Origin: Nitrospiria bacterium | Lineage (GTDB): Bacteria; Nitrospirota; Nitrospiria; DASWJH01 | Direction of reading: 5' to 3' | Assembly: GCA_036397255.1 (NCBI GenBank) | Contig: DASWJH010000026.1 | Coordinates: 1 to 64,000, forward strand | Length of the DNA stretch: 64,000 nucleotides | In this document: piece after piece, positions 1-64,000 of the stretch | Layout of the letters: each line of letters opens with the position of its first letter | Position numbering within the stretch: the first letter of the stretch is position 1 | Notes under the pieces: generated by a model | Told to the model about the DNA's origin: nothing | Database searches by the model: none | What the model saw: the letters and a program-made list of their open reading frames with translations, nothing else | Program-made: the position numbers and the translations under genes

Positions 1-54
1 GACCGCCCAGTGCGGTTTCTCAAGCGTGAAAGAAAGTTCGTTCAAAAGCTCCAT
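1..54 (-). CDS. N-terminus of an unrecognised protein, cut by the window edge
   Basis: On the minus strand an ATG at 52-54 opens a frame that stays open to the window edge. The first residues read MELLNELSFTLEKPHWAV. A good ribosome-binding site (AGGAGG-like, about 57-66) lies a few bases upstream. The gene is divergent from lptF. Eighteen residues are too few to assign a family. In some Gram-negatives pepA is divergent from lptF, but nothing in these residues shows that here. Confidence 0.55.
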   Translation of the reverse strand, partial: MELLNELSFTLEKPHWAV

Positions 55-520
55 TGATCCTCCTTGCTGATTTTGTTTCCCTACTATACTTTTTCAACGC
101 AAATTCAGCAAGTTGAATGTTAAAATACAGACTCTAATTAAACTAAACCCTTTTCGACCGTTAAACAACTTTACCGCTCTAGTGCTTTTCAATTTAACCT
201 CCTTTAAACCTGATTCCGATCACGGAAAACTACATCTCGGATTAATCCATCTTCGTATTTCCTTTTTTTTAAAAAAAACCGTTAAGGACATCCTTCCCAT
301 GTTTTTTTCTTTTAATCTTTTTAAAAAAAATTTTCCTTCACAAACTACGAAGCTCTTTAAAATATTTATTGAAATTCCTATCACGCCCGAAATACCTTGT
401 CAAAAAAGTTTTACATGAAAATCGGGCACTTATTCTAAATCCTTTAGATATCATTTTCCCAAATCATTTACAATAAAAGGAGATTAAAGATATAATGCCT
501 GGGTTACCAAAGGATCCTTC
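55..520. other. Intergenic region between divergent genes; no gene seen
   Basis: About 465 bases of A/T-rich sequence separate the edge gene from lptF and must hold the promoters of both. A plus-strand open frame of about 100 codons at 113-418 has poor, lysine/phenylalanine-rich composition, no ribosome-binding site and no recognisable motif, so I do not call it. I could not pick out a convincing -35/-10 pair or a terminator. Confidence 0.5.
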
Positions 521-1612
521 ATGTGGAAAAAAATTGACCGGTATTTTTATAAGGAATTACTATCCCCTTTTCTTATCAATTTAAGCTTTCTTAGCGCTCT
601 TCTTCTAATTCACCAGTTATTAAGATTAATGGAACCCTTCCTTACACGTGGAGCGAGTTTTCTCTTTCTTGGGAAAATTTTTCTTTCTTTACTTCCCGTT
701 TTTTTAATTATAACCATACCCGTATCGATGCTTATCACGGCTATGGTCACATTTAGCCGTTTTACCGCTGATGGAGAATTGATTGCCCTAAAATCTGCGG
801 GAATCAGTCTCTATCGAATCCTTCGCCCCCTTTTTATTTTTTCTTTCATCACCATGGCATTGACTTATCTCATATCGTTTAACACCACCCCATGGAGTGG
901 AACCTCCTTTAAGGATATGGCCCTGAACTTACTCAAGGCCAATGCAACGGTGGGTCTGGAAGAGGGAACTTTTAATGATCTTTCAAATAAATTGATGATA
1001 TATGTTGATCATATTGAATCAGACACGCAATTAAATGGAATTTTTATTTCCGACCTTAGAAAATCCCAAGAACCCATTTTAATTATCGCCAAGGAAGGTC
1101 TCTTGGTTTCTTCCCCAACGCCTAATTTAATTGCATTTCGCCTAACCCAAGGCACGATTCACCACAAGGACAAAAACCCTAAAAGTTATGAACGGATTAA
1201 GTTTGCCACCTATGATTTAAACTTTGAGTTAGACCCGTCCCTAGATTCTCCATCAAGGAAACAACCCTCTTTAAAAGAAATTAAAAAAATGCTTGCTGAA
1301 TCCAATGGGGAGGATGTGCAGGCCTTAAGATACCTTCAAGAATATCACCGAAATTTTTCACTTCCTTTTGCCTGTTTGGTTTTTGGGTTATTGGGTGCCC
1401 CCCTTGGAATAGGGTTTAAAAAAAGTGGTCGTTTAGGAGGATTTTTCATTGGTGTTTTCGTGGTCATTCTATATTACAGCATTGGGGTCTTCGGCGATAT
1501 TTTGGTAGCTTCAAAATTTATCCCCCCTTGGTTTGGGGCATGGTTACCAAATATTCTCGCAACGATTATTGCTCCATTTGTGATTTGGAAATTTTCGAAG
1601 CGAATTGGATGA
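521..1612 (+). CDS. lptF: LPS export ABC transporter permease LptF
   Basis: This is a 363-residue inner-membrane permease of the YjgP/YjgQ family. LptF with LptG and LptB2 extracts lipopolysaccharide from the inner membrane and passes it to LptC/LptA. The N-terminus (MWKKIDRYFYKELLSPFL) and first membrane spans are typical. A periplasmic beta-jellyroll region lies around residues 130-250, and three further spans start near residue 280 (LPFACLVFGLLGAPLGIG). The ATG at 521 is preceded by AAGGAT about 12 bases upstream. The stop lies just before lptG, so the two are co-transcribed. Length is normal for the family. Confidence 0.93.
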   Translation: MWKKIDRYFYKELLSPFLINLSFLSALLLIHQLLRLMEPFLTRGASFLFLGKIFLSLLPVFLIITIPVSMLITAMVTFSRFTADGELIALKSAGISLYRILRPLFIFSFITMALTYLISFNTTPWSGTSFKDMALNLLKANATVGLEEGTFNDLSNKLMIYVDHIESDTQLNGIFISDLRKSQEPILIIAKEGLLVSSPTPNLIAFRLTQGTIHHKDKNPKSYERIKFATYDLNFELDPSLDSPSRKQPSLKEIKKMLAESNGEDVQALRYLQEYHRNFSLPFACLVFGLLGAPLGIGFKKSGRLGGFFIGVFVVILYYSIGVFGDILVASKFIPPWFGAWLPNILATIIAPFVIWKFSKRIG

Positions 1613-1619
1613 AATATAT

Positions 1620-2702
1620 ATGAACCGATTAACACGTTATTTGGTTTCTGAGCTTCTAAAATTTTTCTCAATTTGTTTGGGAGCTCTGGTTACCCTTTAT
1701 TTGACAATAGATTCTTTCGAAAAAATCAGGGTTTTTGTTACCCATGAAGCCACCGTCTCAAACATCCTTTTCTACTTTCTCCTTAAACTCCCAGGTATCG
1801 TTTTTGAAATGTGCCCTATCGCCATATTACTTTCTACTTTTTTAACATTGGGTTTGATTTCCCGGCGAAATGAACTCACCGCATTTAAAACCGGAGGAAT
1901 AAACATTTCCCGGATTATTATTCCGTTTCTGGTTTTTGGGTTGTTGGCCAGTTTGATTATGCTTTTTCTAAATCTCTCCCTCATTCCTTCTTTGAATCGC
2001 AAGGCCCAATTTGTTCGGAAGGTCTTAATCGAAAAGAAAAACCCAGATGTGTTTTTCAAACAGGGAAAATTGTGGTTTAAACAAAACCAAAACACCATCT
2101 ACAATATACAATTAATTGAACCTGCCAAAAATCAATTTTTGGGTATTACCGTTTACCAACTAGGAAGCGATTTTCAGCTTTTGGAAGAAATTGAGGCAAA
2201 AGAGTTACTTTACCAAAAAGGAGAATGGATATTAGTCAACGGAATTCATCGACATTTTTTAAATGATGGGAGCATTAATTTTCGTTCTTTTCAAGAAGAG
2301 CCGGTCATTTTAAATAAAACCCCAGACGAATTTAGACAATTGAATCTACACTACCAGGAAATGACTCTCCCAGAACTATCCAGCTATGTATCCCGTTTAA
2401 AAAAAGAGGGTTACTCTTCCACAAAATATGCGGTTGATCTTCACCGAAAATTTGCTTTTCCTTTTTCGAGTTTTATTATGGTGGTGCTTGCCATTCCCTT
2501 TGCTTTGAAGGAAGGGGTGAAAACTCATTTAACCAAAGGGATCGGTTTAAGTATTTTAATTGGCATGACCTATTGGATACTCTTTTCCTTTATTCTTTCC
2601 CTTGGGCACGGGGGTATCCTGCCCCCCTGGATTTCAGCCTGGCTTTCAAATATTTTGTTTTTTGGGTTGGGCTCTTTTCTTTTTATAAAAATAGGGCAAT
2701 AA
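1620..2702 (+). CDS. lptG: LPS export ABC transporter permease LptG
   Basis: This is the second YjgP/YjgQ-family permease and partner of LptF in the LptB2FG transporter. Family features are the opening MNRLTRYLVSELLKFF, the early motif RRNELTAFKTGGI and the closing span set after HRKFAFPFSSFIMVVLAIPF. The frame extends upstream to a TTG at 1605 that overlaps the lptF stop. I prefer the ATG at 1620 because it gives the usual LptG N-terminus. Spacing to lptF is 7 bases. About 360 residues is the usual length. The pair indicates an LPS-bearing outer membrane. Confidence 0.92.
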   Translation: MNRLTRYLVSELLKFFSICLGALVTLYLTIDSFEKIRVFVTHEATVSNILFYFLLKLPGIVFEMCPIAILLSTFLTLGLISRRNELTAFKTGGINISRIIIPFLVFGLLASLIMLFLNLSLIPSLNRKAQFVRKVLIEKKNPDVFFKQGKLWFKQNQNTIYNIQLIEPAKNQFLGITVYQLGSDFQLLEEIEAKELLYQKGEWILVNGIHRHFLNDGSINFRSFQEEPVILNKTPDEFRQLNLHYQEMTLPELSSYVSRLKKEGYSSTKYAVDLHRKFAFPFSSFIMVVLAIPFALKEGVKTHLTKGIGLSILIGMTYWILFSFILSLGHGGILPPWISAWLSNILFFGLGSFLFIKIGQ

Positions 2703-2705
2703 AAA

Positions 2706-2733
2706 TCCTGTAAGAAATTTTGAGATTGCAGGA
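2706..2733 (-). terminator. Probable intrinsic terminator downstream of cobQ
   Basis: Read on the minus strand, an 8-base-pair stem (TCCTGCAA with TTACAGGA, one G-U pair) with a 12-base loop is followed by TTTTTATT. It lies just past the cobQ stop and abuts the lptG stop on the other strand. The U-run points to termination of the minus-strand transcript. Confidence 0.5.
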
Positions 2734-2759
2734 AAAACTAAGATAAAAAAAGGGAGGTT

Positions 2760-4283
2760 TTATGAAACCAGTTTTGAAATTAAATTCATGTCAATATGGT
2801 TTTTGACGAGTTGGGCTAAGCTTTCATAATCGGTATTCCTCCGGTGAGAAAAACTACCCTTTTCATAGGATTCAGGAATTGCTTTCTTTTTTCTTTTTTC
2901 GTTTAAAAACCAATGCCGGAAAGAATCATTTTCAAATAGCCCATGCAAATAAGTCCCCCAGATCAGTCCGTTTTTTCCGTAGGCCCCTTCTTTTTCCGTA
3001 ACTTCCCCCCCCCCGTGCTCAATTTTCTTAAAAAGGGGTTTGGCCCCTTCCTGAACCCTGGTTTTTCCAGAATGAATTTCGTAACCGGATAAAGCAAAAT
3101 CCTGTGGCCAAGGCCCGTCGGAACAGGGTTCTACTTTTACTTGAACGGTCACCTTGTCCTTTTCTAAGACTGTTTCAACCTCCAAAAGGCCCAACCCCAT
3201 TACCTGCTCTTTCCTATTCTCCACGAAATAGGGATCCCTGATGGATTGTCCCAACATTTGATATCCACCACAAATTCCACCAATTTCTCCTCCGGATTGC
3301 GCATAGTGTTTAATCGCTTTTGCAAAACCAGACTCCCAAAGAAAAATGAGGTCATCGATTGGATTTTTACTTCCGGGGATAAGGAGCAAATCCAATTCCG
3401 ATAAATCTTCATCGCCTTTCAAAAATTGAAGGGAAATTTGAGGCTCACGTCGAAGTGAGTCAAAATCAGTTGAATTAGAGATGTGGGGTAAATGAACCAC
3501 TCCGATCCGGATCCCATAAAAAGAAACCCCTTGAGGGTTGGTTATATTCCGTGGTTTATCCTCCAACCCCACACTATCTTCATCCGGCAGGAATAAGGCC
3601 TCATGATAGGGAATAACCCCCAAAACAGGCTTTTTACATCGGCGTTCTAAATCCGCTAAACCTTTTCGCAGGTGTTGAATTTCCCCACGAAATTTATTAA
3701 AAATAAGCCCTTTGACACGGTCCCGGTCCAACTGGGGTAGCAATTCTAACGTCCCAAACAGAGAAGCAAAAGCCCCTCCCCGATCAATATCGGTTATTAA
3801 CAGAACCGGAGCATCCGCCATTTGTGCAATCTTCATATTGGCTAAATCGGAATCCATTAAATTTATCTCTGCTGGACTTCCGGCCCCCTCAATCACAATC
3901 ATGTCATACTTTTCAGAAAGTTTTTTATAGGAATCTCTTATAATTTTAAAAATTTCATCATGGTACCCTTTGAATTCTGAAACAGCCATATGGCCGCGGA
4001 CCTTACCCCGAACGATCACTTGGATTCCTTTTCCAGAATCGGGTTTCAACAAAACGGGATTCATATGGACCGTTGGGATTAAATCACAGGCCCCTGCTTG
4101 AACGGATTGGGCATATCCAATTTCCTCACCCTTTTGGGTCACAAAGGAATTTAATGCCATGTTTTGTGATTTAAAAGGAGCAACCCTGATTCCCTCCTGA
4201 TGAAAAATTCGACACAGAGCGGTCACCAGCATACTTTTACCTACAAAAGAGGCAGTTCCTTGAACCATAATGGCTTTAGCCAT
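2760..4283 (-). CDS. cobQ: Cobyric acid synthase CobQ/CbiP
   Basis: This 507-residue glutamine-dependent amidotransferase amidates four side chains of adenosylcobyrinic acid a,c-diamide to give cobyric acid, late in B12 synthesis. The N-terminal half is a DTBS-like ATPase (MAKAIMVQGTASFVGKSMLV, P-loop-like GTASFVGKS; later NFKSQNMALNS-like FKSQNMALNSFV and EGAGSPAEINL). The C-terminal half is a class-I glutaminase triad domain: nucleophile region GGICGGYQMLG and catalytic His in YLHGLFEND. The ATG at 4281-4283 follows a GAGG ribosome-binding site. It is the last gene of the minus-strand B12 block, 240 bases after cobL. Confidence 0.94.
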   Translation of the reverse strand: MAKAIMVQGTASFVGKSMLVTALCRIFHQEGIRVAPFKSQNMALNSFVTQKGEEIGYAQSVQAGACDLIPTVHMNPVLLKPDSGKGIQVIVRGKVRGHMAVSEFKGYHDEIFKIIRDSYKKLSEKYDMIVIEGAGSPAEINLMDSDLANMKIAQMADAPVLLITDIDRGGAFASLFGTLELLPQLDRDRVKGLIFNKFRGEIQHLRKGLADLERRCKKPVLGVIPYHEALFLPDEDSVGLEDKPRNITNPQGVSFYGIRIGVVHLPHISNSTDFDSLRREPQISLQFLKGDEDLSELDLLLIPGSKNPIDDLIFLWESGFAKAIKHYAQSGGEIGGICGGYQMLGQSIRDPYFVENRKEQVMGLGLLEVETVLEKDKVTVQVKVEPCSDGPWPQDFALSGYEIHSGKTRVQEGAKPLFKKIEHGGGEVTEKEGAYGKNGLIWGTYLHGLFENDSFRHWFLNEKRKKKAIPESYEKGSFSHRRNTDYESLAQLVKNHIDMNLISKLVS

Positions 4284-4524
4284 AGAGATTTCCTCTCGGA
4301 AAAAATTCTTTTTTTTAAATGGAAGAACGATTCAAGCACCAAGGGCACTTTCGGCCCCGGGTGAAATTGATTATTTATCGCTTCCTGTGGGAACCCTGAT
4401 GGCTTGGTGAAGAAAGAAAAAAGAAAGGTATCTTTTTTTAGATCATTATTCAAATTTAAATATCAAAAATTTTGGGAACCTCTTTTGGAGGCCAAAAAAA
4501 AATTCTCAAACAGGTCTCCTTTAT

Positions 4525-5760
4525 TCAACTTTCTATGGGTTCCTTTTTAGAAACAAGAAGAAAAGTGGGATGGAAGGTATTTTGAAAATCATTCATTCCC
4601 CTTCCCTTTCTTGAGACCATAATAGAGATATCTTCTTCATCAAAAGAATTTTCAAGCAAAAAAAGTTTCGCTTCGCTTAAAATATCCAAGGAATAGGTAT
4701 GAATGACCATTATACCGCCGGGTTTCAGGCGATCATAAATGGGCTTTAATAAACGAGGAGTGGAGTTTTCCCAAGCACCAATTAGGACTCGATCGGGATC
4801 CGGGATATCTTTCAAAACATCCGGAACCTCCCCTTCGATCACAGTAATAATATCCGCATCAAAACGGTGTATATTCTCGTAAAGATGTCGGGCTTGAACA
4901 AGGTCCCTTTCAACCACATAGACTTCCCGAAGGGGAATCAGTCGGCTGGCTTCCACGGAAAAAGCCCCTGACCCTCCTCCGATTTCCCATAAAAGATGTT
5001 CAGATCGAAGCTGCATCTTCGATAAGATCACTGCTCGAATTTCAGAGGGAATGATCATCCCCTCTCGATGGGCAATGCGCTCATCTGGAATGCCAAAAGA
5101 CCATGCCGGGGTTATGGGCTCTACCACTTCGGAAGGGGCTTTTTTAATTAGAATTAAAATACAAAGAGGGGAAAAACGCCGTCGCCCAAGTGGTTCAAGG
5201 GGTAGTTCCTGGATTCTTTGCCGTCGGGTATTTACGTCCTGACATAAAAACACCTTGTAATCTTTTTGCCCATCTGCCACAAGGAGTTGAACAATATCAT
5301 GAGGGGAAAACGAGGGGTCCGTAAAAAAGCCGATCCTTTCCTCTTCCCGTACAAGTTTTACCAAGGCCGATGGTTCAATATCATGAACCGAGGTAATCAC
5401 AGCCCCTTCCATGGGTTCTTTGATGGCAGAAAAAGCCAGTTCCATGGAGGTAGGATGTGGAATAATTTTTAGATCTTTTCTTGAGAAACGCCTTAACAGA
5501 TACTTTGAGATTCCAAATAAGTTGGAATCCGTGGAGGCCAAAATAACGGCTTTTTTCTCAGTATTTTTCTTTAAGAATCTTACCAGATCATCCAGATAGT
5601 TTGGTAGGGGGACTTTCTCCCCTTGTGCATCTTGGAAAAGATCCGTTAATTTTTGGATTCCCACTAATAATTGAGCATTGTTGATTAATTCTAAGGTCTT
5701 TTGGGGGAGGCTCTTTCCCTCGTCTGTACCTACGCCAACTAGTGTAATGACATTGACCAT
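4525..5760 (-). CDS. cobL: Precorrin-6Y C5,15-methyltransferase (CbiE-CbiT fusion)
   Basis: This 411-residue protein fuses two corrin-ring enzymes. The N-terminal ~200 residues are a tetrapyrrole methylase (CbiE, C5 methylation) starting MVNVITLVGVGTDEGKSL. The C-terminal ~190 residues are a Rossmann-type methyltransferase (CbiT, C15 methylation and decarboxylation of the C12 acetate), with SAM motif EIGGGSGAFSVEASRL near residue 260. Length fits CobL-type fusions. It lies between yacG and cobQ on the minus strand in a B12 uptake and synthesis neighbourhood. The 240-base spacer to cobQ shows no gene. Confidence 0.92.
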   Translation of the reverse strand: MVNVITLVGVGTDEGKSLPQKTLELINNAQLLVGIQKLTDLFQDAQGEKVPLPNYLDDLVRFLKKNTEKKAVILASTDSNLFGISKYLLRRFSRKDLKIIPHPTSMELAFSAIKEPMEGAVITSVHDIEPSALVKLVREEERIGFFTDPSFSPHDIVQLLVADGQKDYKVFLCQDVNTRRQRIQELPLEPLGRRRFSPLCILILIKKAPSEVVEPITPAWSFGIPDERIAHREGMIIPSEIRAVILSKMQLRSEHLLWEIGGGSGAFSVEASRLIPLREVYVVERDLVQARHLYENIHRFDADIITVIEGEVPDVLKDIPDPDRVLIGAWENSTPRLLKPIYDRLKPGGIMVIHTYSLDILSEAKLFLLENSFDEEDISIMVSRKGRGMNDFQNTFHPTFLLVSKKEPIES

Positions 5761-6085
5761 CTTTTATTTGCCTTTCCCTTTGAACTGTTTTATTTTTAAA
5801 AATTGGTCCAATATTTATATGCCCCCATTGTTTTTTCCCACCACAATCATCCGATTCCCCTAGAATGTTGAATTTGGACGGGATGTTTTTTTTGTTTAGG
5901 AAAAATGGAATGCCTTTTAAATGGTCCAATTTTTGATCCATATTTTCATTCATCTGTTAAATGGTTGCGGTTTGGTAAAAAAGTCAAATTTTATTAAATG
6001 GGATTGTAAGAAAGGATGATGCCTTTCTTTTTCCTTTACTTTCTTTTTAAAACTTTATCAACAGCTGCCTTGAATGCGATGTCCA
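5761..6085. other. Spacer between yacG and cobL; no gene seen
   Basis: The 325 bases are A/T-rich with runs of T and A. An open frame reading through cobL out of phase reaches into this stretch but has no ribosome-binding site or recognisable protein. I found no B12-box (AAGTCAG-like) sequence, so cobL does not appear to have its own cobalamin riboswitch. Confidence 0.4.
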
Positions 6086-6274
6086 TTAATTTTTTGTGAT
6101 GCCCTTCTCCTGTTTATCCTGTTTGTCTTCTCCGTTTGTTTTTCCAGAAATAAAATAGCTTCCCTCAGCCCAATTGCCCAAATCGATCACTTTACACCGC
6201 TGGGAACAGAAGGGCCTGTACGGATTTTCTTCCCACGTGACCTTATGATGACATGTGGGACATTGAATCAACAT
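6086..6274 (-). CDS. yacG: Small zinc-binding protein, DNA gyrase inhibitor YacG family
   Basis: This 62-residue protein carries the YacG signature: CPTCHHKV near the N-terminus, then [20 protein letters not shown], and W-A-EGSYFI just after. The four cysteines (CxxC and CxxxC) bind zinc in known members. E. coli YacG binds GyrB and inhibits gyrase. The C-terminal tail ([14 protein letters not shown]) is charged and probably disordered. It sits between btuB and cobL on the same strand; the functional link to B12 genes is unclear and may be positional only. Confidence 0.88.
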
Positions 6275-6463
6275 AATACCGAATTATAAAATAAAGTAGA
6301 AAAGGATTCAAGCCTTGTAAAAAGAGGTTTATTTGACTGAACAGTCGGTCCAAACCCAAGGGAACATTGGGGTTTTTATAAAAACTAATGAAAATTTCAT
6401 GAGGACTCAAAAGAAAAAAAGGACATAGGACGAAAAACTAAAATCCAAAATCAGCCCAAATCC

Positions 6464-8479
6464 TTACCCAAATTTGATTTCTACTCCCCCAATATAACTG
6501 ATCCCCGGTGAGGTAAATCCAAAAACCTCTTCAAAATTTTTATCAAAAATATTTAATACACGCACAAACAATTTCATCTGCTCCAGCCATTCCTGATTCT
6601 TTAAAACCGTATAAGAAATATTTCCATTCCAAACCACGAAACTCGGTTGGACGACCCGCGTATTACTGTTAAAATTAACATCATCCCGTTTTCCGACATA
6701 TTGACCGCCCACTCCAACAAATAATGCCTGACCATGATATTCGAACCCCCAAGTAGAACTCCATCGTGGTCTCCGAGTTAACTCGCGATTGATTTGAAAA
6801 TTCGGGTCTATTATCCCACCATCATTCGTCACCTTTGAAATGAGATAGGTAAAGCCCCCTTGAAACCGAAGGAAATCAAAAGGGTCTAATTGGAAGTGGG
6901 TCTCCACCCCATGGGTTTTCGCTTTTTGTATATTCAAAAAATCAGGATCACCGAAGTCTGGATCATTCACAAAAGCAATCAGGTTTTCCATCTCATTCCT
7001 AAAATAGGTAATACGAAAACTTCCGGTGCTGAATAAGGCCTGATCTAGCCCTATATCCCAGCTGAAGGACTCCTCTGGTTTGAGGTTTGGATTCCCTACC
7101 GAAAAGCTCGTTCCGAATTGCTCGCTAAACCTCGGATTTTTGATCCCTTCTCCGATGGAAGCGCGGATTTTTAAATCAAGGGGTTCAATGAGATAAGCAA
7201 TGGATCCTTTTCGATTCAAGTGATTCCCGAAAATACTATTATCTTCTACTCGGATTCCTCCCGCTAGGAAAAGCCTTTTCCAAAAACCCATTTGGCCTTG
7301 AAAATAATAACCCCAATTGGTTCTGGAAACATCAGTAAAATCAAAAGAAGGACCAAAACCAAAATCCGAAGCCAAGGTCTGAACCAATTCCTCCAGTGTG
7401 TACTCCACCCCAAGATTGGCAACCACATGGAATTCCTCAGTGGGATCCCCTTCAAAAGTCCCCATATAATCCGACATAAAACGGCGCTCCCCGGATTGAA
7501 AAACGGTCGTAGAGACCCCATCGCATGAAAAAGGAAATCCCCCGAACACGCACGTCCTACCGGGGTTCGGGGGGTCCGTTGAATTTCGGTCCTGGTCCGT
7601 TAATCCCAAACGAAGCTGGTGAGTCAGGCCGGGAATAATTCCCTGGCGGATTCCCGTTGAGATGGTTAAGTGATCCTCTTCTAGGAATTGATCGGGGTCT
7701 AAAGGGTCGAACCGGTCCCCCGCAGTTTCCGTTGGAAATTCAATCCGCTTATCTTCCAAACGAACCACCAAATCCATTGCAACATTTTCGCTGGGCGAAA
7801 AATCCACCCTCCCGCTAAACGAATTCCGGGTTAACCGGTTATTGATGGGAAGGATCCCCGGATCATCTATTCTGGCATAAGACAAAGTGAATCCCTCTCC
7901 GGACAAACCGATTCGATTTTCAAAAATGGGTTTATTGTCCTCCAGTCGGTGTCCCGCTGCGGAGGAAACCATACCCTTTAAGGGGCCCTTCCCTTTTTTT
8001 GTAATAATTTGGACCACGCCGGCCAAGGCTTCGGAACCGTACAGTGCCGACTGCGGGCCGAGAACCACTTCAATACGTTCAATATTTTCGGTAGACAATT
8101 GAGAAAAATCGAATTCTCCACCCGATTTATTGACGGGCACCCCATCCATTAATACTAGAAGGTGGTCACTCTCTCCCCCCCTCGCAAAAACCGATGTGGT
8201 GCTGCCCGGACTTCCAAGGGAGGACACGTTCAATCCGGGGACCTGCCTTAAGGCTTCGCTTACATTCCGGATATTTTTCTTTTCAATTTCCTCTCCTGTA
8301 ATTAAAAAAGTCTGCAGACCGATTTCCTCAACCGGAGTTTCCCCTTTTGTGGCGGTAATCAATACTTCTGATAATTCTAAGACTTCCTCCCTTTCCGATT
8401 TTTCAGATCCAAAAACATATTCGTATGGAAAGAAGATACAAATCCAAAATAAAATAATCGCTTTCGATGAAAGGCGCAT
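6464..8479 (-). CDS. btuB: TonB-dependent outer-membrane receptor, probable vitamin B12 transporter BtuB
   Basis: This is an outer-membrane active transporter. From the ATG at 8477-8479, which has GGAGG about 9 bases upstream, it is about 671 residues. A signal peptide (MRLSSKAIILFWICIFF) is followed by a TonB-box-like segment (EVLITATKG), a plug domain (VSEALRQVPGLNVSSLG; VLGPQSALYGSEALAGVVQIITKKG) and a beta-barrel ending in the C-terminal aromatic strand (SYIGGVEIKFG). An in-frame upstream extension of 50 codons lacks secretion features and runs into repeat sequence, so I reject it. Corrinoid specificity is inferred from the adjacent btuFCD, tonB and B12 synthesis genes. Confidence 0.9.
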   Translation of the reverse strand: MRLSSKAIILFWICIFFPYEYVFGSEKSEREEVLELSEVLITATKGETPVEEIGLQTFLITGEEIEKKNIRNVSEALRQVPGLNVSSLGSPGSTTSVFARGGESDHLLVLMDGVPVNKSGGEFDFSQLSTENIERIEVVLGPQSALYGSEALAGVVQIITKKGKGPLKGMVSSAAGHRLEDNKPIFENRIGLSGEGFTLSYARIDDPGILPINNRLTRNSFSGRVDFSPSENVAMDLVVRLEDKRIEFPTETAGDRFDPLDPDQFLEEDHLTISTGIRQGIIPGLTHQLRLGLTDQDRNSTDPPNPGRTCVFGGFPFSCDGVSTTVFQSGERRFMSDYMGTFEGDPTEEFHVVANLGVEYTLEELVQTLASDFGFGPSFDFTDVSRTNWGYYFQGQMGFWKRLFLAGGIRVEDNSIFGNHLNRKGSIAYLIEPLDLKIRASIGEGIKNPRFSEQFGTSFSVGNPNLKPEESFSWDIGLDQALFSTGSFRITYFRNEMENLIAFVNDPDFGDPDFLNIQKAKTHGVETHFQLDPFDFLRFQGGFTYLISKVTNDGGIIDPNFQINRELTRRPRWSSTWGFEYHGQALFVGVGGQYVGKRDDVNFNSNTRVVQPSFVVWNGNISYTVLKNQEWLEQMKLFVRVLNIFDKNFEEVFGFTSPGISYIGGVEIKFG

Positions 8480-8843
8480 CCATTCCTCCATTCTGTTATT
8501 TGAAAATGCAAAGCCTGCCGCACTCTCCCCGGTTTGGTGAGGATTCTTCAAATATGAGATGTCCCTACAAAAATCCGATTCTTCATTCCCGAATGTTTTA
8601 ATCGGGAATCCAGAATTTAGAAAAATCAACGTCTCCTAGATTCCCGCTTCCGCGGGAATGACAATCCATTGCAGATTTTTCCATCACCCTGAGGGCCTTC
8701 TGAGGCCGCGTCATACTATGCTGAACCCTTTGAAATCGCACAGCCCGGCGAAAACTCCCCGTTCCCTCGACCGAGCGTTCGAACGATCTCACCCCGATGG
8801 CCAGTCGAGGCCTTTCCGGGGGTTCTTCAATTAAAAAACCACC
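8480..8843. other. tonB-btuB spacer containing a dispersed palindromic repeat
   Basis: The spacer separates tonB from btuB on the minus strand. Its btuB-proximal part carries a dispersed repeat (listed separately). The remainder (about 8663-8843) is more G/C-rich and has no convincing gene. A 64-codon minus frame at 8598-8792 overlaps the repeat and is composed of repeat-derived sequence. No second B12 riboswitch is visible, so btuB is either read through from the riboswitch operon or expressed from an unseen promoter. Confidence 0.45.
8583..8662. repeat. Dispersed ATTCCCG palindromic repeat, copy 1
   Basis: Two small palindromes are joined by about 30 bases. The first is ATTCCCGAATGTTTTAATCG ending in CGGGAAT. 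The second is ATTCCCGCTTCCGCGGGAAT. The same arrangement occurs at 31286-31352 and 34326-34432. All three copies are intergenic, which fits a non-autonomous REP/MITE-like element. Confidence 0.75.
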
Positions 8844-9647
8844 CTACTCATCAGTAAGGTTAAAACTTAAAGGAATTCGGACTTTGACCGTTGTGAGACC
8901 CAGCACTTCCGGAATCGGCGGCAAGGGAGATGAACGGCGGATCGTATCGATCGCTTCCTCGTCCAAAATTTTTTGGTGGGAGGATTGAAAAATTTTAATT
9001 CTGTCTACGTCCCCTTCGGCACCGATGGTAAAATCAAGAGACACTCTTCCCTCAATTCTTTTTTTTCGGGCCAGAGGGGGATATTTTTTTGTTTCCATGA
9101 TTCGCCGAACGATCTGTTCCTTGTATTTTATTAAATAGTCTTTTTTCCAGTCCCGATTTTTTTCATTCCCCACACCTCCCTCACTTTTCCACACCTCTTC
9201 GCTCAGGTGAAAATGGGCCGGTTGCTTTAAAACTTGAAATCGGTTGGGGTATTCTACCGGGATCGCCAAATCCGTTTCAATAATCTTTTGATCCAAAGGT
9301 TCCGCATTGCCTTCTTTTTGGGGGAACGGTTCCTCAAAAGATTCCTTGGCCTCATTTTTTGGGGCCTCTGGTTCTTTCTGTTTTTCCTTTGCCTTTTTAG
9401 AGACCGGTGTTTTCATTTCCGTTTTAAATGGTTTTTTATTTAGGGCCTCCTCTTTTCCTGATGGAGGGTTTTGGGAAACCGATTCATCTTCATGGTTAAA
9501 AAGAAAAACTTGAATTACTCCCTGAGATTTCATGGGTTCAGACTTTTCCAAAACACGGAAATGAAGAAGGCCAAAGTAAATAACCATTCCATGAAAAAAC
9601 AGGGAGATGAATAAAAATAAAAAAAAAGGTCTTTGAGGGTTAACCAT
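8844..9647 (-). CDS. tonB: Energy transducer TonB
   Basis: This 267-residue periplasm-spanning protein couples inner-membrane proton-motive force to TonB-dependent receptors. It has an N-terminal membrane anchor (FFLFLFISLFFHGMVIYFGL), a central lysine/glutamate/proline-rich spanner (about residues 50-120) and a C-terminal TonB domain (YPPLARKKRIEGRVSLDFTI; later PLPPIPEVLGLTTVKVRIPL). The start overlaps the btuD stop by 8 bases, so it belongs to the btuFCD operon and is probably dedicated to the BtuB encoded downstream. No ExbB/ExbD genes are in the window, so it must use partners encoded elsewhere. Confidence 0.9.
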   Translation of the reverse strand: MVNPQRPFFLFLFISLFFHGMVIYFGLLHFRVLEKSEPMKSQGVIQVFLFNHEDESVSQNPPSGKEEALNKKPFKTEMKTPVSKKAKEKQKEPEAPKNEAKESFEEPFPQKEGNAEPLDQKIIETDLAIPVEYPNRFQVLKQPAHFHLSEEVWKSEGGVGNEKNRDWKKDYLIKYKEQIVRRIMETKKYPPLARKKRIEGRVSLDFTIGAEGDVDRIKIFQSSHQKILDEEAIDTIRRSSPLPPIPEVLGLTTVKVRIPLSFNLTDE

Positions 9648-10443
9648 TCCGGATCACATTGGATAATGGCGTTATTCTGGGTTTGCCTGTAACGGGATGA
9701 ACATCGATTTCTACCTCACAGTGATACACTTTTCGGAGCCACTCAGCCGTTAAAACATTCTCGGGGGCGCCAATATGGGCCATCCTCCCTTGATCCAAAA
9801 GGAGGAGCCTTGGACACAATTGAGAAGCCATATTTAAATCATGGGAAACCAACACCAAGCTCATCCCCTGTGTTTGGTTTAAATCCTGTATGATCTCCTG
9901 TATCCCCAACTGATGCTGCAGGTCTAGAAATGTCCCAGGTTCATCCAGCAGAAGAATTTCCGGTTCCTGAGTCAGGGCCCGTGCAATAATAACCCGTTGC
10001 TTTTCCCCGCCGGATAGATCCGAGAACAAACAATCGGAAAACCGGTCTACCTCGAGAAGTTTCATGGAAGAATAGGCAATGTCATAATCCCTTTTCCCTT
10101 CGAAAGACCATCCCCCCAAATAGGGGTATCGCCCCATCAACACCACTTCCAGGACCGTATAGGGAAAAGGAATCATATATTCCTGTGGAATAATTGAAAT
10201 ATGTTGGGCAAGCCTTTTTTTTGAAATTTTATTTAAATCTTCTCCTCTTAAATAGGCTGCCCCCTTTTCAGGTTTGAAGAGCCCCGAAAGAATTTTTAAT
10301 AGCGTTGTCTTCCCCGATCCATTTGGCCCGATAATTCCTAAAACGTCTCCCAGTTGAATGGAAAAATCGATGTCCTTTAGCACCCAGTCCGCGCCGTAAC
10401 GGAATCCGAGATCTTTTACGAAAATCAAATCATCGCTTTTCAT
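9640..10443 (-). CDS. btuD: Vitamin B12 ABC importer ATP-binding protein
   Basis: This is a 267-residue ABC ATPase of the FecE/BtuD class. It has Walker A (GPNGSGKTTLLKILSG), a Q-loop near IIPQEYMIPFPYTV, the ABC signature (LSGGEKQRVIIARAL), Walker B (EILLLDEP) and the switch His (VLVSHDLN). It hydrolyses ATP to drive import through BtuC. It overlaps btuC by 4 bases and tonB by 8, which indicates translational coupling. By sequence alone it could serve any siderophore or corrinoid importer; the upstream cobalamin riboswitch makes B12 or a precursor corrinoid the likely cargo. Confidence 0.92.
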   Translation of the reverse strand: MKSDDLIFVKDLGFRYGADWVLKDIDFSIQLGDVLGIIGPNGSGKTTLLKILSGLFKPEKGAAYLRGEDLNKISKKRLAQHISIIPQEYMIPFPYTVLEVVLMGRYPYLGGWSFEGKRDYDIAYSSMKLLEVDRFSDCLFSDLSGGEKQRVIIARALTQEPEILLLDEPGTFLDLQHQLGIQEIIQDLNQTQGMSLVLVSHDLNMASQLCPRLLLLDQGRMAHIGAPENVLTAEWLRKVYHCEVEIDVHPVTGKPRITPLSNVIRNG

Positions 10444-11486
10444 GGGTTAAAAAACCTCATTCGACTCCTACGCAACAGGAACAAAAAAAACGGCCCCCCG
10501 CAAAGAGCGGTAATGATCCCCACGGGGATTTCGGTTGGGGCAATTAAGACACGGCCAAGGGTATCAGCCAACATTAAAAAGATTCCGCCTCCCAAAAAGG
10601 ACGCCGGGAGCAGGAGGCGATGATCGGGACCGATCAAAATCCTTAAAACATGGGGTATCATGATCCCGACAAAGCTAATCAATCCACTGACCGAAACCAC
10701 TGCCCCCGTCAACAGGGCCGTTCCCAAAAAAGCCTTTTTTTTGGTCTGTTCCACCCGCAAACCCAGTCCAGACGCACCCTCTTCCCCAAGGGTTAATAAA
10801 TTAAGCCCTTTTGCCAGGCTCAGCAAAATCGCCATTCCTACAGTTATATAAACCGCCAATACGCCCAACGTTTTCCCCTCAACAGATCCGATATTTCCCA
10901 TCAGCCAATAAACAATTCCAAAGACCTTTGTGGAATCAACCATATAGGTGATAAACATGATGACGGCCGAAAACATGGCATTGAGTATGACCCCGGCAAG
11001 CAAAAGGGTGTGGACTAAAATTTTTCCATGGATTTGTGCCAACCGATACAGGAAAAGAAGGGTGATCAATCCCCCCAGGAATCCAAACAGGGGGGTTGCC
11101 GCAAAACCTAATAAAGTAATTTGAAAACCCATCAGCAAAGAAATGACTGCTCCCAAGGCCGTTCCGCTGGAAATGCCGATCACAAAGGGATCTGCCAGGG
11201 GGTTTCGCAGTAAGGCCTGGAGGACCACACCCACCGTTGCCAAGGTCCCCCCCACCATGGCCGCCAGAAGAAGACGTGGCAACCGGACCTGAAAAAGGAT
11301 CACCTCTTTAACCTCGCTTAATTTAACTCCCCCCTGGAGGGTCCATCGATTTTTAATCATATCCAAAACCTGCCCCATCGAAATGTCCTCGGTACCCTGA
11401 AGAAGGCAAACCAGGAGAGAAACCACCCATACGGAAAATAAGAACAAAAGAATCTTTAGCCAACGTGAAAAAGTCAGGATCTTCAT
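10440..11486 (-). CDS. btuC: Vitamin B12 ABC importer permease (FecCD family)
   Basis: This 348-residue inner-membrane permease has about ten spans. FecCD-family motifs include VRLPRLLLAAMVGGTLATVG, LLRNPLADPFVIGISSGTAL and GLISFVGIMIPHVLRILIGP near the coupling region. It forms a homodimeric channel with BtuD and accepts cargo from BtuF. The ATG overlaps the btuF stop as ATGA and its own end overlaps btuD by 4 bases. Length is normal. Confidence 0.93.
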   Translation of the reverse strand: MKILTFSRWLKILLFLFSVWVVSLLVCLLQGTEDISMGQVLDMIKNRWTLQGGVKLSEVKEVILFQVRLPRLLLAAMVGGTLATVGVVLQALLRNPLADPFVIGISSGTALGAVISLLMGFQITLLGFAATPLFGFLGGLITLLFLYRLAQIHGKILVHTLLLAGVILNAMFSAVIMFITYMVDSTKVFGIVYWLMGNIGSVEGKTLGVLAVYITVGMAILLSLAKGLNLLTLGEEGASGLGLRVEQTKKKAFLGTALLTGAVVSVSGLISFVGIMIPHVLRILIGPDHRLLLPASFLGGGIFLMLADTLGRVLIAPTEIPVGIITALCGGPFFLFLLRRSRMRFFNP

Positions 11487-12394
11487 TCATCAAATTTCAT
11501 TTTTAATGAGGGGTGAAGCACTCCAGCCAATTCTTCTATCCCGTCTATAATTCGCGGACCTGGCCTGCTCAATAAATCCCGGTTGACCTTATAAATTTTT
11601 CCCTCCCGGACCGCCGATATACTTGACCATCGGCTCCAATATTGAATTTGCTCTTTCGTAAGGGGTTGGTCTGGGTCCGTTCCAAGGATAAGAATTTCCG
11701 GATCCCTTTGAATCACAAACTCCATTGAAACCAGGGGGTAGGCTTTCGGAATATCTCCCGTAATATTGACACCTCCAGCCTCAAAGATCAGGTCATTTAA
11801 AAAACTTTTATTTCCCACTGAAAAAAGGGGGGTTCGGTCCACCACATATAAAACCCGTGGCCTTGAAAAGGGAGAAACCTTTTCACGAAGACCCCTTAAG
11901 CGGAAACGAAGCATTTGAACCTTTTGGGTTGCGATTTCCCTCACGCCCCCAATGTCTCCCAGTGTTTCGATCATGCTAAAAATGTCCTCCAACGAGGAGG
12001 GTTCAAATAAAAAAAACGGAATTCCAAACTGTTTAAATCTCACCATATTTTCTTCTTGGTAAACCCCAGCGGTCCCAACAATAAAATCAGGTTGAAGGGA
12101 CAAAATCTTTTCCAAATTTGCTTTCAAACTTCCCACTTTTTCCTTTTTCAAAGCTCCAGCTGGAAAATCGCAGAAATCCGAAACCCCGATCACCAGGTTA
12201 TCCAGGTCCAAATAAAAAAGGATTTCCGTAACTCCCGGGGCGAGAGAAATAATCCGCTTGGGAGAAACGTCCATTTTAACCTCCCGGCCTAGGTCATCGG
12301 TGAACACTTCACCGAAAGCCATTCCTGGAGCTAATAATAAGAGAATCGATAGAAAATGGATAGTTTTCAAACGTACTTTTTTTGAATTTATCAT
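11483..12394 (-). CDS. btuF: Vitamin B12 ABC importer substrate-binding protein
   Basis: This periplasmic binding protein of the helical-backbone (class III) type is about 303 residues from the ATG at 12392-12394. A signal peptide (about residues 5-28, ending GMAFGE) precedes the BtuF/FecB-type domain: DDLGREVKMDVSPKRIISLAP, GVTEILFYLDL and VGVSDFCDFPA. The frame continues to a TTG at 12425-12427, but that codon lies inside the riboswitch terminator hairpin, so the ATG is the better start. It is the first gene after the cobalamin riboswitch. Confidence 0.9.
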   Translation of the reverse strand: MINSKKVRLKTIHFLSILLLLAPGMAFGEVFTDDLGREVKMDVSPKRIISLAPGVTEILFYLDLDNLVIGVSDFCDFPAGALKKEKVGSLKANLEKILSLQPDFIVGTAGVYQEENMVRFKQFGIPFFLFEPSSLEDIFSMIETLGDIGGVREIATQKVQMLRFRLRGLREKVSPFSRPRVLYVVDRTPLFSVGNKSFLNDLIFEAGGVNITGDIPKAYPLVSMEFVIQRDPEILILGTDPDQPLTKEQIQYWSRWSSISAVREGKIYKVNRDLLSRPGPRIIDGIEELAGVLHPSLKMKFDE

Positions 12395-12410
12395 TATAAA
12401 AAAGCCCCAA

Positions 12411-12448
12411 AAATAAAAAATCCCCAAAGTCCCATTGGACCTTGAGGA
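12411..12448 (-). terminator. Intrinsic terminator of the cobalamin riboswitch
   Basis: On the minus strand, TCCTCAAGGTCC and GGACTTTGGGGA form a 12-base-pair stem (with G-U pairs) around an AATG loop, directly followed by TTTTTTATTTTT. It lies between the B12-box of the riboswitch and the btuF ATG. This is the layout of a transcription-attenuating OFF switch: cobalamin binding would favour this hairpin and stop transcription before btuF. Confidence 0.88.
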
Positions 12449-12527
12449 TTGTTCCCTGGTTCTTCACCCCAAAGGTTAATCAGCCATCTCCTGCCAACGA
12501 GGATGGAAGATTAAATTGCCCAGGCCG

Positions 12528-12714
12528 GTCTTCTGACTTATGGATCAGTCTACTTCCCCTACCTTCCCGGCCGGAGGTTTTTAAAACCTTCGGGGCATTT
12601 CCCTTTTAGGAAAGAGCCTTTAACCAGTGGTTTTCAGGGGTTTCGTCCCCATATACAGCGGCGGGCCCGTGACGGATTTACACCATCTTCCCGAGCGCCT
12701 GGACTTCTAATGTG
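12528..12714 (-). ncRNA. Cobalamin (AdoCbl-type) riboswitch
   Basis: The minus strand carries the conserved core of the cobalamin riboswitch: GGGAAGATGGTGTAAATCC, then GGGCCCGCCGCTGTA, and the 3-prime B12-box AAGTCAGAAGACCGGCC (about 12529-12545). The predicted transcript start is about 12713, so the aptamer begins almost at the 5-prime end. Downstream elements are an intrinsic terminator and the btuFCD-tonB operon. The known role is to repress corrinoid uptake when adenosylcobalamin or a related corrinoid is plentiful. Confidence 0.95.
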
Positions 12715-12720
12715 AAACCT

Positions 12721-12749
12721 GTATAAAACAAAATCCTTTCGGATGTCAA
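12721..12749 (-). promoter_or_regulatory. Sigma-70-type promoter of the riboswitch/btu operon
   Basis: On the minus strand, TTGACA (12744-12749) and TTATAC (12721-12726) are separated by exactly 17 bases. The predicted transcript start near 12713 coincides with the 5-prime end of the riboswitch fold. The spacing, the perfect -35 and the position make this the best-supported promoter in the window. Confidence 0.8.
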
Positions 12750-12854
12750 GAAAATTTTTTGGAAGAAAATTCCTCCGGCCAAAACAGCACAACCGCTCTG
12801 GGATCTCTGTTTAGGTGAGGCGTCCTTCATTCGTACCGAAAAAGAGTGTGGAGT

Positions 12855-13056
12855 CTATTCCGCCGGGATCTTTTTTACCTTCAGAAGGGCCTTGAGGCGG
12901 GTCATACTCACCGGCTGATTCTCGAACGCCATGGATTGGACGACTCGCTTCAGCAACACTTTCCGGTGCGCGGCGGCAACCTTTTCCGGTGTATCGTGCC
13001 GTCCTTGCCACCTCTGTAGCTTGGCGTTCAGCTTGGCAGGGATTATTGATCGGACC
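12855..13056 (-). pseudogene. Remnant of a small unidentified coding region
   Basis: A minus-strand frame ending at a TAG at 12855-12857 reads about 66 residues of normal-looking soluble protein (for example WQGRHDTPEKVAAAHRK and VSMTRLKALLKVKKIPAE). It has no ATG, GTG or TTG near its 5-prime end and is preceded by an in-frame stop just after the DUF2283 gene. I read it as the C-terminal remnant of a decayed gene, possibly a third component of the neighbouring module. I do not recognise the family. Confidence 0.3.
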
Positions 13057-13059
13057 TAT

Positions 13060-13278
13060 TTACAAAGTTGCTTCACTTGTTTCAACCGTAATGGTCTTGG
13101 TTCCAGGTTCAGGTTTGTAGTACAGGCGTTCAAAACCGATAACTTCTTGTGTTCGGGCATCCTTAATGAGAACTACTCCCTCACCCGTTTCTTCGCAAAC
13201 TTGATCTGTTCGAGGCGCTTCCCAGTACACGGTCAGTGTTTCTCCGATGGGATCGTGTATCACTCGGATGTGGGCCAT
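13060..13278 (-). CDS. DUF2283 family protein, antitoxin-like
   Basis: This 72-residue protein (MAHIRVIHDPIGETLTVYWE; DQVCEETGEGVVLIKDARTQ; VIGFERLYY) matches the compact beta-rich DUF2283 family. Members are often paired with small toxin-like partners. Its start overlaps the end of the upstream 107-codon gene by 19 bases, a typical toxin-antitoxin arrangement. Which partner is the antitoxin is inferred from family habit only. It lies in an island rich in repeats and decayed genes, which fits horizontal transfer. Confidence 0.75.
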   Translation of the reverse strand: MAHIRVIHDPIGETLTVYWEAPRTDQVCEETGEGVVLIKDARTQEVIGFERLYYKPEPGTKTITVETSEATL

Positions 13279-13583
13279 ATCTTTTCTCCTTCCTTGATTT
13301 TATCCGTCAAATAACATGTTACCACAAAACCTATGTTGTTTGTTCTTTTTACAACTACACACATATGGTATGGCGGTCGAGGGCGGTAGAAAAGATAGAC
13401 GGTTTTGTCCTGTTTGCTCTGTCTGATCTGATCGGGCAACCGTATGCAATCCTTTGCCGCTTCTTGTTGATCGACAACCTCAGGATGTTTCCCTTGGATC
13501 AATGCCCAATAGGTCGCTGTCGTGTGAACTGAGAAGCCAAGTGGGGTAATTAGTTCAAATAGGTACGGAACATTCTCTGGCAT
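13260..13583 (-). CDS. DUF4258-like small protein, candidate toxin partner of DUF2283
   Basis: The 107-residue protein reads PYLFELITPLGFSVHTTATY, then HPEVVDQQEAAKDCIRLPDQ and KQDKTVYLFYRPRPPYHMCV. This pattern (conserved R/D around a phage-nuclease-like fold, then VVKRTNNIGFVVTCYLTD) resembles small proteins encoded next to DUF2283 genes. Several are suspected RNases of the RelE/Barnase-EndoU group. The ATG at 13581-13583 follows GGAAGG. Function is inferred from context; I cannot identify catalytic residues with confidence. Confidence 0.6.
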   Translation of the reverse strand: MPENVPYLFELITPLGFSVHTTATYWALIQGKHPEVVDQQEAAKDCIRLPDQIRQSKQDKTVYLFYRPRPPYHMCVVVKRTNNIGFVVTCYLTDKIKEGEKIWPTSE

Positions 13584-13625
13584 TCGCTACCTTCCGGTTA
13601 CCCTCCCTCGTGTCTTATCCACCCA

Positions 13626-14089
13626 TTATGACAAATCATGAAAGCCGCATGCAGAACCGATTTCCCTGGGAAACCACATCGTAATTAGTGGGGAATGATA
13701 TCCGCATCAATCCCCAAGTATTCATGAATGAGGATATCGCAAAGGCCGGCGATCTTCTTCCAATCCACCTCCGAATGTTTCCAGCGGGTCTTCTGCGGGA
13801 TCTTCTTGACCGCTTCACCGATCACTTCCAGGTTTCGGACCACGGCGTCAACGGTCTTTACGTCATGGGCAAAGGTTTTAGATGACATTCCCTTTGTATA
13901 CCCATTGATCTTTTGAACTTGCTATTCCCCGTAGCTTGCTCCGGGATAGCTATTTAGTTCCCCCTTTGAAAAGGGGGTTAGGGGGATTTGAGAGTTCAGT
14001 TTTTTCTCTGAATACCCCGCAAACTTGCTGCGAGGATCTTTATTCATTTCCGAGATATCTTCCAGCCAAACCTTATAGTCCCTGGGCAT
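13626..14089 (-). pseudogene. HepT-like RNase toxin gene, broken by a repeat insertion and a second lesion
   Basis: The gene starts at ATG 14087-14089 inside the end of mntA and reads MPRDYKVWLEDISE, a normal HepT start. About 126 bases of palindromic repeat (13922-14047) then interrupt it and bring in a TAG. The HepT sequence resumes as QVQKINGYTKGMSSKTFAHD and VKTVDAVVRNLEVIGEAVKK, through IHEYLGIDADII. There a small insertion (around 13680-13690) shifts the frame, and a further shift is needed to read the remaining tail (DVVSQ, then EIGSACGFHDLS). HepT toxins are HEPN RNases with an RxxxxH motif. The usual R of that motif is not seen: the segment reads GLCDILIHEY, with C where R is expected. 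The gene is almost certainly inactive. Confidence 0.8.
13922..14047. mobile_element. Palindromic MITE-like insertion in hepT
   Basis: The segment consists of nested hairpins. One end has GCTATTCCCCGTAGC with CCGGGATAGC, the middle has CCCCCTTTGAAAAGGGGG followed by TTAGGGGGATTT, and the other end has GAATACCCCGC with GCGAGGATCTTTATTC. It splits hepT between codon 14 and the following coiled region while leaving both flanks recognisable. It encodes nothing and is probably a non-autonomous element mobilised in trans, or a hotspot of palindromic repeats. Confidence 0.65.
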
Positions 14090-14372
14090 GGACCGCCTCT
14101 TCCAGGATAACACCGCGAAGCCTGGGTTTGATCGCATCGGCAATCACCAGATCCACCCGGCATCCAAACAGCTTCTCCAGAAATGCCTTCAGGTCCATAT
14201 AGGCATCAAAAGATTTCCTCTCAAACTCAACCACGAAATCAAGGTCGCTCGTCTCGGTGGGTTCTCCTCGGGCGGAGGACCCGAACAGACCCAGCCGTCG
14301 GACACCGTAACCGCGAATTTCCTCCCGGTGTTTCTGAAGAACCTTCAAGATCTCCTCACGACTTTTCTTCAT
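14073..14372 (-). CDS. MntA-type nucleotidyltransferase antitoxin
   Basis: This 99-residue minimal nucleotidyltransferase has the signature LFGSSARGEPTETSDLDFVV (GSxxRGx(n)SDLD), the active-site loop and metal-binding aspartates. In the HepT/MntA toxin-antitoxin system MntA neutralises HepT by adding AMP to a toxin tyrosine. A third aspartate is present at CRVDLVIADAI. The stop overlaps the hepT start by 17 bases. The gene looks intact although its toxin partner is broken. The start ATG at 14370-14372 is preceded by GGAGAGAC. Confidence 0.85.
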   Translation of the reverse strand: MKKSREEILKVLQKHREEIRGYGVRRLGLFGSSARGEPTETSDLDFVVEFERKSFDAYMDLKAFLEKLFGCRVDLVIADAIKPRLRGVILEEAVHAQGL

Positions 14373-14449
14373 TGTCTCTCCATTTGAAACGGACCATGAT
14401 CATCTCCGATTGATTATAAACTTTCATGACAGAGGATTCAACACCACCC

Positions 14450-15049
14450 TTACCCGTCCCAAGACAACAATTTATCAAAACGGCCCGCCGGGTATAGTCC
14501 CGTCCTCTTTGGGTTCTCTTCATCCGTTTCCCAATTCATGGGATTGTCACGAATATATTGTCGGATGCGGTTTAAATCGTCTTCGGTTCGGAGGATGTGT
14601 TCGTAGTAATTACGTTGCCAAAGGGATTGTCCTGAACGCCCAAACCGGCGGTTTACGCCAATTGCAGACAGGGATTTAAACGCACGAATAATGTCCCCCA
14701 ACGTAGGGGCGCTGCTTGCTGCGCCCTGTTTATTTGGCGTGATGTTTTGATTGGACAGGGCAAGCCCTGCCCCTACATGATCCGTGAAAACCACAATTCC
14801 GTGAACATGGTTCGGCATCACGATGGAAGCATCGGTTCCGACGCCTGGGTAGCGTTTCGGCAATTCCTCCCATACCGTCTGGACAACCCGCCCTACATCG
14901 TTCATTTGAACCTTTCCGTCCACCATATTCCCAAACAAACATTCCCGGTTCCTTACACATATCGTCACAAAATAGGCACCGGCCTGGGAATAATCAAACC
15001 CTTTCAATCTGATCGAATGGCGCTGATGGATGTCGGGGTTGTATTTCAT
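14450..15049 (-). CDS. REP-associated tyrosine transposase (RAYT, Y1_Tnp/TnpA_REP)
   Basis: The protein is about 199 residues from the ATG at 15047-15049. It is a HUH-type single-strand transposase relative that acts on REP palindromes. It begins MKYNPDIHQRHSIRLKGFDY. The HUH metal motif is in MPNHVHGIVVF, and the catalytic Tyr is likely in RNYYEHILRTEDDLNRIRQY. Between them a REP palindrome is translated in frame (VGAGLALSNQNITP...SSAP). Upstream in-frame codons are REP-derived and rejected. REP palindromes flank and lie inside the gene, as expected for this family. It appears intact. Confidence 0.88.
   Translation of the reverse strand: MKYNPDIHQRHSIRLKGFDYSQAGAYFVTICVRNRECLFGNMVDGKVQMNDVGRVVQTVWEELPKRYPGVGTDASIVMPNHVHGIVVFTDHVGAGLALSNQNITPNKQGAASSAPTLGDIIRAFKSLSAIGVNRRFGRSGQSLWQRNYYEHILRTEDDLNRIRQYIRDNPMNWETDEENPKRTGLYPAGRFDKLLSWDG
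14703..14775. repeat. REP palindrome inside the RAYT coding sequence
   Basis: The element begins GTAGGGGCGCTGCTTGCTGC and ends with the inverted partner GGGCAAGCCCTGCCCCTAC. It is read in frame by the transposase gene without a stop. Related palindromes lie at 15063-15138, 18264-18341 and 19853-19930. Confidence 0.75.
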
Positions 15050-15062
15050 GGATTTTGCCTTT

Positions 15063-15138
15063 CGTAGGGGCGCTGCTTGCCGCGCCCTGATTGGGGCGAA
15101 TGTCCTATGTAGGGCGAATACGAGATTCGCCCCTACGA
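15063..15138. repeat. REP palindrome upstream of RAYT
   Basis: CGTAGGGGCGCTGCTTGC and ATTCGCCCCTACG bound the element. An internal second arm reads GTAGGGCGAATACGAGATTC. It lies just upstream of the RAYT start and is a probable substrate of that transposase. Confidence 0.75.
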
Positions 15139-15311
15139 AAACCAACGGTAATCATCAATCCGGTTCAATCATCAAAACGGCCTGCCGGGCACTGATCAAT
15201 GAATCCTGTCATCATCAATATCAATACCTTACGCTCCGAAAGGTGACAGGCACCTTTTATAATCAATCCGGGTCAATCATGCCAACTGTCAGAACGACCC
15301 GCAGGGCACGG
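15139..15311. repeat. Degenerate tandem sequences related to the RAYT 3-prime end
   Basis: Between the REP and the SIR2-like gene the motif CAATCCGGKTCAATCAT occurs twice. Each is followed within tens of bases by a segment like ATCAAAACGGCCTGCCGGGC. That segment resembles the end of the RAYT gene at about 14470-14495 (ATCAAAACGGCCCGCCGGGT). No gene is visible. I interpret the stretch as short partial duplications left by repeated RAYT/REP activity. Confidence 0.45.
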
Positions 15312-16352
15312 TTACACATGACCATCGAGGAAGTTTTCTAACCCGCATCGGTAAACATTAGGTGAAAATGGTTCTAGTACTTTCTCCAATGGTTCCTGTT
15401 GATTGTTTTTGCAAACTATCGTGACGCCAGTTTTCTTGGCTTTTTCAATTATCTTGATTAGCCATGCCATCATATAATGATCAGCAGGTGGAAGGCTATA
15501 TCCTAGAAAATAAAACTGATTGGGACTCTTTTCTAAAAGGAATCGTTCCGCATTTTGCCAATGTCCCGGAAAAATACAATTCCACCCTCCACTTTCACCA
15601 ACCCAATGTTCCTTTTGGTAGAAAAACGGAACCAAAATTGGGCCATAGGTGTTGTGAGTTTGTTCATTTTCCATATATTGTTTCCACCTAAATAAATAAG
15701 CCCATTGTCTATTGTTTCCTTTACCCGGTTTTGGTAGCAATCTCCTAACCGGGAAAACGACAGGTAACCGTGTCTGGGAGTGTTTTAGTTCTTTTCTTTC
15801 GAACCAAAGCTTTTCAAGCCAGTTAACTGACCCGTGGAGTTTGTAAATGGGTACTCCCTCTTGTTTGTTGGAAATTCCAGGATAATGATATCTATATTTT
15901 GAGCTTAATAGTAATTTCTCCAATATAAGGTCGTAGTTAGTGGTTATAATGACGATAATGCCGCTTTCGTCATGAAGCTTTTTAAACCACTTAAGAAATT
16001 TTATTCGAATATCGCGCTTTGGTCTGGAACTCCTGAGATAATCTGCAATGGCCACACGCATATTAACAATCGCTCTTCTGGCATTTCTCTTTGATTTGCT
16101 AGGACTAGAATCTGCATAATCTGCCCTGTTATGAAGATAGGACATACATAGTTCAACATCGCCTACATCTAGCATCCAGGATGAAAGACGTCTGTTACCA
16201 ATTTTAATTTTCCTATCTACACCGCAATTGTCGATCCACCGAGCTTTCACATTATTTAAAACTGAACACAAAAACTCACTCTGAGGGGGAATGCCAGCCA
16301 ACGCATAGCTCGCACCGGAGCCGAGAAAGAGACAGGTTACGGACTTGGTCAT
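15312..16352 (-). CDS. SIR2-like domain protein, candidate defence effector
   Basis: This 346-residue protein has the NAD-binding pattern of SIR2_2-type proteins: FLGSGASYALAGIP at the start (GxGxS loop), IITTNYDLILEKLL near residue 140 (catalytic Asn region), KLHGSVNWL near residue 175 (catalytic His) and FLGYSLPPADHYM near residue 290. Bacterial SIR2 proteins of this class are commonly NADases that kill or arrest phage-infected cells. Its ATG overlaps the stop of the type IIG restriction-modification gene as ATGA, so the two are translationally coupled. No membrane span is seen. Whether it depletes NAD or deacetylates is not visible from sequence. Confidence 0.82.
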   Translation of the reverse strand: MTKSVTCLFLGSGASYALAGIPPQSEFLCSVLNNVKARWIDNCGVDRKIKIGNRRLSSWMLDVGDVELCMSYLHNRADYADSSPSKSKRNARRAIVNMRVAIADYLRSSRPKRDIRIKFLKWFKKLHDESGIIVIITTNYDLILEKLLLSSKYRYHYPGISNKQEGVPIYKLHGSVNWLEKLWFERKELKHSQTRLPVVFPVRRLLPKPGKGNNRQWAYLFRWKQYMENEQTHNTYGPILVPFFYQKEHWVGESGGWNCIFPGHWQNAERFLLEKSPNQFYFLGYSLPPADHYMMAWLIKIIEKAKKTGVTIVCKNNQQEPLEKVLEPFSPNVYRCGLENFLDGHV

Positions 16353-19300
16353 CTCGACGTGGCTTCCTCTACAATCTCTATCTCCTCCTCCGTCAACCCA
16401 TAGAGTTCGTAGACCAGTTGGTCAATCTGTTTATCGGTCGCGTCAATCTGGCGCTGGAGCCGTGTTTTGTCATCCGGGGTCTTTGCTGCTTTCAACCGCT
16501 TATGTAGATCCAGTATTTGCTCGACCAGCATCACCATTTTGTCGTGGAGATCTTTATCATAGGGGTCTGTAAAATTAATAGAGCGTAAAGGAAATGGATT
16601 TAGATACGCAGTCTTCAGTCGGAAATATCCTCCTCGCAGCGCCGTGCCCGTCTCCTTCAGGAAATAAGTAAGGACGGGGGAGTTCAGTATCGCAAGAATG
16701 AACCGTTGATCACACTGGGTATTTGGCTTAACCACGATGGCATAAGCGGTATCCAAAAGCCACCGACCTTTAGTATCCAGTGTACACGCACCACGGTTGG
16801 CTACGTCTGGAAAGACGATTTTCTCTGAAACTTCAAATCGGTTAAGGTTCTGCGGACGCCCGTAGCGATACCAACCTTTTCCTTTAAAGCGGCCTTTCTC
16901 CCGCTCATCTAATCTTGGTTTACATTCACGGAGATATTCCAGTGTCCTCGGCGCAAGAGAAGCCAGCTTCTTTTCCAAAACAAGCACGCTTTTTCCATTG
17001 ATAACTTCATAAGGGACGATAAGAAGTAACTCTTCTTCTGCTATTTCGTAGGCGCCGATGCTACGACCACGTAGAGCTGGTTTTAAAAAAGTAGACTCTA
17101 GCAAATATTCAGCGTCCTTTTCAGGGGAGTAAACGCGAACGGAATTCCCTTTCCTACCTCGGAATTCTACCAGGTAAACACTGTCTGCTCTTGTTCCTGT
17201 CCCCTGAAAGACATGCGCTATGCTATCCAACCCAGGCCATCGTTTAAGCTTTTCAAGAAATTTTCCATTAGATGAAGGAACCTCCCAAGGGCCCGCCATC
17301 AGCTTTGCGGCAAGAATTTTGGAAGTTTTCCACAAGACTGGTGCGTCTTCAGGAAGGGGGCACGGTATCCTCGAGTTATTGACTGGCCCGATGTAGCGTG
17401 CCACATCGGCTGAATCTTTTCCGTCTCGGTGTAAAAAGAGGAGACATGTATAATTCGTCGCTCCACGGAAAATCTGAAAGGCTCCAAAGTGAATAAGTCT
17501 CTCGAGGTACCTCCCTTCAGAAAGAACAGCCCGCAGATTTTCTCCCACCTGAGAATTTAAGAACTTGTTTGGAAGGATATAACCTAACTTGCCGTTTTTC
17601 TTTAGGAAGCTAAGACCTTTTTCAACGAAAATGAGGTAAATATCCCATTCCCTTGAAGATGCTGACCGATAGTGTGACCTGTATAGATCCCAAAGAACAG
17701 GATCGCTTTCCTTCAGGGTAATACTTCGCACATACGGCGGATTACCAATCACCGCATCGAAGCCGCCCGCCTTCATAATTACCGGGAACTCAGCCTTCCA
17801 GTCGAAGGCATTGACCCGTTGGACCTCTTCATCATCAAACATCGTGGTTTGGCGGTCTTCATAATAATCCGGACCTATGAGGCTATTGCCGCATTTGATG
17901 TTACTTCCCAAATCAGGCAGGGCGCGCTCCCGCCACATTCTTAACTGCTTGTTTAGCGTCTCTTGGTTCTCTCCTTCCAACACCTTGAGGAGAAGACTTA
18001 ACTTGGTCACCTCCACCGCCTGGCTGTCGATGTCCACGCCGTAGATGTTATTGAGGAGAATACGTTTCTTTTCCTGTGTGGTCAGAAACCATTGGCCGCC
18101 CGCACCCTGGTAAATTTCCTTTGTGTGCTTCTCAGACCCATCCTTCACATACCAGTCTCGATGGTAATCCAGGAGATAGGTATAAGCCCCGATGAGAAAC
18201 GAACCGGAGCCGCAGGCGGGGTCGAGAATGCGCAATTTCGAAATCTGTTTTGGGGTCATGCGCTGTAGGGGCGCACCGATGTGTGTGCCCTTGTTATTGG
18301 TGTCCGTCCTGTCAGGGCGGACACGCAGATCCGCCCCTACGATTTTTCCCACCGTATTTTTAACGATATAGTCCACAATGTAGGTTGGGGTATAGTAAAC
18401 CCCGCCGGCTTTCTTGACCTCGGGTTTTTCCTCGATCACCGCCCGATGTCCCGCCGTCAGACGGATGACCTTGCCCAGGAATTGTTCATAGACATTCCCA
18501 AGAATATCGGCGCTCAGGACCGAAAACTCATAGGGACTTTCCGGGTAATAGAGGCGTCTAATAATGTCTTTAAGGACCTTGTCGTCAATGGAGAGCATGA
18601 GGGTTAACTCATCGGGAGCTTCCGCCCTTCCCTTCTCCGGCTTGAAATGAAAGAGACCGGAGTTATACCGGTCATCTGCAAGGCCGTAAATGTACTGCAA
18701 TCGCTTATACGTGTTTTCCCCGTTGAGCAATCCCATGAGTTGTCCATAAAGCTCGATGCCGCGGTCCTCGCACATCCGCAAGAAAATGATCCGGTCGATG
18801 GTCCGTTGAACGGCGAAATTAAGGTCACACACGGAGAGGTCGGGATTGCGCAGTGCCAGATTACGAGCCAGGGAATCGCGCCAGGTTTCAATCTCGGTCA
18901 GGAACTCGGAATCAACTTCGGAAGTGCCGCGCTTTCCCTTTCTCGATACTGCAAATTTATCAAAGGAGCCTTTGAGGACGGCATCCTTAGAAAAAATGGA
19001 GGCAACCTCACTCCACCGCGCCGCATATTCATTGTAGGTAAGGTAAAGGATACGGCCTACGCTTGGTTTGTCGTTGGGTTTGGGGGGAATCCGGCAGTCG
19101 TAAACGGCAAATTCTTCAAAGTCGGTCAGGATGGAGAGCGGAAGCTTGGCACTCCAGGCATAGCGCCGAAGCTGATAGGCAGGACTGATATCGTCTTTGA
19201 TACGGATAGTCGGTTTTTTCGTTTCAAGGAAAAATTTCCGTGCCCCACCGATGCGAAAGCAATAGTCGGGGGCCTTGGTCGCGCTGCCGACCTTGATCGC

Positions 19301-19495
19301 ATCTTCATGGATGACGTCCTTGTAAGCCTCGGCATAGCCCGCTTTATTGGTCACGTCCCATCCAAGTGCCTCGAAGAAGGGATCGATGAACTCGCGTCGA
19401 AGCTGGGTCTCATTATAGGCCGGACTACGGTAGGATTCGATATTCTGCTCGAACCGATTGACCAACTCGATGACGGCTTGAGGGGGTTGAGCCAT
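16349..19495 (-). CDS. Type IIG restriction-modification enzyme (nuclease-methyltransferase-specificity fusion)
   Basis: This 1048-residue single-chain enzyme has an N-terminal PD-(D/E)xK nuclease of the type-I R-subunit style (APDYCFRIG...FFLETKKP, residues about 80-95). It also has an N6-adenine methyltransferase with motif I ILDPACGSGSFLIGAY and motif IV DAVIGNPPYVR. The C-terminus is a TaqI-like target-recognition region ending in a coiled tail. Such enzymes both cut and methylate asymmetric sites. A 78-base REP palindrome (18264-18341) is translated in frame between GVYYTPTYIVDYIVKNTVGK and MTPKQISKLRILDP, adding about 26 residues. All motifs are otherwise intact. It is the first gene of an operon with the SIR2-like gene. 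Confidence 0.92.
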   Translation of the reverse strand: MAQPPQAVIELVNRFEQNIESYRSPAYNETQLRREFIDPFFEALGWDVTNKAGYAEAYKDVIHEDAIKVGSATKAPDYCFRIGGARKFFLETKKPTIRIKDDISPAYQLRRYAWSAKLPLSILTDFEEFAVYDCRIPPKPNDKPSVGRILYLTYNEYAARWSEVASIFSKDAVLKGSFDKFAVSRKGKRGTSEVDSEFLTEIETWRDSLARNLALRNPDLSVCDLNFAVQRTIDRIIFLRMCEDRGIELYGQLMGLLNGENTYKRLQYIYGLADDRYNSGLFHFKPEKGRAEAPDELTLMLSIDDKVLKDIIRRLYYPESPYEFSVLSADILGNVYEQFLGKVIRLTAGHRAVIEEKPEVKKAGGVYYTPTYIVDYIVKNTVGKIVGADLRVRPDRTDTNNKGTHIGAPLQRMTPKQISKLRILDPACGSGSFLIGAYTYLLDYHRDWYVKDGSEKHTKEIYQGAGGQWFLTTQEKKRILLNNIYGVDIDSQAVEVTKLSLLLKVLEGENQETLNKQLRMWRERALPDLGSNIKCGNSLIGPDYYEDRQTTMFDDEEVQRVNAFDWKAEFPVIMKAGGFDAVIGNPPYVRSITLKESDPVLWDLYRSHYRSASSREWDIYLIFVEKGLSFLKKNGKLGYILPNKFLNSQVGENLRAVLSEGRYLERLIHFGAFQIFRGATNYTCLLFLHRDGKDSADVARYIGPVNNSRIPCPLPEDAPVLWKTSKILAAKLMAGPWEVPSSNGKFLEKLKRWPGLDSIAHVFQGTGTRADSVYLVEFRGRKGNSVRVYSPEKDAEYLLESTFLKPALRGRSIGAYEIAEEELLLIVPYEVINGKSVLVLEKKLASLAPRTLEYLRECKPRLDEREKGRFKGKGWYRYGRPQNLNRFEVSEKIVFPDVANRGACTLDTKGRWLLDTAYAIVVKPNTQCDQRFILAILNSPVLTYFLKETGTALRGGYFRLKTAYLNPFPLRSINFTDPYDKDLHDKMVMLVEQILDLHKRLKAAKTPDDKTRLQRQIDATDKQIDQLVYELYGLTEEEIEIVEEATSR
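18264..18341. repeat. REP palindrome translated in frame within the type IIG enzyme
   Basis: The arms are GTAGGGGCGCACCGATGTG and GCAGATCCGCCCCTAC, with a second internal pair (GTCCGTCCTG, CAGGGCGGAC). The coding strand reads it as GADLRVRPDRTDTNNKGTHI and continues GAPLQ. It is closely similar to the element at 19853-19930. It contains no in-frame stop and keeps the frame of the enzyme. Confidence 0.8.
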
Positions 19496-19565
19496 AGTTA
19501 AACTTTACGCCTTCCTGTGCTTGATTATTGAGAGTTGCAAAACTAATGTCCTATGGTCAACTGCT

Positions 19566-19628
19566 GGCCACCCCCTCTCCCTCCCCTCTCCCCCTCGAAG
19601 GGGGAGAGGATAAAGGTGAGGGGGATTG
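19566..19628. repeat. Large inverted repeat of CCCTCTCC type
   Basis: A long hairpin lies just upstream of the restriction gene. The left arm contains CCCCTCTCCCTCCCC and CTCTCCCCCT, the centre is CGAA, and the right arm contains AGGGGGAGAGG and GGTGAGGGGG. This type of element is dispersed in many bacterial genomes and carries no gene. It could also fold in RNA, but no U-run follows on either strand. Confidence 0.7.
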
Positions 19629-19754
19629 AATTGATGAGGAAGAGGACACTAGAAATGCAGTTCTCAATAGTATGAATTATTCTAACAATATGAAATTACA
19701 GGTATAAATGTCAAACGGTGGAAAAATTTGTAAATTTTCTATCGGGCTCTTCTA

Positions 19755-20010
19755 TTGAGGTTTTCTTCATCCGTTCCCCCATTCATGGGATTGTCACGGA
19801 TATATTGTCGGATGCGGTTTAATTCATCTTCATTGCGGATGATGTGTTCGAGGGTGGGGCGCACCAATGTGTGCGCCATCATTATCGATACCCGTCCCAT
19901 CGGGGCGGACACACAGGTCCGCCCCTGCGATTACAATGATGCGGTAAATGTGATCGGACATAATCATCAAATCATCCGTCACAACATTTATAAAATAATT
20001 TGAAAAAACA
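19755..20010 (-). pseudogene. Degraded RAYT transposase fragment carrying a REP element
   Basis: On the minus strand the sequence encodes VVTDDLMIMSDHIYRIIVIA, which aligns with VGTDASIVMPNHVHGIVVF of the intact RAYT. A REP element follows, then HIIRNEDELNRIRQYIRDNP, matching HILRTEDDLNRIRQYIRDNP. The HUH histidines are altered (SDHIYR for PNHVHG), the segment around the catalytic tyrosine is deleted and the N-terminus is missing. It is a decayed second copy of the same transposase family. Confidence 0.75.
19853..19930. repeat. REP palindrome inside the RAYT remnant
   Basis: The arms are GGTGGGGCGCACCAATGTG and CACAGGTCCGCCCCTGC, with internal arms CCCGTCCCATC and GGGGCGGAC. It is the closest relative of the element inside the type IIG gene. 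It sits in the same part of the transposase frame as the REP in the intact RAYT. Confidence 0.75.
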
Positions 20011-20064
20011 GGCCGCATGCACTAGACTGATCTCCATGAATCCTCATTTTTAAAGGAGAACCCG

Positions 20065-21597
20065 TTGAAAACGTTAGAAACATTAAAGGAACTTACCTCT
20101 TTCTTACTCGAGATTCAACACATCTCCAGTGCAGCAGCCGTTCTTTCCTGGGACCAGGAGACCTACATGCCCCCGGGAGGTGCGGAAGCCCGAGCCGATC
20201 AGCTTGCTACGCTTCAAGGCATTGCCCATCAGCAATTCATATCGCCAAAAATGGAAAATCTCCTTTCCCAATGGATCGATTTAAAAACCGGGGCGTTATT
20301 GGAAAACGCTGATGAGGCTTGGGATCTCCAATCAAAAGCCCTTTTGAGAGAGACCTGGAGAGACTACTCCAAGGCCAAAAAACTTCCCTTGGATTTTGTA
20401 AAACGAATGGAAAAAGAAACCTCCCTTGCTCTTCAGGTTTGGGTGGAGGCCAGGGAAAAAAATAATTATTCCCTTTTTAAGTCACACCTTTCAACCATTA
20501 TTAAATTAAAAAAGGAGGAATCGGATTATCGAGGATATACCGAATCTCCCTATGATGCTCTGCTGGATACCTATGAACCGGGAACAAAGGCCTCACAAAT
20601 TGCCCCTCTTTTTGATTCTTTAAAAAAGAGCATTCTTCCCTTATTGGAAAAAGTTCGGCAGGCTGCTCACCCGCCCAAAGATGAAATCCTCTTTGTCTCT
20701 TATCAACCGGATCGCCAACTGGAATTTGGGCATAAGGTTTTAAAAGCCATGGGATATGATTTTTCCCGTGGACGCCAGGATCTTTCCCATCATCCCTTTA
20801 CAACCTCCTTCCACCCAACTGACGTTCGGATTACCACACGGATCTTTGAGAAAGGACTTCCCTCCGCCCTATTTGGATCTATCCATGAAGGGGGGCATGC
20901 CCTTTATGACCAGGGACTGGACCCCAAGTTTTTCGGGACTCCCCTAGGGGAATTCTTATCATTGGGTATTCATGAAAGCCAATCCCGTCTCTGGGAAAAT
21001 TGTGTAGGACGATCAAAAAGCTTTTGGAAATTTTTTTTTCCTTATCTTCAAAATACCTTTCCGGATCAGCTTTCCAAAATTGACCTTCAAACCTTTTACG
21101 GGGCCATAAACCTGATTAAGCCCTCCTTGATCCGCGTTGAGGCGGACGAATTGACCTACAACCTTCATATCCTGTTGCGCTTTGAAATTGAAAAAGAGGT
21201 CATTGAGGGAAATCTTGAGGTGAACGAAATTCCCTCGGCTTGGAATTCTCGAATGAAGACCTATCTGGGGATCGTACCGGAGAAAGAAAGTGAGGGCCCG
21301 CTTCAAGATATTCACTGGGCCCATGGCTCCTTTGGTTATTTTCCCACCTATACCCTAGGAAACCTTTATTCCGTTCAATTTTTCAATCAGGCCAAAAAAG
21401 AACTTCCAGATTTACTGGATCAGATTGAAAAAGGGAACCTTCTTCCATTAAAGAAATGGCTCAATCAAAAAATTCATTGTTGGGGAAGGACGTTTCCCAC
21501 TGAAGAACTTGTAAGAAGGGTTACGGGGGAACCTCTCAACCCCAGTTATTTTATTCGGTATTTGGAAGAAAAAGTAAAAGAGATCTATCATGATTAA
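20065..21597 (+). CDS. Carboxypeptidase Taq, M32 metallopeptidase
   Basis: This 510-residue zinc carboxypeptidase is cytosolic and removes C-terminal residues with broad specificity. It has the M32 motifs: HEGGHALYDQG near residue 275 (HExxH zinc ligands), GIHESQSRLWENCVGRS further on (third ligand region) and the family segment IRVEADELTYNLHILLRFEI. The start is a TTG at 20065 with a strong AAAGGAG site 6-9 bases upstream; no ATG lies nearby. Length is standard. It is a plus-strand gene following the repeat island, with an SDR gene 60 bases downstream. Confidence 0.93.
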   Translation: MKTLETLKELTSFLLEIQHISSAAAVLSWDQETYMPPGGAEARADQLATLQGIAHQQFISPKMENLLSQWIDLKTGALLENADEAWDLQSKALLRETWRDYSKAKKLPLDFVKRMEKETSLALQVWVEAREKNNYSLFKSHLSTIIKLKKEESDYRGYTESPYDALLDTYEPGTKASQIAPLFDSLKKSILPLLEKVRQAAHPPKDEILFVSYQPDRQLEFGHKVLKAMGYDFSRGRQDLSHHPFTTSFHPTDVRITTRIFEKGLPSALFGSIHEGGHALYDQGLDPKFFGTPLGEFLSLGIHESQSRLWENCVGRSKSFWKFFFPYLQNTFPDQLSKIDLQTFYGAINLIKPSLIRVEADELTYNLHILLRFEIEKEVIEGNLEVNEIPSAWNSRMKTYLGIVPEKESEGPLQDIHWAHGSFGYFPTYTLGNLYSVQFFNQAKKELPDLLDQIEKGNLLPLKKWLNQKIHCWGRTFPTEELVRRVTGEPLNPSYFIRYLEEKVKEIYHD

Positions 21598-21658
21598 AAG
21601 TCAATAAAAACTCCAGGAACGGATGTTCGTCTTTTCCCTATATCCCATGAATTGAGAA

Positions 21659-22486
21659 ATGTTTAAACCCAATCTATTTAAAAACAAAACCATCGTTACT
21701 ACCGGCGGAGGAAGCGGACTGGGAAAAGCCATGGCAGAAGAATTGCTGGGGTTAGGAGCCAACTTGGTTTTGATAGGCCGAACCTCGAAACGGTTAGAAA
21801 AAACAGCTCACGAATTGGGCTCTGAGGAAAACATTTTAACTCTCCCCTTGGATGTTCGGGATGCGGAAGGAGTAAAAAAGGGGATGGGAAAAGCCATGGA
21901 ACGGTTTGGGAAAATTGATGGGCTCATCAACAATGCTGCGGGGAATTTTTTATGTCCTACCGAAAACCTGAGCATCAATGGTTTTAATGCAATTGTGAAC
22001 ACGGTTCTCAATGGGACTTTTTATTGTACCTTGTCGGTGGGGAAACATATGATCCAAACGGGGGGAGGCGTGATTTTAAATATCCTCGCAAATTATGCGG
22101 AAACGGGGGCCAGCTATGTTATACCCTCTGCAGTTGCTAAAGCGGGGGTGTTAAATTTGACCCGTTCTTTGGCTGTGGAATGGGGAAAATTCAATATCAG
22201 ACTGAATGCAATTGCCCCAGGACCCACCCCAACCGAGGGAGCTTGGAAAGCACTTATGCCCGATCCCACCATTGAAGAAATGACTCTTTCAGGAATTCCC
22301 TTAAAACGATTTGGTCAACCAAAAGAAATGGCCTTGTTGGCCTGCTATTTACTGTCCGATGCCGCGGCCTACATTACGGGAAACTGCGTCCTAATCGATG
22401 GGGGGCAATCCCTATCCGACAATCCTTTTAACCGTCTTGCTGTCCAGCATCCTGACCTTTTAAAGGCTTTTTTAAAAGAAAAATAA
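21659..22486 (+). CDS. SDR-family oxidoreductase, 2,4-dienoyl-CoA reductase-like
   Basis: This 275-residue Rossmann dehydrogenase has the cofactor loop TTGGGSGLGKAMAEEL and the NNAAG motif. It matches the 2,4-dienoyl-CoA reductase/peroxisomal DECR subgroup (NNAAGNFLCPTENLSINGF; NTVLNGTFYCTLSVGKHM). As in that subgroup, the classical YxxxK is replaced: the lysine is in SAVAKAGVLNLTRSLAVEWG. Predicted role is NADPH-dependent reduction of dienoyl- or enoyl-CoA in fatty-acid metabolism. No other fatty-acid genes are nearby. The ATG at 21659 follows a weak ribosome-binding site. Confidence 0.85.
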   Translation: MFKPNLFKNKTIVTTGGGSGLGKAMAEELLGLGANLVLIGRTSKRLEKTAHELGSEENILTLPLDVRDAEGVKKGMGKAMERFGKIDGLINNAAGNFLCPTENLSINGFNAIVNTVLNGTFYCTLSVGKHMIQTGGGVILNILANYAETGASYVIPSAVAKAGVLNLTRSLAVEWGKFNIRLNAIAPGPTPTEGAWKALMPDPTIEEMTLSGIPLKRFGQPKEMALLACYLLSDAAAYITGNCVLIDGGQSLSDNPFNRLAVQHPDLLKAFLKEK

Positions 22487-22504
22487 AGAAGAGGCTCCTG
22501 CCAT

Positions 22505-22864
22505 TTACTGTACCAGCAATTGGCCCCCAACATGTCCCTTGTGGAGATGGCAAAAGTACCGATAAACCCCTGCTTTAGCAGGTTTGAGGGAAATTTCCTT
22601 AGATCCGCCTGCCTTAATGACCTCTTTCACATCAAGGCCTTCGATGGTAAACCCATGCTCCTTGTTCACCAGGTTATTCAGGCTTAGTTTGACTTCTTTG
22701 CCTTTTTCAACAATGATCGTTGAAGGCAGCCAAATATTTCCCCCTTCACCCACCAAAACCGAAATCAATTTAAAATCTTCATCGGCGTGAGCATTAAGGG
22801 GAAAAAAGGAAAGGGATATCAGGAATGCCCCAATAAACGCTTTCTGGATTGTGTTTCCAAACAT
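22505..22864 (-). CDS. Secreted cupredoxin, nitrosocyanin-like
   Basis: From the ATG at 22862-22864, which follows a strong AAGGAGG site, this is a 119-residue protein with a signal peptide ending near LNAHA and one cupredoxin domain. Key segments are STIIVEKGKEVKLSLNNL, KEHGFTIEGLDVKEVIKAGG and YRYFCHLHKGHVGGQLLV. The last holds Cys and His copper ligands, with His or Glu of KEHGF as a further ligand. The EVIKAGG segment and the C-x-L-H...H pattern resemble nitrosocyanin more than plastocyanin. Likely periplasmic electron transfer or copper redox role. A longer upstream in-frame start is less likely. Confidence 0.8.
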   Translation of the reverse strand: MFGNTIQKAFIGAFLISLSFFPLNAHADEDFKLISVLVGEGGNIWLPSTIIVEKGKEVKLSLNNLVNKEHGFTIEGLDVKEVIKAGGSKEISLKPAKAGVYRYFCHLHKGHVGGQLLVQ

Positions 22865-23208
22865 GAGTATCCTCCTTTTCTTTAGGGTTGGGCGCTTGTT
22901 TATCATGGATCATTGATCAGAGTCAATATTCCTTTATCAAGGGGCAATTCTAATTTCATTAAGGGTGAAAGCCACCTATCCTATTCCAAAAACCTGTATT
23001 TTTATTTTTTAAAAGATTAACCTTTAAAAAAGGGTCTGTGAGAAAAAAAGTTTTCATCATACATTAGGTTTGACAGGAAAATTCAATTTCGCTATGTTCA
23101 ATTACACACTTAAATTTTTAAAATAGGTTTTTATCTTAACCTGTTATTTTTACAACAGATTTTAGTTTTTTTTCAATCCATTTTGAATTAAATGGGGAGG
23201 TATACTGG
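22865..23208. other. Divergent intergenic region between cupredoxin and SMR genes
   Basis: The 344 bases are A/T-rich and should carry promoters for both divergent genes. I see TTGACA on the plus strand in TTTGACAGGAAAATTC (about 23069-23084) without a clear -10, and no riboswitch or small gene. A GGGGAGG site at 23192-23198 serves the SMR gene. Confidence 0.4.
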
Positions 23209-23541
23209 ATGAGCTGGTTTTTCCTTTTACTCGCGATCCTATTGGAGGTAGCCGGAACCGTATCAATGAAAATATCTCATGGTTTTACAAAAATAACCCC
23301 CTCTTTATTCATTTTCATTTTTTATGGGTTAAGCTTCGGATCATTAACCGTAGCCCTCAAAACCATTAATCTCAGCATTGCCTACGCACTTTGGGCAGGA
23401 ATTGGAACCGCATTAATTGCTGGGGTGGGAATATTTTGGTTTAAAGAGCCCGCAACCAGCTTGAAACTACTTTCTTTGGGCCTAATTATCCTGGGTGTCA
23501 TTGGTTTAAACCTGGGTGAAGCGACTCAAAACATGAGGTAG
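23209..23541 (+). CDS. Small multidrug resistance (SMR) family transporter
   Basis: This 110-residue protein has four membrane spans. The opening MSWFFLLLAILLEVAGTVSM contains the conserved membrane-embedded Glu. The segment NLSIAYALWAGIGTALIAGV holds the conserved YAxWxGxGT motif of SMR proteins. They work as dual-topology dimers exchanging protons for quaternary ammonium or guanidinium compounds. The substrate class (EmrE-like or Gdx-like) cannot be settled here. The ATG at 23209 follows GGGGAGG. It is followed after 2 bases by a DUF1835 gene, so they are co-transcribed. Confidence 0.92.
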   Translation: MSWFFLLLAILLEVAGTVSMKISHGFTKITPSLFIFIFYGLSFGSLTVALKTINLSIAYALWAGIGTALIAGVGIFWFKEPATSLKLLSLGLIILGVIGLNLGEATQNMR

Positions 23542-23543
23542 CC

Positions 23544-24503
23544 ATGTTACACATTCGTTGTGGCGATGATATATTGTACAAATTAAAAGAGGTAAACTTT
23601 CCCGGGAAATACATGAAGTGGGCGGATCCTCTATGCCAGGGCCCGACCCCATCCGGGCTAACCCGCGAACAATGGAGGGCAACCCGTGCTAAATTTGCCT
23701 CGGATTTCTATAATATAACTTTAGATTATGCTTTAAATTGCCTCTCTCAACAGGATGAAAATTTAAAAGAATTTTTAAACCACAAAGAAGTCATCCTTTG
23801 GTTTGAACATGGCCTATTTGATCAAATTATTCTCATCTATCTTTTGAATTGGTTTTCACAACAGGCATTAGGAAAAACCAAAATTGAACTCATTTATTCC
23901 GGAAAACATTTAGGGAATATGAATTCAAAAAATTTGAAGATCCTATTTGAAAAAAAGCACCCCGTCACCCCTCAGGAATTTGAATTGGCCCAAAAAACAT
24001 GGAAAGCGTTTTGCTCTTCAAACCCTTCCAAAATCCAAAGCATAACCAAGCAGGATTCTTCTTCCCTTCCCTATCTAAAAGGGGCCTTAATTCGACATCT
24101 TCAACAATTCCCCTCAAAACAAAATGGATTGAATTTAACCGAACGCTTTTCCCTGGAGGTCATTTCAATGGGAGAATACCAACCCTTTCGCATTTTTGAA
24201 GCAGTTCAAAAGAAAGAGGAGAATCCATGGTTGGGGATAACAATGTTTTGGCCATATTTACAGCATCTGGCCACAGGGGATGAACCTCTCCTTTCAATTC
24301 GGGGAGATGGACAATGGCGAAGTTTGGGAAAGCCCCATTCAAAATTAACCGTTCAGATGACACAAAAAGGCCGTGAGATATTGTCGGGAAGGAGCGATAA
24401 TATCAAAGAAAATGGGATTGCCCGTTGGTTAGGGGGCGTTCACCTCTTTGGAGACGAGGCCGAATGGCGCTGGGACTCCTCTACTCAAACACTGGTTCAT
24501 TGA
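23544..24503 (+). CDS. DUF1835 family protein
   Basis: This 319-residue soluble protein starts MLHIRCGDDILYKLKEVNFP. It has the family pattern of an N-terminal GD(D/S) turn, WADPLCQGPTPSGLTREQWR and WFEHGLFDQIILIYLLNWFS, the last being an acidic H/D motif region. The C-terminal third (ITMFWPYLQHLATGDEPLLS; KGREILSGRSDNI) looks like a winged-helix-like module. Function of the family is unknown. It begins 2 bases after the SMR transporter stop, suggesting a shared transcript. Confidence 0.7.
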   Translation: MLHIRCGDDILYKLKEVNFPGKYMKWADPLCQGPTPSGLTREQWRATRAKFASDFYNITLDYALNCLSQQDENLKEFLNHKEVILWFEHGLFDQIILIYLLNWFSQQALGKTKIELIYSGKHLGNMNSKNLKILFEKKHPVTPQEFELAQKTWKAFCSSNPSKIQSITKQDSSSLPYLKGALIRHLQQFPSKQNGLNLTERFSLEVISMGEYQPFRIFEAVQKKEENPWLGITMFWPYLQHLATGDEPLLSIRGDGQWRSLGKPHSKLTVQMTQKGREILSGRSDNIKENGIARWLGGVHLFGDEAEWRWDSSTQTLVH

Positions 24504-24949
24504 TCCCAATACACAAAATTGGCATACTCAAACTGCTCATTTTGAGATTCATTGGAACTCGAAAAATATTCAGTACCTATTTCCCCCCCCTTTATCATTT
24601 CATGGCCAAACTCCTGGGTTGTGTTGTTTGACAGGAAAAAATGGGCTCCATAGGCTCATAGAAATTCATTGAAAAGAATAGATCTGTGGATTTAACCCAT
24701 TCCTATGAACCCGGAATTCCCCAATGGAAAGTGTCTGCGGTGAATGAAATCCCGGTAAAAGAGATGATTTTTACCTTGTTGGTAATTGACGTTTATGAAA
24801 TAGTTACCCAAAATCCCCATTAAGCGATATAATTAAAAATATTTATGGGAATAAAAAAGTGACCTTTTTCCCAAGGTGGCATGTGTGGCAATGCGACCGG
24901 GGGTCAAAACGCTAAACAACCAAAAAGCAATGACAAACAAGGAGGAAAA
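24504..24949. other. Intergenic region with only a gene fragment
   Basis: About 446 bases separate the DUF1835 gene from the CBS-domain gene. The only protein-like signal is a 45-codon fragment (24686-24823, listed separately). The rest is A/T-rich, with the CBS gene promoter presumably near 24820-24930. Confidence 0.4.
24686..24823 (+). pseudogene. Fragment resembling the start of a cyclase-family (kynurenine formamidase-like) protein
   Basis: From a GTG at 24686 the frame reads VDLTHSYEPGIPQWK, which resembles the opening DLTH...PGIP.W of cyclase-family hydrolases. It then loses similarity and stops after 45 codons (ending EIVTQNPH). No ribosome-binding site is visible. It may be the residue of a deleted gene, or chance. 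Confidence 0.3.
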
Positions 24950-25357
24950 ATGGACGTTCTAAACAGACTGGTCAATCGTGAAATTGTCACTGTGGAGTAC
25001 AATGCCTCCCTTCAACAGGCCGCCCAGATTATGAGGGATAAACGAATCGGGTCCTTATTGGTGGTCAAGGATGGGGAATATGTGGGAATCTTCAGTGAAA
25101 CGGATGTTACCCGTCGAGCGGCAGCGGAAGGTCTAGACCCCAAAAAGGTGACCATCGAATCAATTATGACCACACCGATTATTAGTCTGGAGATTAAAAC
25201 AGAACCTGAAAAAGCGAATGATTTAATGAAAGATAAAGGAATACGCCATCTTCCCTTAACCGAAAACGGGAAAATTATAGGAATAATTTCGGTCCGAGAC
25301 CTTCTCCGCTTTTTCAAGGTCTATTATAATGGCATCGGTAGCCTGAAAGAAAAATAA
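24950..25357 (+). CDS. CBS-domain protein
   Basis: This 135-residue protein consists of a tandem CBS pair (Bateman module): MDVLNRLVNREIVTVEYNAS, DKRIGSLLVVKDGEYVGIFS and ETDVTRRAAAEGLDP, then the second repeat IMTTPIISLEIKTEPEKAND with IRHLPLTENGKIIGIISVRD. Such modules bind adenosine nucleotides and sense energy or ionic state. I chose the ATG at 24950 because AAGGAGG lies 5 bases upstream; a longer reading from 24881 adds 23 low-complexity residues. It is a stand-alone gene. Confidence 0.9.
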   Translation: MDVLNRLVNREIVTVEYNASLQQAAQIMRDKRIGSLLVVKDGEYVGIFSETDVTRRAAAEGLDPKKVTIESIMTTPIISLEIKTEPEKANDLMKDKGIRHLPLTENGKIIGIISVRDLLRFFKVYYNGIGSLKEK

Positions 25358-25364
25358 ACGGTTC

Positions 25365-26084
25365 TCAAAAAAATAAATCTTCACATTCCATTTCCTGTAA
25401 CGCTCCCCACAACCCAAAATTTTTATTTTTAATTTCAGCTTCAGAAAATCTCCAAACCTCCCACCCCTGGCGGCGAAGCCACCGGTCTTTTTTAAGGTTC
25501 TCGGTATATTTTTCCAGATTCAGATCGGACTGGTTTTTCTCGGACCGGTTTCCATTATCCGTTTGTTCATCCACAGAAATCACCTTATCGATCTCCATAA
25601 CAATTTTTCGGCCGGAATAAAACAGGACAAAATCCACCTGGAAGGGTTCTTGCTTAACTTTTTTAGAACGGACATTATTCTCGGGTGTAAAATGAATCCA
25701 ATTTAACCACACCTGAGGAATCAAAGCCGGATGACGTAAGGTTTCCATGGAAGACTTGGGTTGTCCGTCATCTGGAAAACATCTTTCGCAAATTTCAAAA
25801 TAATCATGAAGCAATCCCCTTTCCCCTTCGGAAGTAACCAAGGAAGACAGTTCTTTTTTGAAACGGGTCCAGCTATTTTTAAAATCTTTTTTTATAGATT
25901 CCTCGGAAAGAAAAGCAATCCAGCAGGGCTTTGTTCGGTGGATCAGGTCTTTCCAGGTAATTTCCTGTTCGATCCGTTCATAATTTAAAATATAGTTCCC
26001 TTTACAAGAAATTTCCAGCCCGTTTTCTGGGGATCGGCCAAAATGGATCTCCAATTTATTATTACCAAATATTAATATTTCCAC
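25365..26084 (-). CDS. Hypothetical protein with a DUF559/Vsr-like nuclease domain
   Basis: This 239-residue protein is not recognised as a whole. The C-terminal ~90 residues look like a PD-(D/E)xK endonuclease of the DUF559/Vsr type: QVDFVLFYSGRKIVMEIDK (D...ExD), then KYTENLKKDRWLRRQGWEVW and RFSEAEI. The N-terminal ~140 residues (FGNNKLEIHFGRSPENGLEI; a helical middle) show no known motif. No partner gene is apparent: the neighbours are a CBS protein (convergent) and a two-component regulator. A role in DNA repair or defence is inference only. Confidence 0.6.
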   Translation of the reverse strand: MEILIFGNNKLEIHFGRSPENGLEISCKGNYILNYERIEQEITWKDLIHRTKPCWIAFLSEESIKKDFKNSWTRFKKELSSLVTSEGERGLLHDYFEICERCFPDDGQPKSSMETLRHPALIPQVWLNWIHFTPENNVRSKKVKQEPFQVDFVLFYSGRKIVMEIDKVISVDEQTDNGNRSEKNQSDLNLEKYTENLKKDRWLRRQGWEVWRFSEAEIKNKNFGLWGALQEMECEDLFF

Positions 26085-26136
26085 CAGTGTCTCCTTTATA
26101 GATCATATAAAAATGGCCCTCGGCTTCTCAGGAGAA

Positions 26137-27498
26137 TTATCCCTGAAGCCCATATTTCTGAATCCGATAGCGAAGGGTATTTCGTGTTACACCCAAAAGC
26201 CTTGAGGCATCCGAAACATTTCCTTGGGTTTTTTCCAAAGCCTCTTCGATGACTCTTTTTTCGATATCTTCTATAGAGAGCCCCAGTGATAAAAGAGAAG
26301 GCGGCTGTATTAAATTGGATAAAATTTGCCCAAGGTTATCCGGTAAATCCTCGGGTTCCACCACTTCTCCTTTACAAGTCAGGAGGACCCGTTCTACGGT
26401 ATTTTGGAGTTCACGGATATTGCCCGGCCAAGGGTAATCATCAAGAATTCTTAACGCTTCTTCGGAAAAATGCTTAAACCTTTTTCCCATTTCAATATTA
26501 AATTTCTCTAAAAAATGTTCAGCCAAAATACGAACATCCCCTTTCCGCTCCCGTAGGGGGGGAAGGTGAAGAGGAAAAACATTTAACCGGTAATATAGGT
26601 CCTCTCGGAATTTTTCTTGCTTGATTAACTCCATAAGATCTTTATTGGTCGCTGCAATAATCCGGACATCCACTTTCACCGGTTGGGTAGATCCCAGGGG
26701 TTCGATTTCTCTTTCCTGTAGAACCCGGAGGAGCTTTACTTGGGTTCTGGGGCTGATTTCCGAAATTTCATCCAAAAAAATGGTTCCCTTATTCCCCAGA
26801 AGAATTCGGCCGGGTTTGGAAATTTTCGCATCAGTGAAAGCCCCTTTCTCATAACCAAAGAGTTCGCTTTCCAATAGGGTCTCTGGAATGGCGGCACAAT
26901 TAATTGGCACCATTGAAAAACGGGACCGGTCACTCCGGTAATGAATGGCTTGGGCAAGAAGTTCCTTCCCGGTTCCGCTTTCTCCCGTGATCAAGACCGT
27001 CATTCCGGTATTACTAACCTCTTCAGCCAGTTTTTTGACGAGGAATAATGGGGGTGAATTTCCAATGATGCTCTCAAAGCTAAATTTCCTTTTAATCCCT
27101 TGGGATAGGGTCTTATTCTCCAGGGTGATATTTTGAACCTCGAGGGCCCTTCGGATGATTAGCTTCAATTCCTCGTTGTCTATGGGTTTGGTGATATAGT
27201 CTAATGCACCCCGTTGCATCGCCTCCACCGCCGTTTTTACCGTTCCATACCCGGTAATAATCAAAACTGGAATACCGGGGTGATTTTTTTTCACATGGTC
27301 CAACACCTGCATTCCATCCATTTTTTCCATTTGAAGGTCGGTCAAAATCAAATCACAGGGATTGTCCTGAAGTTTTTTGATTCCCTCTGCCCCTCCGCTG
27401 GAGGTTATAATTTCATATCCCTCTTGACGTAGAATAAGTTCCAGGAGCCGCCGCATTTTTTGATCATCTTCAATAATGAGCAACTTGGCTTGAATCAT
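26137..27498 (-). CDS. NtrC-family sigma-54-dependent response regulator
   Basis: This 453-residue protein has a receiver domain (phosphoacceptor Asp in LILTDLQMEKMDG), an AAA+ sigma-54 activator domain and a Fis-type helix-turn-helix. The AAA+ domain carries Walker A GESGTGKELLAQAIHYRS, Walker B TIFLDEISEI and the arginine-finger region FREDLYYRLNVFPLHLPPLR. The helix-turn-helix reads EALEKTQGNVSDASRLLGVT and RNTLRYRIQKYGL. The sigma-54 contact loop reads GAFTDA instead of the common GAFTGA. It overlaps the upstream histidine-kinase gene by 29 bases, so they form a two-component pair. Confidence 0.93.
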   Translation of the reverse strand: MIQAKLLIIEDDQKMRRLLELILRQEGYEIITSSGGAEGIKKLQDNPCDLILTDLQMEKMDGMQVLDHVKKNHPGIPVLIITGYGTVKTAVEAMQRGALDYITKPIDNEELKLIIRRALEVQNITLENKTLSQGIKRKFSFESIIGNSPPLFLVKKLAEEVSNTGMTVLITGESGTGKELLAQAIHYRSDRSRFSMVPINCAAIPETLLESELFGYEKGAFTDAKISKPGRILLGNKGTIFLDEISEISPRTQVKLLRVLQEREIEPLGSTQPVKVDVRIIAATNKDLMELIKQEKFREDLYYRLNVFPLHLPPLRERKGDVRILAEHFLEKFNIEMGKRFKHFSEEALRILDDYPWPGNIRELQNTVERVLLTCKGEVVEPEDLPDNLGQILSNLIQPPSLLSLGLSIEDIEKRVIEEALEKTQGNVSDASRLLGVTRNTLRYRIQKYGLQG

Positions 27499-29443
27499 CT
27501 TTTACACCTTCAGTTTCGTGACAAGGAGGGAAAAGAATGGTAAACGTCGTCCCTTGGTCTTTTTGACTTTGAACAATGATTCGGCCCCCATTGTCTTCGA
27601 TTAAGCGCTTCACGTTGGTCAGGCCTAACCCGATTCCATATTCCTTGGTGGTAAAGAAGGGGTCAAAAATTTTACCCATATCCTCCGTGGCAATCCCCTC
27701 CCCTGTATCCTGAATGGAAATTTCCAACAATCCCTCCTGGTTTTGGCAGACACGAAGGGTAACCGTTCCTCCTTCGGGCATGACCTCCCGAGCATTGTTT
27801 AACAAATTAAAGAGAGCCTCTAAAAGGTGTTCCGGGTCCACATTGACCATTGGGAGGGAAAAGGAGATTTCCTTAATTAATTTGATTTTTCCATAGTCTT
27901 CTCCTTGGGCCGCCCACTGCCACAGGGATCGTTCGATGATTTTTTCTAAATGGACGGGCTTGTTATCCGGAGGACGGGGACGGGCAAAACGCAAAAAATC
28001 ATTAATTCGATAGGTTAAACGGTCTACCTCCTCAATAATATACCGACCCACTTCCTTTTTAACTTTGGCCGGTTCTTTCTTGTCGTTTAAAATTTGTGCC
28101 GAACTACGAATAATACCAAGGGGATTTTTAAGGTCATGGGTCAGTCCTGCTAATAATTGCCCAATGGACGCCAGTTCATTTTTCACCACCAACTCTTTCT
28201 GCTGTTTCTTAATGGTGTGGAGACTTTCTTCCAGGGCAAGAGACATTTGATTAAACGCCTGGGCCAGTTCTTGAATTTCATCACTGCTTTTGACCTCAAT
28301 CCGCTCCCCGAAATGGTGGCTATTTAAATGTTGAACGTCCTGGGTGGCCAGTGAATAGCTGGCTTGTCCAATGGCCTGTGCCCGTTCCTTAAGGAGAAGA
28401 ATGGGTTTCACAATCTGTTTTCCAACCAGGTATCCCAGAGAAGAGATTACAAAAACCAACCCAAACCCCAGAATGCCCACCTTGGTCAGGAGACTATACA
28501 CCGGAGCAAAAGATTCACTGGGGTGTTGGCGAATAAAGGCATACCAGTTATTTTGGTCCAGGCTTAAAGCATCCAATGGTCGCTTAAAGGCAATGGGGGC
28601 AAACCCTACGATTGAATCCGTTCCCCCGTGGCCGTCATCATCCGCCACCCCCCATGAAGACTGTGGCTGTGAGATTTGTTTCATTAATCCTTCATTAATC
28701 AAATGGTCGGTTGGCGGCAGGATAGGACAGATCAGCGGATTCCCTAGGGAACTGACCAACATGGCGTGGCCTGTTTTCCCAACCCGGACTTCCAAAATGG
28801 CCTTCAACAATTTATCCCGGGGAATTCCCATTTTCAAAACACCATTCACCTCTTCTCCTTTTTCGTCCCAAATGGGAACGGCAACATCATAAAAATAATT
28901 CTTTCTCCCTTCATCAAAATAAAGATTGCTAACAAAGTTTGCCCCCTCTCCTTTGTGGAAACTGCTTTGGAACCATACGGTTTCGGAATAAAAGGTTTGC
29001 TCTGGACTCCGAAGGGCCGCTACCACCCTTCCTTTGGGATCAGCAATTAATATATTGTTGTACTCAAGTTCCCCCTTCCGCTGGCGTTCAAGGGCTCGGA
29101 ATTGGTCAGCTGCTGGATTTTCCAGCACAGATTGAACCCTCCCTTTTCTTTCGGACTGAAATCCTTCTCCTTTCCCATGGAGAACCGTTTCAAGGGTTTT
29201 TCGAATGGCAGGAGAAAGCGCTAAGGTTTGCGCATCCTCAATATCATGATTAATAATGATTTCTACTTTTTTAGCGACGGCTGAGGCAATTTCCTGAAAG
29301 TTTACCCCAATAGATTGTGTAAGAATTTTTTTACTGTAAAGGTAGGTTGCAAAAAGAGCGACGATGCCGGGAAGGAGCCCAGCAACAAGAAGGGCCAAAA
29401 CAAATTTCTTTTTTAGCCCCTGTTGGGAGGATATTCGAACCAT
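27470..29443 (-). CDS. Membrane sensor histidine kinase
   Basis: This 657-residue kinase has an N-terminal membrane span (FVLALLVAGLLPGIVALFAT), a large periplasmic Cache-like sensor (about residues 35-320) and a second span (GILGFGLVFVISSLGYLVG). HAMP, HisKA (LLAGLTHDLKNPLGIIRSS, phospho-His) and HATPase follow (NLLNNAREVMPEGG; DTGEGIATEDMGKIFDPFFT; GIGLGLTNVK). It phosphorylates the NtrC-type regulator encoded by the overlapping downstream gene. The sensor contains an FYDVAVPIWDEKGEEVNGVL segment typical of double-Cache small-molecule sensors; the ligand is unknown. The ATG at 29443 follows GAGGAG. Confidence 0.92.
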   Translation of the reverse strand: MVRISSQQGLKKKFVLALLVAGLLPGIVALFATYLYSKKILTQSIGVNFQEIASAVAKKVEIIINHDIEDAQTLALSPAIRKTLETVLHGKGEGFQSERKGRVQSVLENPAADQFRALERQRKGELEYNNILIADPKGRVVAALRSPEQTFYSETVWFQSSFHKGEGANFVSNLYFDEGRKNYFYDVAVPIWDEKGEEVNGVLKMGIPRDKLLKAILEVRVGKTGHAMLVSSLGNPLICPILPPTDHLINEGLMKQISQPQSSWGVADDDGHGGTDSIVGFAPIAFKRPLDALSLDQNNWYAFIRQHPSESFAPVYSLLTKVGILGFGLVFVISSLGYLVGKQIVKPILLLKERAQAIGQASYSLATQDVQHLNSHHFGERIEVKSSDEIQELAQAFNQMSLALEESLHTIKKQQKELVVKNELASIGQLLAGLTHDLKNPLGIIRSSAQILNDKKEPAKVKKEVGRYIIEEVDRLTYRINDFLRFARPRPPDNKPVHLEKIIERSLWQWAAQGEDYGKIKLIKEISFSLPMVNVDPEHLLEALFNLLNNAREVMPEGGTVTLRVCQNQEGLLEISIQDTGEGIATEDMGKIFDPFFTTKEYGIGLGLTNVKRLIEDNGGRIIVQSQKDQGTTFTILFPPCHETEGVKDDSSQVAHY

Positions 29444-29625
29444 GGGACGCTCCTCTCAGGATATCCCTTGGACCTCAGGATCCCCTATTTGAAAAAGGGG
29501 GGGAAACTTTACCTATCATATTCTTCTGGAAGCCCTTGTCAAGAAAAATCGTTATTTCCAGCGGTGTTATAAACTAATTAGGTTCTAATCAGTAAAATAA
29601 ATCAGGAAGGAAAAACAGCTCCCCT

Positions 29626-30846
29626 CTAAACCCAGGAAGATCTACTTTCTCGACCCCCTAAACTATATAGTGATATTTTCCGGCAAAGAGTTGTATAGTT
29701 AATCTCCAACCGCCGGGCGGCCTCTTTTCGATTTCCGTGGGTTTCATTCAGCATGACCCATATGAGTTCCCGTTCCGCCTTTCGGGCCGCCCTCCGGCCA
29801 ACCTCTTTTAGAGTCGGATAAAGATCGTTTAACCACGGGCTCTCTAACCGCGGAGGAACTCTTTTCTTCTCCCCCTGAAACTTTAGCGACTTGGGAGGAC
29901 TCTCTGAATTTGTTTCTTCCCCAGGTTTCGGTTTTAGTCTTTCCGTTAGAACTTTCTCATTCCCCAGAAGAACCAGTTCTTGAATGAAATTCTCAATTTC
30001 TCTTAAATTACCAGGCCAATCATACATCATAAATCGCTGCATCAAATCTGGGGAGATCGATGAGAAATGTTTATTGAAACGCTGATTAAATTTTACAATA
30101 AAAAAATTAACCCAAAATGGAATCTCTTCCTTTCTCTTACGCAAGGGCGGAAGGTAAATTTCAACTTCATTTAACCGATAGAATAGGTCTTCCCGAAAGG
30201 TCCCCACTTCAATGGCCTTTCGCATAACTTTATTGGTGGTTGCAACCACCCGCACGTCTACTTTCACATCGGCATTTCCACCGATTCTGGAGAAAATGCC
30301 TCCTTGTAAAACCTGCAATAATTTTCCTTGAAGAGAAAAAGGAATCTCTCCGATTTCATCCAGAAAAATGGTTCCTTGGTGTGCAAAATCAAACTTTCCT
30401 AATTTTTTCCGCTCCGCCCCTGTAAAAGCCCCCTGTTCATAACCAAAAAGCTCTGTTTCCAATAGACCGTCGGGTAAAGCGGCACAAAATACTTTAACTA
30501 ACGGCCCTTCCCGCCTTAGGGACCGTGCATGAACCGTTTGTGCCACCAGCTCCTTCCCCGAACCACTTTCCCCAGAAACCAGAACCGTTACATCTGAAAG
30601 CGCCGCTTTTGTAATGACTCGGAGAATCTTTTCCATTTTGGGACTCTGGGAAAGAAGAAACCCAAAATCCCTTTGGCCAAAGACTTCTTGAGAGGGCGAA
30701 ACATCCGGAAAGGGTTTTACCTTAAAAAAAGTTTTAGGATAAATGGCAGCCATTTTTTTAACTTTTGAATTTTTTTTGGAATTAAATGAAATAGGAACGG
30801 ATTTAGGATCATCACCTAATATATAGAGCAAAGGGAATGCCAACAT
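29626..30846 (-). CDS. Sigma-54-dependent transcriptional activator without a receiver domain
   Basis: This 406-residue enhancer-binding protein has a short N-terminus (about 70 residues, no receiver or GAF motif) and an AAA+ domain with Walker A GESGSGKELVAQTVHARS, canonical GAFTGA loop and TIFLDEIGEIP. It ends in a Fis-type helix-turn-helix (MLNETHGNRKEAARRLEINY, TTLCRKISLYS). Lacking a sensory domain, it is probably controlled by abundance or a partner protein, like PspF. The start is uncertain: a second Met (MAAIYPKTFF) is 31 codons downstream, and neither has a strong ribosome-binding site. Confidence 0.88.
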   Translation of the reverse strand: MLAFPLLYILGDDPKSVPISFNSKKNSKVKKMAAIYPKTFFKVKPFPDVSPSQEVFGQRDFGFLLSQSPKMEKILRVITKAALSDVTVLVSGESGSGKELVAQTVHARSLRREGPLVKVFCAALPDGLLETELFGYEQGAFTGAERKKLGKFDFAHQGTIFLDEIGEIPFSLQGKLLQVLQGGIFSRIGGNADVKVDVRVVATTNKVMRKAIEVGTFREDLFYRLNEVEIYLPPLRKRKEEIPFWVNFFIVKFNQRFNKHFSSISPDLMQRFMMYDWPGNLREIENFIQELVLLGNEKVLTERLKPKPGEETNSESPPKSLKFQGEKKRVPPRLESPWLNDLYPTLKEVGRRAARKAERELIWVMLNETHGNRKEAARRLEINYTTLCRKISLYSLGGRESRSSWV

Positions 30847-31070
30847 TTTAAATTTACAGGATTAATCTGTTAATGCAGAAAGATGAATATGGTTTCTTAA
30901 GTTTTTACTTTAATAATGGATTGGTTTTTTTCAACCAGAAGAAAAGACTTAATTTTTATATTTATTATATTTACTATACTTATCAAATAGGTAGAAATTG
31001 GTGGAAAACCACCGGGGGTGGTGGTTAAGAGCCTTTTTTTATCCACAGGAGTGTTTCTGAGGAAACCAAT
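30847..31070. other. A/T-rich spacer between the lipoprotein gene and the sigma-54 activator
   Basis: The spacer contains long A/T runs (for example TTTATATTTATTATATTTAC near 30955) and a short palindromic segment ACCACCGGGGGTGGTGGTT at 31009-31027. No gene is visible. Confidence 0.3.
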
Positions 31071-31268
31071 TTAATCTTTCTCATTAAGAAGCTTCTTTCT
31101 TTCCTTTTCATATTCATCGTAGGAGAGGACCTCTTCACAATCCGGGTGTTCTCGGGAATCTTGATAACATTGTCCTCCCCAAAGTGAATGATAGAGTGTT
31201 TCACAACCCATGGAAACAGTTAAAAGCATCAGGATGAAAGCGATTTTTATTTTGGTGAATTGAAACAT
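31071..31268 (-). CDS. Small predicted lipoprotein
   Basis: This 65-residue protein has an N-terminal basic and hydrophobic stretch (KIKIAFILMLLTVSMGC) ending in a lipobox-like VSMGC. The 45-residue mature part is polar and has two further cysteines (GGQCYQDSREHPDCEEVLSY). It is predicted to be lipidated at the cysteine and held in a membrane facing the periplasm. No family recognised. It sits between a dispersed repeat and a sigma-54 activator. Confidence 0.6.
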   Translation of the reverse strand: MFQFTKIKIAFILMLLTVSMGCETLYHSLWGGQCYQDSREHPDCEEVLSYDEYEKERKKLLNEKD

Positions 31269-31285
31269 AAACCGTTTATTTTAAC

Positions 31286-31352
31286 TGTCACTCCGGGCTT
31301 TGACCCGGAATCCAGTTTTCCTTACCTGGATTCCCGCTTACGCGGGAATAAC
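31286..31352. repeat. Dispersed ATTCCCG palindromic repeat, copy 2
   Basis: This copy has GTCACTCCGGGCTTTGACCC with CGGAATCCAG, then GGATTCCCGCTTACGCGGGA ending ATAACGG. The second palindrome (ATTCCCGC...GCGGGAAT) is shared with copies at 8583-8662 and 34326-34432. It lies downstream of mazG's neighbour, between mazG and the lipoprotein gene. Confidence 0.75.
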
Positions 31353-31409
31353 GGTTTGGGTTTATTGAATTAATAAAAACATATGTTGGATACATTCACT
31401 AATAATCGG

Positions 31410-32198
31410 CTAAAAAATATCCTTTTCGGCCTTTTTGGCCTCTTGCCAAAGAGAGTCCATTTCGGAAAGGGTCATGGAAGAAAGTGATTTCCCCTCCTTC
31501 TTCGCTTCCTTTTCAATGAAATGAAAGCGGTCATAAAACCGTTGGTTGGTTTTTCGTAACGCCTCTTCAGGGTCGATTCTCATAAACCGCGCCCAATTCA
31601 CCAAGGCAAAAAACAGATCCCCTAGCTCGGCCTCAATTCTCTTTTTTTGACCTTCGCTTTTGGCCGTCTCAAGCTCTTTCAACTCTTCACAGACTTTTTC
31701 CCAAACCGGTTCCTGCTCTTTCCAATCAAAGCCCACTCTTGCGGCTCTTCCCTGCAGCTGATGGGCCCGCATTAGAGCGGGCAATTCTTTTGGAACCCCA
31801 TCCAAAGCGGATTTTCTCTTTTTATTCTTCTCCTCCCCACGCTTAATTTCTTCCCATTTCTGCAAGACCTCTTGGGAGTTTTTTGACATGGCATCCCCAA
31901 AAACATGAGGATGCCGTCGAATTAACTTCTCTTGCAATTGTAAAAGGATATCTTCAATATCAAATTCTTTTCGCTCTTTTGCAATTTCAGCGTGAAAAAT
32001 TACTTGAAGAAGCAGATCACCCAACTCCTCCTTAATTTCACTGGGCTCTCCGGTTTCAATCGCCTCCAACACCTCATAAGTCTCTTCCAGAAGAAAAGGT
32101 TTGAGGGAGTCCCGGGTTTGCTCCCGGTCCCATGGACAGCCTTTTTCGCTTCGGAGGGTTTCCATAATTTTAACCACACGTTGGTAATTTTCTGACAT
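31410..32198 (-). CDS. mazG: Nucleoside triphosphate pyrophosphohydrolase MazG
   Basis: The protein is about 262 residues from the ATG at 32196-32198, which has AGGAGA upstream. It contains two MazG domains. The N-terminal one reads LRSEKGCPWDREQTRDSLKP and FLLEETYEVLEAIETGEPSE, then EELGDLLLQVIFHA. The second reads IEAELGDLFFALVNWARFMR and DPEEALRKTNQRFYDRFHFI. The ExxE...ExxD residues bind magnesium. It hydrolyses NTPs and dNTPs to monophosphates, limiting non-canonical nucleotides and lowering ppGpp effects. A 32-codon upstream in-frame extension runs into the preceding gene and is rejected. It follows the SGNH hydrolase gene by 4 bases. Confidence 0.93.
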   Translation of the reverse strand: MSENYQRVVKIMETLRSEKGCPWDREQTRDSLKPFLLEETYEVLEAIETGEPSEIKEELGDLLLQVIFHAEIAKERKEFDIEDILLQLQEKLIRRHPHVFGDAMSKNSQEVLQKWEEIKRGEEKNKKRKSALDGVPKELPALMRAHQLQGRAARVGFDWKEQEPVWEKVCEELKELETAKSEGQKKRIEAELGDLFFALVNWARFMRIDPEEALRKTNQRFYDRFHFIEKEAKKEGKSLSSMTLSEMDSLWQEAKKAEKDIF

Positions 32199-32202
32199 TC
32201 TC

Positions 32203-32787
32203 CTATTCCTTATCTTGGATATTTTTAAAAAATTGTTGATAAAGCAACTCCGCAATTCGCCGATAACCCTGAGTGGTAAAATGAAGCCCATCATTGGAAT
32301 ATTTTTCGGCCAAACGAAAGGTTTCAGGTTCCGCCGTCCCCATAAAAAGGTCCACGCAGGGTTGATGGTTGGACTGGCTATATTCCATCATGAGGCTGTT
32401 AAGGACTTTCCTCGGGGGGATCATGGCATCAAAACCACGAATTGAAGGAACCGTAAGGGAAATGGGTTGTATGCCCTTTTCTTTAACACGCTCATACATA
32501 AGGATTAGGTTCTCCATAATCTCTTCCGGTTGAAGACCCCAACCCAAATCGTTAGATCCTCCCAAAATCACCACATAATCCGGTTTCTGTTGAATCACTT
32601 GCCGATCAAGCCGTTGGACCATTTCAGAGGTCAATTCCCCGCTGACCCCCATTACTAGAATTTCACTCTTTTCCCCCATCAATTCATGAAGAAAAAGACC
32701 ATACGGGGTGGGTTCTCCCATAGGGTTTTCGGGTGTTGGGGATTGAAACCCAACGGTTAAGCTATTTCCAAAGGTTACAATTCGCAA
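32203..32787 (-). CDS. SGNH/GDSL-family hydrolase
   Basis: This 194-residue esterase/lipase-fold protein has block I FGNSLTVGF (GNSL in place of GDSL; catalytic Ser present), block II Gly in VMGVSGELTSE, block III GGSNDLGWG and block V NDGLHFTTQGYRRIA with the catalytic Asp and His. It has no signal peptide, so it is probably cytosolic. Substrate unknown; TesA-like esterase is the nearest description. It is the first gene of a pair with mazG. The Asp-to-Asn change in block I is unusual but does not remove the nucleophile. Confidence 0.82.
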   Translation of the reverse strand: MRIVTFGNSLTVGFQSPTPENPMGEPTPYGLFLHELMGEKSEILVMGVSGELTSEMVQRLDRQVIQQKPDYVVILGGSNDLGWGLQPEEIMENLILMYERVKEKGIQPISLTVPSIRGFDAMIPPRKVLNSLMMEYSQSNHQPCVDLFMGTAEPETFRLAEKYSNDGLHFTTQGYRRIAELLYQQFFKNIQDKE

Positions 32788-32806
32788 AGAGGATTTCCCG
32801 GTTGAT

Positions 32807-32830
32807 GTTTATCTCTTATTTGAGATAAAC
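32807..32830. promoter_or_regulatory. Perfect palindrome between divergent genes, candidate operator
   Basis: GTTTATCTC and GAGATAAAC form a perfect 9-base inverted repeat around a 6-base loop. It lies 20 bases upstream of the SGNH gene and about 50 bases upstream of the DUF5069 gene, so one site could control both. No U-run follows in either direction, which argues against a terminator. Confidence 0.45.
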
Positions 32831-32878
32831 TGTTGAATTATAACCTTTTCCTAAAAGGGTAAACAAGGAGAGTTTTTG

Positions 32879-33331
32879 ATGACTACAAAAATTTTAGACC
32901 TGTCAAAAGAATTTCCAAGGAGCCCCAAAGAGAAACTGGGAGGTTTTTTCCACCTTGCCAGAATGGTTGATAAAGCCCGGTCTAAAGGTGCTGGTTCTCT
33001 GTGTGAATACATTTACCCCTGCCCACTGGACCAATCTTTATTAGATTTTTTAAATATTCATGAAGAAAAATTCTACGAAGCGGTTCAAAACCAAGACGAT
33101 CAGGAAATCCTTCAATGGGTTCAACAAAACTCAACTCGACACCCCATCGAAAGCGTAGATCAATGGAATGACTCTTTTTTAAATCGTAAGCCAAATAACC
33201 CGGAAAGTATGGAGCATTTTATTGAAATCCGAAATAAGGTGGCTCCAGATCGAACCGATATTTCCACATGGGTGGATCTCATTGATATTGAAGAGGGTCG
33301 CCCAGTACCCCCAGCGCCCATTAAAAACTAA
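32879..33331 (+). CDS. DUF5069 family protein
   Basis: This 150-residue soluble protein matches the DUF5069 pattern: LSKEFPRSPKEKLGGFFHLA, RMVDKARSKGAGSLCEYIYP and LLDFLNIHEEKFYEAVQN, with QEILQWVQQN near the middle. The family function is unknown. The ATG at 32879 is chosen over the adjacent TTG at 32876; the CAAGGAGAG site lies about 8 bases upstream. It is followed 4 bases later by the alcohol dehydrogenase reading frame, suggesting a shared transcript. Confidence 0.8.
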   Translation: MTTKILDLSKEFPRSPKEKLGGFFHLARMVDKARSKGAGSLCEYIYPCPLDQSLLDFLNIHEEKFYEAVQNQDDQEILQWVQQNSTRHPIESVDQWNDSFLNRKPNNPESMEHFIEIRNKVAPDRTDISTWVDLIDIEEGRPVPPAPIKN

Positions 33332-33335
33332 AGCG

Positions 33336-34287
33336 ATGAAAGGTCTTTGGTTAGAAAAAAAACACTCAATTTCCGGGGTGACCTGGCCCCCCCACTCCCT
33401 CACCTGGAGAAACCGTCGTTCGTGTCTTAAAGGCGGGAATATGTAATACGGACCTGGAACTATTAAAAGGGTATTACCCTTTTACCGGAATTCTTGGCCA
33501 TGAATTTGTAGGAAGGGTCGAAAAAGGTCCAAAAAATCTATTGGGGAAAAGAGTCGTTGGAGAAATTAACGCCGTTTGTCATCTTTGTTGGGCTTGTGAA
33601 AATGGAAGGACGGCCCATTGCGAGAATAGGACGGTTTTGGGAATTGTAAATCGGAATGGGGCTTTTGCAGAATATCTTTCCCTTCCCAGTGAAAACCTTT
33701 ATGAAGTCCCTTCACAAATACCCGATGATTTTGTTGTTTTTACCGAACCCCTTGCGGCCGCATTGGAAATTCAGGAACAGGTTCATATTCAGAAAAGAGA
33801 CTTGGTTCTCATCGTCGGGGACGGAAAATTGGGTCTTCTGATTGCCCAAACCCTTTTTCACACCGGCTGCACTCTTCATATCATGGGGAAACATGAAAAA
33901 AAACTACAACTTCTTTCCGATTTTGACATCCTCACATTGAAACCAGAGGATTTGGAAGAAAGGTCTTATGATTTTTCGATCGAATGTACAGGAAATCCGG
34001 AGGGTTTTTTGCTCGCCCGAAAGGCGCTGCGGCCCAGGGGAACACTGATCATGAAAAGTACCTATTCATCCCACCTCAATATCGATGCCTCCTCCTTGGT
34101 TGTGGATGAAATTTCTTTGGTAGGATCCCGTTGCGGGCCCTTTCCGAAAGCCTTAAAAATGCTATCCGAAGAGAACATAAACCTTTCACCCATGGTTCAT
34201 CACCGGTTTCCTATTGAACAAGGACTGAAGGCTTTTGAAGAAGCCCAAAAACCAGGGGTATTAAAGGTAATCGTAGAGTTCAAATAA
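33336..34287 (+). pseudogene. Zinc-dependent alcohol dehydrogenase (MDR family), frameshifted twice
   Basis: Translation from the ATG at 33336 gives MKGLWLEKK, then breaks at an A8 run (33354-33362). The next frame gives TLNFRGDLAPP and breaks at a C7 run (33386-33392). The third frame is continuous to 34287: PSPGETVVRVLKAGICNTDL, TGILGHEFVGRV (catalytic zinc region), CHLCWACENGRTAHC (structural zinc cysteines) and the nucleotide-binding part LVLIVGDGKLGLLIAQTL. Adding one base to each run restores a full-length medium-chain dehydrogenase. The lesions are therefore either homopolymer sequence errors or real inactivation. Substrate unknown. Confidence 0.8.
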
Positions 34288-34325
34288 CGGTATTTCAAGG
34301 GGTGTGTGTTGAAAAACTCCCTTGC

Positions 34326-34432
34326 TGTCATTCCCGAATGTTTAATCGGGAATCCAGTTAGTGTAAAATTAACAGGTTCTGGATTCCCGCTCCCCGATAG
34401 AGGCATTCGAGGACAGGTTTCGCGGGAATGAG
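34326..34432. repeat. Dispersed ATTCCCG palindromic repeat, copy 3 (expanded)
   Basis: This copy has GTCATTCCCGAATGTTTAAT with CGGGAATCCAG, then GGATTCCCGC and CGCGGGAATGAG. About 31 extra bases between the last two arms form a larger loop than in copies 1 and 2. The first half is nearly identical to copy 1. Confidence 0.75.
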
Positions 34433-34524
34433 AGAATTTATTAACTCACTTCCACAAAGAGCCATAAAAGTTTTCCTGGATCATTAGAAATTTAGAAAAG
34501 GTTGGACTATATAATGAGGCCCTA

Positions 34525-35643
34525 ATGAAAAAACAAAAAATTCTCCTTTTAATTCTAGGAACCATTGGAGTTTTGTCTCTCATTTTTTCCTCGTTTGCTT
34601 CCCAAACCGCCAATTCCTCTCCTCAACCCTCCTGGAAAAGCTTTAAGACCAATTCCCGGGTTTTAAGCCTGGCCAAAGAAGGAAACTACCTTTGGGTTGG
34701 AATGCAGCACGGGTTAATTCGGTACGACACCCGAACGGAGAAAAACCATATTTTATACACTGCAGACAAAACACAAAGCGGTTTACTCAGCAATGGAGTG
34801 TACACCATTGAAATTGGGCCGGACGGTTCAAAATGGATTGGAACCTACGGAGGCGGTCTCATGCACTTCCAGAATAATAAATGGAAAACCTACACCCCTT
34901 TTGGCTATGGTTCAACCCTTGTATATGGAAACCAGTGGACCAAGTATAACCCTGGGCAGGGTTTGGGAGATCTGTGGGTGTATGATGTTGCCTTTGATCG
35001 AAAAGGTCAGATGTGGGTTGCCACGTGGAAAGGAGCCAGCCGTTTTAATGGGGATTCTTTCCAAACCTACTCGGAATCGGAGGGACTCATTGACAAATGG
35101 GTCTATGCCATGGGAGTGGATCTCGACAATTCACTTTGGTTTGGAACCGAAGGGGGAGTGACCCATTTTGATGGAACAAAATGGAAAAGCTATACCCATG
35201 CTGACGGTTTAGGGGCCGAACTGAAAGAAAGTATTAAAGACCCTAAATATTCCACAAACCCCCTCCACCATTCGGACACCTCAAAGCTCCTTGGAATTAC
35301 AAACCCCAACTATGTTGTTTCCATTGTCATCGACCAAAAAGGCACCAAATGGTTTGGAACCTGGGGAACAGGTCTTTCCCGTTTTGATGGAAAAAACTGG
35401 AAAACAATTACCACTGCAGATGGCCTTCCCGGTAATTTTGTCCTTGCCCTTAAAACGGACAAACAGGGGAAAATTTGGGCGGGAACAGATCAAGGAGTCG
35501 GCGTTTTTAACGGAAAAATTTGGAAACAATACACACAAAAGGACGGCCTCCTTGATAACTTTGTGTATAGTATTCTGCTTGAAGACAATGGCACCAAATG
35601 GTTTGGAACACGACGAGGGCTAACTCAGTTCGTAGGGGAATAA
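34525..35643 (+). CDS. Secreted beta-propeller protein with two-component-regulator-propeller repeats
   Basis: This 372-residue protein has a signal peptide or N-terminal anchor (ILLLILGTIGVLSLIFSSFA). About seven Reg_prop-type blades follow, each built on a pattern such as GSKWIGTYGGGLMHFQNNKW, SLWFGTEGGVTHFDGTKWKS and TKWFGTWGTGLSRFDGKNWK. Such propellers are usually the sensor part of hybrid kinases; here there is no kinase or membrane-output domain, so it is a stand-alone periplasmic propeller, probably for binding. It is followed by a SUMF1-like lipoprotein gene after 39 bases. Confidence 0.82.
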   Translation: MKKQKILLLILGTIGVLSLIFSSFASQTANSSPQPSWKSFKTNSRVLSLAKEGNYLWVGMQHGLIRYDTRTEKNHILYTADKTQSGLLSNGVYTIEIGPDGSKWIGTYGGGLMHFQNNKWKTYTPFGYGSTLVYGNQWTKYNPGQGLGDLWVYDVAFDRKGQMWVATWKGASRFNGDSFQTYSESEGLIDKWVYAMGVDLDNSLWFGTEGGVTHFDGTKWKSYTHADGLGAELKESIKDPKYSTNPLHHSDTSKLLGITNPNYVVSIVIDQKGTKWFGTWGTGLSRFDGKNWKTITTADGLPGNFVLALKTDKQGKIWAGTDQGVGVFNGKIWKQYTQKDGLLDNFVYSILLEDNGTKWFGTRRGLTQFVGE

Positions 35644-35682
35644 AACTCTCCCAATCAATACTCATTGGTAAGGTAAATTCTT

Positions 35683-36525
35683 TTGAATATTTTTTTATTT
35701 AAATCTTTCCTAAAAAGAGGTAATAAAAAAACACACTATGGGCTATTAATCGGATTTCTTCTCATTTTAGGCTGCGAACCCATTTCGGAAGAAACCCAGA
35801 AATCACCCCCCCCTATTGGCCAAATGGTAATGATTCCAGCAGGGAAATTTATCATGGGAAGCGATAAAACGGATGAGACCCAGGAAGGAGTGGAATTCGG
35901 GTCCGCCAAACCTTGGTTTTTAGATGAACATCCCAAACGAACCGTTTTCCAACCTGCTTTCAAAATGGATATTTACGAAGTCACCAACAAAGAGTACCGG
36001 GGTTTCATTGATAAAACGGCCACTCCTCCACCCCCCACTTGGCCCGAAGGGAATTTCCCCCCGGAACAGGAACAGTGGCCGGTGACAGGAATCACATGGT
36101 TTGAAGCCGAACAATTCTGCAGATGGGCAAAAAAAAGGCTTCCCACCGAAGCGGAATGGGAAAAAGCCGCCCGTGGTACCGATGGCCGAGAGTTTCCTTG
36201 GGGGAACCAATTCGATGAGAAAAAAGGTAACATCGGGGGTACCAGTTTAAAGCCGGTGGGAAGCTACCCCGAAGGGGTTAGCCCATACGGTATTTATGAC
36301 ATGGCCGGTAACGTATCGGAATGGGTAAGCAATTGGTACAAACCCTACCCCGGGGCCACCTATTCCTCTAAAGCTTATGGAGAAAAGTTTAAAGTGGTTC
36401 GAAACAGCAGTTGGGGAGGCTCAGCAGGACATTATACAGTCTCTCACTTTTATAGAACCTCCTACCGATTCTTTCAATTACCCATCCGGCGTTTTCGTGA
36501 TATAGGGTTTCGATGCGCCATGTAA
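35683..36525 (+). CDS. SUMF1/formylglycine-generating-enzyme-like lipoprotein, probably non-catalytic
   Basis: This is a 280-residue protein from a TTG at 35683 (AAGG about 12 bases upstream). It has a hydrophobic leader with lipobox LLILGC, then a SUMF1-type domain: MVMIPAGKFIMGSDKTDETQ, DIYEVTNKEYRGFID, TGITWFEAEQFCRWAKKRLP, TEAEWEKAARGTDGREFPWG, YDMAGNVSEWV and IRRFRDIGFRCAM. The two active-site cysteines of true formylglycine-generating enzymes (in the RGGS...C...C segment) are absent: that region reads NSSWGGSAGHYTVSHFYRTS. It is therefore probably a binding or structural member of the fold. Likely co-expressed with the propeller upstream. Confidence 0.83.
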   Translation: MNIFLFKSFLKRGNKKTHYGLLIGFLLILGCEPISEETQKSPPPIGQMVMIPAGKFIMGSDKTDETQEGVEFGSAKPWFLDEHPKRTVFQPAFKMDIYEVTNKEYRGFIDKTATPPPPTWPEGNFPPEQEQWPVTGITWFEAEQFCRWAKKRLPTEAEWEKAARGTDGREFPWGNQFDEKKGNIGGTSLKPVGSYPEGVSPYGIYDMAGNVSEWVSNWYKPYPGATYSSKAYGEKFKVVRNSSWGGSAGHYTVSHFYRTSYRFFQLPIRRFRDIGFRCAM

Positions 36526-36551
36526 CCTATGGGTCAAAGTAACGGAAGATT

Positions 36552-37154
36552 TTATCTTGGGGGGTGAGCCAGAGCGATCTGAATTTTTTCGACGGTTTGG
36601 CGAATTTGAGGTGACTCGGGTTCATTGGGGTGGGTTTCCAGATAATGCTTAAACGTTTCTAATGCCTTTTTCTGATCTTTAGTGCTATCCAGATAGATAA
36701 TTCCCAAATTTAAGAGTGCCGGCCCGTTATCCGGGGCAATTTTCAAGTTCTCTTCCAAAAGTTTCACAGCCTCAGGAATTCTTCCCTGCTCCAACCTGGC
36801 CAAGGCCATGTTATTTCTTGCGTCCAAATGTTTTGGTTCTAATTCCAATAAATGGTCATATAATTTTGTTGCCTCATCAAAACGGTTAATCATCATTTGG
36901 GCATTTCCTAAGGCCATGAGGGCATCCCGATCATCCGGGTATTGATCCAAACGGGCGCGCAGTGCTTGAATTTGGGCCATCGGGTTCGTTTGAGGATGGT
37001 TTTGAGGGATTTCATTGCCTATTTCAATTGGAGGGGCTGTAGGACTTGTTAGGCCATCATTGGAATCGTTTTTATGTTCAATGTTGCTGAGAAGCAAAAC
37101 CGCCACCCCGATGACCGAAACACCTAAGATTCCCGCAAAGACGTATGTTTTCAA
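36552..37154 (-). CDS. Membrane-anchored TPR protein
   Basis: This 200-residue protein has an N-terminal membrane anchor (VFAGILGVSVIGVAVLLLSN), a short proline/asparagine linker and about three tetratricopeptide repeats (LDQYPDDRDALMALGNAQMM; ATKLYDHLLELEPKHLDARN; ALARLEQGRIPEAVKLLEEN; NGPALLNLGIIYLDS). It resembles the TPR part of CcmI/CcmH cytochrome-c maturation proteins. The ATG overlaps the stop of the upstream propeller-DUF3105 gene by 4 bases, so it is the third gene of the cytochrome A operon. It may act as an assembly or docking protein for that module; that is inference. Confidence 0.78.
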   Translation of the reverse strand: MKTYVFAGILGVSVIGVAVLLLSNIEHKNDSNDGLTSPTAPPIEIGNEIPQNHPQTNPMAQIQALRARLDQYPDDRDALMALGNAQMMINRFDEATKLYDHLLELEPKHLDARNNMALARLEQGRIPEAVKLLEENLKIAPDNGPALLNLGIIYLDSTKDQKKALETFKHYLETHPNEPESPQIRQTVEKIQIALAHPPR

Positions 37155-39487
37155 GGCTGCTCCTTTGCCACCTCTTTTGCATGGTGATCGATTCCTTCAT
37201 AGGCCTCAATAAACTTTAAAATTCGATCCTCATCCAATTTATCCATTGTGTCAATCCGCTCCCATGCGGTTAAAGCGATTTTGTTATCCATTAAGGGGTA
37301 AGGGGCCAATATAACATGTTCAAACTCTTTCATTTTTCTTTCCAGTATTTGAACCATATCCGGGCAAGGATCAGGGCAATTATATTGGACCAATACTCCC
37401 CCATCCTCCAGGTTGTGCACTTGAAGTTCGAGGGGAACAGGGACGGGATGAATCCCCCAATCCGCAACATAGGGAAGATGATGACCAGAGGTTGGTGGAT
37501 TGCTGTTATAAGGTGTGTGGGGTTCTTGTGGATAGGACAGATGATCATTCCCCAGAGAGGGAACATAACGGCCCGGCTGTTCCTGGCCGATACTGGTTTT
37601 CACGGGAAGGACCAGTTTGTCTGAAGGTTTTGAACCGATTCCTCCAAGGCGGTTTAATTCAAATTGGTCTTTGGAAAAATCATTATTGAATTTTACCTTT
37701 TCAATTTGAACATGCTGGGTTAGCTTTCCATCAATGATACGCTCCAACCGTTTAGGAAACCTGTAACCCCCGTCGATTTTTTCATAATCATAAAACTTGG
37801 TCTCCACAAGGCCTCCAAAACCTCCTTCTTCCCCATGCCCTTTCCCCGAAAAAACAGGGAATTTTTCAACCAGGTTGGTAGGAAACCCGGTCTTTGCATC
37901 CACCCAGAGTTGAGAAACTCTTTCCCCCTCCACTTGGGTTCCTATTACAAAATAATGGTGGTCCCCTTCTTTCACCTCCATTACCTGATCCACTGCAAAA
38001 CCGGTCCGAAGATAAGGAGATCCGGGAACATCTCCCGCTAAGGTCCGGATGGCTTCATCAGAGGAAAGGTTGGGCATTGAAAACACCACGGAAATTAAAT
38101 CCTGTCGGGGAGTGACCCAAAATTTTCCATCGGGATCAATCGAAATGGTCGTTCCCTCTTTTGCCAAGCGAATCTCATCCTTTTCGTTTTCAATTCGGAG
38201 TCCATCCGGACTTTTAAGAAACACTTTCAATTCTTTTGTTTTTTGAACCCCTTTAGAAATTTTAGCATCATCTGTTTTTCCGTGTTTCTCTTCGGAACCG
38301 GGTTCTGTCCACGTCACTTTTTCGGTCCAGGAAATATTGTTAAAAGAATTGCTCGTTTTCCCCATCTTGGCCATAACTTCTTTCAAGGTTTTGCGATCAA
38401 ATTCTTTTTCTTTGCCAATCTGGTCTCGAACTTTTTTGGGAATTTCGATTATTCTCACATCCATTGGATGATCCCCAGTTGTCACAGATCGGTAAACGGT
38501 AAGGTTTTTGGGGTCTATTTCCAATAAACGTTTGTTGTTTCTATCCAGTACGTAAAGACGATCCCCAGAGGGTGAAAAATCTCCAGCCACTAAGCCCCCC
38601 TCAAGCGTCGTTCTTGCCTCTTCCGTAATCGAAGGCCAGGGACGTTTATTAAAGTCGATCTGGTAACTTATGATATGGCTGCGCTTTGCCCCCTCTCCTT
38701 TCCAGCAAAGAACACCCATTCGGGTCTCGTCCTTTGAAAGGATTACTGTCCGGGGGAAAGGGCAAGAAGAAACCTTTCGACCATCACCCAAGCGGTTGAG
38801 GAGGGTTAGCTGACTGGTCTCAAGATCTGCGGTAAAGAGAAAGGGGTTTTTAATGGAGGCTTTAATACTAATGGGACTCCTGCCCGTTTGGTAGGAAAGC
38901 TGAACCGCTTTGCTGGAATCCTCTTCACCAATGGGAAAAGACACCATATATCCATATCTTTCCCTTGGCCCTTTGGTCATAGGGTCATACTGAACCATGT
39001 AGAGTTTATTCCCTTCAGGGTCTGGAGTCATATCATAAACCTGGTTAACATCAATCATCCGCTGTTCAATTGTTTTGAAGGATTTTCCATCGATTCTATG
39101 AAAGGCGGAACTAGGCCAATTCATCGTTAAAAACTGCTCCCCATTTGGAGAAAAAACCCCCGGCCCTCTAAAAGGAAGTGAATATATTATTTCATGACTT
39201 TTTAAGTCAATGACCGTCGTTGTTTCGGAATACCAATGTTGGGCCCAAAGTTGTTTACCATCGGGGGAAGAAATCAAGCGCCAGGGGGCAACACCTGAAT
39301 AAATTTTTTTGATCGTTTTTCCCTCATTAAGATCAATTACCTGGATATTATTGTTGGCACCGTTTGCCACATATGCAACAGGAACTTTCTTAGTAAAAGA
39401 AGGGAAGGTGAAGCCCATTAACCCTGATAAGCCAAACAAAATAAATAGAAAAACGATTCCGATCAAGCGACTAAAAAGTTTCATCAT
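37151..39487 (-). CDS. Secreted propeller / LolA-RseB-like / DUF3105 protein (module A)
   Basis: The protein is about 778 residues from the ATG at 39485-39487. A signal peptide or anchor (GIVFLFILFGLSGLMGFTF) is followed by a YncE-like beta-propeller (VAYVANGANNNIQVIDLNEG; GVAPWRLISSPDGKQLWAQH; through residue ~340). A LolA/RseB-like lipid-binding-fold domain comes next (VFLKSPDGLRIENEKDEIRL; VSQLWVDAKTGFPTNLVEKF). The C-terminus is DUF3105 (YNSNPPTSGHHLPYVADWG; VHNLEDGGVLVQYNCPDPCP). It lies 94 bases after the pentahaem cytochrome A gene, with a hairpin between, and overlaps the TPR gene. It is a clear paralogue of the gene at 43137-45422. A role as periplasmic partner of the cytochrome is inferred from repeated linkage. 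Confidence 0.85.
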   Translation of the reverse strand: MMKLFSRLIGIVFLFILFGLSGLMGFTFPSFTKKVPVAYVANGANNNIQVIDLNEGKTIKKIYSGVAPWRLISSPDGKQLWAQHWYSETTTVIDLKSHEIIYSLPFRGPGVFSPNGEQFLTMNWPSSAFHRIDGKSFKTIEQRMIDVNQVYDMTPDPEGNKLYMVQYDPMTKGPRERYGYMVSFPIGEEDSSKAVQLSYQTGRSPISIKASIKNPFLFTADLETSQLTLLNRLGDGRKVSSCPFPRTVILSKDETRMGVLCWKGEGAKRSHIISYQIDFNKRPWPSITEEARTTLEGGLVAGDFSPSGDRLYVLDRNNKRLLEIDPKNLTVYRSVTTGDHPMDVRIIEIPKKVRDQIGKEKEFDRKTLKEVMAKMGKTSNSFNNISWTEKVTWTEPGSEEKHGKTDDAKISKGVQKTKELKVFLKSPDGLRIENEKDEIRLAKEGTTISIDPDGKFWVTPRQDLISVVFSMPNLSSDEAIRTLAGDVPGSPYLRTGFAVDQVMEVKEGDHHYFVIGTQVEGERVSQLWVDAKTGFPTNLVEKFPVFSGKGHGEEGGFGGLVETKFYDYEKIDGGYRFPKRLERIIDGKLTQHVQIEKVKFNNDFSKDQFELNRLGGIGSKPSDKLVLPVKTSIGQEQPGRYVPSLGNDHLSYPQEPHTPYNSNPPTSGHHLPYVADWGIHPVPVPLELQVHNLEDGGVLVQYNCPDPCPDMVQILERKMKEFEHVILAPYPLMDNKIALTAWERIDTMDKLDEDRILKFIEAYEGIDHHAKEVAKEQP

Positions 39488-39519
39488 TGAAAACACTCCC
39501 TTTGATGAAAAAGATAGAA

Positions 39520-39553
39520 AAGGCCTGTGCGCAATTATAAGCACACAGGCCTT
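39520..39553 (-). promoter_or_regulatory. Conserved intercistronic hairpin, module A
   Basis: In the minus-strand RNA AAGGCCUGUGUGC pairs with GCGCACAGGCCUU (13 pairs, one U-G) around the loop UUAUAAUU. It lies between the cytochrome stop and the propeller start. An equivalent hairpin with the same GGCCUGUG core sits in the same position of module B. A moderately U-rich tail (TTCTATCTTTTTC) follows here, so it may act as a partial terminator or an RNA-end protector. Confidence 0.75.
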
Positions 39554-39580
39554 CGAATATCAATTTGAGCAGTTTTTATA

Positions 39581-42500
39581 CTAGTTGCCAGTCTTGAAAG
39601 TGCTAGTAAAATCCTGGGCCATAGGAGTTCCGCCCAAGTCTTGAACGGCTGTTGTAATTCTCACACAGTAATTTTGTTTTGAGCCCAAGGTTGGATTGGG
39701 ATCAAAAGTCCACACATCATTGGCTCCACTGACAACACCAGCCACGCTAGGTCCTAGTGTGTCACATGGATTACCTCCACTACCTGCACCCTCATTTAAA
39801 AGGAAGCTGTTTGTATCCACCCCGGTAACAGGTTCTGAGAATGTAGCCACAACATTCGTATTTCGGTTAACATTTTTCGCTCCATCGGCAGGATCTATAT
39901 TGGTAACAGTTGGAGCACCACCTGGAATTGTGGTAGTCGTTGTCGTTGTGCCCCCAGTTGTCGTTGTTGTAGAAATGGTGGTTGTAGTTGTGGTTGTAGT
40001 AGTTGTAGTTGTCGTTGGGCCACTCACAGGATACCCTAGAGGAGTTGAGGTATCTCCCGTTCCTTGATCAGCACTTCGGGCTGTTCTGAAGGTCCAGGAA
40101 ATTTCACTGGCAATGCAGTTATTGTTAAAATCACAGACCACATTTCCCCCGGCGATTCGGGCCGTATAGTTTTCCCTACCAGAAAGGACCACATCATGGG
40201 GGAAAATGGCCCATACACCGTCATTAATCTGATCCACATAAGCCGGGACGGTAACACCTCCTGAATCTTCAAGTGTGAAGGTTGTGTTATCAATTCCAGT
40301 AACAGGCTCTGTAAAGAAAGCCTTCGGAACCACATCGATATGAGTATCAACCGCCCCGTTGGGAGGATAAAAACCGGAAATATCGGTGCGAATTGCAGGC
40401 GGGGTGGTGTCGGTTTGACCTGTAATGTTGATCACCACATTTTTGACCTCCATAGGGAGCGCAGGTGCACCTTCTACAACCGCAGGTTCAACGGTGGGTG
40501 TTCGCCCGTCACAGGCCCCATTTAGCACACAGGGCTCAAGGAGAAAATCGGTATCCGTATCTGCTAGATTTCCAAGGAATTTCTCAGCCACAACCGCTTC
40601 GAAGGCTTGGAAGTAAACCGCCGCGGTAACTGCAACGGGTCCTACCGTTCCAGGAGGAATCACCACGGAATACCGGTTTAGTGTTGCCGTCGCATCCGTA
40701 TTGGGCAATGGGCGCAGACGGGAATCAACCAGGAAGGCATCGTCAAACAGGTCACCATCTCCATCCAGGTCATTATATTGGGGAAGACCAAGCGGATTGT
40801 TTCGGTCAATGACCGTGCCACCCGAATCAATCGGCATATTATTTGCGTTCACCACCATGTTTAACGGAGTGGCGTAAGGTAAATCTAACGTGGGACAGCC
40901 ATTACCGAGAGAGGCAACGGCTTTAAATTGCCGTGAATATGGATCAGCTGAACCTGCCGGAACCGTCCAGTTACACCCGGGGTAATTTGGATCGATCATA
41001 TCTGCCGCATTCAGATATCCCACCCCTAGGGAGGTTCGGCTCCAGAAGGAATCTTGAATTTGAAGCTCATTTCCGCTTGCCAAATCATACGCACGAACCG
41101 AAACCCAGGCGTTTCGTCCCTCAGGGAAACCTGTTGGGAAATTGTGACCGCTTCCGCTATTGGTAACACTTAGATTAAGTGCGGGGTTCGTACCGGCCCC
41201 TGCACTCGCCGGGCCAGAAAGGCTGATGTCTAGGACGTTACGCATCCGGTCCCAAGCAAACCGCGGGTGTTGGGTATCAGCTCCTTTGTTTGTCACATTT
41301 TCCCAATAGGCATTATGGTAAATACTGGTATCATCCGCCGATGAAAAGCTATTAACTGATAGAGTTGGATAAGGTTCAATTGCTCCACTAGTTTTGATAT
41401 CCGCACCAACCATCTGAGTGATATAAGAATTCCCCCCTACGAAATGATGAGTGAAGAAAACCGGTCGAGTGGGGCCAGAACTGCACACCGTACCATCCGT
41501 AGTATCGATCGGGGCAACGGGGTTCCCACTTACATATAATGTTTGTGCTGTTCCCGGCTGGCCGTAATCCTGCTGCATGTGACAGGTTTCGCAATCACGC
41601 TTAAAAGCGGGATCAAAATTGCTATTCCCCGCCCTGTCTGCATAACGGCTATGGGACCATTCGGTGTAGGTCCGCTCAATCGGGAAACCGCCTACCCAAT
41701 TGCCGAGGGCATTTTGGATAGTCATGGGATTTGTTACATCATGACAGGCAGCACAGAATTCGGACCGTTCAAATTTTACATGGTAATATCCATCATGTTT
41801 TCCTGAAAAAGAACCCTGTTGGTAATTTATATTGATATTGAATACATCGCTCACGTAAGGATCTATTTGAGCTGTATAATCATCCCAGGTTAAAGGACCA
41901 AACCTCTCAGGATTTCCAATGCCATGTGGAGATAATCGAAAAGCCCCCGCCCCGATCCCATACCCTAAATTTCCGCTCGTAGGATTCGGTTCATTTAACG
42001 TATCAGGGGGGGTCACAAGCGCGTCTCGATCCCCTGTTCCTAAAGCAGGAACATATTCCGTTCCGGATTTAACATAGTTATGATAGGGCGTGTATCTTGT
42101 TTCCACATTGGTATGACAAACCTCGCAGAAAATTCCCTGTTGCCCGCTTAGGGTGTTACGGAATTGTGCGCTGACCTCGGCAAAGGCGGTACCCGTCCCG
42201 TCGTCCGATGTGGGATCAAAGGTTGGGCTTACAGGCCCATGTTCCAAACCAGAGGGAGTATCGGGCCCAACCCCCGCCAAATCCACCTGATCGGTATAAT
42301 TGGTTGGCATATGGCATCGTGAGCAGAAATCATCCATCAAAGAACCGGAACCAGATGTTTGATGGATCGTGGTTCCTATATCAAAGGTTGATGAACAATT
42401 CGCTCCGTCCGCAAAGGGATTGATGAGGGCCCTGGTGGTAGCATCCGGAGGATTGGGTGTATCACAGTTTCCATCAGTCGCGGTCAAACGGGCCACCAAA

Positions 42501-42799
42501 AGGAAGGCGCCTCTCCAACCCGTATCCCGCCACGCATTGGACATCATGGATCCATTCCAATCATTCCAAATCCGTGTATGGCACCCATCGCACGTACCAG
42601 GGCTGTTGGTACCCGTCCAGTCCCCTTCAAAAGGAGGAGGAAAAAACGCCGCCTCGTCCACATTATAAGGAGCGGCCTCGGGAATCCGATTCGGAAGCTC
42701 CCCGTGCCGCGCAAATGAATTGGAGACAAAAGCCAAGAGGAAAAAAGTAATGGCTAAAAAGCCTAGAAAACCTATTATCGATGTTTTCTTTAAACCCAT
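39581..42799 (-). CDS. Secreted pentahaem c-type cytochrome with Ig-like domains and poly-Thr linker (module A)
   Basis: The protein is about 1072 residues from the ATG at 42797-42799 (AGGGGG upstream). It has a signal peptide or anchor (SIIGFLGFLAITFFLLAFVS). Five CxxCH haem-attachment motifs fall in the first ~410 residues: CDGCH (~70), CSRCH (~159), CEVCH (~225), CAACH (~349) and CETCH (~403). A middle domain (~500-800) follows. Then comes a bacterial Ig-like (Big_5) domain (PPNGAVDTHIDVVPKAFFTE), a long threonine linker (~30 Thr in runs) and a second Big_5 domain ending TSTFKTGN. No C-terminal membrane anchor or sorting signal is seen. Predicted role: extracytoplasmic electron transfer. 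It is a paralogue of the gene at 45519-49010. Confidence 0.88.
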   Translation of the reverse strand: MGLKKTSIIGFLGFLAITFFLLAFVSNSFARHGELPNRIPEAAPYNVDEAAFFPPPFEGDWTGTNSPGTCDGCHTRIWNDWNGSMMSNAWRDTGWRGAFLLVARLTATDGNCDTPNPPDATTRALINPFADGANCSSTFDIGTTIHQTSGSGSLMDDFCSRCHMPTNYTDQVDLAGVGPDTPSGLEHGPVSPTFDPTSDDGTGTAFAEVSAQFRNTLSGQQGIFCEVCHTNVETRYTPYHNYVKSGTEYVPALGTGDRDALVTPPDTLNEPNPTSGNLGYGIGAGAFRLSPHGIGNPERFGPLTWDDYTAQIDPYVSDVFNININYQQGSFSGKHDGYYHVKFERSEFCAACHDVTNPMTIQNALGNWVGGFPIERTYTEWSHSRYADRAGNSNFDPAFKRDCETCHMQQDYGQPGTAQTLYVSGNPVAPIDTTDGTVCSSGPTRPVFFTHHFVGGNSYITQMVGADIKTSGAIEPYPTLSVNSFSSADDTSIYHNAYWENVTNKGADTQHPRFAWDRMRNVLDISLSGPASAGAGTNPALNLSVTNSGSGHNFPTGFPEGRNAWVSVRAYDLASGNELQIQDSFWSRTSLGVGYLNAADMIDPNYPGCNWTVPAGSADPYSRQFKAVASLGNGCPTLDLPYATPLNMVVNANNMPIDSGGTVIDRNNPLGLPQYNDLDGDGDLFDDAFLVDSRLRPLPNTDATATLNRYSVVIPPGTVGPVAVTAAVYFQAFEAVVAEKFLGNLADTDTDFLLEPCVLNGACDGRTPTVEPAVVEGAPALPMEVKNVVINITGQTDTTPPAIRTDISGFYPPNGAVDTHIDVVPKAFFTEPVTGIDNTTFTLEDSGGVTVPAYVDQINDGVWAIFPHDVVLSGRENYTARIAGGNVVCDFNNNCIASEISWTFRTARSADQGTGDTSTPLGYPVSGPTTTTTTTTTTTTTISTTTTTGGTTTTTTTIPGGAPTVTNIDPADGAKNVNRNTNVVATFSEPVTGVDTNSFLLNEGAGSGGNPCDTLGPSVAGVVSGANDVWTFDPNPTLGSKQNYCVRITTAVQDLGGTPMAQDFTSTFKTGN
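39925..40020. repeat. GTT/GTG trinucleotide tract encoding the poly-threonine linker (module A)
   Basis: On the plus strand this stretch is almost entirely GTT, GTG and GTA triplets (ACA/AAC-like Thr codons on the coding strand). It encodes runs of Thr broken by a few Ile, Ser and Gly. Codon choice is mixed, so it is a selected low-complexity linker and not a pure microsatellite. Length could still vary by slippage in multiples of three. Confidence 0.6.
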
Positions 42800-42969
42800 T
42801 TTCAATCCCCCTAAATTTTTTTTGCTCTTTAAATAGCCCATAAAAACAGCTAAGCATTGTTATAATAAAACCTCTACCTCATTTCTGTTGGTCACTCCGA
42901 CTTAACCCTTATTGGGATTAGAATCCCAATTAAAAAGTTTCTTACTCTTTTGACCTATTTTGACATAAT

Positions 42970-43032
42970 TGTCAATGGGGCTTTGGTACTAGTTTAGTAT
43001 TAAATTTGGGGTTTTTAATACCAAAATAAACC
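42970..43032 (-). promoter_or_regulatory. Conserved operator-like block upstream of cytochrome A
   Basis: On the plus strand, TGTCAATGGG (42970-42979) is followed 14 bases after its G by GGTACTAGTTTAGTA and, further on, by AATACCAAAATAAACC, an imperfect inverted partner. The same arrangement, with the same spacing, lies upstream of cytochrome B (49165-49228). On the minus strand TTGACA here is followed by ATTATGTCAAAA, so TTGACA...TGTCAA is itself a palindrome. The block is about 170-230 bases before the start codon. Confidence 0.6.
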
Positions 43033-43136
43033 TAAAAATGAGGATATTAAGGTCTATCTAATGAAATTATTAACTCATATTTAAAATTTTCATGAGCAAG
43101 GGAATAGTCCCACAAGGGGGTAAAATCTTTCATTTA

Positions 43137-45422
43137 TTATTGATTTTTATTTTCAGGTTTTGAGGGATGATGGTCAATATTTATATAGGCATCAATAAAT
43201 TCAATTATTTTATTTTCATCATAATCATTAAATATTTGAATTTTTTCCCAGGCGGTTAAAGCCAGCTTTGAATCCATTAAAGGATAGGGAGCAACCACAA
43301 GCCTATCATATTTTCTAGCAAGTTCTCCCATTTGTTTTTTCCACGGATCACAACCATCAGGACAATTATATTGAATCAAAACACCCCCATCCTCAAGATT
43401 ATGAACCTGTTCCTCAAGTGGGATTGGGATTTCATGAACGCCCCACTCTGCGATATAACGGGTATGAGGCCCTGAGGTTGGGGGATTACTGTTATAAGGC
43501 TCATGGGGCACTATTGGATGATCAATATGCTCATTCCCCAAACCCGGAACAGTCCGCCCAGGTTCCTTCTGTAAAGAAACGGTCTTAGCCAGCATTTTTT
43601 TCTCAGGTTTAATCCCTAAACCTCCCAATTGGCTTAAATCAAAATGAAAATCTTTCAGCCCGGGATTAATTCTTATATCTTCAAGATAAACCTTTCCAAT
43701 AACTCTGCCATCCATCAACCTCATCATCCTCACAGGAAGAAAATACTTTTCCTGAACCTTTTCATATAGTAGCTTGGTCTCAGCAATCCCTTTTGGGATC
43801 TGACTTCCTTCATGAGGGGAGGGATTGGCCATAATGGGAAATTTTTCTATCAGACTAACCGGAATCATTTTTTCGGCATCAATCCAAATCTGAGAAACCT
43901 GTTCACCGGTTTTTTTGGCCCCTATTACATGATATTTGTGATCTCCTTCCTTTACATTCCCAAGAATATCTACAGCAATACCATTTTTTAAAAATGGGCT
44001 TCCGGAAACATCCCCGGCCATATGGCGAATAACTTCTTCAACGGAAAGAGAATTAATTGCATAGAGTAAGTAACTCAAATCTTGCCGGGGAAGTGAATAA
44101 AACTGACCCCCTGGAGGAATCGCTATCCCCCATCCCTTTTCAGCAAGCCTCGCCCCCCCATTTTGAAATTCCTGGCGAAAATTATCCGGTACCCTAAAAA
44201 AGGTGCGGATCTTTTTCGGGTCTATTTCTTTTTCCTTTTCCTTTTTTTCAATTTCAAGGGGATTGGGCTTCTCTTCAACCGGCTTAAACTTTTCCACAAA
44301 ACTCAACTCTTGAAAGGAGGCACCATTTTTTTTTATTCCGCGGATAATACGTTCCAGTCTGATTTGGTTTTCCCTTTTTTTCCCCCATCGATCACGTTCC
44401 CTCTCCTCAACTTCTGTCATAACAAAATCATAAGGAACATCACCTACCGGAATCGCTCGAATTTCCTCCAATGTCTCTAAATTAAAAACCACCAGATTTT
44501 CACCCAATTGATCTAAAGCAAAGAGCTCTTTTCCTGAGGGGGCCAGTTTTGCTGTCACTAATCCCCCCCGGAATTTCCTGGCTAAAGCCGGTTTAAATTC
44601 TGGCCAAGGCCTTTTTCCCCAGTCAACCTTCATAGTTAATATTTCACTAACCCTTTCTCCCTTTTTCCAACAAATAGCAATTAAATTTTCCTCCCCAGCA
44701 AAAATGACGTCTCTTGGACCTGGTACAAGTGTTATTTTGGCTCTGGCGTTGTGTTCATTGATCAGAGTAATTTCGCTTCCATCCACGTTGGCAACCACCA
44801 GAAACTCTCCCGTAGGGTCCATTTGCATCCGAATGGAACTGTCCCCCGTGGGAATACTGGTTCCCGCGGGATTTTCCTTTCCCATCGGATAGGAAAGAAC
44901 ATAGCTATAAACCCGCTTGTCACCCTTTGAAATCGGATCATATTGCCCCACATAGAGATTTTTTTCACCCCAGGCCAGTGCCAACTCATAAGGTAATTTG
45001 ACCTCCGTTTGAATCCGGTCTTTTGCCTTAAAACTTTTCACATAATAGGCCTGCAAGATACTTCCAGGCCATGAGTAGCTCCAAAAAAGGTTTCCCTTTT
45101 CATTAAAAATTCCTGGGCCCCTGGCTGGGATTTGCCCAGAAACAATTAAACTGGGAAGGTCTACGGCAACGGTGTTCTCTGAATACCAATGCTGAACCCA
45201 TAATTCCCTCTGGTCCGGGGAAAAAAGTAATCTCCAGGGAGAGGCACCTGTATATAACTTGGTAAGGGTTTTTCCCGAATTTAAATCAATGATCTGAACA
45301 TTATTATTTCCCGCATTGGCAACAAATCCTACGGGAACCTTTCCCGCCTCCGATAACACAGGTATAGCCGAAAAGAATAAACTATAAACCAATAGAACGA
45401 AACCTTTTCTGAATTTTTTCAT
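43137..45422 (-). CDS. Secreted propeller / LolA-RseB-like / DUF3105 protein (module B)
   Basis: The protein is about 761 residues from the ATG at 45420-45422. A signal peptide (GFVLLVYSLFFSAIPVLSEA) is followed by a YncE-like propeller (VGFVANAGNNNVQIIDLNSG; GASPWRLLFSPDQRELWVQH) and a charged linker (KPNPLEIEKKEKEKEIDPKK). A LolA/RseB-like domain follows (FFRVPDNFRQEFQNGGARLA; VSQIWIDAEKMIPVSLIEKF), then DUF3105 (YNSNPPTSGPHTRYIAEWG; VHNLEDGGVLIQYNCPDGCD). It is collinear with the module A protein over its whole length. It follows the cytochrome B gene by 96 bases with a conserved hairpin between. There is no TPR gene after it. Confidence 0.85.
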   Translation of the reverse strand: MKKFRKGFVLLVYSLFFSAIPVLSEAGKVPVGFVANAGNNNVQIIDLNSGKTLTKLYTGASPWRLLFSPDQRELWVQHWYSENTVAVDLPSLIVSGQIPARGPGIFNEKGNLFWSYSWPGSILQAYYVKSFKAKDRIQTEVKLPYELALAWGEKNLYVGQYDPISKGDKRVYSYVLSYPMGKENPAGTSIPTGDSSIRMQMDPTGEFLVVANVDGSEITLINEHNARAKITLVPGPRDVIFAGEENLIAICWKKGERVSEILTMKVDWGKRPWPEFKPALARKFRGGLVTAKLAPSGKELFALDQLGENLVVFNLETLEEIRAIPVGDVPYDFVMTEVEERERDRWGKKRENQIRLERIIRGIKKNGASFQELSFVEKFKPVEEKPNPLEIEKKEKEKEIDPKKIRTFFRVPDNFRQEFQNGGARLAEKGWGIAIPPGGQFYSLPRQDLSYLLYAINSLSVEEVIRHMAGDVSGSPFLKNGIAVDILGNVKEGDHKYHVIGAKKTGEQVSQIWIDAEKMIPVSLIEKFPIMANPSPHEGSQIPKGIAETKLLYEKVQEKYFLPVRMMRLMDGRVIGKVYLEDIRINPGLKDFHFDLSQLGGLGIKPEKKMLAKTVSLQKEPGRTVPGLGNEHIDHPIVPHEPYNSNPPTSGPHTRYIAEWGVHEIPIPLEEQVHNLEDGGVLIQYNCPDGCDPWKKQMGELARKYDRLVVAPYPLMDSKLALTAWEKIQIFNDYDENKIIEFIDAYINIDHHPSKPENKNQ

Positions 45423-45463
45423 TGTATGACCATACCTTTTCAGGACACCCATCCTAAAGAAAT

Positions 45464-45494
45464 GGCCTGTACGCTCACCTTAAGCGCACAGGCC
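45464..45494 (-). promoter_or_regulatory. Conserved intercistronic hairpin, module B
   Basis: In the minus-strand RNA GGCCUGUGCGCU pairs with AGCGUACAGGCC (12 pairs, one G-U) around UAAGGUG. It occupies the same place as the module A hairpin, between cytochrome and propeller genes. No U-run follows, so it is not a classical terminator here. Confidence 0.75.
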
Positions 45495-45518
45495 GAATAA
45501 TGCAAGCAGGAAAGAACT

Positions 45519-48500
45519 CTAACTGTTCCCGGTCTTAAACGTGCTGTTGAAGTTCTGGGCCAAGCCGGTCGCAGTGGTCACCGTGACGCAGTACCACGTC
45601 TTGGTGGCCAGGTTGTTTGTCGGATCCAGCGTCCAAGCCGTTCCCCCTCCGGTAACGGTTCCTGGGGCTTGAGCGCCCAACGTGGCGCACCGGTCCTGGT
45701 TCGGACCGAGGGCTACATGCAGCAGGAAACTGCTTTCATCCACCACGCCGCTCGGGGTCTGGTTGAAGGTGATGTCCACATTGGTCGCCGTGAGAATGCC
45801 GGTGGACCCATCAGGAGGTTTCACGCTGGTTACCTGAAGGCCGCCAAGCGTCGTCGTTGTGGTAGTGGCTCCAGTGGTGGTGGTAGCTCCGGTGGTTGTT
45901 GTTGTCGTGGTTCCTAACGTAGTAGTGGTTGGAACCGGCTCATTGCTTCCCACCTTAAACCCGAAGGTATACTCCCCTCCCGCTGCAGGTCCTGCTGCCA
46001 ACGGGTTCCCTGCAAAGTCCGTAAGGGCCGACCCATTCCGGGATGGGGCAATATGCATGACATACACCCCCCGATCCAACAACGCCATCTCCTCACTGGT
46101 GAACGGGAACAACCCCCAGGTCGTATCATCGATCTGATCCAGAAGGGTGGTAATGGCCGATCCACTGTTATCCGTCAGATAGAAGGTATTGGGATCCACT
46201 CCCTGGACAGGCTCTGTGAAACTCACCTTCACAATCCGGAAAGCATCCACATGAAGCTCACCATTTCCCTCTACATCATAATTTCCCGTAGGTCCTCCAT
46301 AGGGAGAAGGCGACCAATGACGGTTCGCGGGAATCGGAGCGGTCAGATTGGTATCGGCGGTAGAATTATTAATCACCACCTGCGGGGCGACAGAATCTGC
46401 CGTCTCATTCACCTGAATCACTGCGTTCACCACTTCCATCGGGACCGCCGGCGCACCCTCGACCACCACCGGATCGAACTTCATCGCCTCCCGTAGCTCC
46501 GCGTCCCCAAAGGCACCCGGTTTCCCGACACGGTCACAGGGCGCTTTCAGAACGCAGGGCTCCAGTGTCGGTGAACCGGTCGGGAACCCCTCGTCGGCCT
46601 CCACATCATCGGTATTGGCCAGGTTCCCCAAAAACTTCTTCGCCACCACCGCCTCGAAGGACTGATAGTACACCACCGCCGTCACCGCAATCGGACCCAC
46701 CACATCGGACGGCACCACCACCGAATACTGGCTTGCGTTGATGGTCGCACCCGCATGGGGAAGAGGCCTCAACCGTGTATCCTCCAAAAAGGAGTCATCA
46801 AACAAATCCCCGTCCCCGTCCAGGTCATTATACTGAGGCAATCCCGTGGGATTGTTCCGGTCGATCACCGCCCCAGTCGAATCCACCGGCATACCCTGAG
46901 CGTTCACCACAAGATTGACGGGCGTCGCGTAGGGAAGATCGAGCGTCGGACAGTTCTGGTCCAGCGTGGCCCACGCCTTGATCAATATGGAATACGGATC
47001 AGGTGAGCCTTCCGGAATGATAAAATTACACCCCGGGAACAGCGGATCAGCCTGCGCTGATGCCGTCATATAGCCCACACCAAAAGAGCGCTGATTACCA
47101 GCGGCTGAGTTCTGAATCTGCAACTCAACATCATCGGAGGTGTCTGCGGTGTTTTTGGTATCGAACGCCGACACCCGCACCCAGGCCACTCGCCCTTCCG
47201 GAAACCCGGTCGGGAAATTATGCCCGGAGCCCGCGTTCGTGACGCTCAGGCTCAAAGGTGCCAAGGTCTCCGTCGCAGGCCTGGCCACCGATCCAGGGGC
47301 CGAAAGGTTCATCGTCAATACATTCCTCAGACGGTCCCACGCAAACCGCTCATGCTGGGTCGCAGGGGGCCCTTTTCGAGAGGGTGCCGTGTCGAACCGT
47401 GCATAGTTGAAGCGGCTGGCCGGTTCTTTGGAGGAAAAACTGGTATGCAAAAGCTCCGGATAAGGCTGAACATCCCCGCTGCTCTGAGCGTCCGCACCGA
47501 TCATCTTCGTGATATAGGCATTGCCCCCCACGAAATGGTGCGTCCAATGGGGCGTCCTCGTAATCCGGTCACAACTCGGTCCGCTCAGCGGAGGCACGGA
47601 CACACCGCTTGCATCATATAACGTCAGCGCCGTCCCAGGTTGCCCGAAGGTCTGGTTCATGTGACAGGTCTGGCAATCCCGTTTAAACGCAGGATCGAAA
47701 AACGCGTTCCCCGGACGGTCCGCATACCGGCTGTTTTGCCATTCCGTATAGGTCCGCTCAATGGGAAATCCTCCGACCCAAAAACCATGTTGGTTCTTGA
47801 TCGTGGCAGGGTTGGTCACATCATGGCAGGCCGCGCAAAACTCGGATCGTTCAAACTTCACCTGATAAAACGTATCATGCTTTCCGGGAGGATTGGCCTG
47901 AATATAGTTAATCGGCGTGCCAAATACCCCGGTTAAATACGGATCCTCCGTGGCATTAAAATCGTTCCAGCTCAACGGCCCGAACCGTTCCGGTTCATGC
48001 AACGCATGGGGAGAAAGTCGAAACGCTCCCGCCCCTGCCGCATATCCCAAATTCCCTGACGCGGCATCCGGCACGGTCAGCATATCCTCCTGTTCCGGCG
48101 TCAGACCGGAATTCCAGCGGGGATTCTGTGAGGGTACCGGATAATACTCCGCCCCGCTTTTGTTGTAATTGTGATAGGGGGTATACCGGGTCTCCACATT
48201 GGTATGGCACACTTCACACACAATCCCCGTTTGCCCGCTGTTGCTGTTCACCATTCGCCCTTCTGCCGTTCGGCGGAAACCAAAGGATTCTGGCGTTAAC
48301 TGTCCGGTATAAGGATCTGTAGTGGTGACCTCCGCCGTTGAATTAATGGATGTGGGATCAAACGTGGGGCTGATCCGCCCATGCTCTTGTGTCGTCGCTC
48401 CGGCACCGTGGGGACTTTGATCATCCGTATAGACATCAATGGTCGCATCCACATAATCGGTCGGCATGTGACACCGGCTGCAGAAATCATCCATTAATGA

Positions 48501-49010
48501 GCCCGAACCGCTGGTGGTAACCATTCCCGTTCCATAATCAAATGTGGAGGTCCCATCCGCATTGGCAAAAGGATTGATCTTATGGGCTGCATCGCTGCAA
48601 TCGTAGGGAGTCGATCCATCGGGTGGGGGGGGAATATCGGCACAGCCATCCGTTGAGGTCAACCGCGCCACCAAAAGAAAAGCGCCTCTCCAGCCTGGAT
48701 CGCGCCAGGCGTTAGACATCATGGCACCGTTCCACTGATCAAATATTCCTGTATGACAGCCGGTGCAGGCTCCCACATCATCGATCCCATTCCAAAGGCT
48801 CTCAAAAGGAGGTCCGGGATAGGCACCGGGAGTGCCCAAATTAGGGTGGTCCGTTTCCGAAACCACATACGGAGCCGGCTCGGGAATCCGGTTGGGGATG
48901 AAATCCTCCTCCCCATGGCGGGCACTTGAATTGGAGACAAAAGCCAGAAGGAAAAAGGTGGAAACTAAAAAGGCAAGAAAACCTAAAATAGTTTTTTCCT
49001 TTAAATCCAT
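45519..49010 (-). CDS. Secreted pentahaem c-type cytochrome with Ig-like domains and Thr-rich linker (module B)
   Basis: This 1163-residue paralogue of cytochrome A has the same leader (FLAFLVSTFFLLAFVSNSSA). Its five CxxCH motifs in the same order are CTGCH (~82), CSRCH, CEVCH, CAACH and CQTCH. Shared blocks include GSGSLMDDFCSRCHMPT, NVETRYTPYHNY, FERSEFCAACHDVTNP and WVGGFPIERTYTEW. The C-terminal part has a Big_5-like domain (VKVSFTEPVQGVDPNTFYLT), a Thr-rich linker shorter than in A and a final Big_5 domain. Local G+C is visibly higher than in module A, so the copies have diverged in composition. It is the first gene downstream of the LuxR-type regulator. Confidence 0.88.
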   Translation of the reverse strand: MDLKEKTILGFLAFLVSTFFLLAFVSNSSARHGEEDFIPNRIPEPAPYVVSETDHPNLGTPGAYPGPPFESLWNGIDDVGACTGCHTGIFDQWNGAMMSNAWRDPGWRGAFLLVARLTSTDGCADIPPPPDGSTPYDCSDAAHKINPFANADGTSTFDYGTGMVTTSGSGSLMDDFCSRCHMPTDYVDATIDVYTDDQSPHGAGATTQEHGRISPTFDPTSINSTAEVTTTDPYTGQLTPESFGFRRTAEGRMVNSNSGQTGIVCEVCHTNVETRYTPYHNYNKSGAEYYPVPSQNPRWNSGLTPEQEDMLTVPDAASGNLGYAAGAGAFRLSPHALHEPERFGPLSWNDFNATEDPYLTGVFGTPINYIQANPPGKHDTFYQVKFERSEFCAACHDVTNPATIKNQHGFWVGGFPIERTYTEWQNSRYADRPGNAFFDPAFKRDCQTCHMNQTFGQPGTALTLYDASGVSVPPLSGPSCDRITRTPHWTHHFVGGNAYITKMIGADAQSSGDVQPYPELLHTSFSSKEPASRFNYARFDTAPSRKGPPATQHERFAWDRLRNVLTMNLSAPGSVARPATETLAPLSLSVTNAGSGHNFPTGFPEGRVAWVRVSAFDTKNTADTSDDVELQIQNSAAGNQRSFGVGYMTASAQADPLFPGCNFIIPEGSPDPYSILIKAWATLDQNCPTLDLPYATPVNLVVNAQGMPVDSTGAVIDRNNPTGLPQYNDLDGDGDLFDDSFLEDTRLRPLPHAGATINASQYSVVVPSDVVGPIAVTAVVYYQSFEAVVAKKFLGNLANTDDVEADEGFPTGSPTLEPCVLKAPCDRVGKPGAFGDAELREAMKFDPVVVEGAPAVPMEVVNAVIQVNETADSVAPQVVINNSTADTNLTAPIPANRHWSPSPYGGPTGNYDVEGNGELHVDAFRIVKVSFTEPVQGVDPNTFYLTDNSGSAITTLLDQIDDTTWGLFPFTSEEMALLDRGVYVMHIAPSRNGSALTDFAGNPLAAGPAAGGEYTFGFKVGSNEPVPTTTTLGTTTTTTTGATTTTGATTTTTTLGGLQVTSVKPPDGSTGILTATNVDITFNQTPSGVVDESSFLLHVALGPNQDRCATLGAQAPGTVTGGGTAWTLDPTNNLATKTWYCVTVTTATGLAQNFNSTFKTGNS

Positions 49011-49164
49011 TTCAATACCCCCTATTTTTATTTCTTTAAAAACTATTAGCGTTAAAAATTAAAGAAAATGCCCTTTGCTCGTTCTCTTTTTAAATTTAAT
49101 TTACAATTTTAGAAACAGAAATCAAAACAATTATTCTCGTTCTTTTGATCCTTTCTGACCCAAA

Positions 49165-49228
49165 TGTCAATGGGACTCTGGTATTATATTGGTACTAAAT
49201 TTTGTGAAAATCATACCAAACTAATACC
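49165..49228 (-). promoter_or_regulatory. Conserved operator-like block upstream of cytochrome B
   Basis: On the plus strand TGTCAATGGG (49165-49174) precedes GGTATTATATTGGTA (49180-49194). That 15-mer is matched, 13 of 15, by an inverted copy at 49214-49228 (TACCAAACTAATACC). The spacing and sequence mirror the block before cytochrome A. A TATAAT lies inside the first arm on the minus strand. The block is about 155-220 bases before the start codon and likely holds the promoter and a dimeric regulator site. Confidence 0.65.
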
Positions 49229-49291
49229 TCCAATGAGAATCTTTGTGATGTTTGCTGGGTTTAACCGAATGTAGGGGAGAAATAAAAGAGC

Positions 49292-49939
49292 TTAAAGCCC
49301 AGAGGAGGTCAATGAGTAATCCATCAACTGGGTTCTTTTTGTCACATTGAGCTTATTAAAAATATTATGGACATGGCATTTTACAGTTTTTTCGCTTAGG
49401 TAGAGCTTCTCTGCAATTTCTTTATTCCGCAACCCTTGCCTGACCATTTCATGGACCCTGATTTCTTGAGCAGTCAAACCGTTACCATTATAATATTTCC
49501 GATCTTGCATTTTTCCATTTTTAGGGTGGGTTCCGTTTACTTCGATCTTTTTTTGAAACCAAATCCCTCCTTTAAACACCTCCCGAATGGCATCGGCTAA
49601 TTCTTCATCCCGAATGGTTTTTGAAAGAAAAGCCCTGATTCCGGCATGCATTGCCCGTAACATCAAATCCCCCTGCATCACATCACTTAAAATAAAATAT
49701 TTTATATTATTTCCTTGGCTTAAAAGGGGGAAAAACTGTTGAATCGAATAGCGCTGGTTTGGGTCTAGGCCTGCAATAAAGATGTCTGTTTTAATAAAAT
49801 TCTTTGAATTTTTAAACTGTTCTGGATGGGTTAACTCAGCAATAAGCTCAAAATCATTTTGTATCCTAATTAACTCTTTCAGTCGTTCCCGGAGTTTTTT
49901 GTCCCTGTCACATACGATCAGATGGATCCGGTGTTCCAT
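49292..49939 (-). CDS. LuxR/NarL-family regulator with a degenerate receiver domain
   Basis: The protein is about 215 residues from the ATG at 49937-49939 (AAGGAG 7-9 bases upstream). A receiver-like N-terminus (IHLIVCDRDKKLRERLKELI) keeps the acidic pair. The segment that should read DVVLLD is DIFIAGLDP, with Gly at the expected phosphoacceptor position. The conserved Lys region is retained (AFLSKTIRDEEL). The C-terminal LuxR helix-turn-helix is complete (LTAQEIRVHEMVRQGLRNKE; EKLYLSEKTVKCHVHNIFNK). No kinase gene is adjacent. It sits immediately upstream of cytochrome module B and is the best candidate regulator of both modules; that link is inference. Confidence 0.85.
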   Translation of the reverse strand: MEHRIHLIVCDRDKKLRERLKELIRIQNDFELIAELTHPEQFKNSKNFIKTDIFIAGLDPNQRYSIQQFFPLLSQGNNIKYFILSDVMQGDLMLRAMHAGIRAFLSKTIRDEELADAIREVFKGGIWFQKKIEVNGTHPKNGKMQDRKYYNGNGLTAQEIRVHEMVRQGLRNKEIAEKLYLSEKTVKCHVHNIFNKLNVTKRTQLMDYSLTSSGL

Positions 49940-49963
49940 TTCTATAACTCCTTGATAATTCAA

Positions 49964-50317
49964 GGGTTAAAATAGAATTCAATCACTGAATGGTATTACA
50001 TTGGAACAATGTTGTAAAAAAGTATTACCTAATGTTTCTTATAAAAAAAAATTAACCTGATTGTCAAGCAAACTTCTTTGGCTCCATTTTTTCTTCACAA
50101 TAAAAAGAGAACTATAAAGCTAAATCATTAAAGGTGGCTCTTAAACAACACCATAATTTTGTTACGTTTTATAATTCTATGGAAGGTTCCATTTCTTGAC
50201 ATAGGTCAAAAAAGTGGTACCTTAAAAAATGATAAAAAAAATTAACCTGTATCCTAATTACTATTCCATAAAATTTTCCTTTCAAGAAATCAAGAGGTGT
50301 GAAAAAAAATTCCACTT
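49964..50317. other. Divergent control region between the LuxR-type regulator and the GGDEF gene
   Basis: The 354 bases are A/T-rich and contain no gene. They hold a GGTATTA-type 15-mer near the regulator (listed separately). Close to the GGDEF gene, TTGACATAGGTCAA (50196-50209) is a CRP/FNR-like palindrome (TTGAC-N4-GTCAA) followed by GTGGTACC. Confidence 0.5.
49992..50029 (-). promoter_or_regulatory. Copy of the 15-mer operator motif upstream of the regulator gene
   Basis: GGTATTACATTGGAA on the plus strand matches GGTATTATATTGGTA of the cytochrome B block at 13 of 15 positions. About 15 bases later AGTATTACC forms a weak second arm. It lies 53-90 bases upstream of the regulator start, consistent with autoregulation. 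Confidence 0.5.
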
Positions 50318-51559
50318 ATGGAGCCGGCTAGCCTCATCTCAACAAACCCACTTTTGAATATGGGGGCTCTTCTTTTGGTTGGAGCCCTTGCCTTTTTTAT
50401 TGGAATATTTTTAGGGAGAATAGGAATCTCCCAAAAAATTCTAAAAATTACCGAAGAAAAGAAAAAATCCGATAAAAAATCAGCGGAAGAATCAAATTTT
50501 AGGAGAACCCTTCAAAATCAAATTACACAACTGGATGAAAAAAACCGGGATTATCTTAAACTCTTTGTCACCCTTCCCGAAGCCGTTAAACGCCTTTGCT
50601 CCAATCTGACAATCGAGGAGGTCACCTCTTCGATTGTTCGGCTAACATTTGTTCTAATGAACGCAGGTGAAATTGCATTATTCCTTTTTCGCCCTGATGA
50701 AAAACGGTTACAACTTTCCTTGGCTTATGGATTGGACAAAGAAAAGTATTGGGGTTTATCTTATGCCTTAGGAGAGGGAAAAATCGGCATTACCGGGGAA
50801 GCAAAGATTGTTCTCACCTCCGATGACTTTAAGTACAATCCCGAAGTATCAGGAAAAATTCCTAAAGACGGGAATCCCCTGGTGGTTGATTTTTGTGCCC
50901 CTATCCGCTTTAAGGGCCGCCTTCATGGGGTATTGAGTGTGGGTAAAATCAAATCCCCGGATCAAAATCATCGAACTTTTCTTGCAATGATAGCCGATTT
51001 AGCAGCCATTTCTCTTGATAATGTGCAACGGTTGGATGATGTCCAATTAACGGCCCGGGTTGATTCCTTGACCCAACTCTATAACCGGCGTTATTTTGAA
51101 GAGCGCCTCATGGAAGAAGCGCAAAAATGTGGGAACTATAATTTTGAATGTTCTATTTTTATGTTCGATGTGGATCATTTCAAAAAATATAATGATCAAA
51201 ATGGACATCAGGCGGGAGACGAACTTTTGCAAAAAATGGCGAGGCTTGTTCGTAAAAATACACGAGGAACGGACATACTTGCCCGTTACGGGGGAGAAGA
51301 GTTTATTGTTTTGTTGTCAAACCAAGGAAGAGAAAGAGCGATCAAATATGCGGAAAATACCTGCAAGTTGATTGAAACCCATATTTTTCCCAACCTGGAG
51401 AAACAACCCCTGGGCTTCGTGTCAATCAGTGGGGGGGTAGCCTCTTTCCCTAAGGATGGTAGAACCCTCAATGAAATCATTCAAAAAGCCGACAAAGCCT
51501 TATATGAAGCCAAAAACGCGGGAAGAAACCGCGTGGTGGGGTTTGGGGAAACCCCTTAA
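50318..51559 (+). CDS. Membrane-anchored GAF-GGDEF diguanylate cyclase
   Basis: This 413-residue protein has an N-terminal membrane span (LLNMGALLLVGALAFFIGIF), a coiled coil (about residues 40-85), a GAF-like sensor domain (about 90-235; DFCAPIRFKGRLHGVLSVGK) and a GGDEF domain. The GGDEF domain has DSLTQLYNRRYFEERL, FMFDVDHFKKYNDQNGHQAG, the active-site GGEEF and, five residues before it, the RxxD inhibitory site (RGTD). It should make cyclic di-GMP and be product-inhibited. It is divergent from the LuxR-type regulator. The ATG at 50318 has only a weak, distant ribosome-binding site (GAGGTG). Confidence 0.9.
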   Translation: MEPASLISTNPLLNMGALLLVGALAFFIGIFLGRIGISQKILKITEEKKKSDKKSAEESNFRRTLQNQITQLDEKNRDYLKLFVTLPEAVKRLCSNLTIEEVTSSIVRLTFVLMNAGEIALFLFRPDEKRLQLSLAYGLDKEKYWGLSYALGEGKIGITGEAKIVLTSDDFKYNPEVSGKIPKDGNPLVVDFCAPIRFKGRLHGVLSVGKIKSPDQNHRTFLAMIADLAAISLDNVQRLDDVQLTARVDSLTQLYNRRYFEERLMEEAQKCGNYNFECSIFMFDVDHFKKYNDQNGHQAGDELLQKMARLVRKNTRGTDILARYGGEEFIVLLSNQGRERAIKYAENTCKLIETHIFPNLEKQPLGFVSISGGVASFPKDGRTLNEIIQKADKALYEAKNAGRNRVVGFGETP

Positions 51560-51752
51560 AAAATGTACTCCACTTTTATGAAACAAAGAGTTTGGCAGAT
51601 GGATCAAAAATAATTTCCCTATTCAATTTTCCGCTCCTCAACGGTTTTCATTTTTCTTTAATCCTTATTTCCACCCTCAATTAACTCCCCTTATTCAACA
51701 AGCCCCTCCCCTGATTCAAAGTTAAAGAAAACCCGCAACCGGAAAAAGAAAT

Positions 51753-52544
51753 TTATCCAGATTTTACATCCAACCAGTCACGAAATCTGTCCCCGAGGAG
51801 ATTAACCGCCAGAACCACCAGCATGACTGCAATTCCGGGAAAAATCACCATATGGGGGGCCACCAACATATATTGGGCACCATCCCGGATCATACTCCCC
51901 CATGAGGGATCTGGGGGTTGGACCCCCAACCCTAAAAATGAAAGACTGGCCTCTGCAATCACGACACCCGCCAAAGAAAAAGTGGCCTCTACTATCAAAG
52001 GAGCAAGGGTTAAAGGCAACAGATGTTTTAAAATGATTTGGGTTCGACCTAAACCGATGGCCAATGCCGCTTGAACATGTTCACGCTGTTTGATGGAAAT
52101 AACCTGGGCCCTGGAAAGCCTCGCAAATCCAACCCAACCAACAACACACAGGGCCATGACGACGTTTTCGATTCCGGGACCTAAAACCCCGGCCATGGCA
52201 ATGGCCAAAAGAAGGCCTGGAAAGGCTAAAAATATATCCATCAACCTGACCATCCCATGGTCCACCCAACCACCCCAATATCCCGAAAGGGTTCCAACAA
52301 AGGTTCCGATCATTAAGGTAATGCCAACAACGCTAATTGAAACCACCAGGGAGGTTGTGGCACCCGCCATCAAACGGTCGGCAATGGAACGGCCCAAATC
52401 ATCATAACCCAACCAAAACCCTAAACTGGGGGGATTGAGAATTTTTGAGAGATCCATCTGTTCCGGATCTAAATTTAGAAAAGGGCTTCCTAACCCAAGG
52501 ATGACCCAAAAAAGAAAAACAGTGATCGGAACCCAAAAACCCAT
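51753..52544 (-). CDS. Peptide ABC importer permease, OppC/DppC type
   Basis: This 263-residue inner-membrane permease has LGYDDLGRSIADRLMAGATT near the N-terminus (the OppC G-T-D-x-x-GRD-like motif), about six spans, and the cytoplasmic EAA loop around QREHVQAALAIGLGRTQIIL. It ends VNLLGDRFRDWLDVKSG, a typical OppC tail. It partners OppB and the SBP encoded upstream. The ATPase subunits (OppD/OppF) are not in the window. Its ATG follows the oppB stop by 1 base. Confidence 0.92.
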   Translation of the reverse strand: MGFWVPITVFLFWVILGLGSPFLNLDPEQMDLSKILNPPSLGFWLGYDDLGRSIADRLMAGATTSLVVSISVVGITLMIGTFVGTLSGYWGGWVDHGMVRLMDIFLAFPGLLLAIAMAGVLGPGIENVVMALCVVGWVGFARLSRAQVISIKQREHVQAALAIGLGRTQIILKHLLPLTLAPLIVEATFSLAGVVIAEASLSFLGLGVQPPDPSWGSMIRDGAQYMLVAPHMVIFPGIAVMLVVLAVNLLGDRFRDWLDVKSG

Positions 52545-52545
52545 G

Positions 52546-53475
52546 TCAACCCTCTTCGCTTAAACGGATACGGGGGTCCAACCACCCATACACAAAATCA
52601 ATGCCCGTATTCACCAAAACATAGGTAAGACTAATCATTAAAACGCACCCCTGAACCAATGGATAATCCCGCTTCTGTATCGCCTCAATGGTCAATTGGC
52701 CAATTCCCGGCCAGGAAAATACCCATTCAATAATCACCGTTCCCCCCAATAAAGCCCCAAGCTGTAACCCTAAAACGGTTATGACGGGTAGCATGGCATT
52801 TCTCAAGGTATGGTACCAAATAACCCGCCACTCCTGAATCCCTTTTGCTCTGGCCGTTCGAATATAATCTTCGCTTAAAATCTCCAATAAGGAAGAGCGG
52901 ACCATCCGGGACAATATAGCAGACATGGCAAAACCCAGGGTAAAGGCGGGAAGAAAAATGGAAGCGATCCCTTCCCGTCCACTTACAGGGAACCAACCCA
53001 ATCCATAGGAGAACAATAAAATCATTAAAGGGCCAAGCCAAAAAATGGGTATGGAAACACCTAAAATGGATATCCCGATTGCAAAATAATCCCAGGGAGT
53101 TCCCTTGTTCACCGCAGCCACCACCCCTAATGGGAACCCCAATCCCACAGCAACCAAAAGGGAAAAGAACGTTAATTCAAAGGTGACCGGGAAACGTTCC
53201 TTTAAAAGGTCAAAAATGGGCCGCTTGGAATGAAGGGACACACCCAAATCCAAATGAAGGAGCCCTTTCATGTACCCCCACCATTGTTGATGAATGGGTT
53301 GATTCAACCCTAAAGCCTGTCGGAGGGCCTCTCGGTCAACCGGCCGGGCGGTTTCTCCCAGCATGACCTCCACGGGATCTCCCGGAATCAAGTGAATTAG
53401 AAGGAAAACCAAACAACTGACACCCAACATGACAATGGATGCGGAGATTACCCTTGAAAAAAGAAATCGAACCAT
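52546..53475 (-). CDS. Peptide ABC importer permease, OppB/DppB type
   Basis: This 309-residue permease with six spans starts MVRFLFSRVISASIVMLGVS. It has the OppB motifs LLIHLIPGDPVEVMLGE, LRQALGLNQPIHQQWWGYMK, the EAA loop YIRTARAKGIQEWRVIWYHT and the C-terminal VQGCVLMISLTYVLVNTGID. It lies 53 bases after the SBP gene and 1 base before the OppC-type gene, an operon. Cargo could be dipeptides, oligopeptides or nickel; sequence alone does not separate these. Confidence 0.92.
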   Translation of the reverse strand: MVRFLFSRVISASIVMLGVSCLVFLLIHLIPGDPVEVMLGETARPVDREALRQALGLNQPIHQQWWGYMKGLLHLDLGVSLHSKRPIFDLLKERFPVTFELTFFSLLVAVGLGFPLGVVAAVNKGTPWDYFAIGISILGVSIPIFWLGPLMILLFSYGLGWFPVSGREGIASIFLPAFTLGFAMSAILSRMVRSSLLEILSEDYIRTARAKGIQEWRVIWYHTLRNAMLPVITVLGLQLGALLGGTVIIEWVFSWPGIGQLTIEAIQKRDYPLVQGCVLMISLTYVLVNTGIDFVYGWLDPRIRLSEEG

Positions 53476-53528
53476 ACACCCGCCTCTTTGATTGAACAGG
53501 GTTTATCAATGAAAAAAATTTAAAACCC

Positions 53529-55022
53529 TTATTGTTTGTTTTTTCTGTTTAAAGAAATCCTGGAAAGTCCATCGTAATTTCCATCCGGGGCCAGTTGATA
53601 CCCCTCTAAGTTTTTATTTCCAGCGAAAAAATGATCCTCATACCAAAGCGGAATATATGGCAACTGGTCCAAAAGAACCTCTTGGAGGTGGCGGTAAAGG
53701 TCCATTTGGGTTTCCCGGGTATCAGCCCTCTGAGCTTGAACAATGAGTTGATCAGCCACGGCATTTTGAAAACGCCCGCGATTTGCTCCGTTGGGGGGAA
53801 CCGATTCACTATGAAAAATCATATGAAAAATATCCGGGGTTGTGATTCCAACCCAGGTTAGGCTGAACATTTGAAAGCGCCCGCCTTTAATATCCCCATA
53901 AAATGTTCCCCAATCATAGCTTCTCACATCCACTTCAAAACCGACCTTCTCCAGTTGGCGCTGAATAATCGTTGCAAGGCGAACACGAAAAGGATCACTG
54001 GAGGTTTTATAAGTAATTTTCGGCAACCTTTGTTCATCAAATCCTTCTTGGTTTAAAAAATTTTTGGCCTTTACCGGATTATAGGAATAAAAAATCAAAT
54101 TCTGATTTCCTGCCCAGTGTTCAGGGGGAAGAAGGGCGGAGGCCGGTCGGGCGGCCCCACCCAAAACATATCGAATCATATCCTCACGATTTAAAGCATG
54201 GGCAATCGCCTTGCGTACCCCCAAGCGGCCAACCACAGGATCTTCCATATTGAAACCCAGATAGGTAAAGTTCGATCCCTTCCCTTTGATGACCCGGACA
54301 CGTTGGTCTTTCGCCAGAAGGGAAACCAGTTCAGGAGGTAGATCGTTTTGCAGCATATCAATTTCCCCCTTTAGTAATTTCAACACCCGCACGGTATGAT
54401 CCTTTACATATAAAAATTCAAAAATCTGCCCATCAAACATCCGTTTTATTTTCAAAGAACCCTCTTCAGGCCATAACAAAAAGATAAAAGGACCATTTCC
54501 AACCGGTTGAGTATGAAATGGATGCTTTTCTTCAATTTTCTTTCGGGGGAGGATTCCCACCCTAAGACGATCCGGGAAAAAGGAGTCCGGACTTTTGAGA
54601 AAAATATCAATGTTCCTTGAATCCGGGGTTTCTATTTTTTGGATCGATATAAGGTCCCCTCTGTGGGGGGAAGCATTTTCTGGTTTGAGAATCGATTCCA
54701 GTGTAGCTTTTACATCCCCTGAGGTGAATGGGCTCCCATCATGGAACGGTTGAATGGAATCTTTTAAGGTAAAGCGAAATTGGGTGGGAGAAACCCTTTT
54801 CCAAACCGCTAAACCGGGAACCGGGAGATTTTGCTCATCAAACTCCACTAACCGCCGATAGAAAAGGCGGTTGAGCCGGGATGAGGTGGCATCTGTGGCA
54901 TATCGGGGGTCAAATGTAATCGGTGCGCTGGATAACCCAAACCGAAGTGAATTTCTCTCGTAAGGGTTACAGCTGATAAAAGTAAAAAAGAAAATAAAAA
55001 GGAAAATAGGAAAGCGTGAAAT
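53529..55022 (-). CDS. Peptide ABC importer substrate-binding lipoprotein (SBP_bac_5), start codon unclear
   Basis: The protein is a family-5 solute-binding lipoprotein of about 497 residues. The frame is open well upstream of the first ATG/GTG/TTG (GTG at 54846-54848). It encodes a leader (IFLFIFFFTFISC) with a lipobox Cys and the usual mature start LRFGLSSAPITFDPRYATDA. The domain continues with LVEFDEQNLPVPGLAVW, FTLKDSIQPFHDGSPFTSGD and GVRKAIAHALNREDMIRYVL. No standard start codon precedes the leader: a TTA (55026-55028) stands where ATG is expected, and an ATT (55020-55022) is the nearest rare start after the purine-rich site AAGGGGAAGGG. I give the ATT as 5-prime end, with low certainty. 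Confidence 0.78.
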   Translation of the reverse strand: MSRFPIFLFIFFFTFISCNPYERNSLRFGLSSAPITFDPRYATDATSSRLNRLFYRRLVEFDEQNLPVPGLAVWKRVSPTQFRFTLKDSIQPFHDGSPFTSGDVKATLESILKPENASPHRGDLISIQKIETPDSRNIDIFLKSPDSFFPDRLRVGILPRKKIEEKHPFHTQPVGNGPFIFLLWPEEGSLKIKRMFDGQIFEFLYVKDHTVRVLKLLKGEIDMLQNDLPPELVSLLAKDQRVRVIKGKGSNFTYLGFNMEDPVVGRLGVRKAIAHALNREDMIRYVLGGAARPASALLPPEHWAGNQNLIFYSYNPVKAKNFLNQEGFDEQRLPKITYKTSSDPFRVRLATIIQRQLEKVGFEVDVRSYDWGTFYGDIKGGRFQMFSLTWVGITTPDIFHMIFHSESVPPNGANRGRFQNAVADQLIVQAQRADTRETQMDLYRHLQEVLLDQLPYIPLWYEDHFFAGNKNLEGYQLAPDGNYDGLSRISLNRKNKQ

Positions 55023-55209
55023 TTTTAAAAAACCCTTCCCCTTTCTACCTTGAATATATTTTGGTTCGCTCGATATGGATCACCCTCCCGTGGTGGTAGT
55101 CACCACCGATAATTGGGAACCGGTCCGAACTTTATTGGGTATATAGAAAAATTGTATCTGTGTCAACAAAACATGGCCCTTCTTTAAAAAGAATTGTCCG
55201 GGTCTCTCA

Positions 55210-55236
55210 TTGACAAACAAAAAAATGTTATATAGT
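55210..55236 (+). promoter_or_regulatory. Probable ftsH promoter
   Basis: TTGACA (55210-55215) and TATAGT (55231-55236) are 15 bases apart; a shifted -10 two bases later gives 17. They lie about 40-65 bases upstream of the ftsH ATG in an otherwise non-coding stretch. Confidence 0.55.
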
Positions 55237-55276
55237 CTCTAAGGTCACCCTTCCCTCAGAAATTTACTAGAATCCA

Positions 55277-57097
55277 ATGGATCGAAAAAACGTCAAATTC
55301 TCGGTTTGGTATATCGTTTTTGCCCTTTGGGCGATTATGCTTCTTCAAATATTTATTTTCCCCGTTTTTAATCCCACTAAAATCTCCTATAGCGAATTTA
55401 AGAAAGCCATCCAATCCGGCAAGGTGGAAGAGGTTTCAATTTCCACTTCGGTCATTCACGGAAAAATGAAAGAGGGGGCGGAAGAGGAAGGGAAGCGCAT
55501 GTTCGACATCGTTCGGGTGGAAGACCCGGATTTACTCCGTGAACTTGAAGCCGCCAATGTTAAGGTAATCGGTGTGATTGAAAGCACTTTTTTTAAAGAT
55601 ATTCTTTCCTGGTTAATTCCCATTGCCATATTTTTCGCAGTATGGGTCTTTTTGTTCCGCAGATTAGGCCAAGGTCAGGGCGGGTTTATGACCGTTGGAA
55701 AAAGCAAAGCAAAAATCTATATGGAAAAAGAGGTCAAAGTCCGGTTTGAGGATGTTGCCGGAGTCGATGAGTCTATTGAAGAATTGCAGGAGGTCATTGA
55801 ATTTCTAAAAACCCCCGAGAAATTTAGCCGGCTTGGAGGAAAAATTCCAAAGGGAATCCTTTTGGTGGGCCCACCCGGAACCGGCAAAACACTTTTGGCC
55901 AAGGCGGTGGCCGGGGAAGCGGCGGTCCCATTCTTCTCCATCAGTGGATCAGAATTTGTTGAAATGTTTGTGGGGGTTGGAGCAGCACGGGTCCGGGACC
56001 TTTTCTTGCAGGCAAAAGAAAAGGCCCCCTGCATCATTTTTATCGATGAATTGGATGCACTCGGAAAAGCGCGAGGAATAGGTCCTATGGCTCACGAGGA
56101 AAGGGAACAAACCTTAAACCAGCTTCTTGTTGAGTTAGACGGTTTTGACTCCCGAACGGGAGTCATTCTCATGGCCGCCACCAACCGTCCAGAAATACTG
56201 GATCCCGCCCTACTTCGTGCCGGCCGTTTTGACCGTCATATTTTAGTGGACCGCCCAGACAAAATAGGCCGATTGGCTATTTTAAAAGTCCATGCCCGTA
56301 ACATCTCTCTGGGGCCTGATGTTAAATTGGAGGTCATTGCGGGAATGACTGCCGGCTTTGTGGGGGCAGACCTGGCCAATATCATTAACGAGGCCGCCTT
56401 GTTAGCGGTTCGAAAGAACAGGGAGGCCGTGGAACAACCTGACTTTGAAGAAGCGGTGGAACGTATCATTGCCGGCCTTGAGAAAAAAAATAGGGTTTTG
56501 AATCCCGCGGAAAAAGAAAGGGTTGCCCACCATGAAATGGGCCACGCCCTAGTGGCTCTATCCATTCCAGGTTCTGAAACGGTCCAAAAAATCTCCATCA
56601 TTCCCCGAGGGGTCGCGGCGTTGGGTTATACCCTCCAGCTTCCCACCGAAGACCGTTTTCTAATGACAGAGTCCGAACTCAAAAATAAAATTGCGGTGCT
56701 TTTGGGGGGACGAATGGCTGAGGAAATCGTCTACCAGGAGGTTTCAACAGGTGCACAAAATGATTTGCTCAAAGCAACGGATATTGCTAAAAGCATGGTT
56801 AAAGTTTATGGAATGAGTGAGAAGCTGGGGCAAATTTCCTTTGATCGGGATTATCAGCAGCGCTTCCTGCAAATTGGAAGTGAATCCGGGGCGGGAGATT
56901 ATAGTGAGAAAACCGCAAGGGAAATCGATTGTGAGGTACGAAAAATTATTGATGAACAATACAACCGGGTCAATACCCTTCTCTCAAAACAAAAAGACAT
57001 CTTAAGGGAGTCCGCACAGCTGCTTCTTAAAAAAGAGACAGTTACCGGGGAAGAAATTAAAGCCGTTCTTTCAAAATATCCTACCCTTTCCAACTAA
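55277..57097 (+). CDS. ftsH: ATP-dependent zinc metalloprotease FtsH
   Basis: This 606-residue membrane-anchored AAA+ protease degrades unneeded or damaged membrane and cytosolic proteins, and LpxC in some Gram-negatives. It has two spans ([40 protein letters not shown]) flanking a short periplasmic domain, then Walker [20 protein letters not shown], the pore motif ([17 protein letters not shown]), Walker [12 protein letters not shown] and [21 protein letters not shown]. Zinc ligands lie in HHEMGHALV (HExxH). Length is in the usual range. It is a single gene; the downstream ABC genes are convergent. Confidence 0.95.
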
Positions 57098-57135
57098 TAT
57101 TCCCCAGCCCTTTACCTGATTTTCAAATTAAAAAT

Positions 57136-57927
57136 CTATTCTCCCACTTGTAAAAACAAACCCTTTTTCCGGGCAATTTTAAATACCCAAAGAAAAAACA
57201 GGGTTCCACCTGTAAGGTAAAGCAGATTTAACCCCATTGCGCTCCAAAAATGACCTGGCATAAATTGGTGGTCCAACAATACAGACCGCATGCCTTCAAA
57301 TACATGGGCGGCAGGTGTGGCCCAGGCCACTCCTTGAAGCCATTCAGGGAGAACGGAAACAGGATAGAAAACCGCCGCGACCGGTTGGAAGAGAAAAATG
57401 ACGGCCCAGGCCAGGCTTTCAGCTCCCTGGCCAAAGCGCAGAATTAATGCCGAGACAAACAAACCGATGCTCCAACCCATCAATAAAAGATTGGCAAAAA
57501 AGGCCACCAACGGTAAACCCATTTCGAAAATATTAAAGTGGAAAAAAATCTGAGCAAGGACCACCAAGACCCCCACTGCAACCGATGTTCTGAGAAAGCC
57601 CACCACCAGTTGACCCGCCATAAATTCTAATGGCGTTAATGGACTGACAAATAAATTCGCCAGGTTTCTGGACCATACCTCTTCAAGAAATGCCAGAGAA
57701 ACACCGATCTGGGCTCGAAAAAGAACATCCCACAAAATTAAAGCACCCAGAAACAGCTCTAAAAAGTTTGGAAGATCCGATCCCACCCCTTGAAGATATA
57801 AGGTCAAAAACCCCCACAACAGCAATTCCATCACCGGCCAGTACACCAACTCAATTAAACGAACCCAAGAGGTCCGGTACAGGAAATAATGCCGTTGAAA
57901 AAGGGCCAAAATACGGCGGAGGTTCAT
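57136..57927 (-). CDS. ABC-2 type transporter permease
   Basis: This 263-residue permease with about six membrane spans has the ABC-2 layout: SWVRLIELVYWPVMELLLWG near the N-terminus, LTPLEFMAGQLVVGFLRTSV in the middle and FQPVAAVFYPVSVLPEWLQG, then a final span. It forms an exporter with the ATPase encoded just upstream, overlapping by 4 bases. Cargo is unknown; relatives export polysaccharides, lipids or drugs. No glycan biosynthesis genes are nearby. Confidence 0.88.
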   Translation of the reverse strand: MNLRRILALFQRHYFLYRTSWVRLIELVYWPVMELLLWGFLTLYLQGVGSDLPNFLELFLGALILWDVLFRAQIGVSLAFLEEVWSRNLANLFVSPLTPLEFMAGQLVVGFLRTSVAVGVLVVLAQIFFHFNIFEMGLPLVAFFANLLLMGWSIGLFVSALILRFGQGAESLAWAVIFLFQPVAAVFYPVSVLPEWLQGVAWATPAAHVFEGMRSVLLDHQFMPGHFWSAMGLNLLYLTGGTLFFLWVFKIARKKGLFLQVGE

Positions 57928-58661
57928 GCCTCGGATCCATTCCTTGTAATATCAAGAAAAACCTCTTCCATTGTAGCCCTCCCATATTGTTGTATGAGAA
58001 TACTGGGGGAGCCTTCTGCCACAGTCCTTCCCTGTTTAAGCAAGATCACCCTGTCGCACATTCGTTCGATTTCCTGCATATTATGAGAACTCATTAAAAT
58101 CCCGGCGCTCTGTCTATCCCGGTATTGCATAATCCAACGCCGGAGGTGGTCGGCAACATCCGGGTCTAAGCTGGCTGTGGGTTCATCCAATAAAAGGATC
58201 TCCGGATCGTTAATCAGCGCCTTTGCCAAAGCCACTCGGGTTTTTTGCCCGGAGGAAAGCTGTCCATATTTTTTATTTAAAAGCGACTCAATATCCATTT
58301 CCCTACAGAGAAATTTTATTTTTTCCCTCAACAGGGGAACTCCATAGAGTTGGCCATACACGGATAAATTCTGAAAAACGGTCAATCGGTGGGGGAGATC
58401 CACATAAGGGGAGGAAAAATTCATTTTGGTTAAGATCCCCTTTCGGTTTCCATCTCCGGTTTGACCAAAAAAAGAAACGTTTCCTGATGTTGGGGTAATC
58501 AGGTTTAACAGCATAGCCAGAATAGTGGTTTTTCCTGCCCCATTGGCACCCAGAAGTCCCACAATTTCCCCTCGGTTTACTGAGAAATTAAGGTCCCTAA
58601 CCACCCACGAATGGTTAAACCTCTTTCCAAGACCTTCTACCCGTAAAACTTCTTTACCCAT
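57924..58661 (-). CDS. ABC transporter ATP-binding protein (ABC-2 exporter)
   Basis: The ATPase is about 245 residues from the ATG at 58659-58661 (AGGAT just upstream). It has Walker A GLLGANGAGKTTILAMLLNL, signature LSSGQKTRVALAKALIND (LSSGQ in place of LSGGQ), Walker B PEILLLDEPTASLDPD and switch His LMSSHNMQEIERM. It powers the downstream ABC-2 permease. A 16-codon upstream extension (MLKSKEKKPIPSKRII) is possible but has no ribosome-binding site advantage. Confidence 0.9.
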   Translation of the reverse strand: MGKEVLRVEGLGKRFNHSWVVRDLNFSVNRGEIVGLLGANGAGKTTILAMLLNLITPTSGNVSFFGQTGDGNRKGILTKMNFSSPYVDLPHRLTVFQNLSVYGQLYGVPLLREKIKFLCREMDIESLLNKKYGQLSSGQKTRVALAKALINDPEILLLDEPTASLDPDVADHLRRWIMQYRDRQSAGILMSSHNMQEIERMCDRVILLKQGRTVAEGSPSILIQQYGRATMEEVFLDITRNGSEA

Positions 58662-59111
58662 GATTATCCTTTTGGAGGGAATAGGTTTTTTCTCTTTACT
58701 TTTTAACATTCAAATGGAATTTTGAATCGGGAACAAAATCTTTCCCCAATTTCTTCCATTTTCTTCCTCTTCCTCAAATCCAAAAACCAAAGGTTAAAAA
58801 ACTGAAAATAGCCCTCTTCATCCCCCCTGTCAACCCATGGCCTTCTTCTCTTGCAGCCCATGTTAAATCCAATGGATTTTCAATTGACATACCGGTGGGA
58901 GGACGCTATTCTGAAAATCCAAGCCCATCGCAGTTTTGAAGGGCCTATTATCCCACGCTCTATAATTTAAACCATTTGAAAGGTGAGTAGAATTTTTTCG
59001 GAGTCCCTTGCAACAACAATCATTTATCATATGTATAAAGACCACCCCGCCAAAAGAAAATATTTTTTAAAAAAGATAAAGATTTGGAAGATCCTTTTGA
59101 AATTTAGAACC

Positions 59112-59867
59112 ATGGGGGGTAAAGGTGCATGTTTATTAATAATCATCGGATTTTTTTCCCTGTTTTATCCTTTCTCATCCCGGGGAAATCCTTCGCCCGA
59201 AGAATATCGACAATCCCTTATTACGGAATTAAATACCCTTTTGGAGGAAAATAAAAAAGCACCTTTGGACTCCGTTCTCCTTACCCGATTATCCGGTTTG
59301 TACCTGGATATGGGGGATGATCTAAATAGTGGCAAACCTCAACGAATTCAAGCCTATGAAAAAGGAGCCAAAATCGCAGAAAAAGCGATTCACCTCAACA
59401 ATGCCGATCCCAAGGCCCATTTTTATTATGCTGCGAATTTAGGATCCGCAGCCAGCCTAAAGGGGGTTTTTGCCTCATTGACGACCATACGACAACTCCA
59501 AAACCACGTGGACCGTGCCCTTGAATTAAAGGAGGATTACCCTCCCGCTCTCCATATGAAGGGGATGCTTTTGGAGGAGCTTCCCTGGATATTGGGTGGG
59601 GATTCTAAAGAAGCCTTAGAATTTCTTCAAAAAGCCGTTGCCGCGAAAACCAATTACGCCAAGGCCCGTCTCGATTTGGCAAAGGCCTATATCAAACGAA
59701 AAAATAACCAAGACGCCCGAATTGAGCTGATTCGGGTCATTCATATGGCCGCTCCGTCAAATTATTATTCCTGGTATCACCATAACAAACCGGAAGCGGA
59801 AAAACTCCTATTTAAGTTAGATCAGTCAGAAAAATTTAAAACAGTGGAAAAGGTAAAAACTGAATGA
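59112..59867 (+). CDS. TPR-containing secreted protein, TRAP-associated TatT-like
   Basis: The protein is about 251 residues from the ATG at 59112. A hydrophobic leader (ACLLIIIGFFSLFYPFSS) is followed by an all-helical TPR-type domain: LLTRLSGLYLDMGDDLNSGK, AEKAIHLNNADPKAHFYYAA, NHVDRALELKEDYPPALHMK and AKARLDLAKAYIKRKNNQDA. The pattern is close to TatT, a periplasmic partner of some TRAP transporters, though no TRAP genes are here. The frame continues upstream to ATG 59031 and GTG 58983; none has a clear ribosome-binding site, so the start is uncertain. The next gene is 28 bases downstream. Confidence 0.7.
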   Translation: MGGKGACLLIIIGFFSLFYPFSSRGNPSPEEYRQSLITELNTLLEENKKAPLDSVLLTRLSGLYLDMGDDLNSGKPQRIQAYEKGAKIAEKAIHLNNADPKAHFYYAANLGSAASLKGVFASLTTIRQLQNHVDRALELKEDYPPALHMKGMLLEELPWILGGDSKEALEFLQKAVAAKTNYAKARLDLAKAYIKRKNNQDARIELIRVIHMAAPSNYYSWYHHNKPEAEKLLFKLDQSEKFKTVEKVKTE

Positions 59868-59895
59868 CTAAAAGTCACATGAGGAGACTCCCTGT

Positions 59896-60957
59896 ATGAA
59901 GCGAAATGTTTTTATCGGATTCCTCTCTTTCTTTATAATTTTTTCCGTTTTCTTTGAATGGAAAAACGCCTTTCCGGAAACCCCGGACCTTACCCCGGGA
60001 ATGGCTTTATCGTTTATCCGGCAAACCCACGAATATTCAAAAATCACCTCCCAAATCCAACTTCATCAGGACGGTTTCCAAAAAGGATATGATCAAGGAT
60101 TCTGGTCAGGAGGGATCATCGAACCCGATGAATCTGTGGTTTCCATTCCCCCAGAAGTGAAGCTGACCCCTAAAGGACTGCTATTTTTCAAAAATATAAA
60201 CATAAACCCGAATGGGCCAAGTTTCGTAACTCTCCAAAAATCTCAATTACCGTTAACGGAAATTAAAAACCTGACCCATTTGAATAGGGAGCAACCCGCC
60301 GTCAATGTGGAATTCTCATGGCAATATGATACCTCCCCATCAACAGTAAAAAGATTTATTGTAGAAGGAGGATTGGGAACTGCCATCCTTCACCACACCC
60401 CAGAAGGTTGGAGAATGGAAACCATTCGTCTCGATTTTTCAAAAAGGCCAGCCCCGATCTCCCCTGAAGAAAAGCAATTGGAGGAAAAGGACAAAAATGA
60501 GCAGGACACTCTTCGGAAAAAGAGGGAAGAAGAAAAAAGGGCCGAAAAGATAAAATATTGGTCCCTCCTTAGGGAATCCAAAACTCCTTCCGAACAAATC
60601 GGAGCATATCAATTTCAATTTACAACGTTTGATCAGGCCACCTCCATTATGCGGGCCTATGATTTCACAGCCCAAATTTCCAATGTTGACTTAAAGGTTG
60701 ATGGGTCGGAGACCACGGGCTTAGCAAAATTAAACTACCGATTCTCCCTTTGGTATAATGATATTCAGGAAATTTCACAGGGGTTTGACCCGGAAACCAG
60801 CCACCATTGGATCCAAATTATAAGTAAATATGGGAGACGGGTGGAATGGAAAGCAGAAGAAAAAGGAATAATTGATGAGGTCTTCAAAACCCTTAAAACG
60901 GCCCATTCACGATGGACGGAAAAGTACGGTAAACTCATTGGTCAAAACAGCCCATAA
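59896..60957 (+). CDS. Secreted protein of unknown function
   Basis: This 353-residue protein has a leader (VFIGFLSFFIIFSVFFEW). I do not recognise the family. A beta-rich first half (LTPKGLLFFKNININPNGPS; VNVEFSWQYDTSPSTVKRFI) is followed by a strongly charged helix (about residues 195-225, PEEKQLEEKDKNEQDTLRKK) and a second alpha/beta region (LNYRFSLWYNDIQEISQGFD; SRWTEKYGKLIGQ). The ATG at 59896 has GAGGAG about 10 bases upstream. It is probably co-transcribed with the TPR gene 28 bases upstream, so the two may work together in the periplasm. Confidence 0.65.
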   Translation: MKRNVFIGFLSFFIIFSVFFEWKNAFPETPDLTPGMALSFIRQTHEYSKITSQIQLHQDGFQKGYDQGFWSGGIIEPDESVVSIPPEVKLTPKGLLFFKNININPNGPSFVTLQKSQLPLTEIKNLTHLNREQPAVNVEFSWQYDTSPSTVKRFIVEGGLGTAILHHTPEGWRMETIRLDFSKRPAPISPEEKQLEEKDKNEQDTLRKKREEEKRAEKIKYWSLLRESKTPSEQIGAYQFQFTTFDQATSIMRAYDFTAQISNVDLKVDGSETTGLAKLNYRFSLWYNDIQEISQGFDPETSHHWIQIISKYGRRVEWKAEEKGIIDEVFKTLKTAHSRWTEKYGKLIGQNSP

Positions 60958-60995
60958 AAAAAACCTTCACCCATTATCTCCATCCGCTTGAATGA

Positions 60996-61685
60996 TTAGA
61001 AAGAAAGTGTTTTCTTTCCTAAACTCCCGTTAAACCCTCTTCCAACGCATATTTCACCAAGTCCGAAATCCGATGAATATTCAGTTTTTTTCATGATTTG
61101 CTTGCGGTGGGTTTGAACCGTCTTTTGACTAATGCCAAGGACCTTTGCAATTGCATTGTTGGTGTGCCCTTTGGCCAGAAGTTGAAGAACCTCCCATTCC
61201 CTTCCGGTTAACACCGGAAACTGGTTTTTAATTTCTTTTCGTTTTTTGGTTACTAAATATTCATCCACCAGTTTTCGGGAAATGGAGGGACTCAAATAAC
61301 AATTTCCTTTATAGGTCTCCTGAATGGCATGGAGCAGTTCCTCCACTTTGGAGTCTTTTAAAATATACCCATCGGATCCGGCTTCCAATGCCCTTCTTAA
61401 AAATAATTCATTGTCATGCATGGTTAAAATCAGTATTCTTGTCTTTGGGCATGTCCGGCTAATCATCCGGGTCCCCTCTAACCCATTTAAACCCGGCATT
61501 GAAATATCCATTAAGACAACGTCCGGTTGAAGTTGCGGAACCTCCCTAATCCCATCGCGGGAATTACAGGAGGTCCCCACTATGACCATAGAAGGATCAT
61601 CAGAAATTAATTTTTCCAGCCCTTCCAGAAAAATTCGGTGATCATCTATTAGAAAAACTTTTACCACCGTTGCCCCACTTTCCAT
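60996..61685 (-). CDS. NarL/FixJ-family response regulator with a C-terminal frameshift
   Basis: The receiver domain starts VVKVFLIDDHRIFLEGLEKL and has phosphoacceptor DVVLMDISMPGLNG and conserved Lys in GYILKDSKVEEL. A LuxR helix-turn-helix follows (LTGREWEVLQLLAKGHTNNA; SQKTVQTHRKQIMKK). At a run of seven A (61085-61091) the frame slips. As written the tail is TEYSSDFGLGEICVGRG... to 60996. Removing one A gives the normal family end LNIHRISDLVKYALEEGLTG-V with stop at 61019-61021. The HTH recognition helix is upstream of the slip, so function may survive. The start among three in-frame Met codons (61685, 61694, 61745) is unclear. Confidence 0.82.
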   Translation of the reverse strand: MESGATVVKVFLIDDHRIFLEGLEKLISDDPSMVIVGTSCNSRDGIREVPQLQPDVVLMDISMPGLNGLEGTRMISRTCPKTRILILTMHDNELFLRRALEAGSDGYILKDSKVEELLHAIQETYKGNCYLSPSISRKLVDEYLVTKKRKEIKNQFPVLTGREWEVLQLLAKGHTNNAIAKVLGISQKTVQTHRKQIMKKTEYSSDFGLGEICVGRGFNGSLGKKTLSF

Positions 61686-61745
61686 TGATGACATTAAAGG
61701 ATGAATTAAAATAAACCCACCTAAAAAATAGGATGAATACCCCAT

Positions 61746-62188
61746 TATAAATTAATTCTCAATGGCTATTTTTATTATAAAGAAAAAACCGAAAATCAAT
61801 CAAACTATTTAATGAAATATTTTTCCCCGGATAAATGATTTTGGTCCAAATGGTTCTTTCCCATAGATCCAATTTATATAAGAAAAATCACAACCCATTA
61901 AATCGTTTTTGATTGAGTCGCCTCTTCAGATGCTTTCCTTAACATTCCTTGGAAAATTTAGCCTTCAGAATTGGTGATGATGGAAGGAAACCCGGTTATT
62001 CCCTAAACGATGGGTCATGATAGGGAATTAGGAAGTTTTATTTGAAGCAACTGGACCAAGGTCCCCTCAAAGTAGCCAGCTTTGGTCCCTCCTTTCAATC
62101 AAAAAGCCATGGAGGGGAACATTAGAACGCCCTTGAACAAATGAGGAACTTTAAAGAAAAGGGTCAGGGGCCGGCCACGGGCATACGC
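61746..62188. other. Intergenic region; no gene seen
   Basis: About 440 bases separate the diguanylate cyclase end from the response regulator start on the minus strand. I see no open frame with a ribosome-binding site, no hairpin with a U-run and no repeat shared with the rest of the window. Confidence 0.4.
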
Positions 62189-63024
62189 TTAAACCGGCTC
62201 CGGGCGAAATTCCTTTCTGTCCCAAACAAGGTGGGCCAGTGAGTTCTTGCCCTTTTTCTTAACCGAATACATCAGATCATCGGATGTTTTAACCACCATC
62301 CGCGTGTCATCTGGCGGCTGGTCGTAGGTAACCATACCAATGCTGAAGGTGACCCGCTCGCCGGGATCCCTCATTTGTTTGAGTAGTTCCTCGCGGATCT
62401 TATTGATCACATCCCGCGCGCCCTTTGAATCGGCCTCCGGAAAAAGGATCGCAAATTCGTCTCCCCCCATTCTAGCGATGCAGTCAGTGCTCCGCGTGTA
62501 GTTTTCATCGATGCCGTTATGGATCGAAGAAGATTATCCCCCGCGGTGTGCACATAAAGATCGTTAATGGTTTTAAAATTATCAAGATCAATATAGGCCA
62601 GGGTAAAGGGGCTGCGGTACCTGTGGGAACGGTTGATCTCCTCCTCGAGGCGAATGTAGAATGCCCTACTGTTGGAAGTTTCGGTCAGAAAATCAATATG
62701 GGCCAGGTCGTTCAATTTTTCGGTCTTGTTCTTCAGGCCGGAAAGCAATGAGGCAATAATGATGAAAAAAGCAAGCCTTACGGAACCGTTCCAGTATAAT
62801 ACAGGGGAATGGGCAGTCAGGCCGATGGTTGCATAGTAGGTGGATGCCCAGGTCAGGGCGGACAGAACCGAGATAACTCGCCCCGCCCTCTCACCAGCGT
62901 ACCAAGCCGCAAAGCCAATAGGAATGATGTAGAAAATGGAGAGGGACGTGTTGGGATAGACGCAACAATACAACGCTCCCACCAAGACCACCAGTAGCAG
63001 GCTGACGGCTATCAGAAGGGGCAT
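62189..63024 (-). pseudogene. Membrane diguanylate cyclase (GGDEF), frameshifted
   Basis: Read as one gene of about 278 codons, the N-terminal half has about four membrane spans (LLIAVSLLLVVLVGALYCCV; LSIFYIIPIGFAAWYAGERA). The GGDEF domain then begins: HIDFLTETSNSRAFYIRLEE, FTLAYIDLDNFKTINDLYVH and TAGDNLLRS. A missing A in the run at 62502-62505 shifts the frame just before the active site. In the next frame the protein continues NYTRSTDCIARMGGDEFAIL to the normal end. The active-site GGDEF is intact in that frame. Either the enzyme is inactivated or the sequence has a one-base error. Confidence 0.82.
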
Positions 63025-63626
63025 GGGTTACCGTTCGAACCATCTATTCAGCCCATCCTTAAGGTTCATTTTAATTTAAAACGTTGTCAAAACAGTCCCA
63101 AGGAAGCCGGCTACAATGCAGGGAAACTCACCTTATCAGTTAATCCGTTTCTTGGGAAAAGGTCATTCAATATTTAACCGGTGAAATCTGAAACACTAGA
63201 CTTAATTTACCTAGTCTTAAATGGTCCCTTAATAACAATCCGTATCTGGCTTTTCGAAGTATAATACCCCGGCTGAGGGTGCAGCCGAAACATTATTATA
63301 GTTGGTGTATCTAGACTTTTCAATCCACATATTACTCCCTATGATTGGTCTTTTTATAAACAGTTTCCATTAGGAATCGGCACCTCATATAATTTAAAAA
63401 ACCTACTCCATTTTTTTGAAAACACCCCATCCCAGATTTTTTTCTTTCCACCCCCTCCTGACATTTTGCCTTTTTTCCCTTTTTCTAAAAAAACTTTCCC
63501 CGCAAACTCCTTCTAAAAGACCTCTTTCCCGGAAACTGATTGAGGAAAAAATTTTCCTTTTTTATTTTTTTTAACCACTAGGGTTTATTTCAAAAGAGTT
63601 GACACTTTTTTGAGCAGATTGGTACC
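63025..63626. other. Intergenic region of about 600 bases; no gene seen
   Basis: A/T-rich sequence with long T and C/T tracts (for example around 63470-63560). A TTGACA at 63599-63604 lies just before the next gene's ATG, but a matching -10 would overlap the start codon, so I do not call a promoter. Nothing else is recognisable. Confidence 0.4.
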
Positions 63627-64000
63627 ATGTGGGTCATGAGTCGAGTATTAATTTTGATTACACTTCTTTTGGTCAGCACCACGTTGTGGTTTATCGAATT
63701 CGTATATCTATGGGTTTACCTGACCGGTACGGTTGTTTTATACATACTTGTTTTAATCATTATCATGATTTGGACCTTTAACTCTTCCATCCTATATGCC
63801 TTGCTAAAGCTGGTCCCTTTAGCTGCACTGAATGCTCCCCTCGCCTGGGGTCCAAAAAAGAAAGATATGGAAGAGGAAGTTCATCTGGAATCCGTTCGAT
63901 CCCGCTTTTCTGTGGCACAGGAATTCACCACATTCGGAATTTGTATCGCTGCTTTACTCTGGCTCCTCCGAATGGTCTTCCTGAATGAAGATGGGTATTA
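63627..64000 (+). CDS. Membrane protein of unknown function, cut by the window edge
   Basis: An open frame from ATG 63627 (or ATG 63636, three codons later) runs 124 codons to the window end without a stop. It has two N-terminal spans (VLILITLLLVSTTLWFIEFV; VVLYILVLIIIMIWTF), a short polar segment with GPKKKDMEEEVHLES and a further hydrophobic stretch (TTFGICIAALLWLLRMVF). No family recognised. The ribosome-binding site is poor. Composition is protein-like, and the frame is the only long one here. Confidence 0.6.
   Translation, partial: MWVMSRVLILITLLLVSTTLWFIEFVYLWVYLTGTVVLYILVLIIIMIWTFNSSILYALLKLVPLAALNAPLAWGPKKKDMEEEVHLESVRSRFSVAQEFTTFGICIAALLWLLRMVFLNEDGY

Follow-up and report, generated by a model that had tools for sequence, protein, structure and literature searches.

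The pentahaem cytochrome (PHC) family, represented by ExtKL, Gsu2801 and the sPHC/lPHC proteins of cable bacteria, comprises proteins with Ig-like domains that resemble T. tepidum c552 in structure and have the nanowire AvECN as a relative (PMC11976967). Large variants are known among these proteins, for which a pentacoordinate haem has been proposed and which, like the cytochromes described here, combine a pentahaem part with an Ig-like domain (PMC11976967). ExtKL occurs together with the porin ExtI and the cytochromes ExtM and ExtN. Here we describe a gene cassette in the Nitrospiria bacterium genome GCA_036397255.1 (contig DASWJH010000026.1; the window analysed is its first 64,000 nucleotides), in which cytochromes assigned to this group are instead joined by genes for propeller–DUF3105, TPR, FGE and Reg_prop proteins; no porin gene is present in the window cassette.

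Organization of the locus

The minus-strand genes are transcribed in the order LuxR-type regulator, CytB, PropB, CytA, PropA, TPR, while the plus-strand Reg_prop and FGE genes converge on the TPR gene (Table 1). A preliminary description had recognized two tandem pairs of secreted cytochrome and propeller–DUF3105 proteins with a membrane TPR gene beside the CytA/PropA pair, and all of this stands: both pairs lie on the minus strand, CytA, CytB, PropA and PropB all bear N-terminal export signals (these and the lipobox were read by eye from the N-termini), and the TPR product begins with a membrane segment. Its range for the module, 36552–49939, takes in the four cytochrome and Prop genes and the TPR gene but misses the conserved FGE and Reg_prop genes. 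The regulator that it placed before the CytB/PropB pair is likewise real, with a receiver domain that scores under the cut-off, but the related locus discussed below showed no counterpart. The lipobox of the FGE protein reads LILGC; when the protein was examined for the active-site cysteines of a formylglycine-generating enzyme, its only cysteines were 31 (that of the lipobox), 146 and 278. The GTG start of PropA at 39544 falls within a hairpin, and the ATG at 39487 is the likelier start. No phage families were found.

Table 1. Genes and hairpins of the cassette, in window coordinates
Feature	Position	Strand	Remarks
Reg_prop beta-propeller protein, exported, 372 aa	34525..35643	+	Pfam Reg_prop 70 bits; opens convergent arm
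FGE-sulfatase (SUMF1-like) domain lipoprotein	35683..36525	+	Pfam PF03781 173 bits; second in convergent arm
TPR protein, 200 aa, N-terminal membrane segment	36552..37154	-	shares 4 bp with the end of PropA
PropA: exported YVTN propeller, middle region and C-terminal DUF3105, 797 aa	37151..39544	-	
CytA: exported pentahaem cytochrome, 1086 aa, WNGSMM, Thr-rich linker, C-terminal Big_5	39581..42841	-	
PropB: exported propeller, middle region and DUF3105 (NCPDGC), 771 aa	43137..45452	-	
CytB: exported pentahaem cytochrome, 1163 aa, WNGAMM, Thr-rich linker, C-terminal Big_5	45519..49010	-	
LuxR/NarL-type regulator, degenerate receiver domain	49292..49963	-	cassette membership doubtful
Hairpin, strong, terminator-like, GGCCTGTGTGC...GCGCACAGGCC	39519..39554	-	27 nt past CytA stop; z -7.2
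Hairpin, strong, GGCCTGTGCGC...GCGTACAGGCC	45464..45494	-	25 nt past CytB stop; z -4.2

Conservation and distribution of the cassette

A scan of public genome contigs with one query sequence recovered a sole relative, locus L006 of Nitrospirae bacterium RIFCSPHIGHO2_01_FULL_66_17, whose genome belongs to a different family from that of the window. Its genes run Cyt-Cyt-Prop-TPR, followed by a convergent arm of FGE (two copies) and Reg_prop, and matching proteins of the two loci are between 36% (TPR) and 68% (FGE) identical: 55.5–66% for the cytochromes, 42–47% for Prop and 53.7% for the Reg_prop protein, which occupies the equivalent place, as does the TPR homologue, a lipoprotein in L006. The cytochrome copies of L006, 80.5% alike, resemble one another more closely than they do CytA or CytB, and they have neither the Thr linker nor the C-terminal Ig domain.

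The preliminary description had taken the duplicated two-gene module as the unit. Because L006 doubles the cytochrome alone, we reject the doubled pair as the conserved unit and regard the paired duplication as local to the window; since the L006 cytochromes are closest to each other, the doubling there is a separate or later event. Moreover, as L006 has FGE and Reg_prop genes facing Cyt-Cyt-Prop-TPR, the conserved unit extends into the window stretch 34525–36525. Thus, the unit is cytochrome–Prop–TPR plus FGE–Reg_prop, and its status as a conserved cassette is well supported by comparison of the sequences, with the qualification that only two genomes carry it and its conservation therefore rests on one comparison.

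A profile built from the four cytochromes of these two loci was run against 270 genomes of the class and gave full matches in just two, the window genome and G300, in which the gene positions match those of L006. With the Prop profile, the full-length three-part protein was found in these same two genomes only, and the DUF3105 part alone, in short proteins, in 35 further ones. Hence, co-occurrence of the cytochrome and full-length Prop is exclusive in both directions, on the basis of two genomes of 270, with none carrying only one of them; the coupling noticed in the preliminary description is real and, within this class, exclusive. Rarity of the pair elsewhere had been named as evidence against such a coupling; the pair is indeed rare overall, yet always together where searched. 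With CytB as the query, no other genome was found at E 1e-20 among 296 drawn from the phylum, and CytB had no plasmid-borne relatives. Pentahaem relatives are widespread, with matches in 259 of the 396 phylum genomes examined. A chance duplication in tandem, of neighbours that have nothing to do with each other and share no function, might be read into a cassette known from only two genomes; we regard it as very improbable, given the exclusive co-occurrence and the retention in another family of gene order, co-orientation and the convergent arm at 36–68% identity.

Family and probable haem ligands of the cytochromes

CytA and CytB are 51% identical (BLASTP) and, in agreement with the preliminary description, each has exactly five CxxCH motifs in identical order along with Big_5, detected in both at E 2e-20 and 6e-7 with the Pfam cut-offs reached. 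For their haem part no Pfam family scored over its cut-off. The four cassette cytochromes match shorter pentahaem proteins of the class at 99.3% and E 1e-20 (hhalign), and these in turn match T. tepidum c552 (PDB 5ze8) at E 2e-8 and 6.5e-9; a profile that includes the window sequences reaches 5ze8 at a marginal E of 0.003. The five haem motifs, H378, H491 and GH597xxPxG all align between the cassette cytochromes and these relatives. All four have the five c-type haem motifs in the order of the PHC family, sequence homology to its members, and an Ig-like domain after the haem domain, as judged from the aligned GHxxPTG region and from Big_5 in both window copies. Their membership of the PHC group is accordingly well supported by sequence, and the earlier remark that no described system of such composition was known does not extend to the cytochrome itself, which is of the same known group as T. 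tepidum c552. By way of the relatives, that protein shares with the cassette cytochromes the five haems, the WxxSxH region, HSMGGG, and PHxMPTG before the Ig-like part. It differs in being much shorter (435 residues versus 1086–1163), in lacking the Thr linker and the extra Big_5 domain, and in having a His where the cassette has a Met.

This last difference lies after the first haem motif, where the relatives read WxxS[I/M/Y]H and all four cassette cytochromes WNG[SA]MM. The position of the presumed distal His is occupied by His in 24 of 24 distinct relatives checked and in 5ze8, and by Met in every cassette copy (Met98 in CytB). One cassette haem is thus probably His/Met ligated, and a Met ligand should raise its potential. 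In a seven-sequence alignment the invariant His residues outside the CxxCH motifs number only three (378, 491 and 597), and therefore at least one haem has no family-conserved distal residue. The high GC3 of CytB gave no support to translational selection, as it is the G-ending rather than the C-ending codons that rise most.

The propeller–DUF3105 partner

PropA and PropB are 41% identical (BLASTP). Their propeller is supported by NCBIfam YVTN repeats and a fold match to 1l0q, and only propellers appear among the 50 listed matches of the whole PropB model to a structure library; DUF3105 (PF11303) scores 82 and 77 bits (E 4e-23 and 2e-21) against a gathering score of 25. Of the three-part architecture first proposed, propeller, LolA-like and DUF3105, these two parts are confirmed. 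The LolA-like assignment found no support: for the middle region, Pfam gave no hit even at E 10 and NCBIfam none of relevance, and the PropB model is of low confidence there, mostly at pLDDT 30–67. The strand pattern is at most compatible with such a domain.

The fold matches of the propeller include NirS, NirN, NirF and NosZ, there are weak L-NosZ and hydrazine-synthase-beta profile scores, and DUF3105 offers a CxxxC motif (NCPDPCPD in PropA). These observations could be taken to mean that Prop is a catalytic redox enzyme with a NosZ-, NirS- or NirN-like propeller and a CuA-like CxxxC, for which the cytochrome acts as donor or acceptor. We consider this unlikely: the propeller fold is generic, and the L-NosZ score, 18.8 bits, falls far short of the cut-off of 700. 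Further, a single propeller His, H103, is invariant in the three homologues, and hence there is no seven-His CuZ site; we reject a NosZ-like enzyme on the latter two grounds.

Modelled alone, DUF3105 reaches a pLDDT of 92, and in this model C79-x3-C83 lies just past a strand, at the start of a helix, which is the position of the thioredoxin active site. The top PDB matches are mostly thioredoxins, at a best E of 0.07, none below 0.001, and a target TM of at most 0.58. SCO/thioredoxin proteins similarly have a CxxxC or CxxC at a strand end and helix start, but there is no significant sequence match to them and the fold match is weak. The NCPDPCPD motif of PropA presumably resembles the SCO motif. 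Short exported DUF3105 proteins of Nitrospirota share with Prop an HNLE[DH]GG core and, in most cases, the Cys pair, but are only about 170–260 aa long, have no propeller fusion and are often encoded beside lnt and prfB. A search of 5.39 million papers turned up no mention of DUF3105 by name.

With the above in mind, it is conceivable, if doubtful, that DUF3105 is a thioredoxin-fold domain that acts on thiols or binds metal, and that Prop, as an extracytoplasmic factor dedicated to one His/Met pentahaem cytochrome, matures or loads it apart from the general Ccm machinery. A purely structural or sensory partner, docking on the cytochrome or sensing a substrate together with Reg_prop and performing no thiol or metal chemistry, is an alternative that we likewise hold possible but would not bet on. 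Reg_prop domains are typical of the periplasmic parts of sensors, and the presence of two propeller proteins in one cassette and of DUF3105 proteins without the Cys pair would suit such a role; against it, each of the three full-length Prop proteins retains both Cys, as do most DUF3105 proteins of the class.

Hairpins downstream of the cytochrome genes

In both genomes a strong stem occurs within about 30 nt 3′ of each of the four cytochrome genes, with z-scores of -3.1 and -4.0 for those of L006, whereas the gap between PropB and CytA, taken as a control, has no hairpin (z -0.5). The two window stems have GGCCTGTG in common, and those of L006 differ in sequence. Since terminator-like sites in the region number 18 against 19.1 expected, with no overall excess, it is the strength of the stems and where they lie that carry the claim. 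That a hairpin ends all four cytochrome genes suggests that the cytochrome exceeds its partner in amount; partial termination or protection of the mRNA would leave it in excess of Prop. The hairpins may also be ordinary terminators, with a separate promoter downstream.

Abundant production, as hinted at by the tandem cytochrome copies and the hairpins, would also be in keeping with a cytochrome that builds an extracellular filament (nanowire), with the other genes serving to export or cap it. The haem arrangement of the PHC family is common to the archaeal nanowire AvECN (PMC11976967). The Thr-rich linker and Ig domain would, moreover, suit a surface protein, but the L006 copies have neither that linker nor the C-terminal Ig domain. 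The solved relative 5ze8, for its part, is a cytochrome that we take to be soluble, and on balance a filament seems improbable to us.

Wider genomic context of the FGE and Reg_prop proteins

The Reg_prop protein is one of a set of paralogues: 30 of 58 relatives contain matches, from 1 to 7 in each. The genome contains 14 FGE-domain matches, eight of which, by our own raw count, are beside or fused with c-type cytochrome genes. Other than the one in the window, these comprise three at C70, in a locus that also codes for an 11-haem cytochrome, a propeller and a PHC–TPR fusion; two at C84, both forming fusions with dihaem segments; and single ones at C14 and C6, close to genes for a bd-like oxidase and mono- or dihaem proteins.

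Proposed function and implications

Taken together, we lean, at somewhat better than even confidence, toward a cassette for a secreted pentahaem PHC cytochrome with a dedicated propeller–DUF3105 partner. The main product would be the large Ig-domain cytochrome, serving as an electron carrier that is either periplasmic or exposed on the cell surface, with the potential of one haem raised by the Met that replaces its distal His and another haem in which no distal residue is conserved across the family. The exported Prop, made in smaller amount, would dock on the cytochrome through its propeller, and its thioredoxin-like CxxxC domain would act on thiols or a metal while the cytochrome is being assembled or handled; this mechanism is a reasoned guess. 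The TPR protein, the FGE lipoprotein and the Reg_prop propeller would be parts of this same envelope apparatus. The sequences themselves establish the family, the order of the genes, the exclusive co-occurrence, the exchange of His for Met and the hairpins; cellular location, haem potential, excess of the cytochrome and the task of Prop are inferred from them. Such a scheme fits the joint periplasmic or extracellular redox role that had been suggested at the outset, but it differs from that suggestion in that the cytochrome is of a kind already known and the unit is larger. What is new, and to all appearances undescribed, is the helper set of propeller–DUF3105, TPR, FGE and Reg_prop proteins around it.

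The exclusive coupling to a cytochrome gives DUF3105 a concrete functional context; should the maturation role hold true, Prop would amount to an assembly system specific to one cytochrome and separate from the general Ccm machinery. From the replacement of His by Met in a PHC cytochrome, one haem is predicted to have a measurably higher potential. Finally, in uncultured Nitrospirota FGE lipoproteins, propellers and TPR proteins are repeatedly linked with multihaem cytochromes, and this recurrence points to an apparatus for electron transfer in the envelope that has not been described.

Repeated motif and related loci

The word GGCCTGTG occurs six times in the window against 1.2 copies expected, a count reached by none of 100 shuffles, and three of the six copies fall within the hairpins that follow the exported pentahaem cytochrome genes CytA and CytB.

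Of 58 relatives, 30 each carry several paralogues belonging to the Reg_prop beta-propeller family, and no match to it was found among the listed genomes of families f2 and f3. In family f7 its members lie close to short DUF3105 genes, i.e., those not fused to a propeller. In genome G298, locus L098 holds in one row such a short gene, two TolB-like propellers, three FGE-sulfatase (FGE) domain genes and a multihaem cytochrome.

Two loci elsewhere in the window's source genome also carry FGE-domain genes: At L165, consecutive genes include an 11-haem cytochrome and three FGE-domain genes, along with a 774-aa propeller-like protein, a fusion of the pentahaem cytochrome family to TPR, and an FG-GAP-like protein. 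At L180, two FGE-domain proteins, each with two CxxCH motifs near the N-terminus, are dihaem-FGE fusions.

Coordinates of the features discussed
Feature	Location	Position	Strand	Score
GGCCTGTG copies	window	4085, 28373, 39522, 39544, 40510, 45487		
Cobalamin riboswitch	window	12506-12717	-	90 bits
Reg_prop gene	window	34525-35643	+	
CytB	window	45519-49010	-	
L165	contig C70	77-12482		
L180	contig C84	6926-8977		
L098	G298	9828-18931		

Base composition of CytB

The GC3 of CytB is 0.62, versus a mean of 0.44 (sd 0.05) for the other genes of the window, with G-ending codons as the main contributor; that of CytA is 0.43, normal for the window. It is possible that CytB was either recently acquired or converted from a GC-rich relative.
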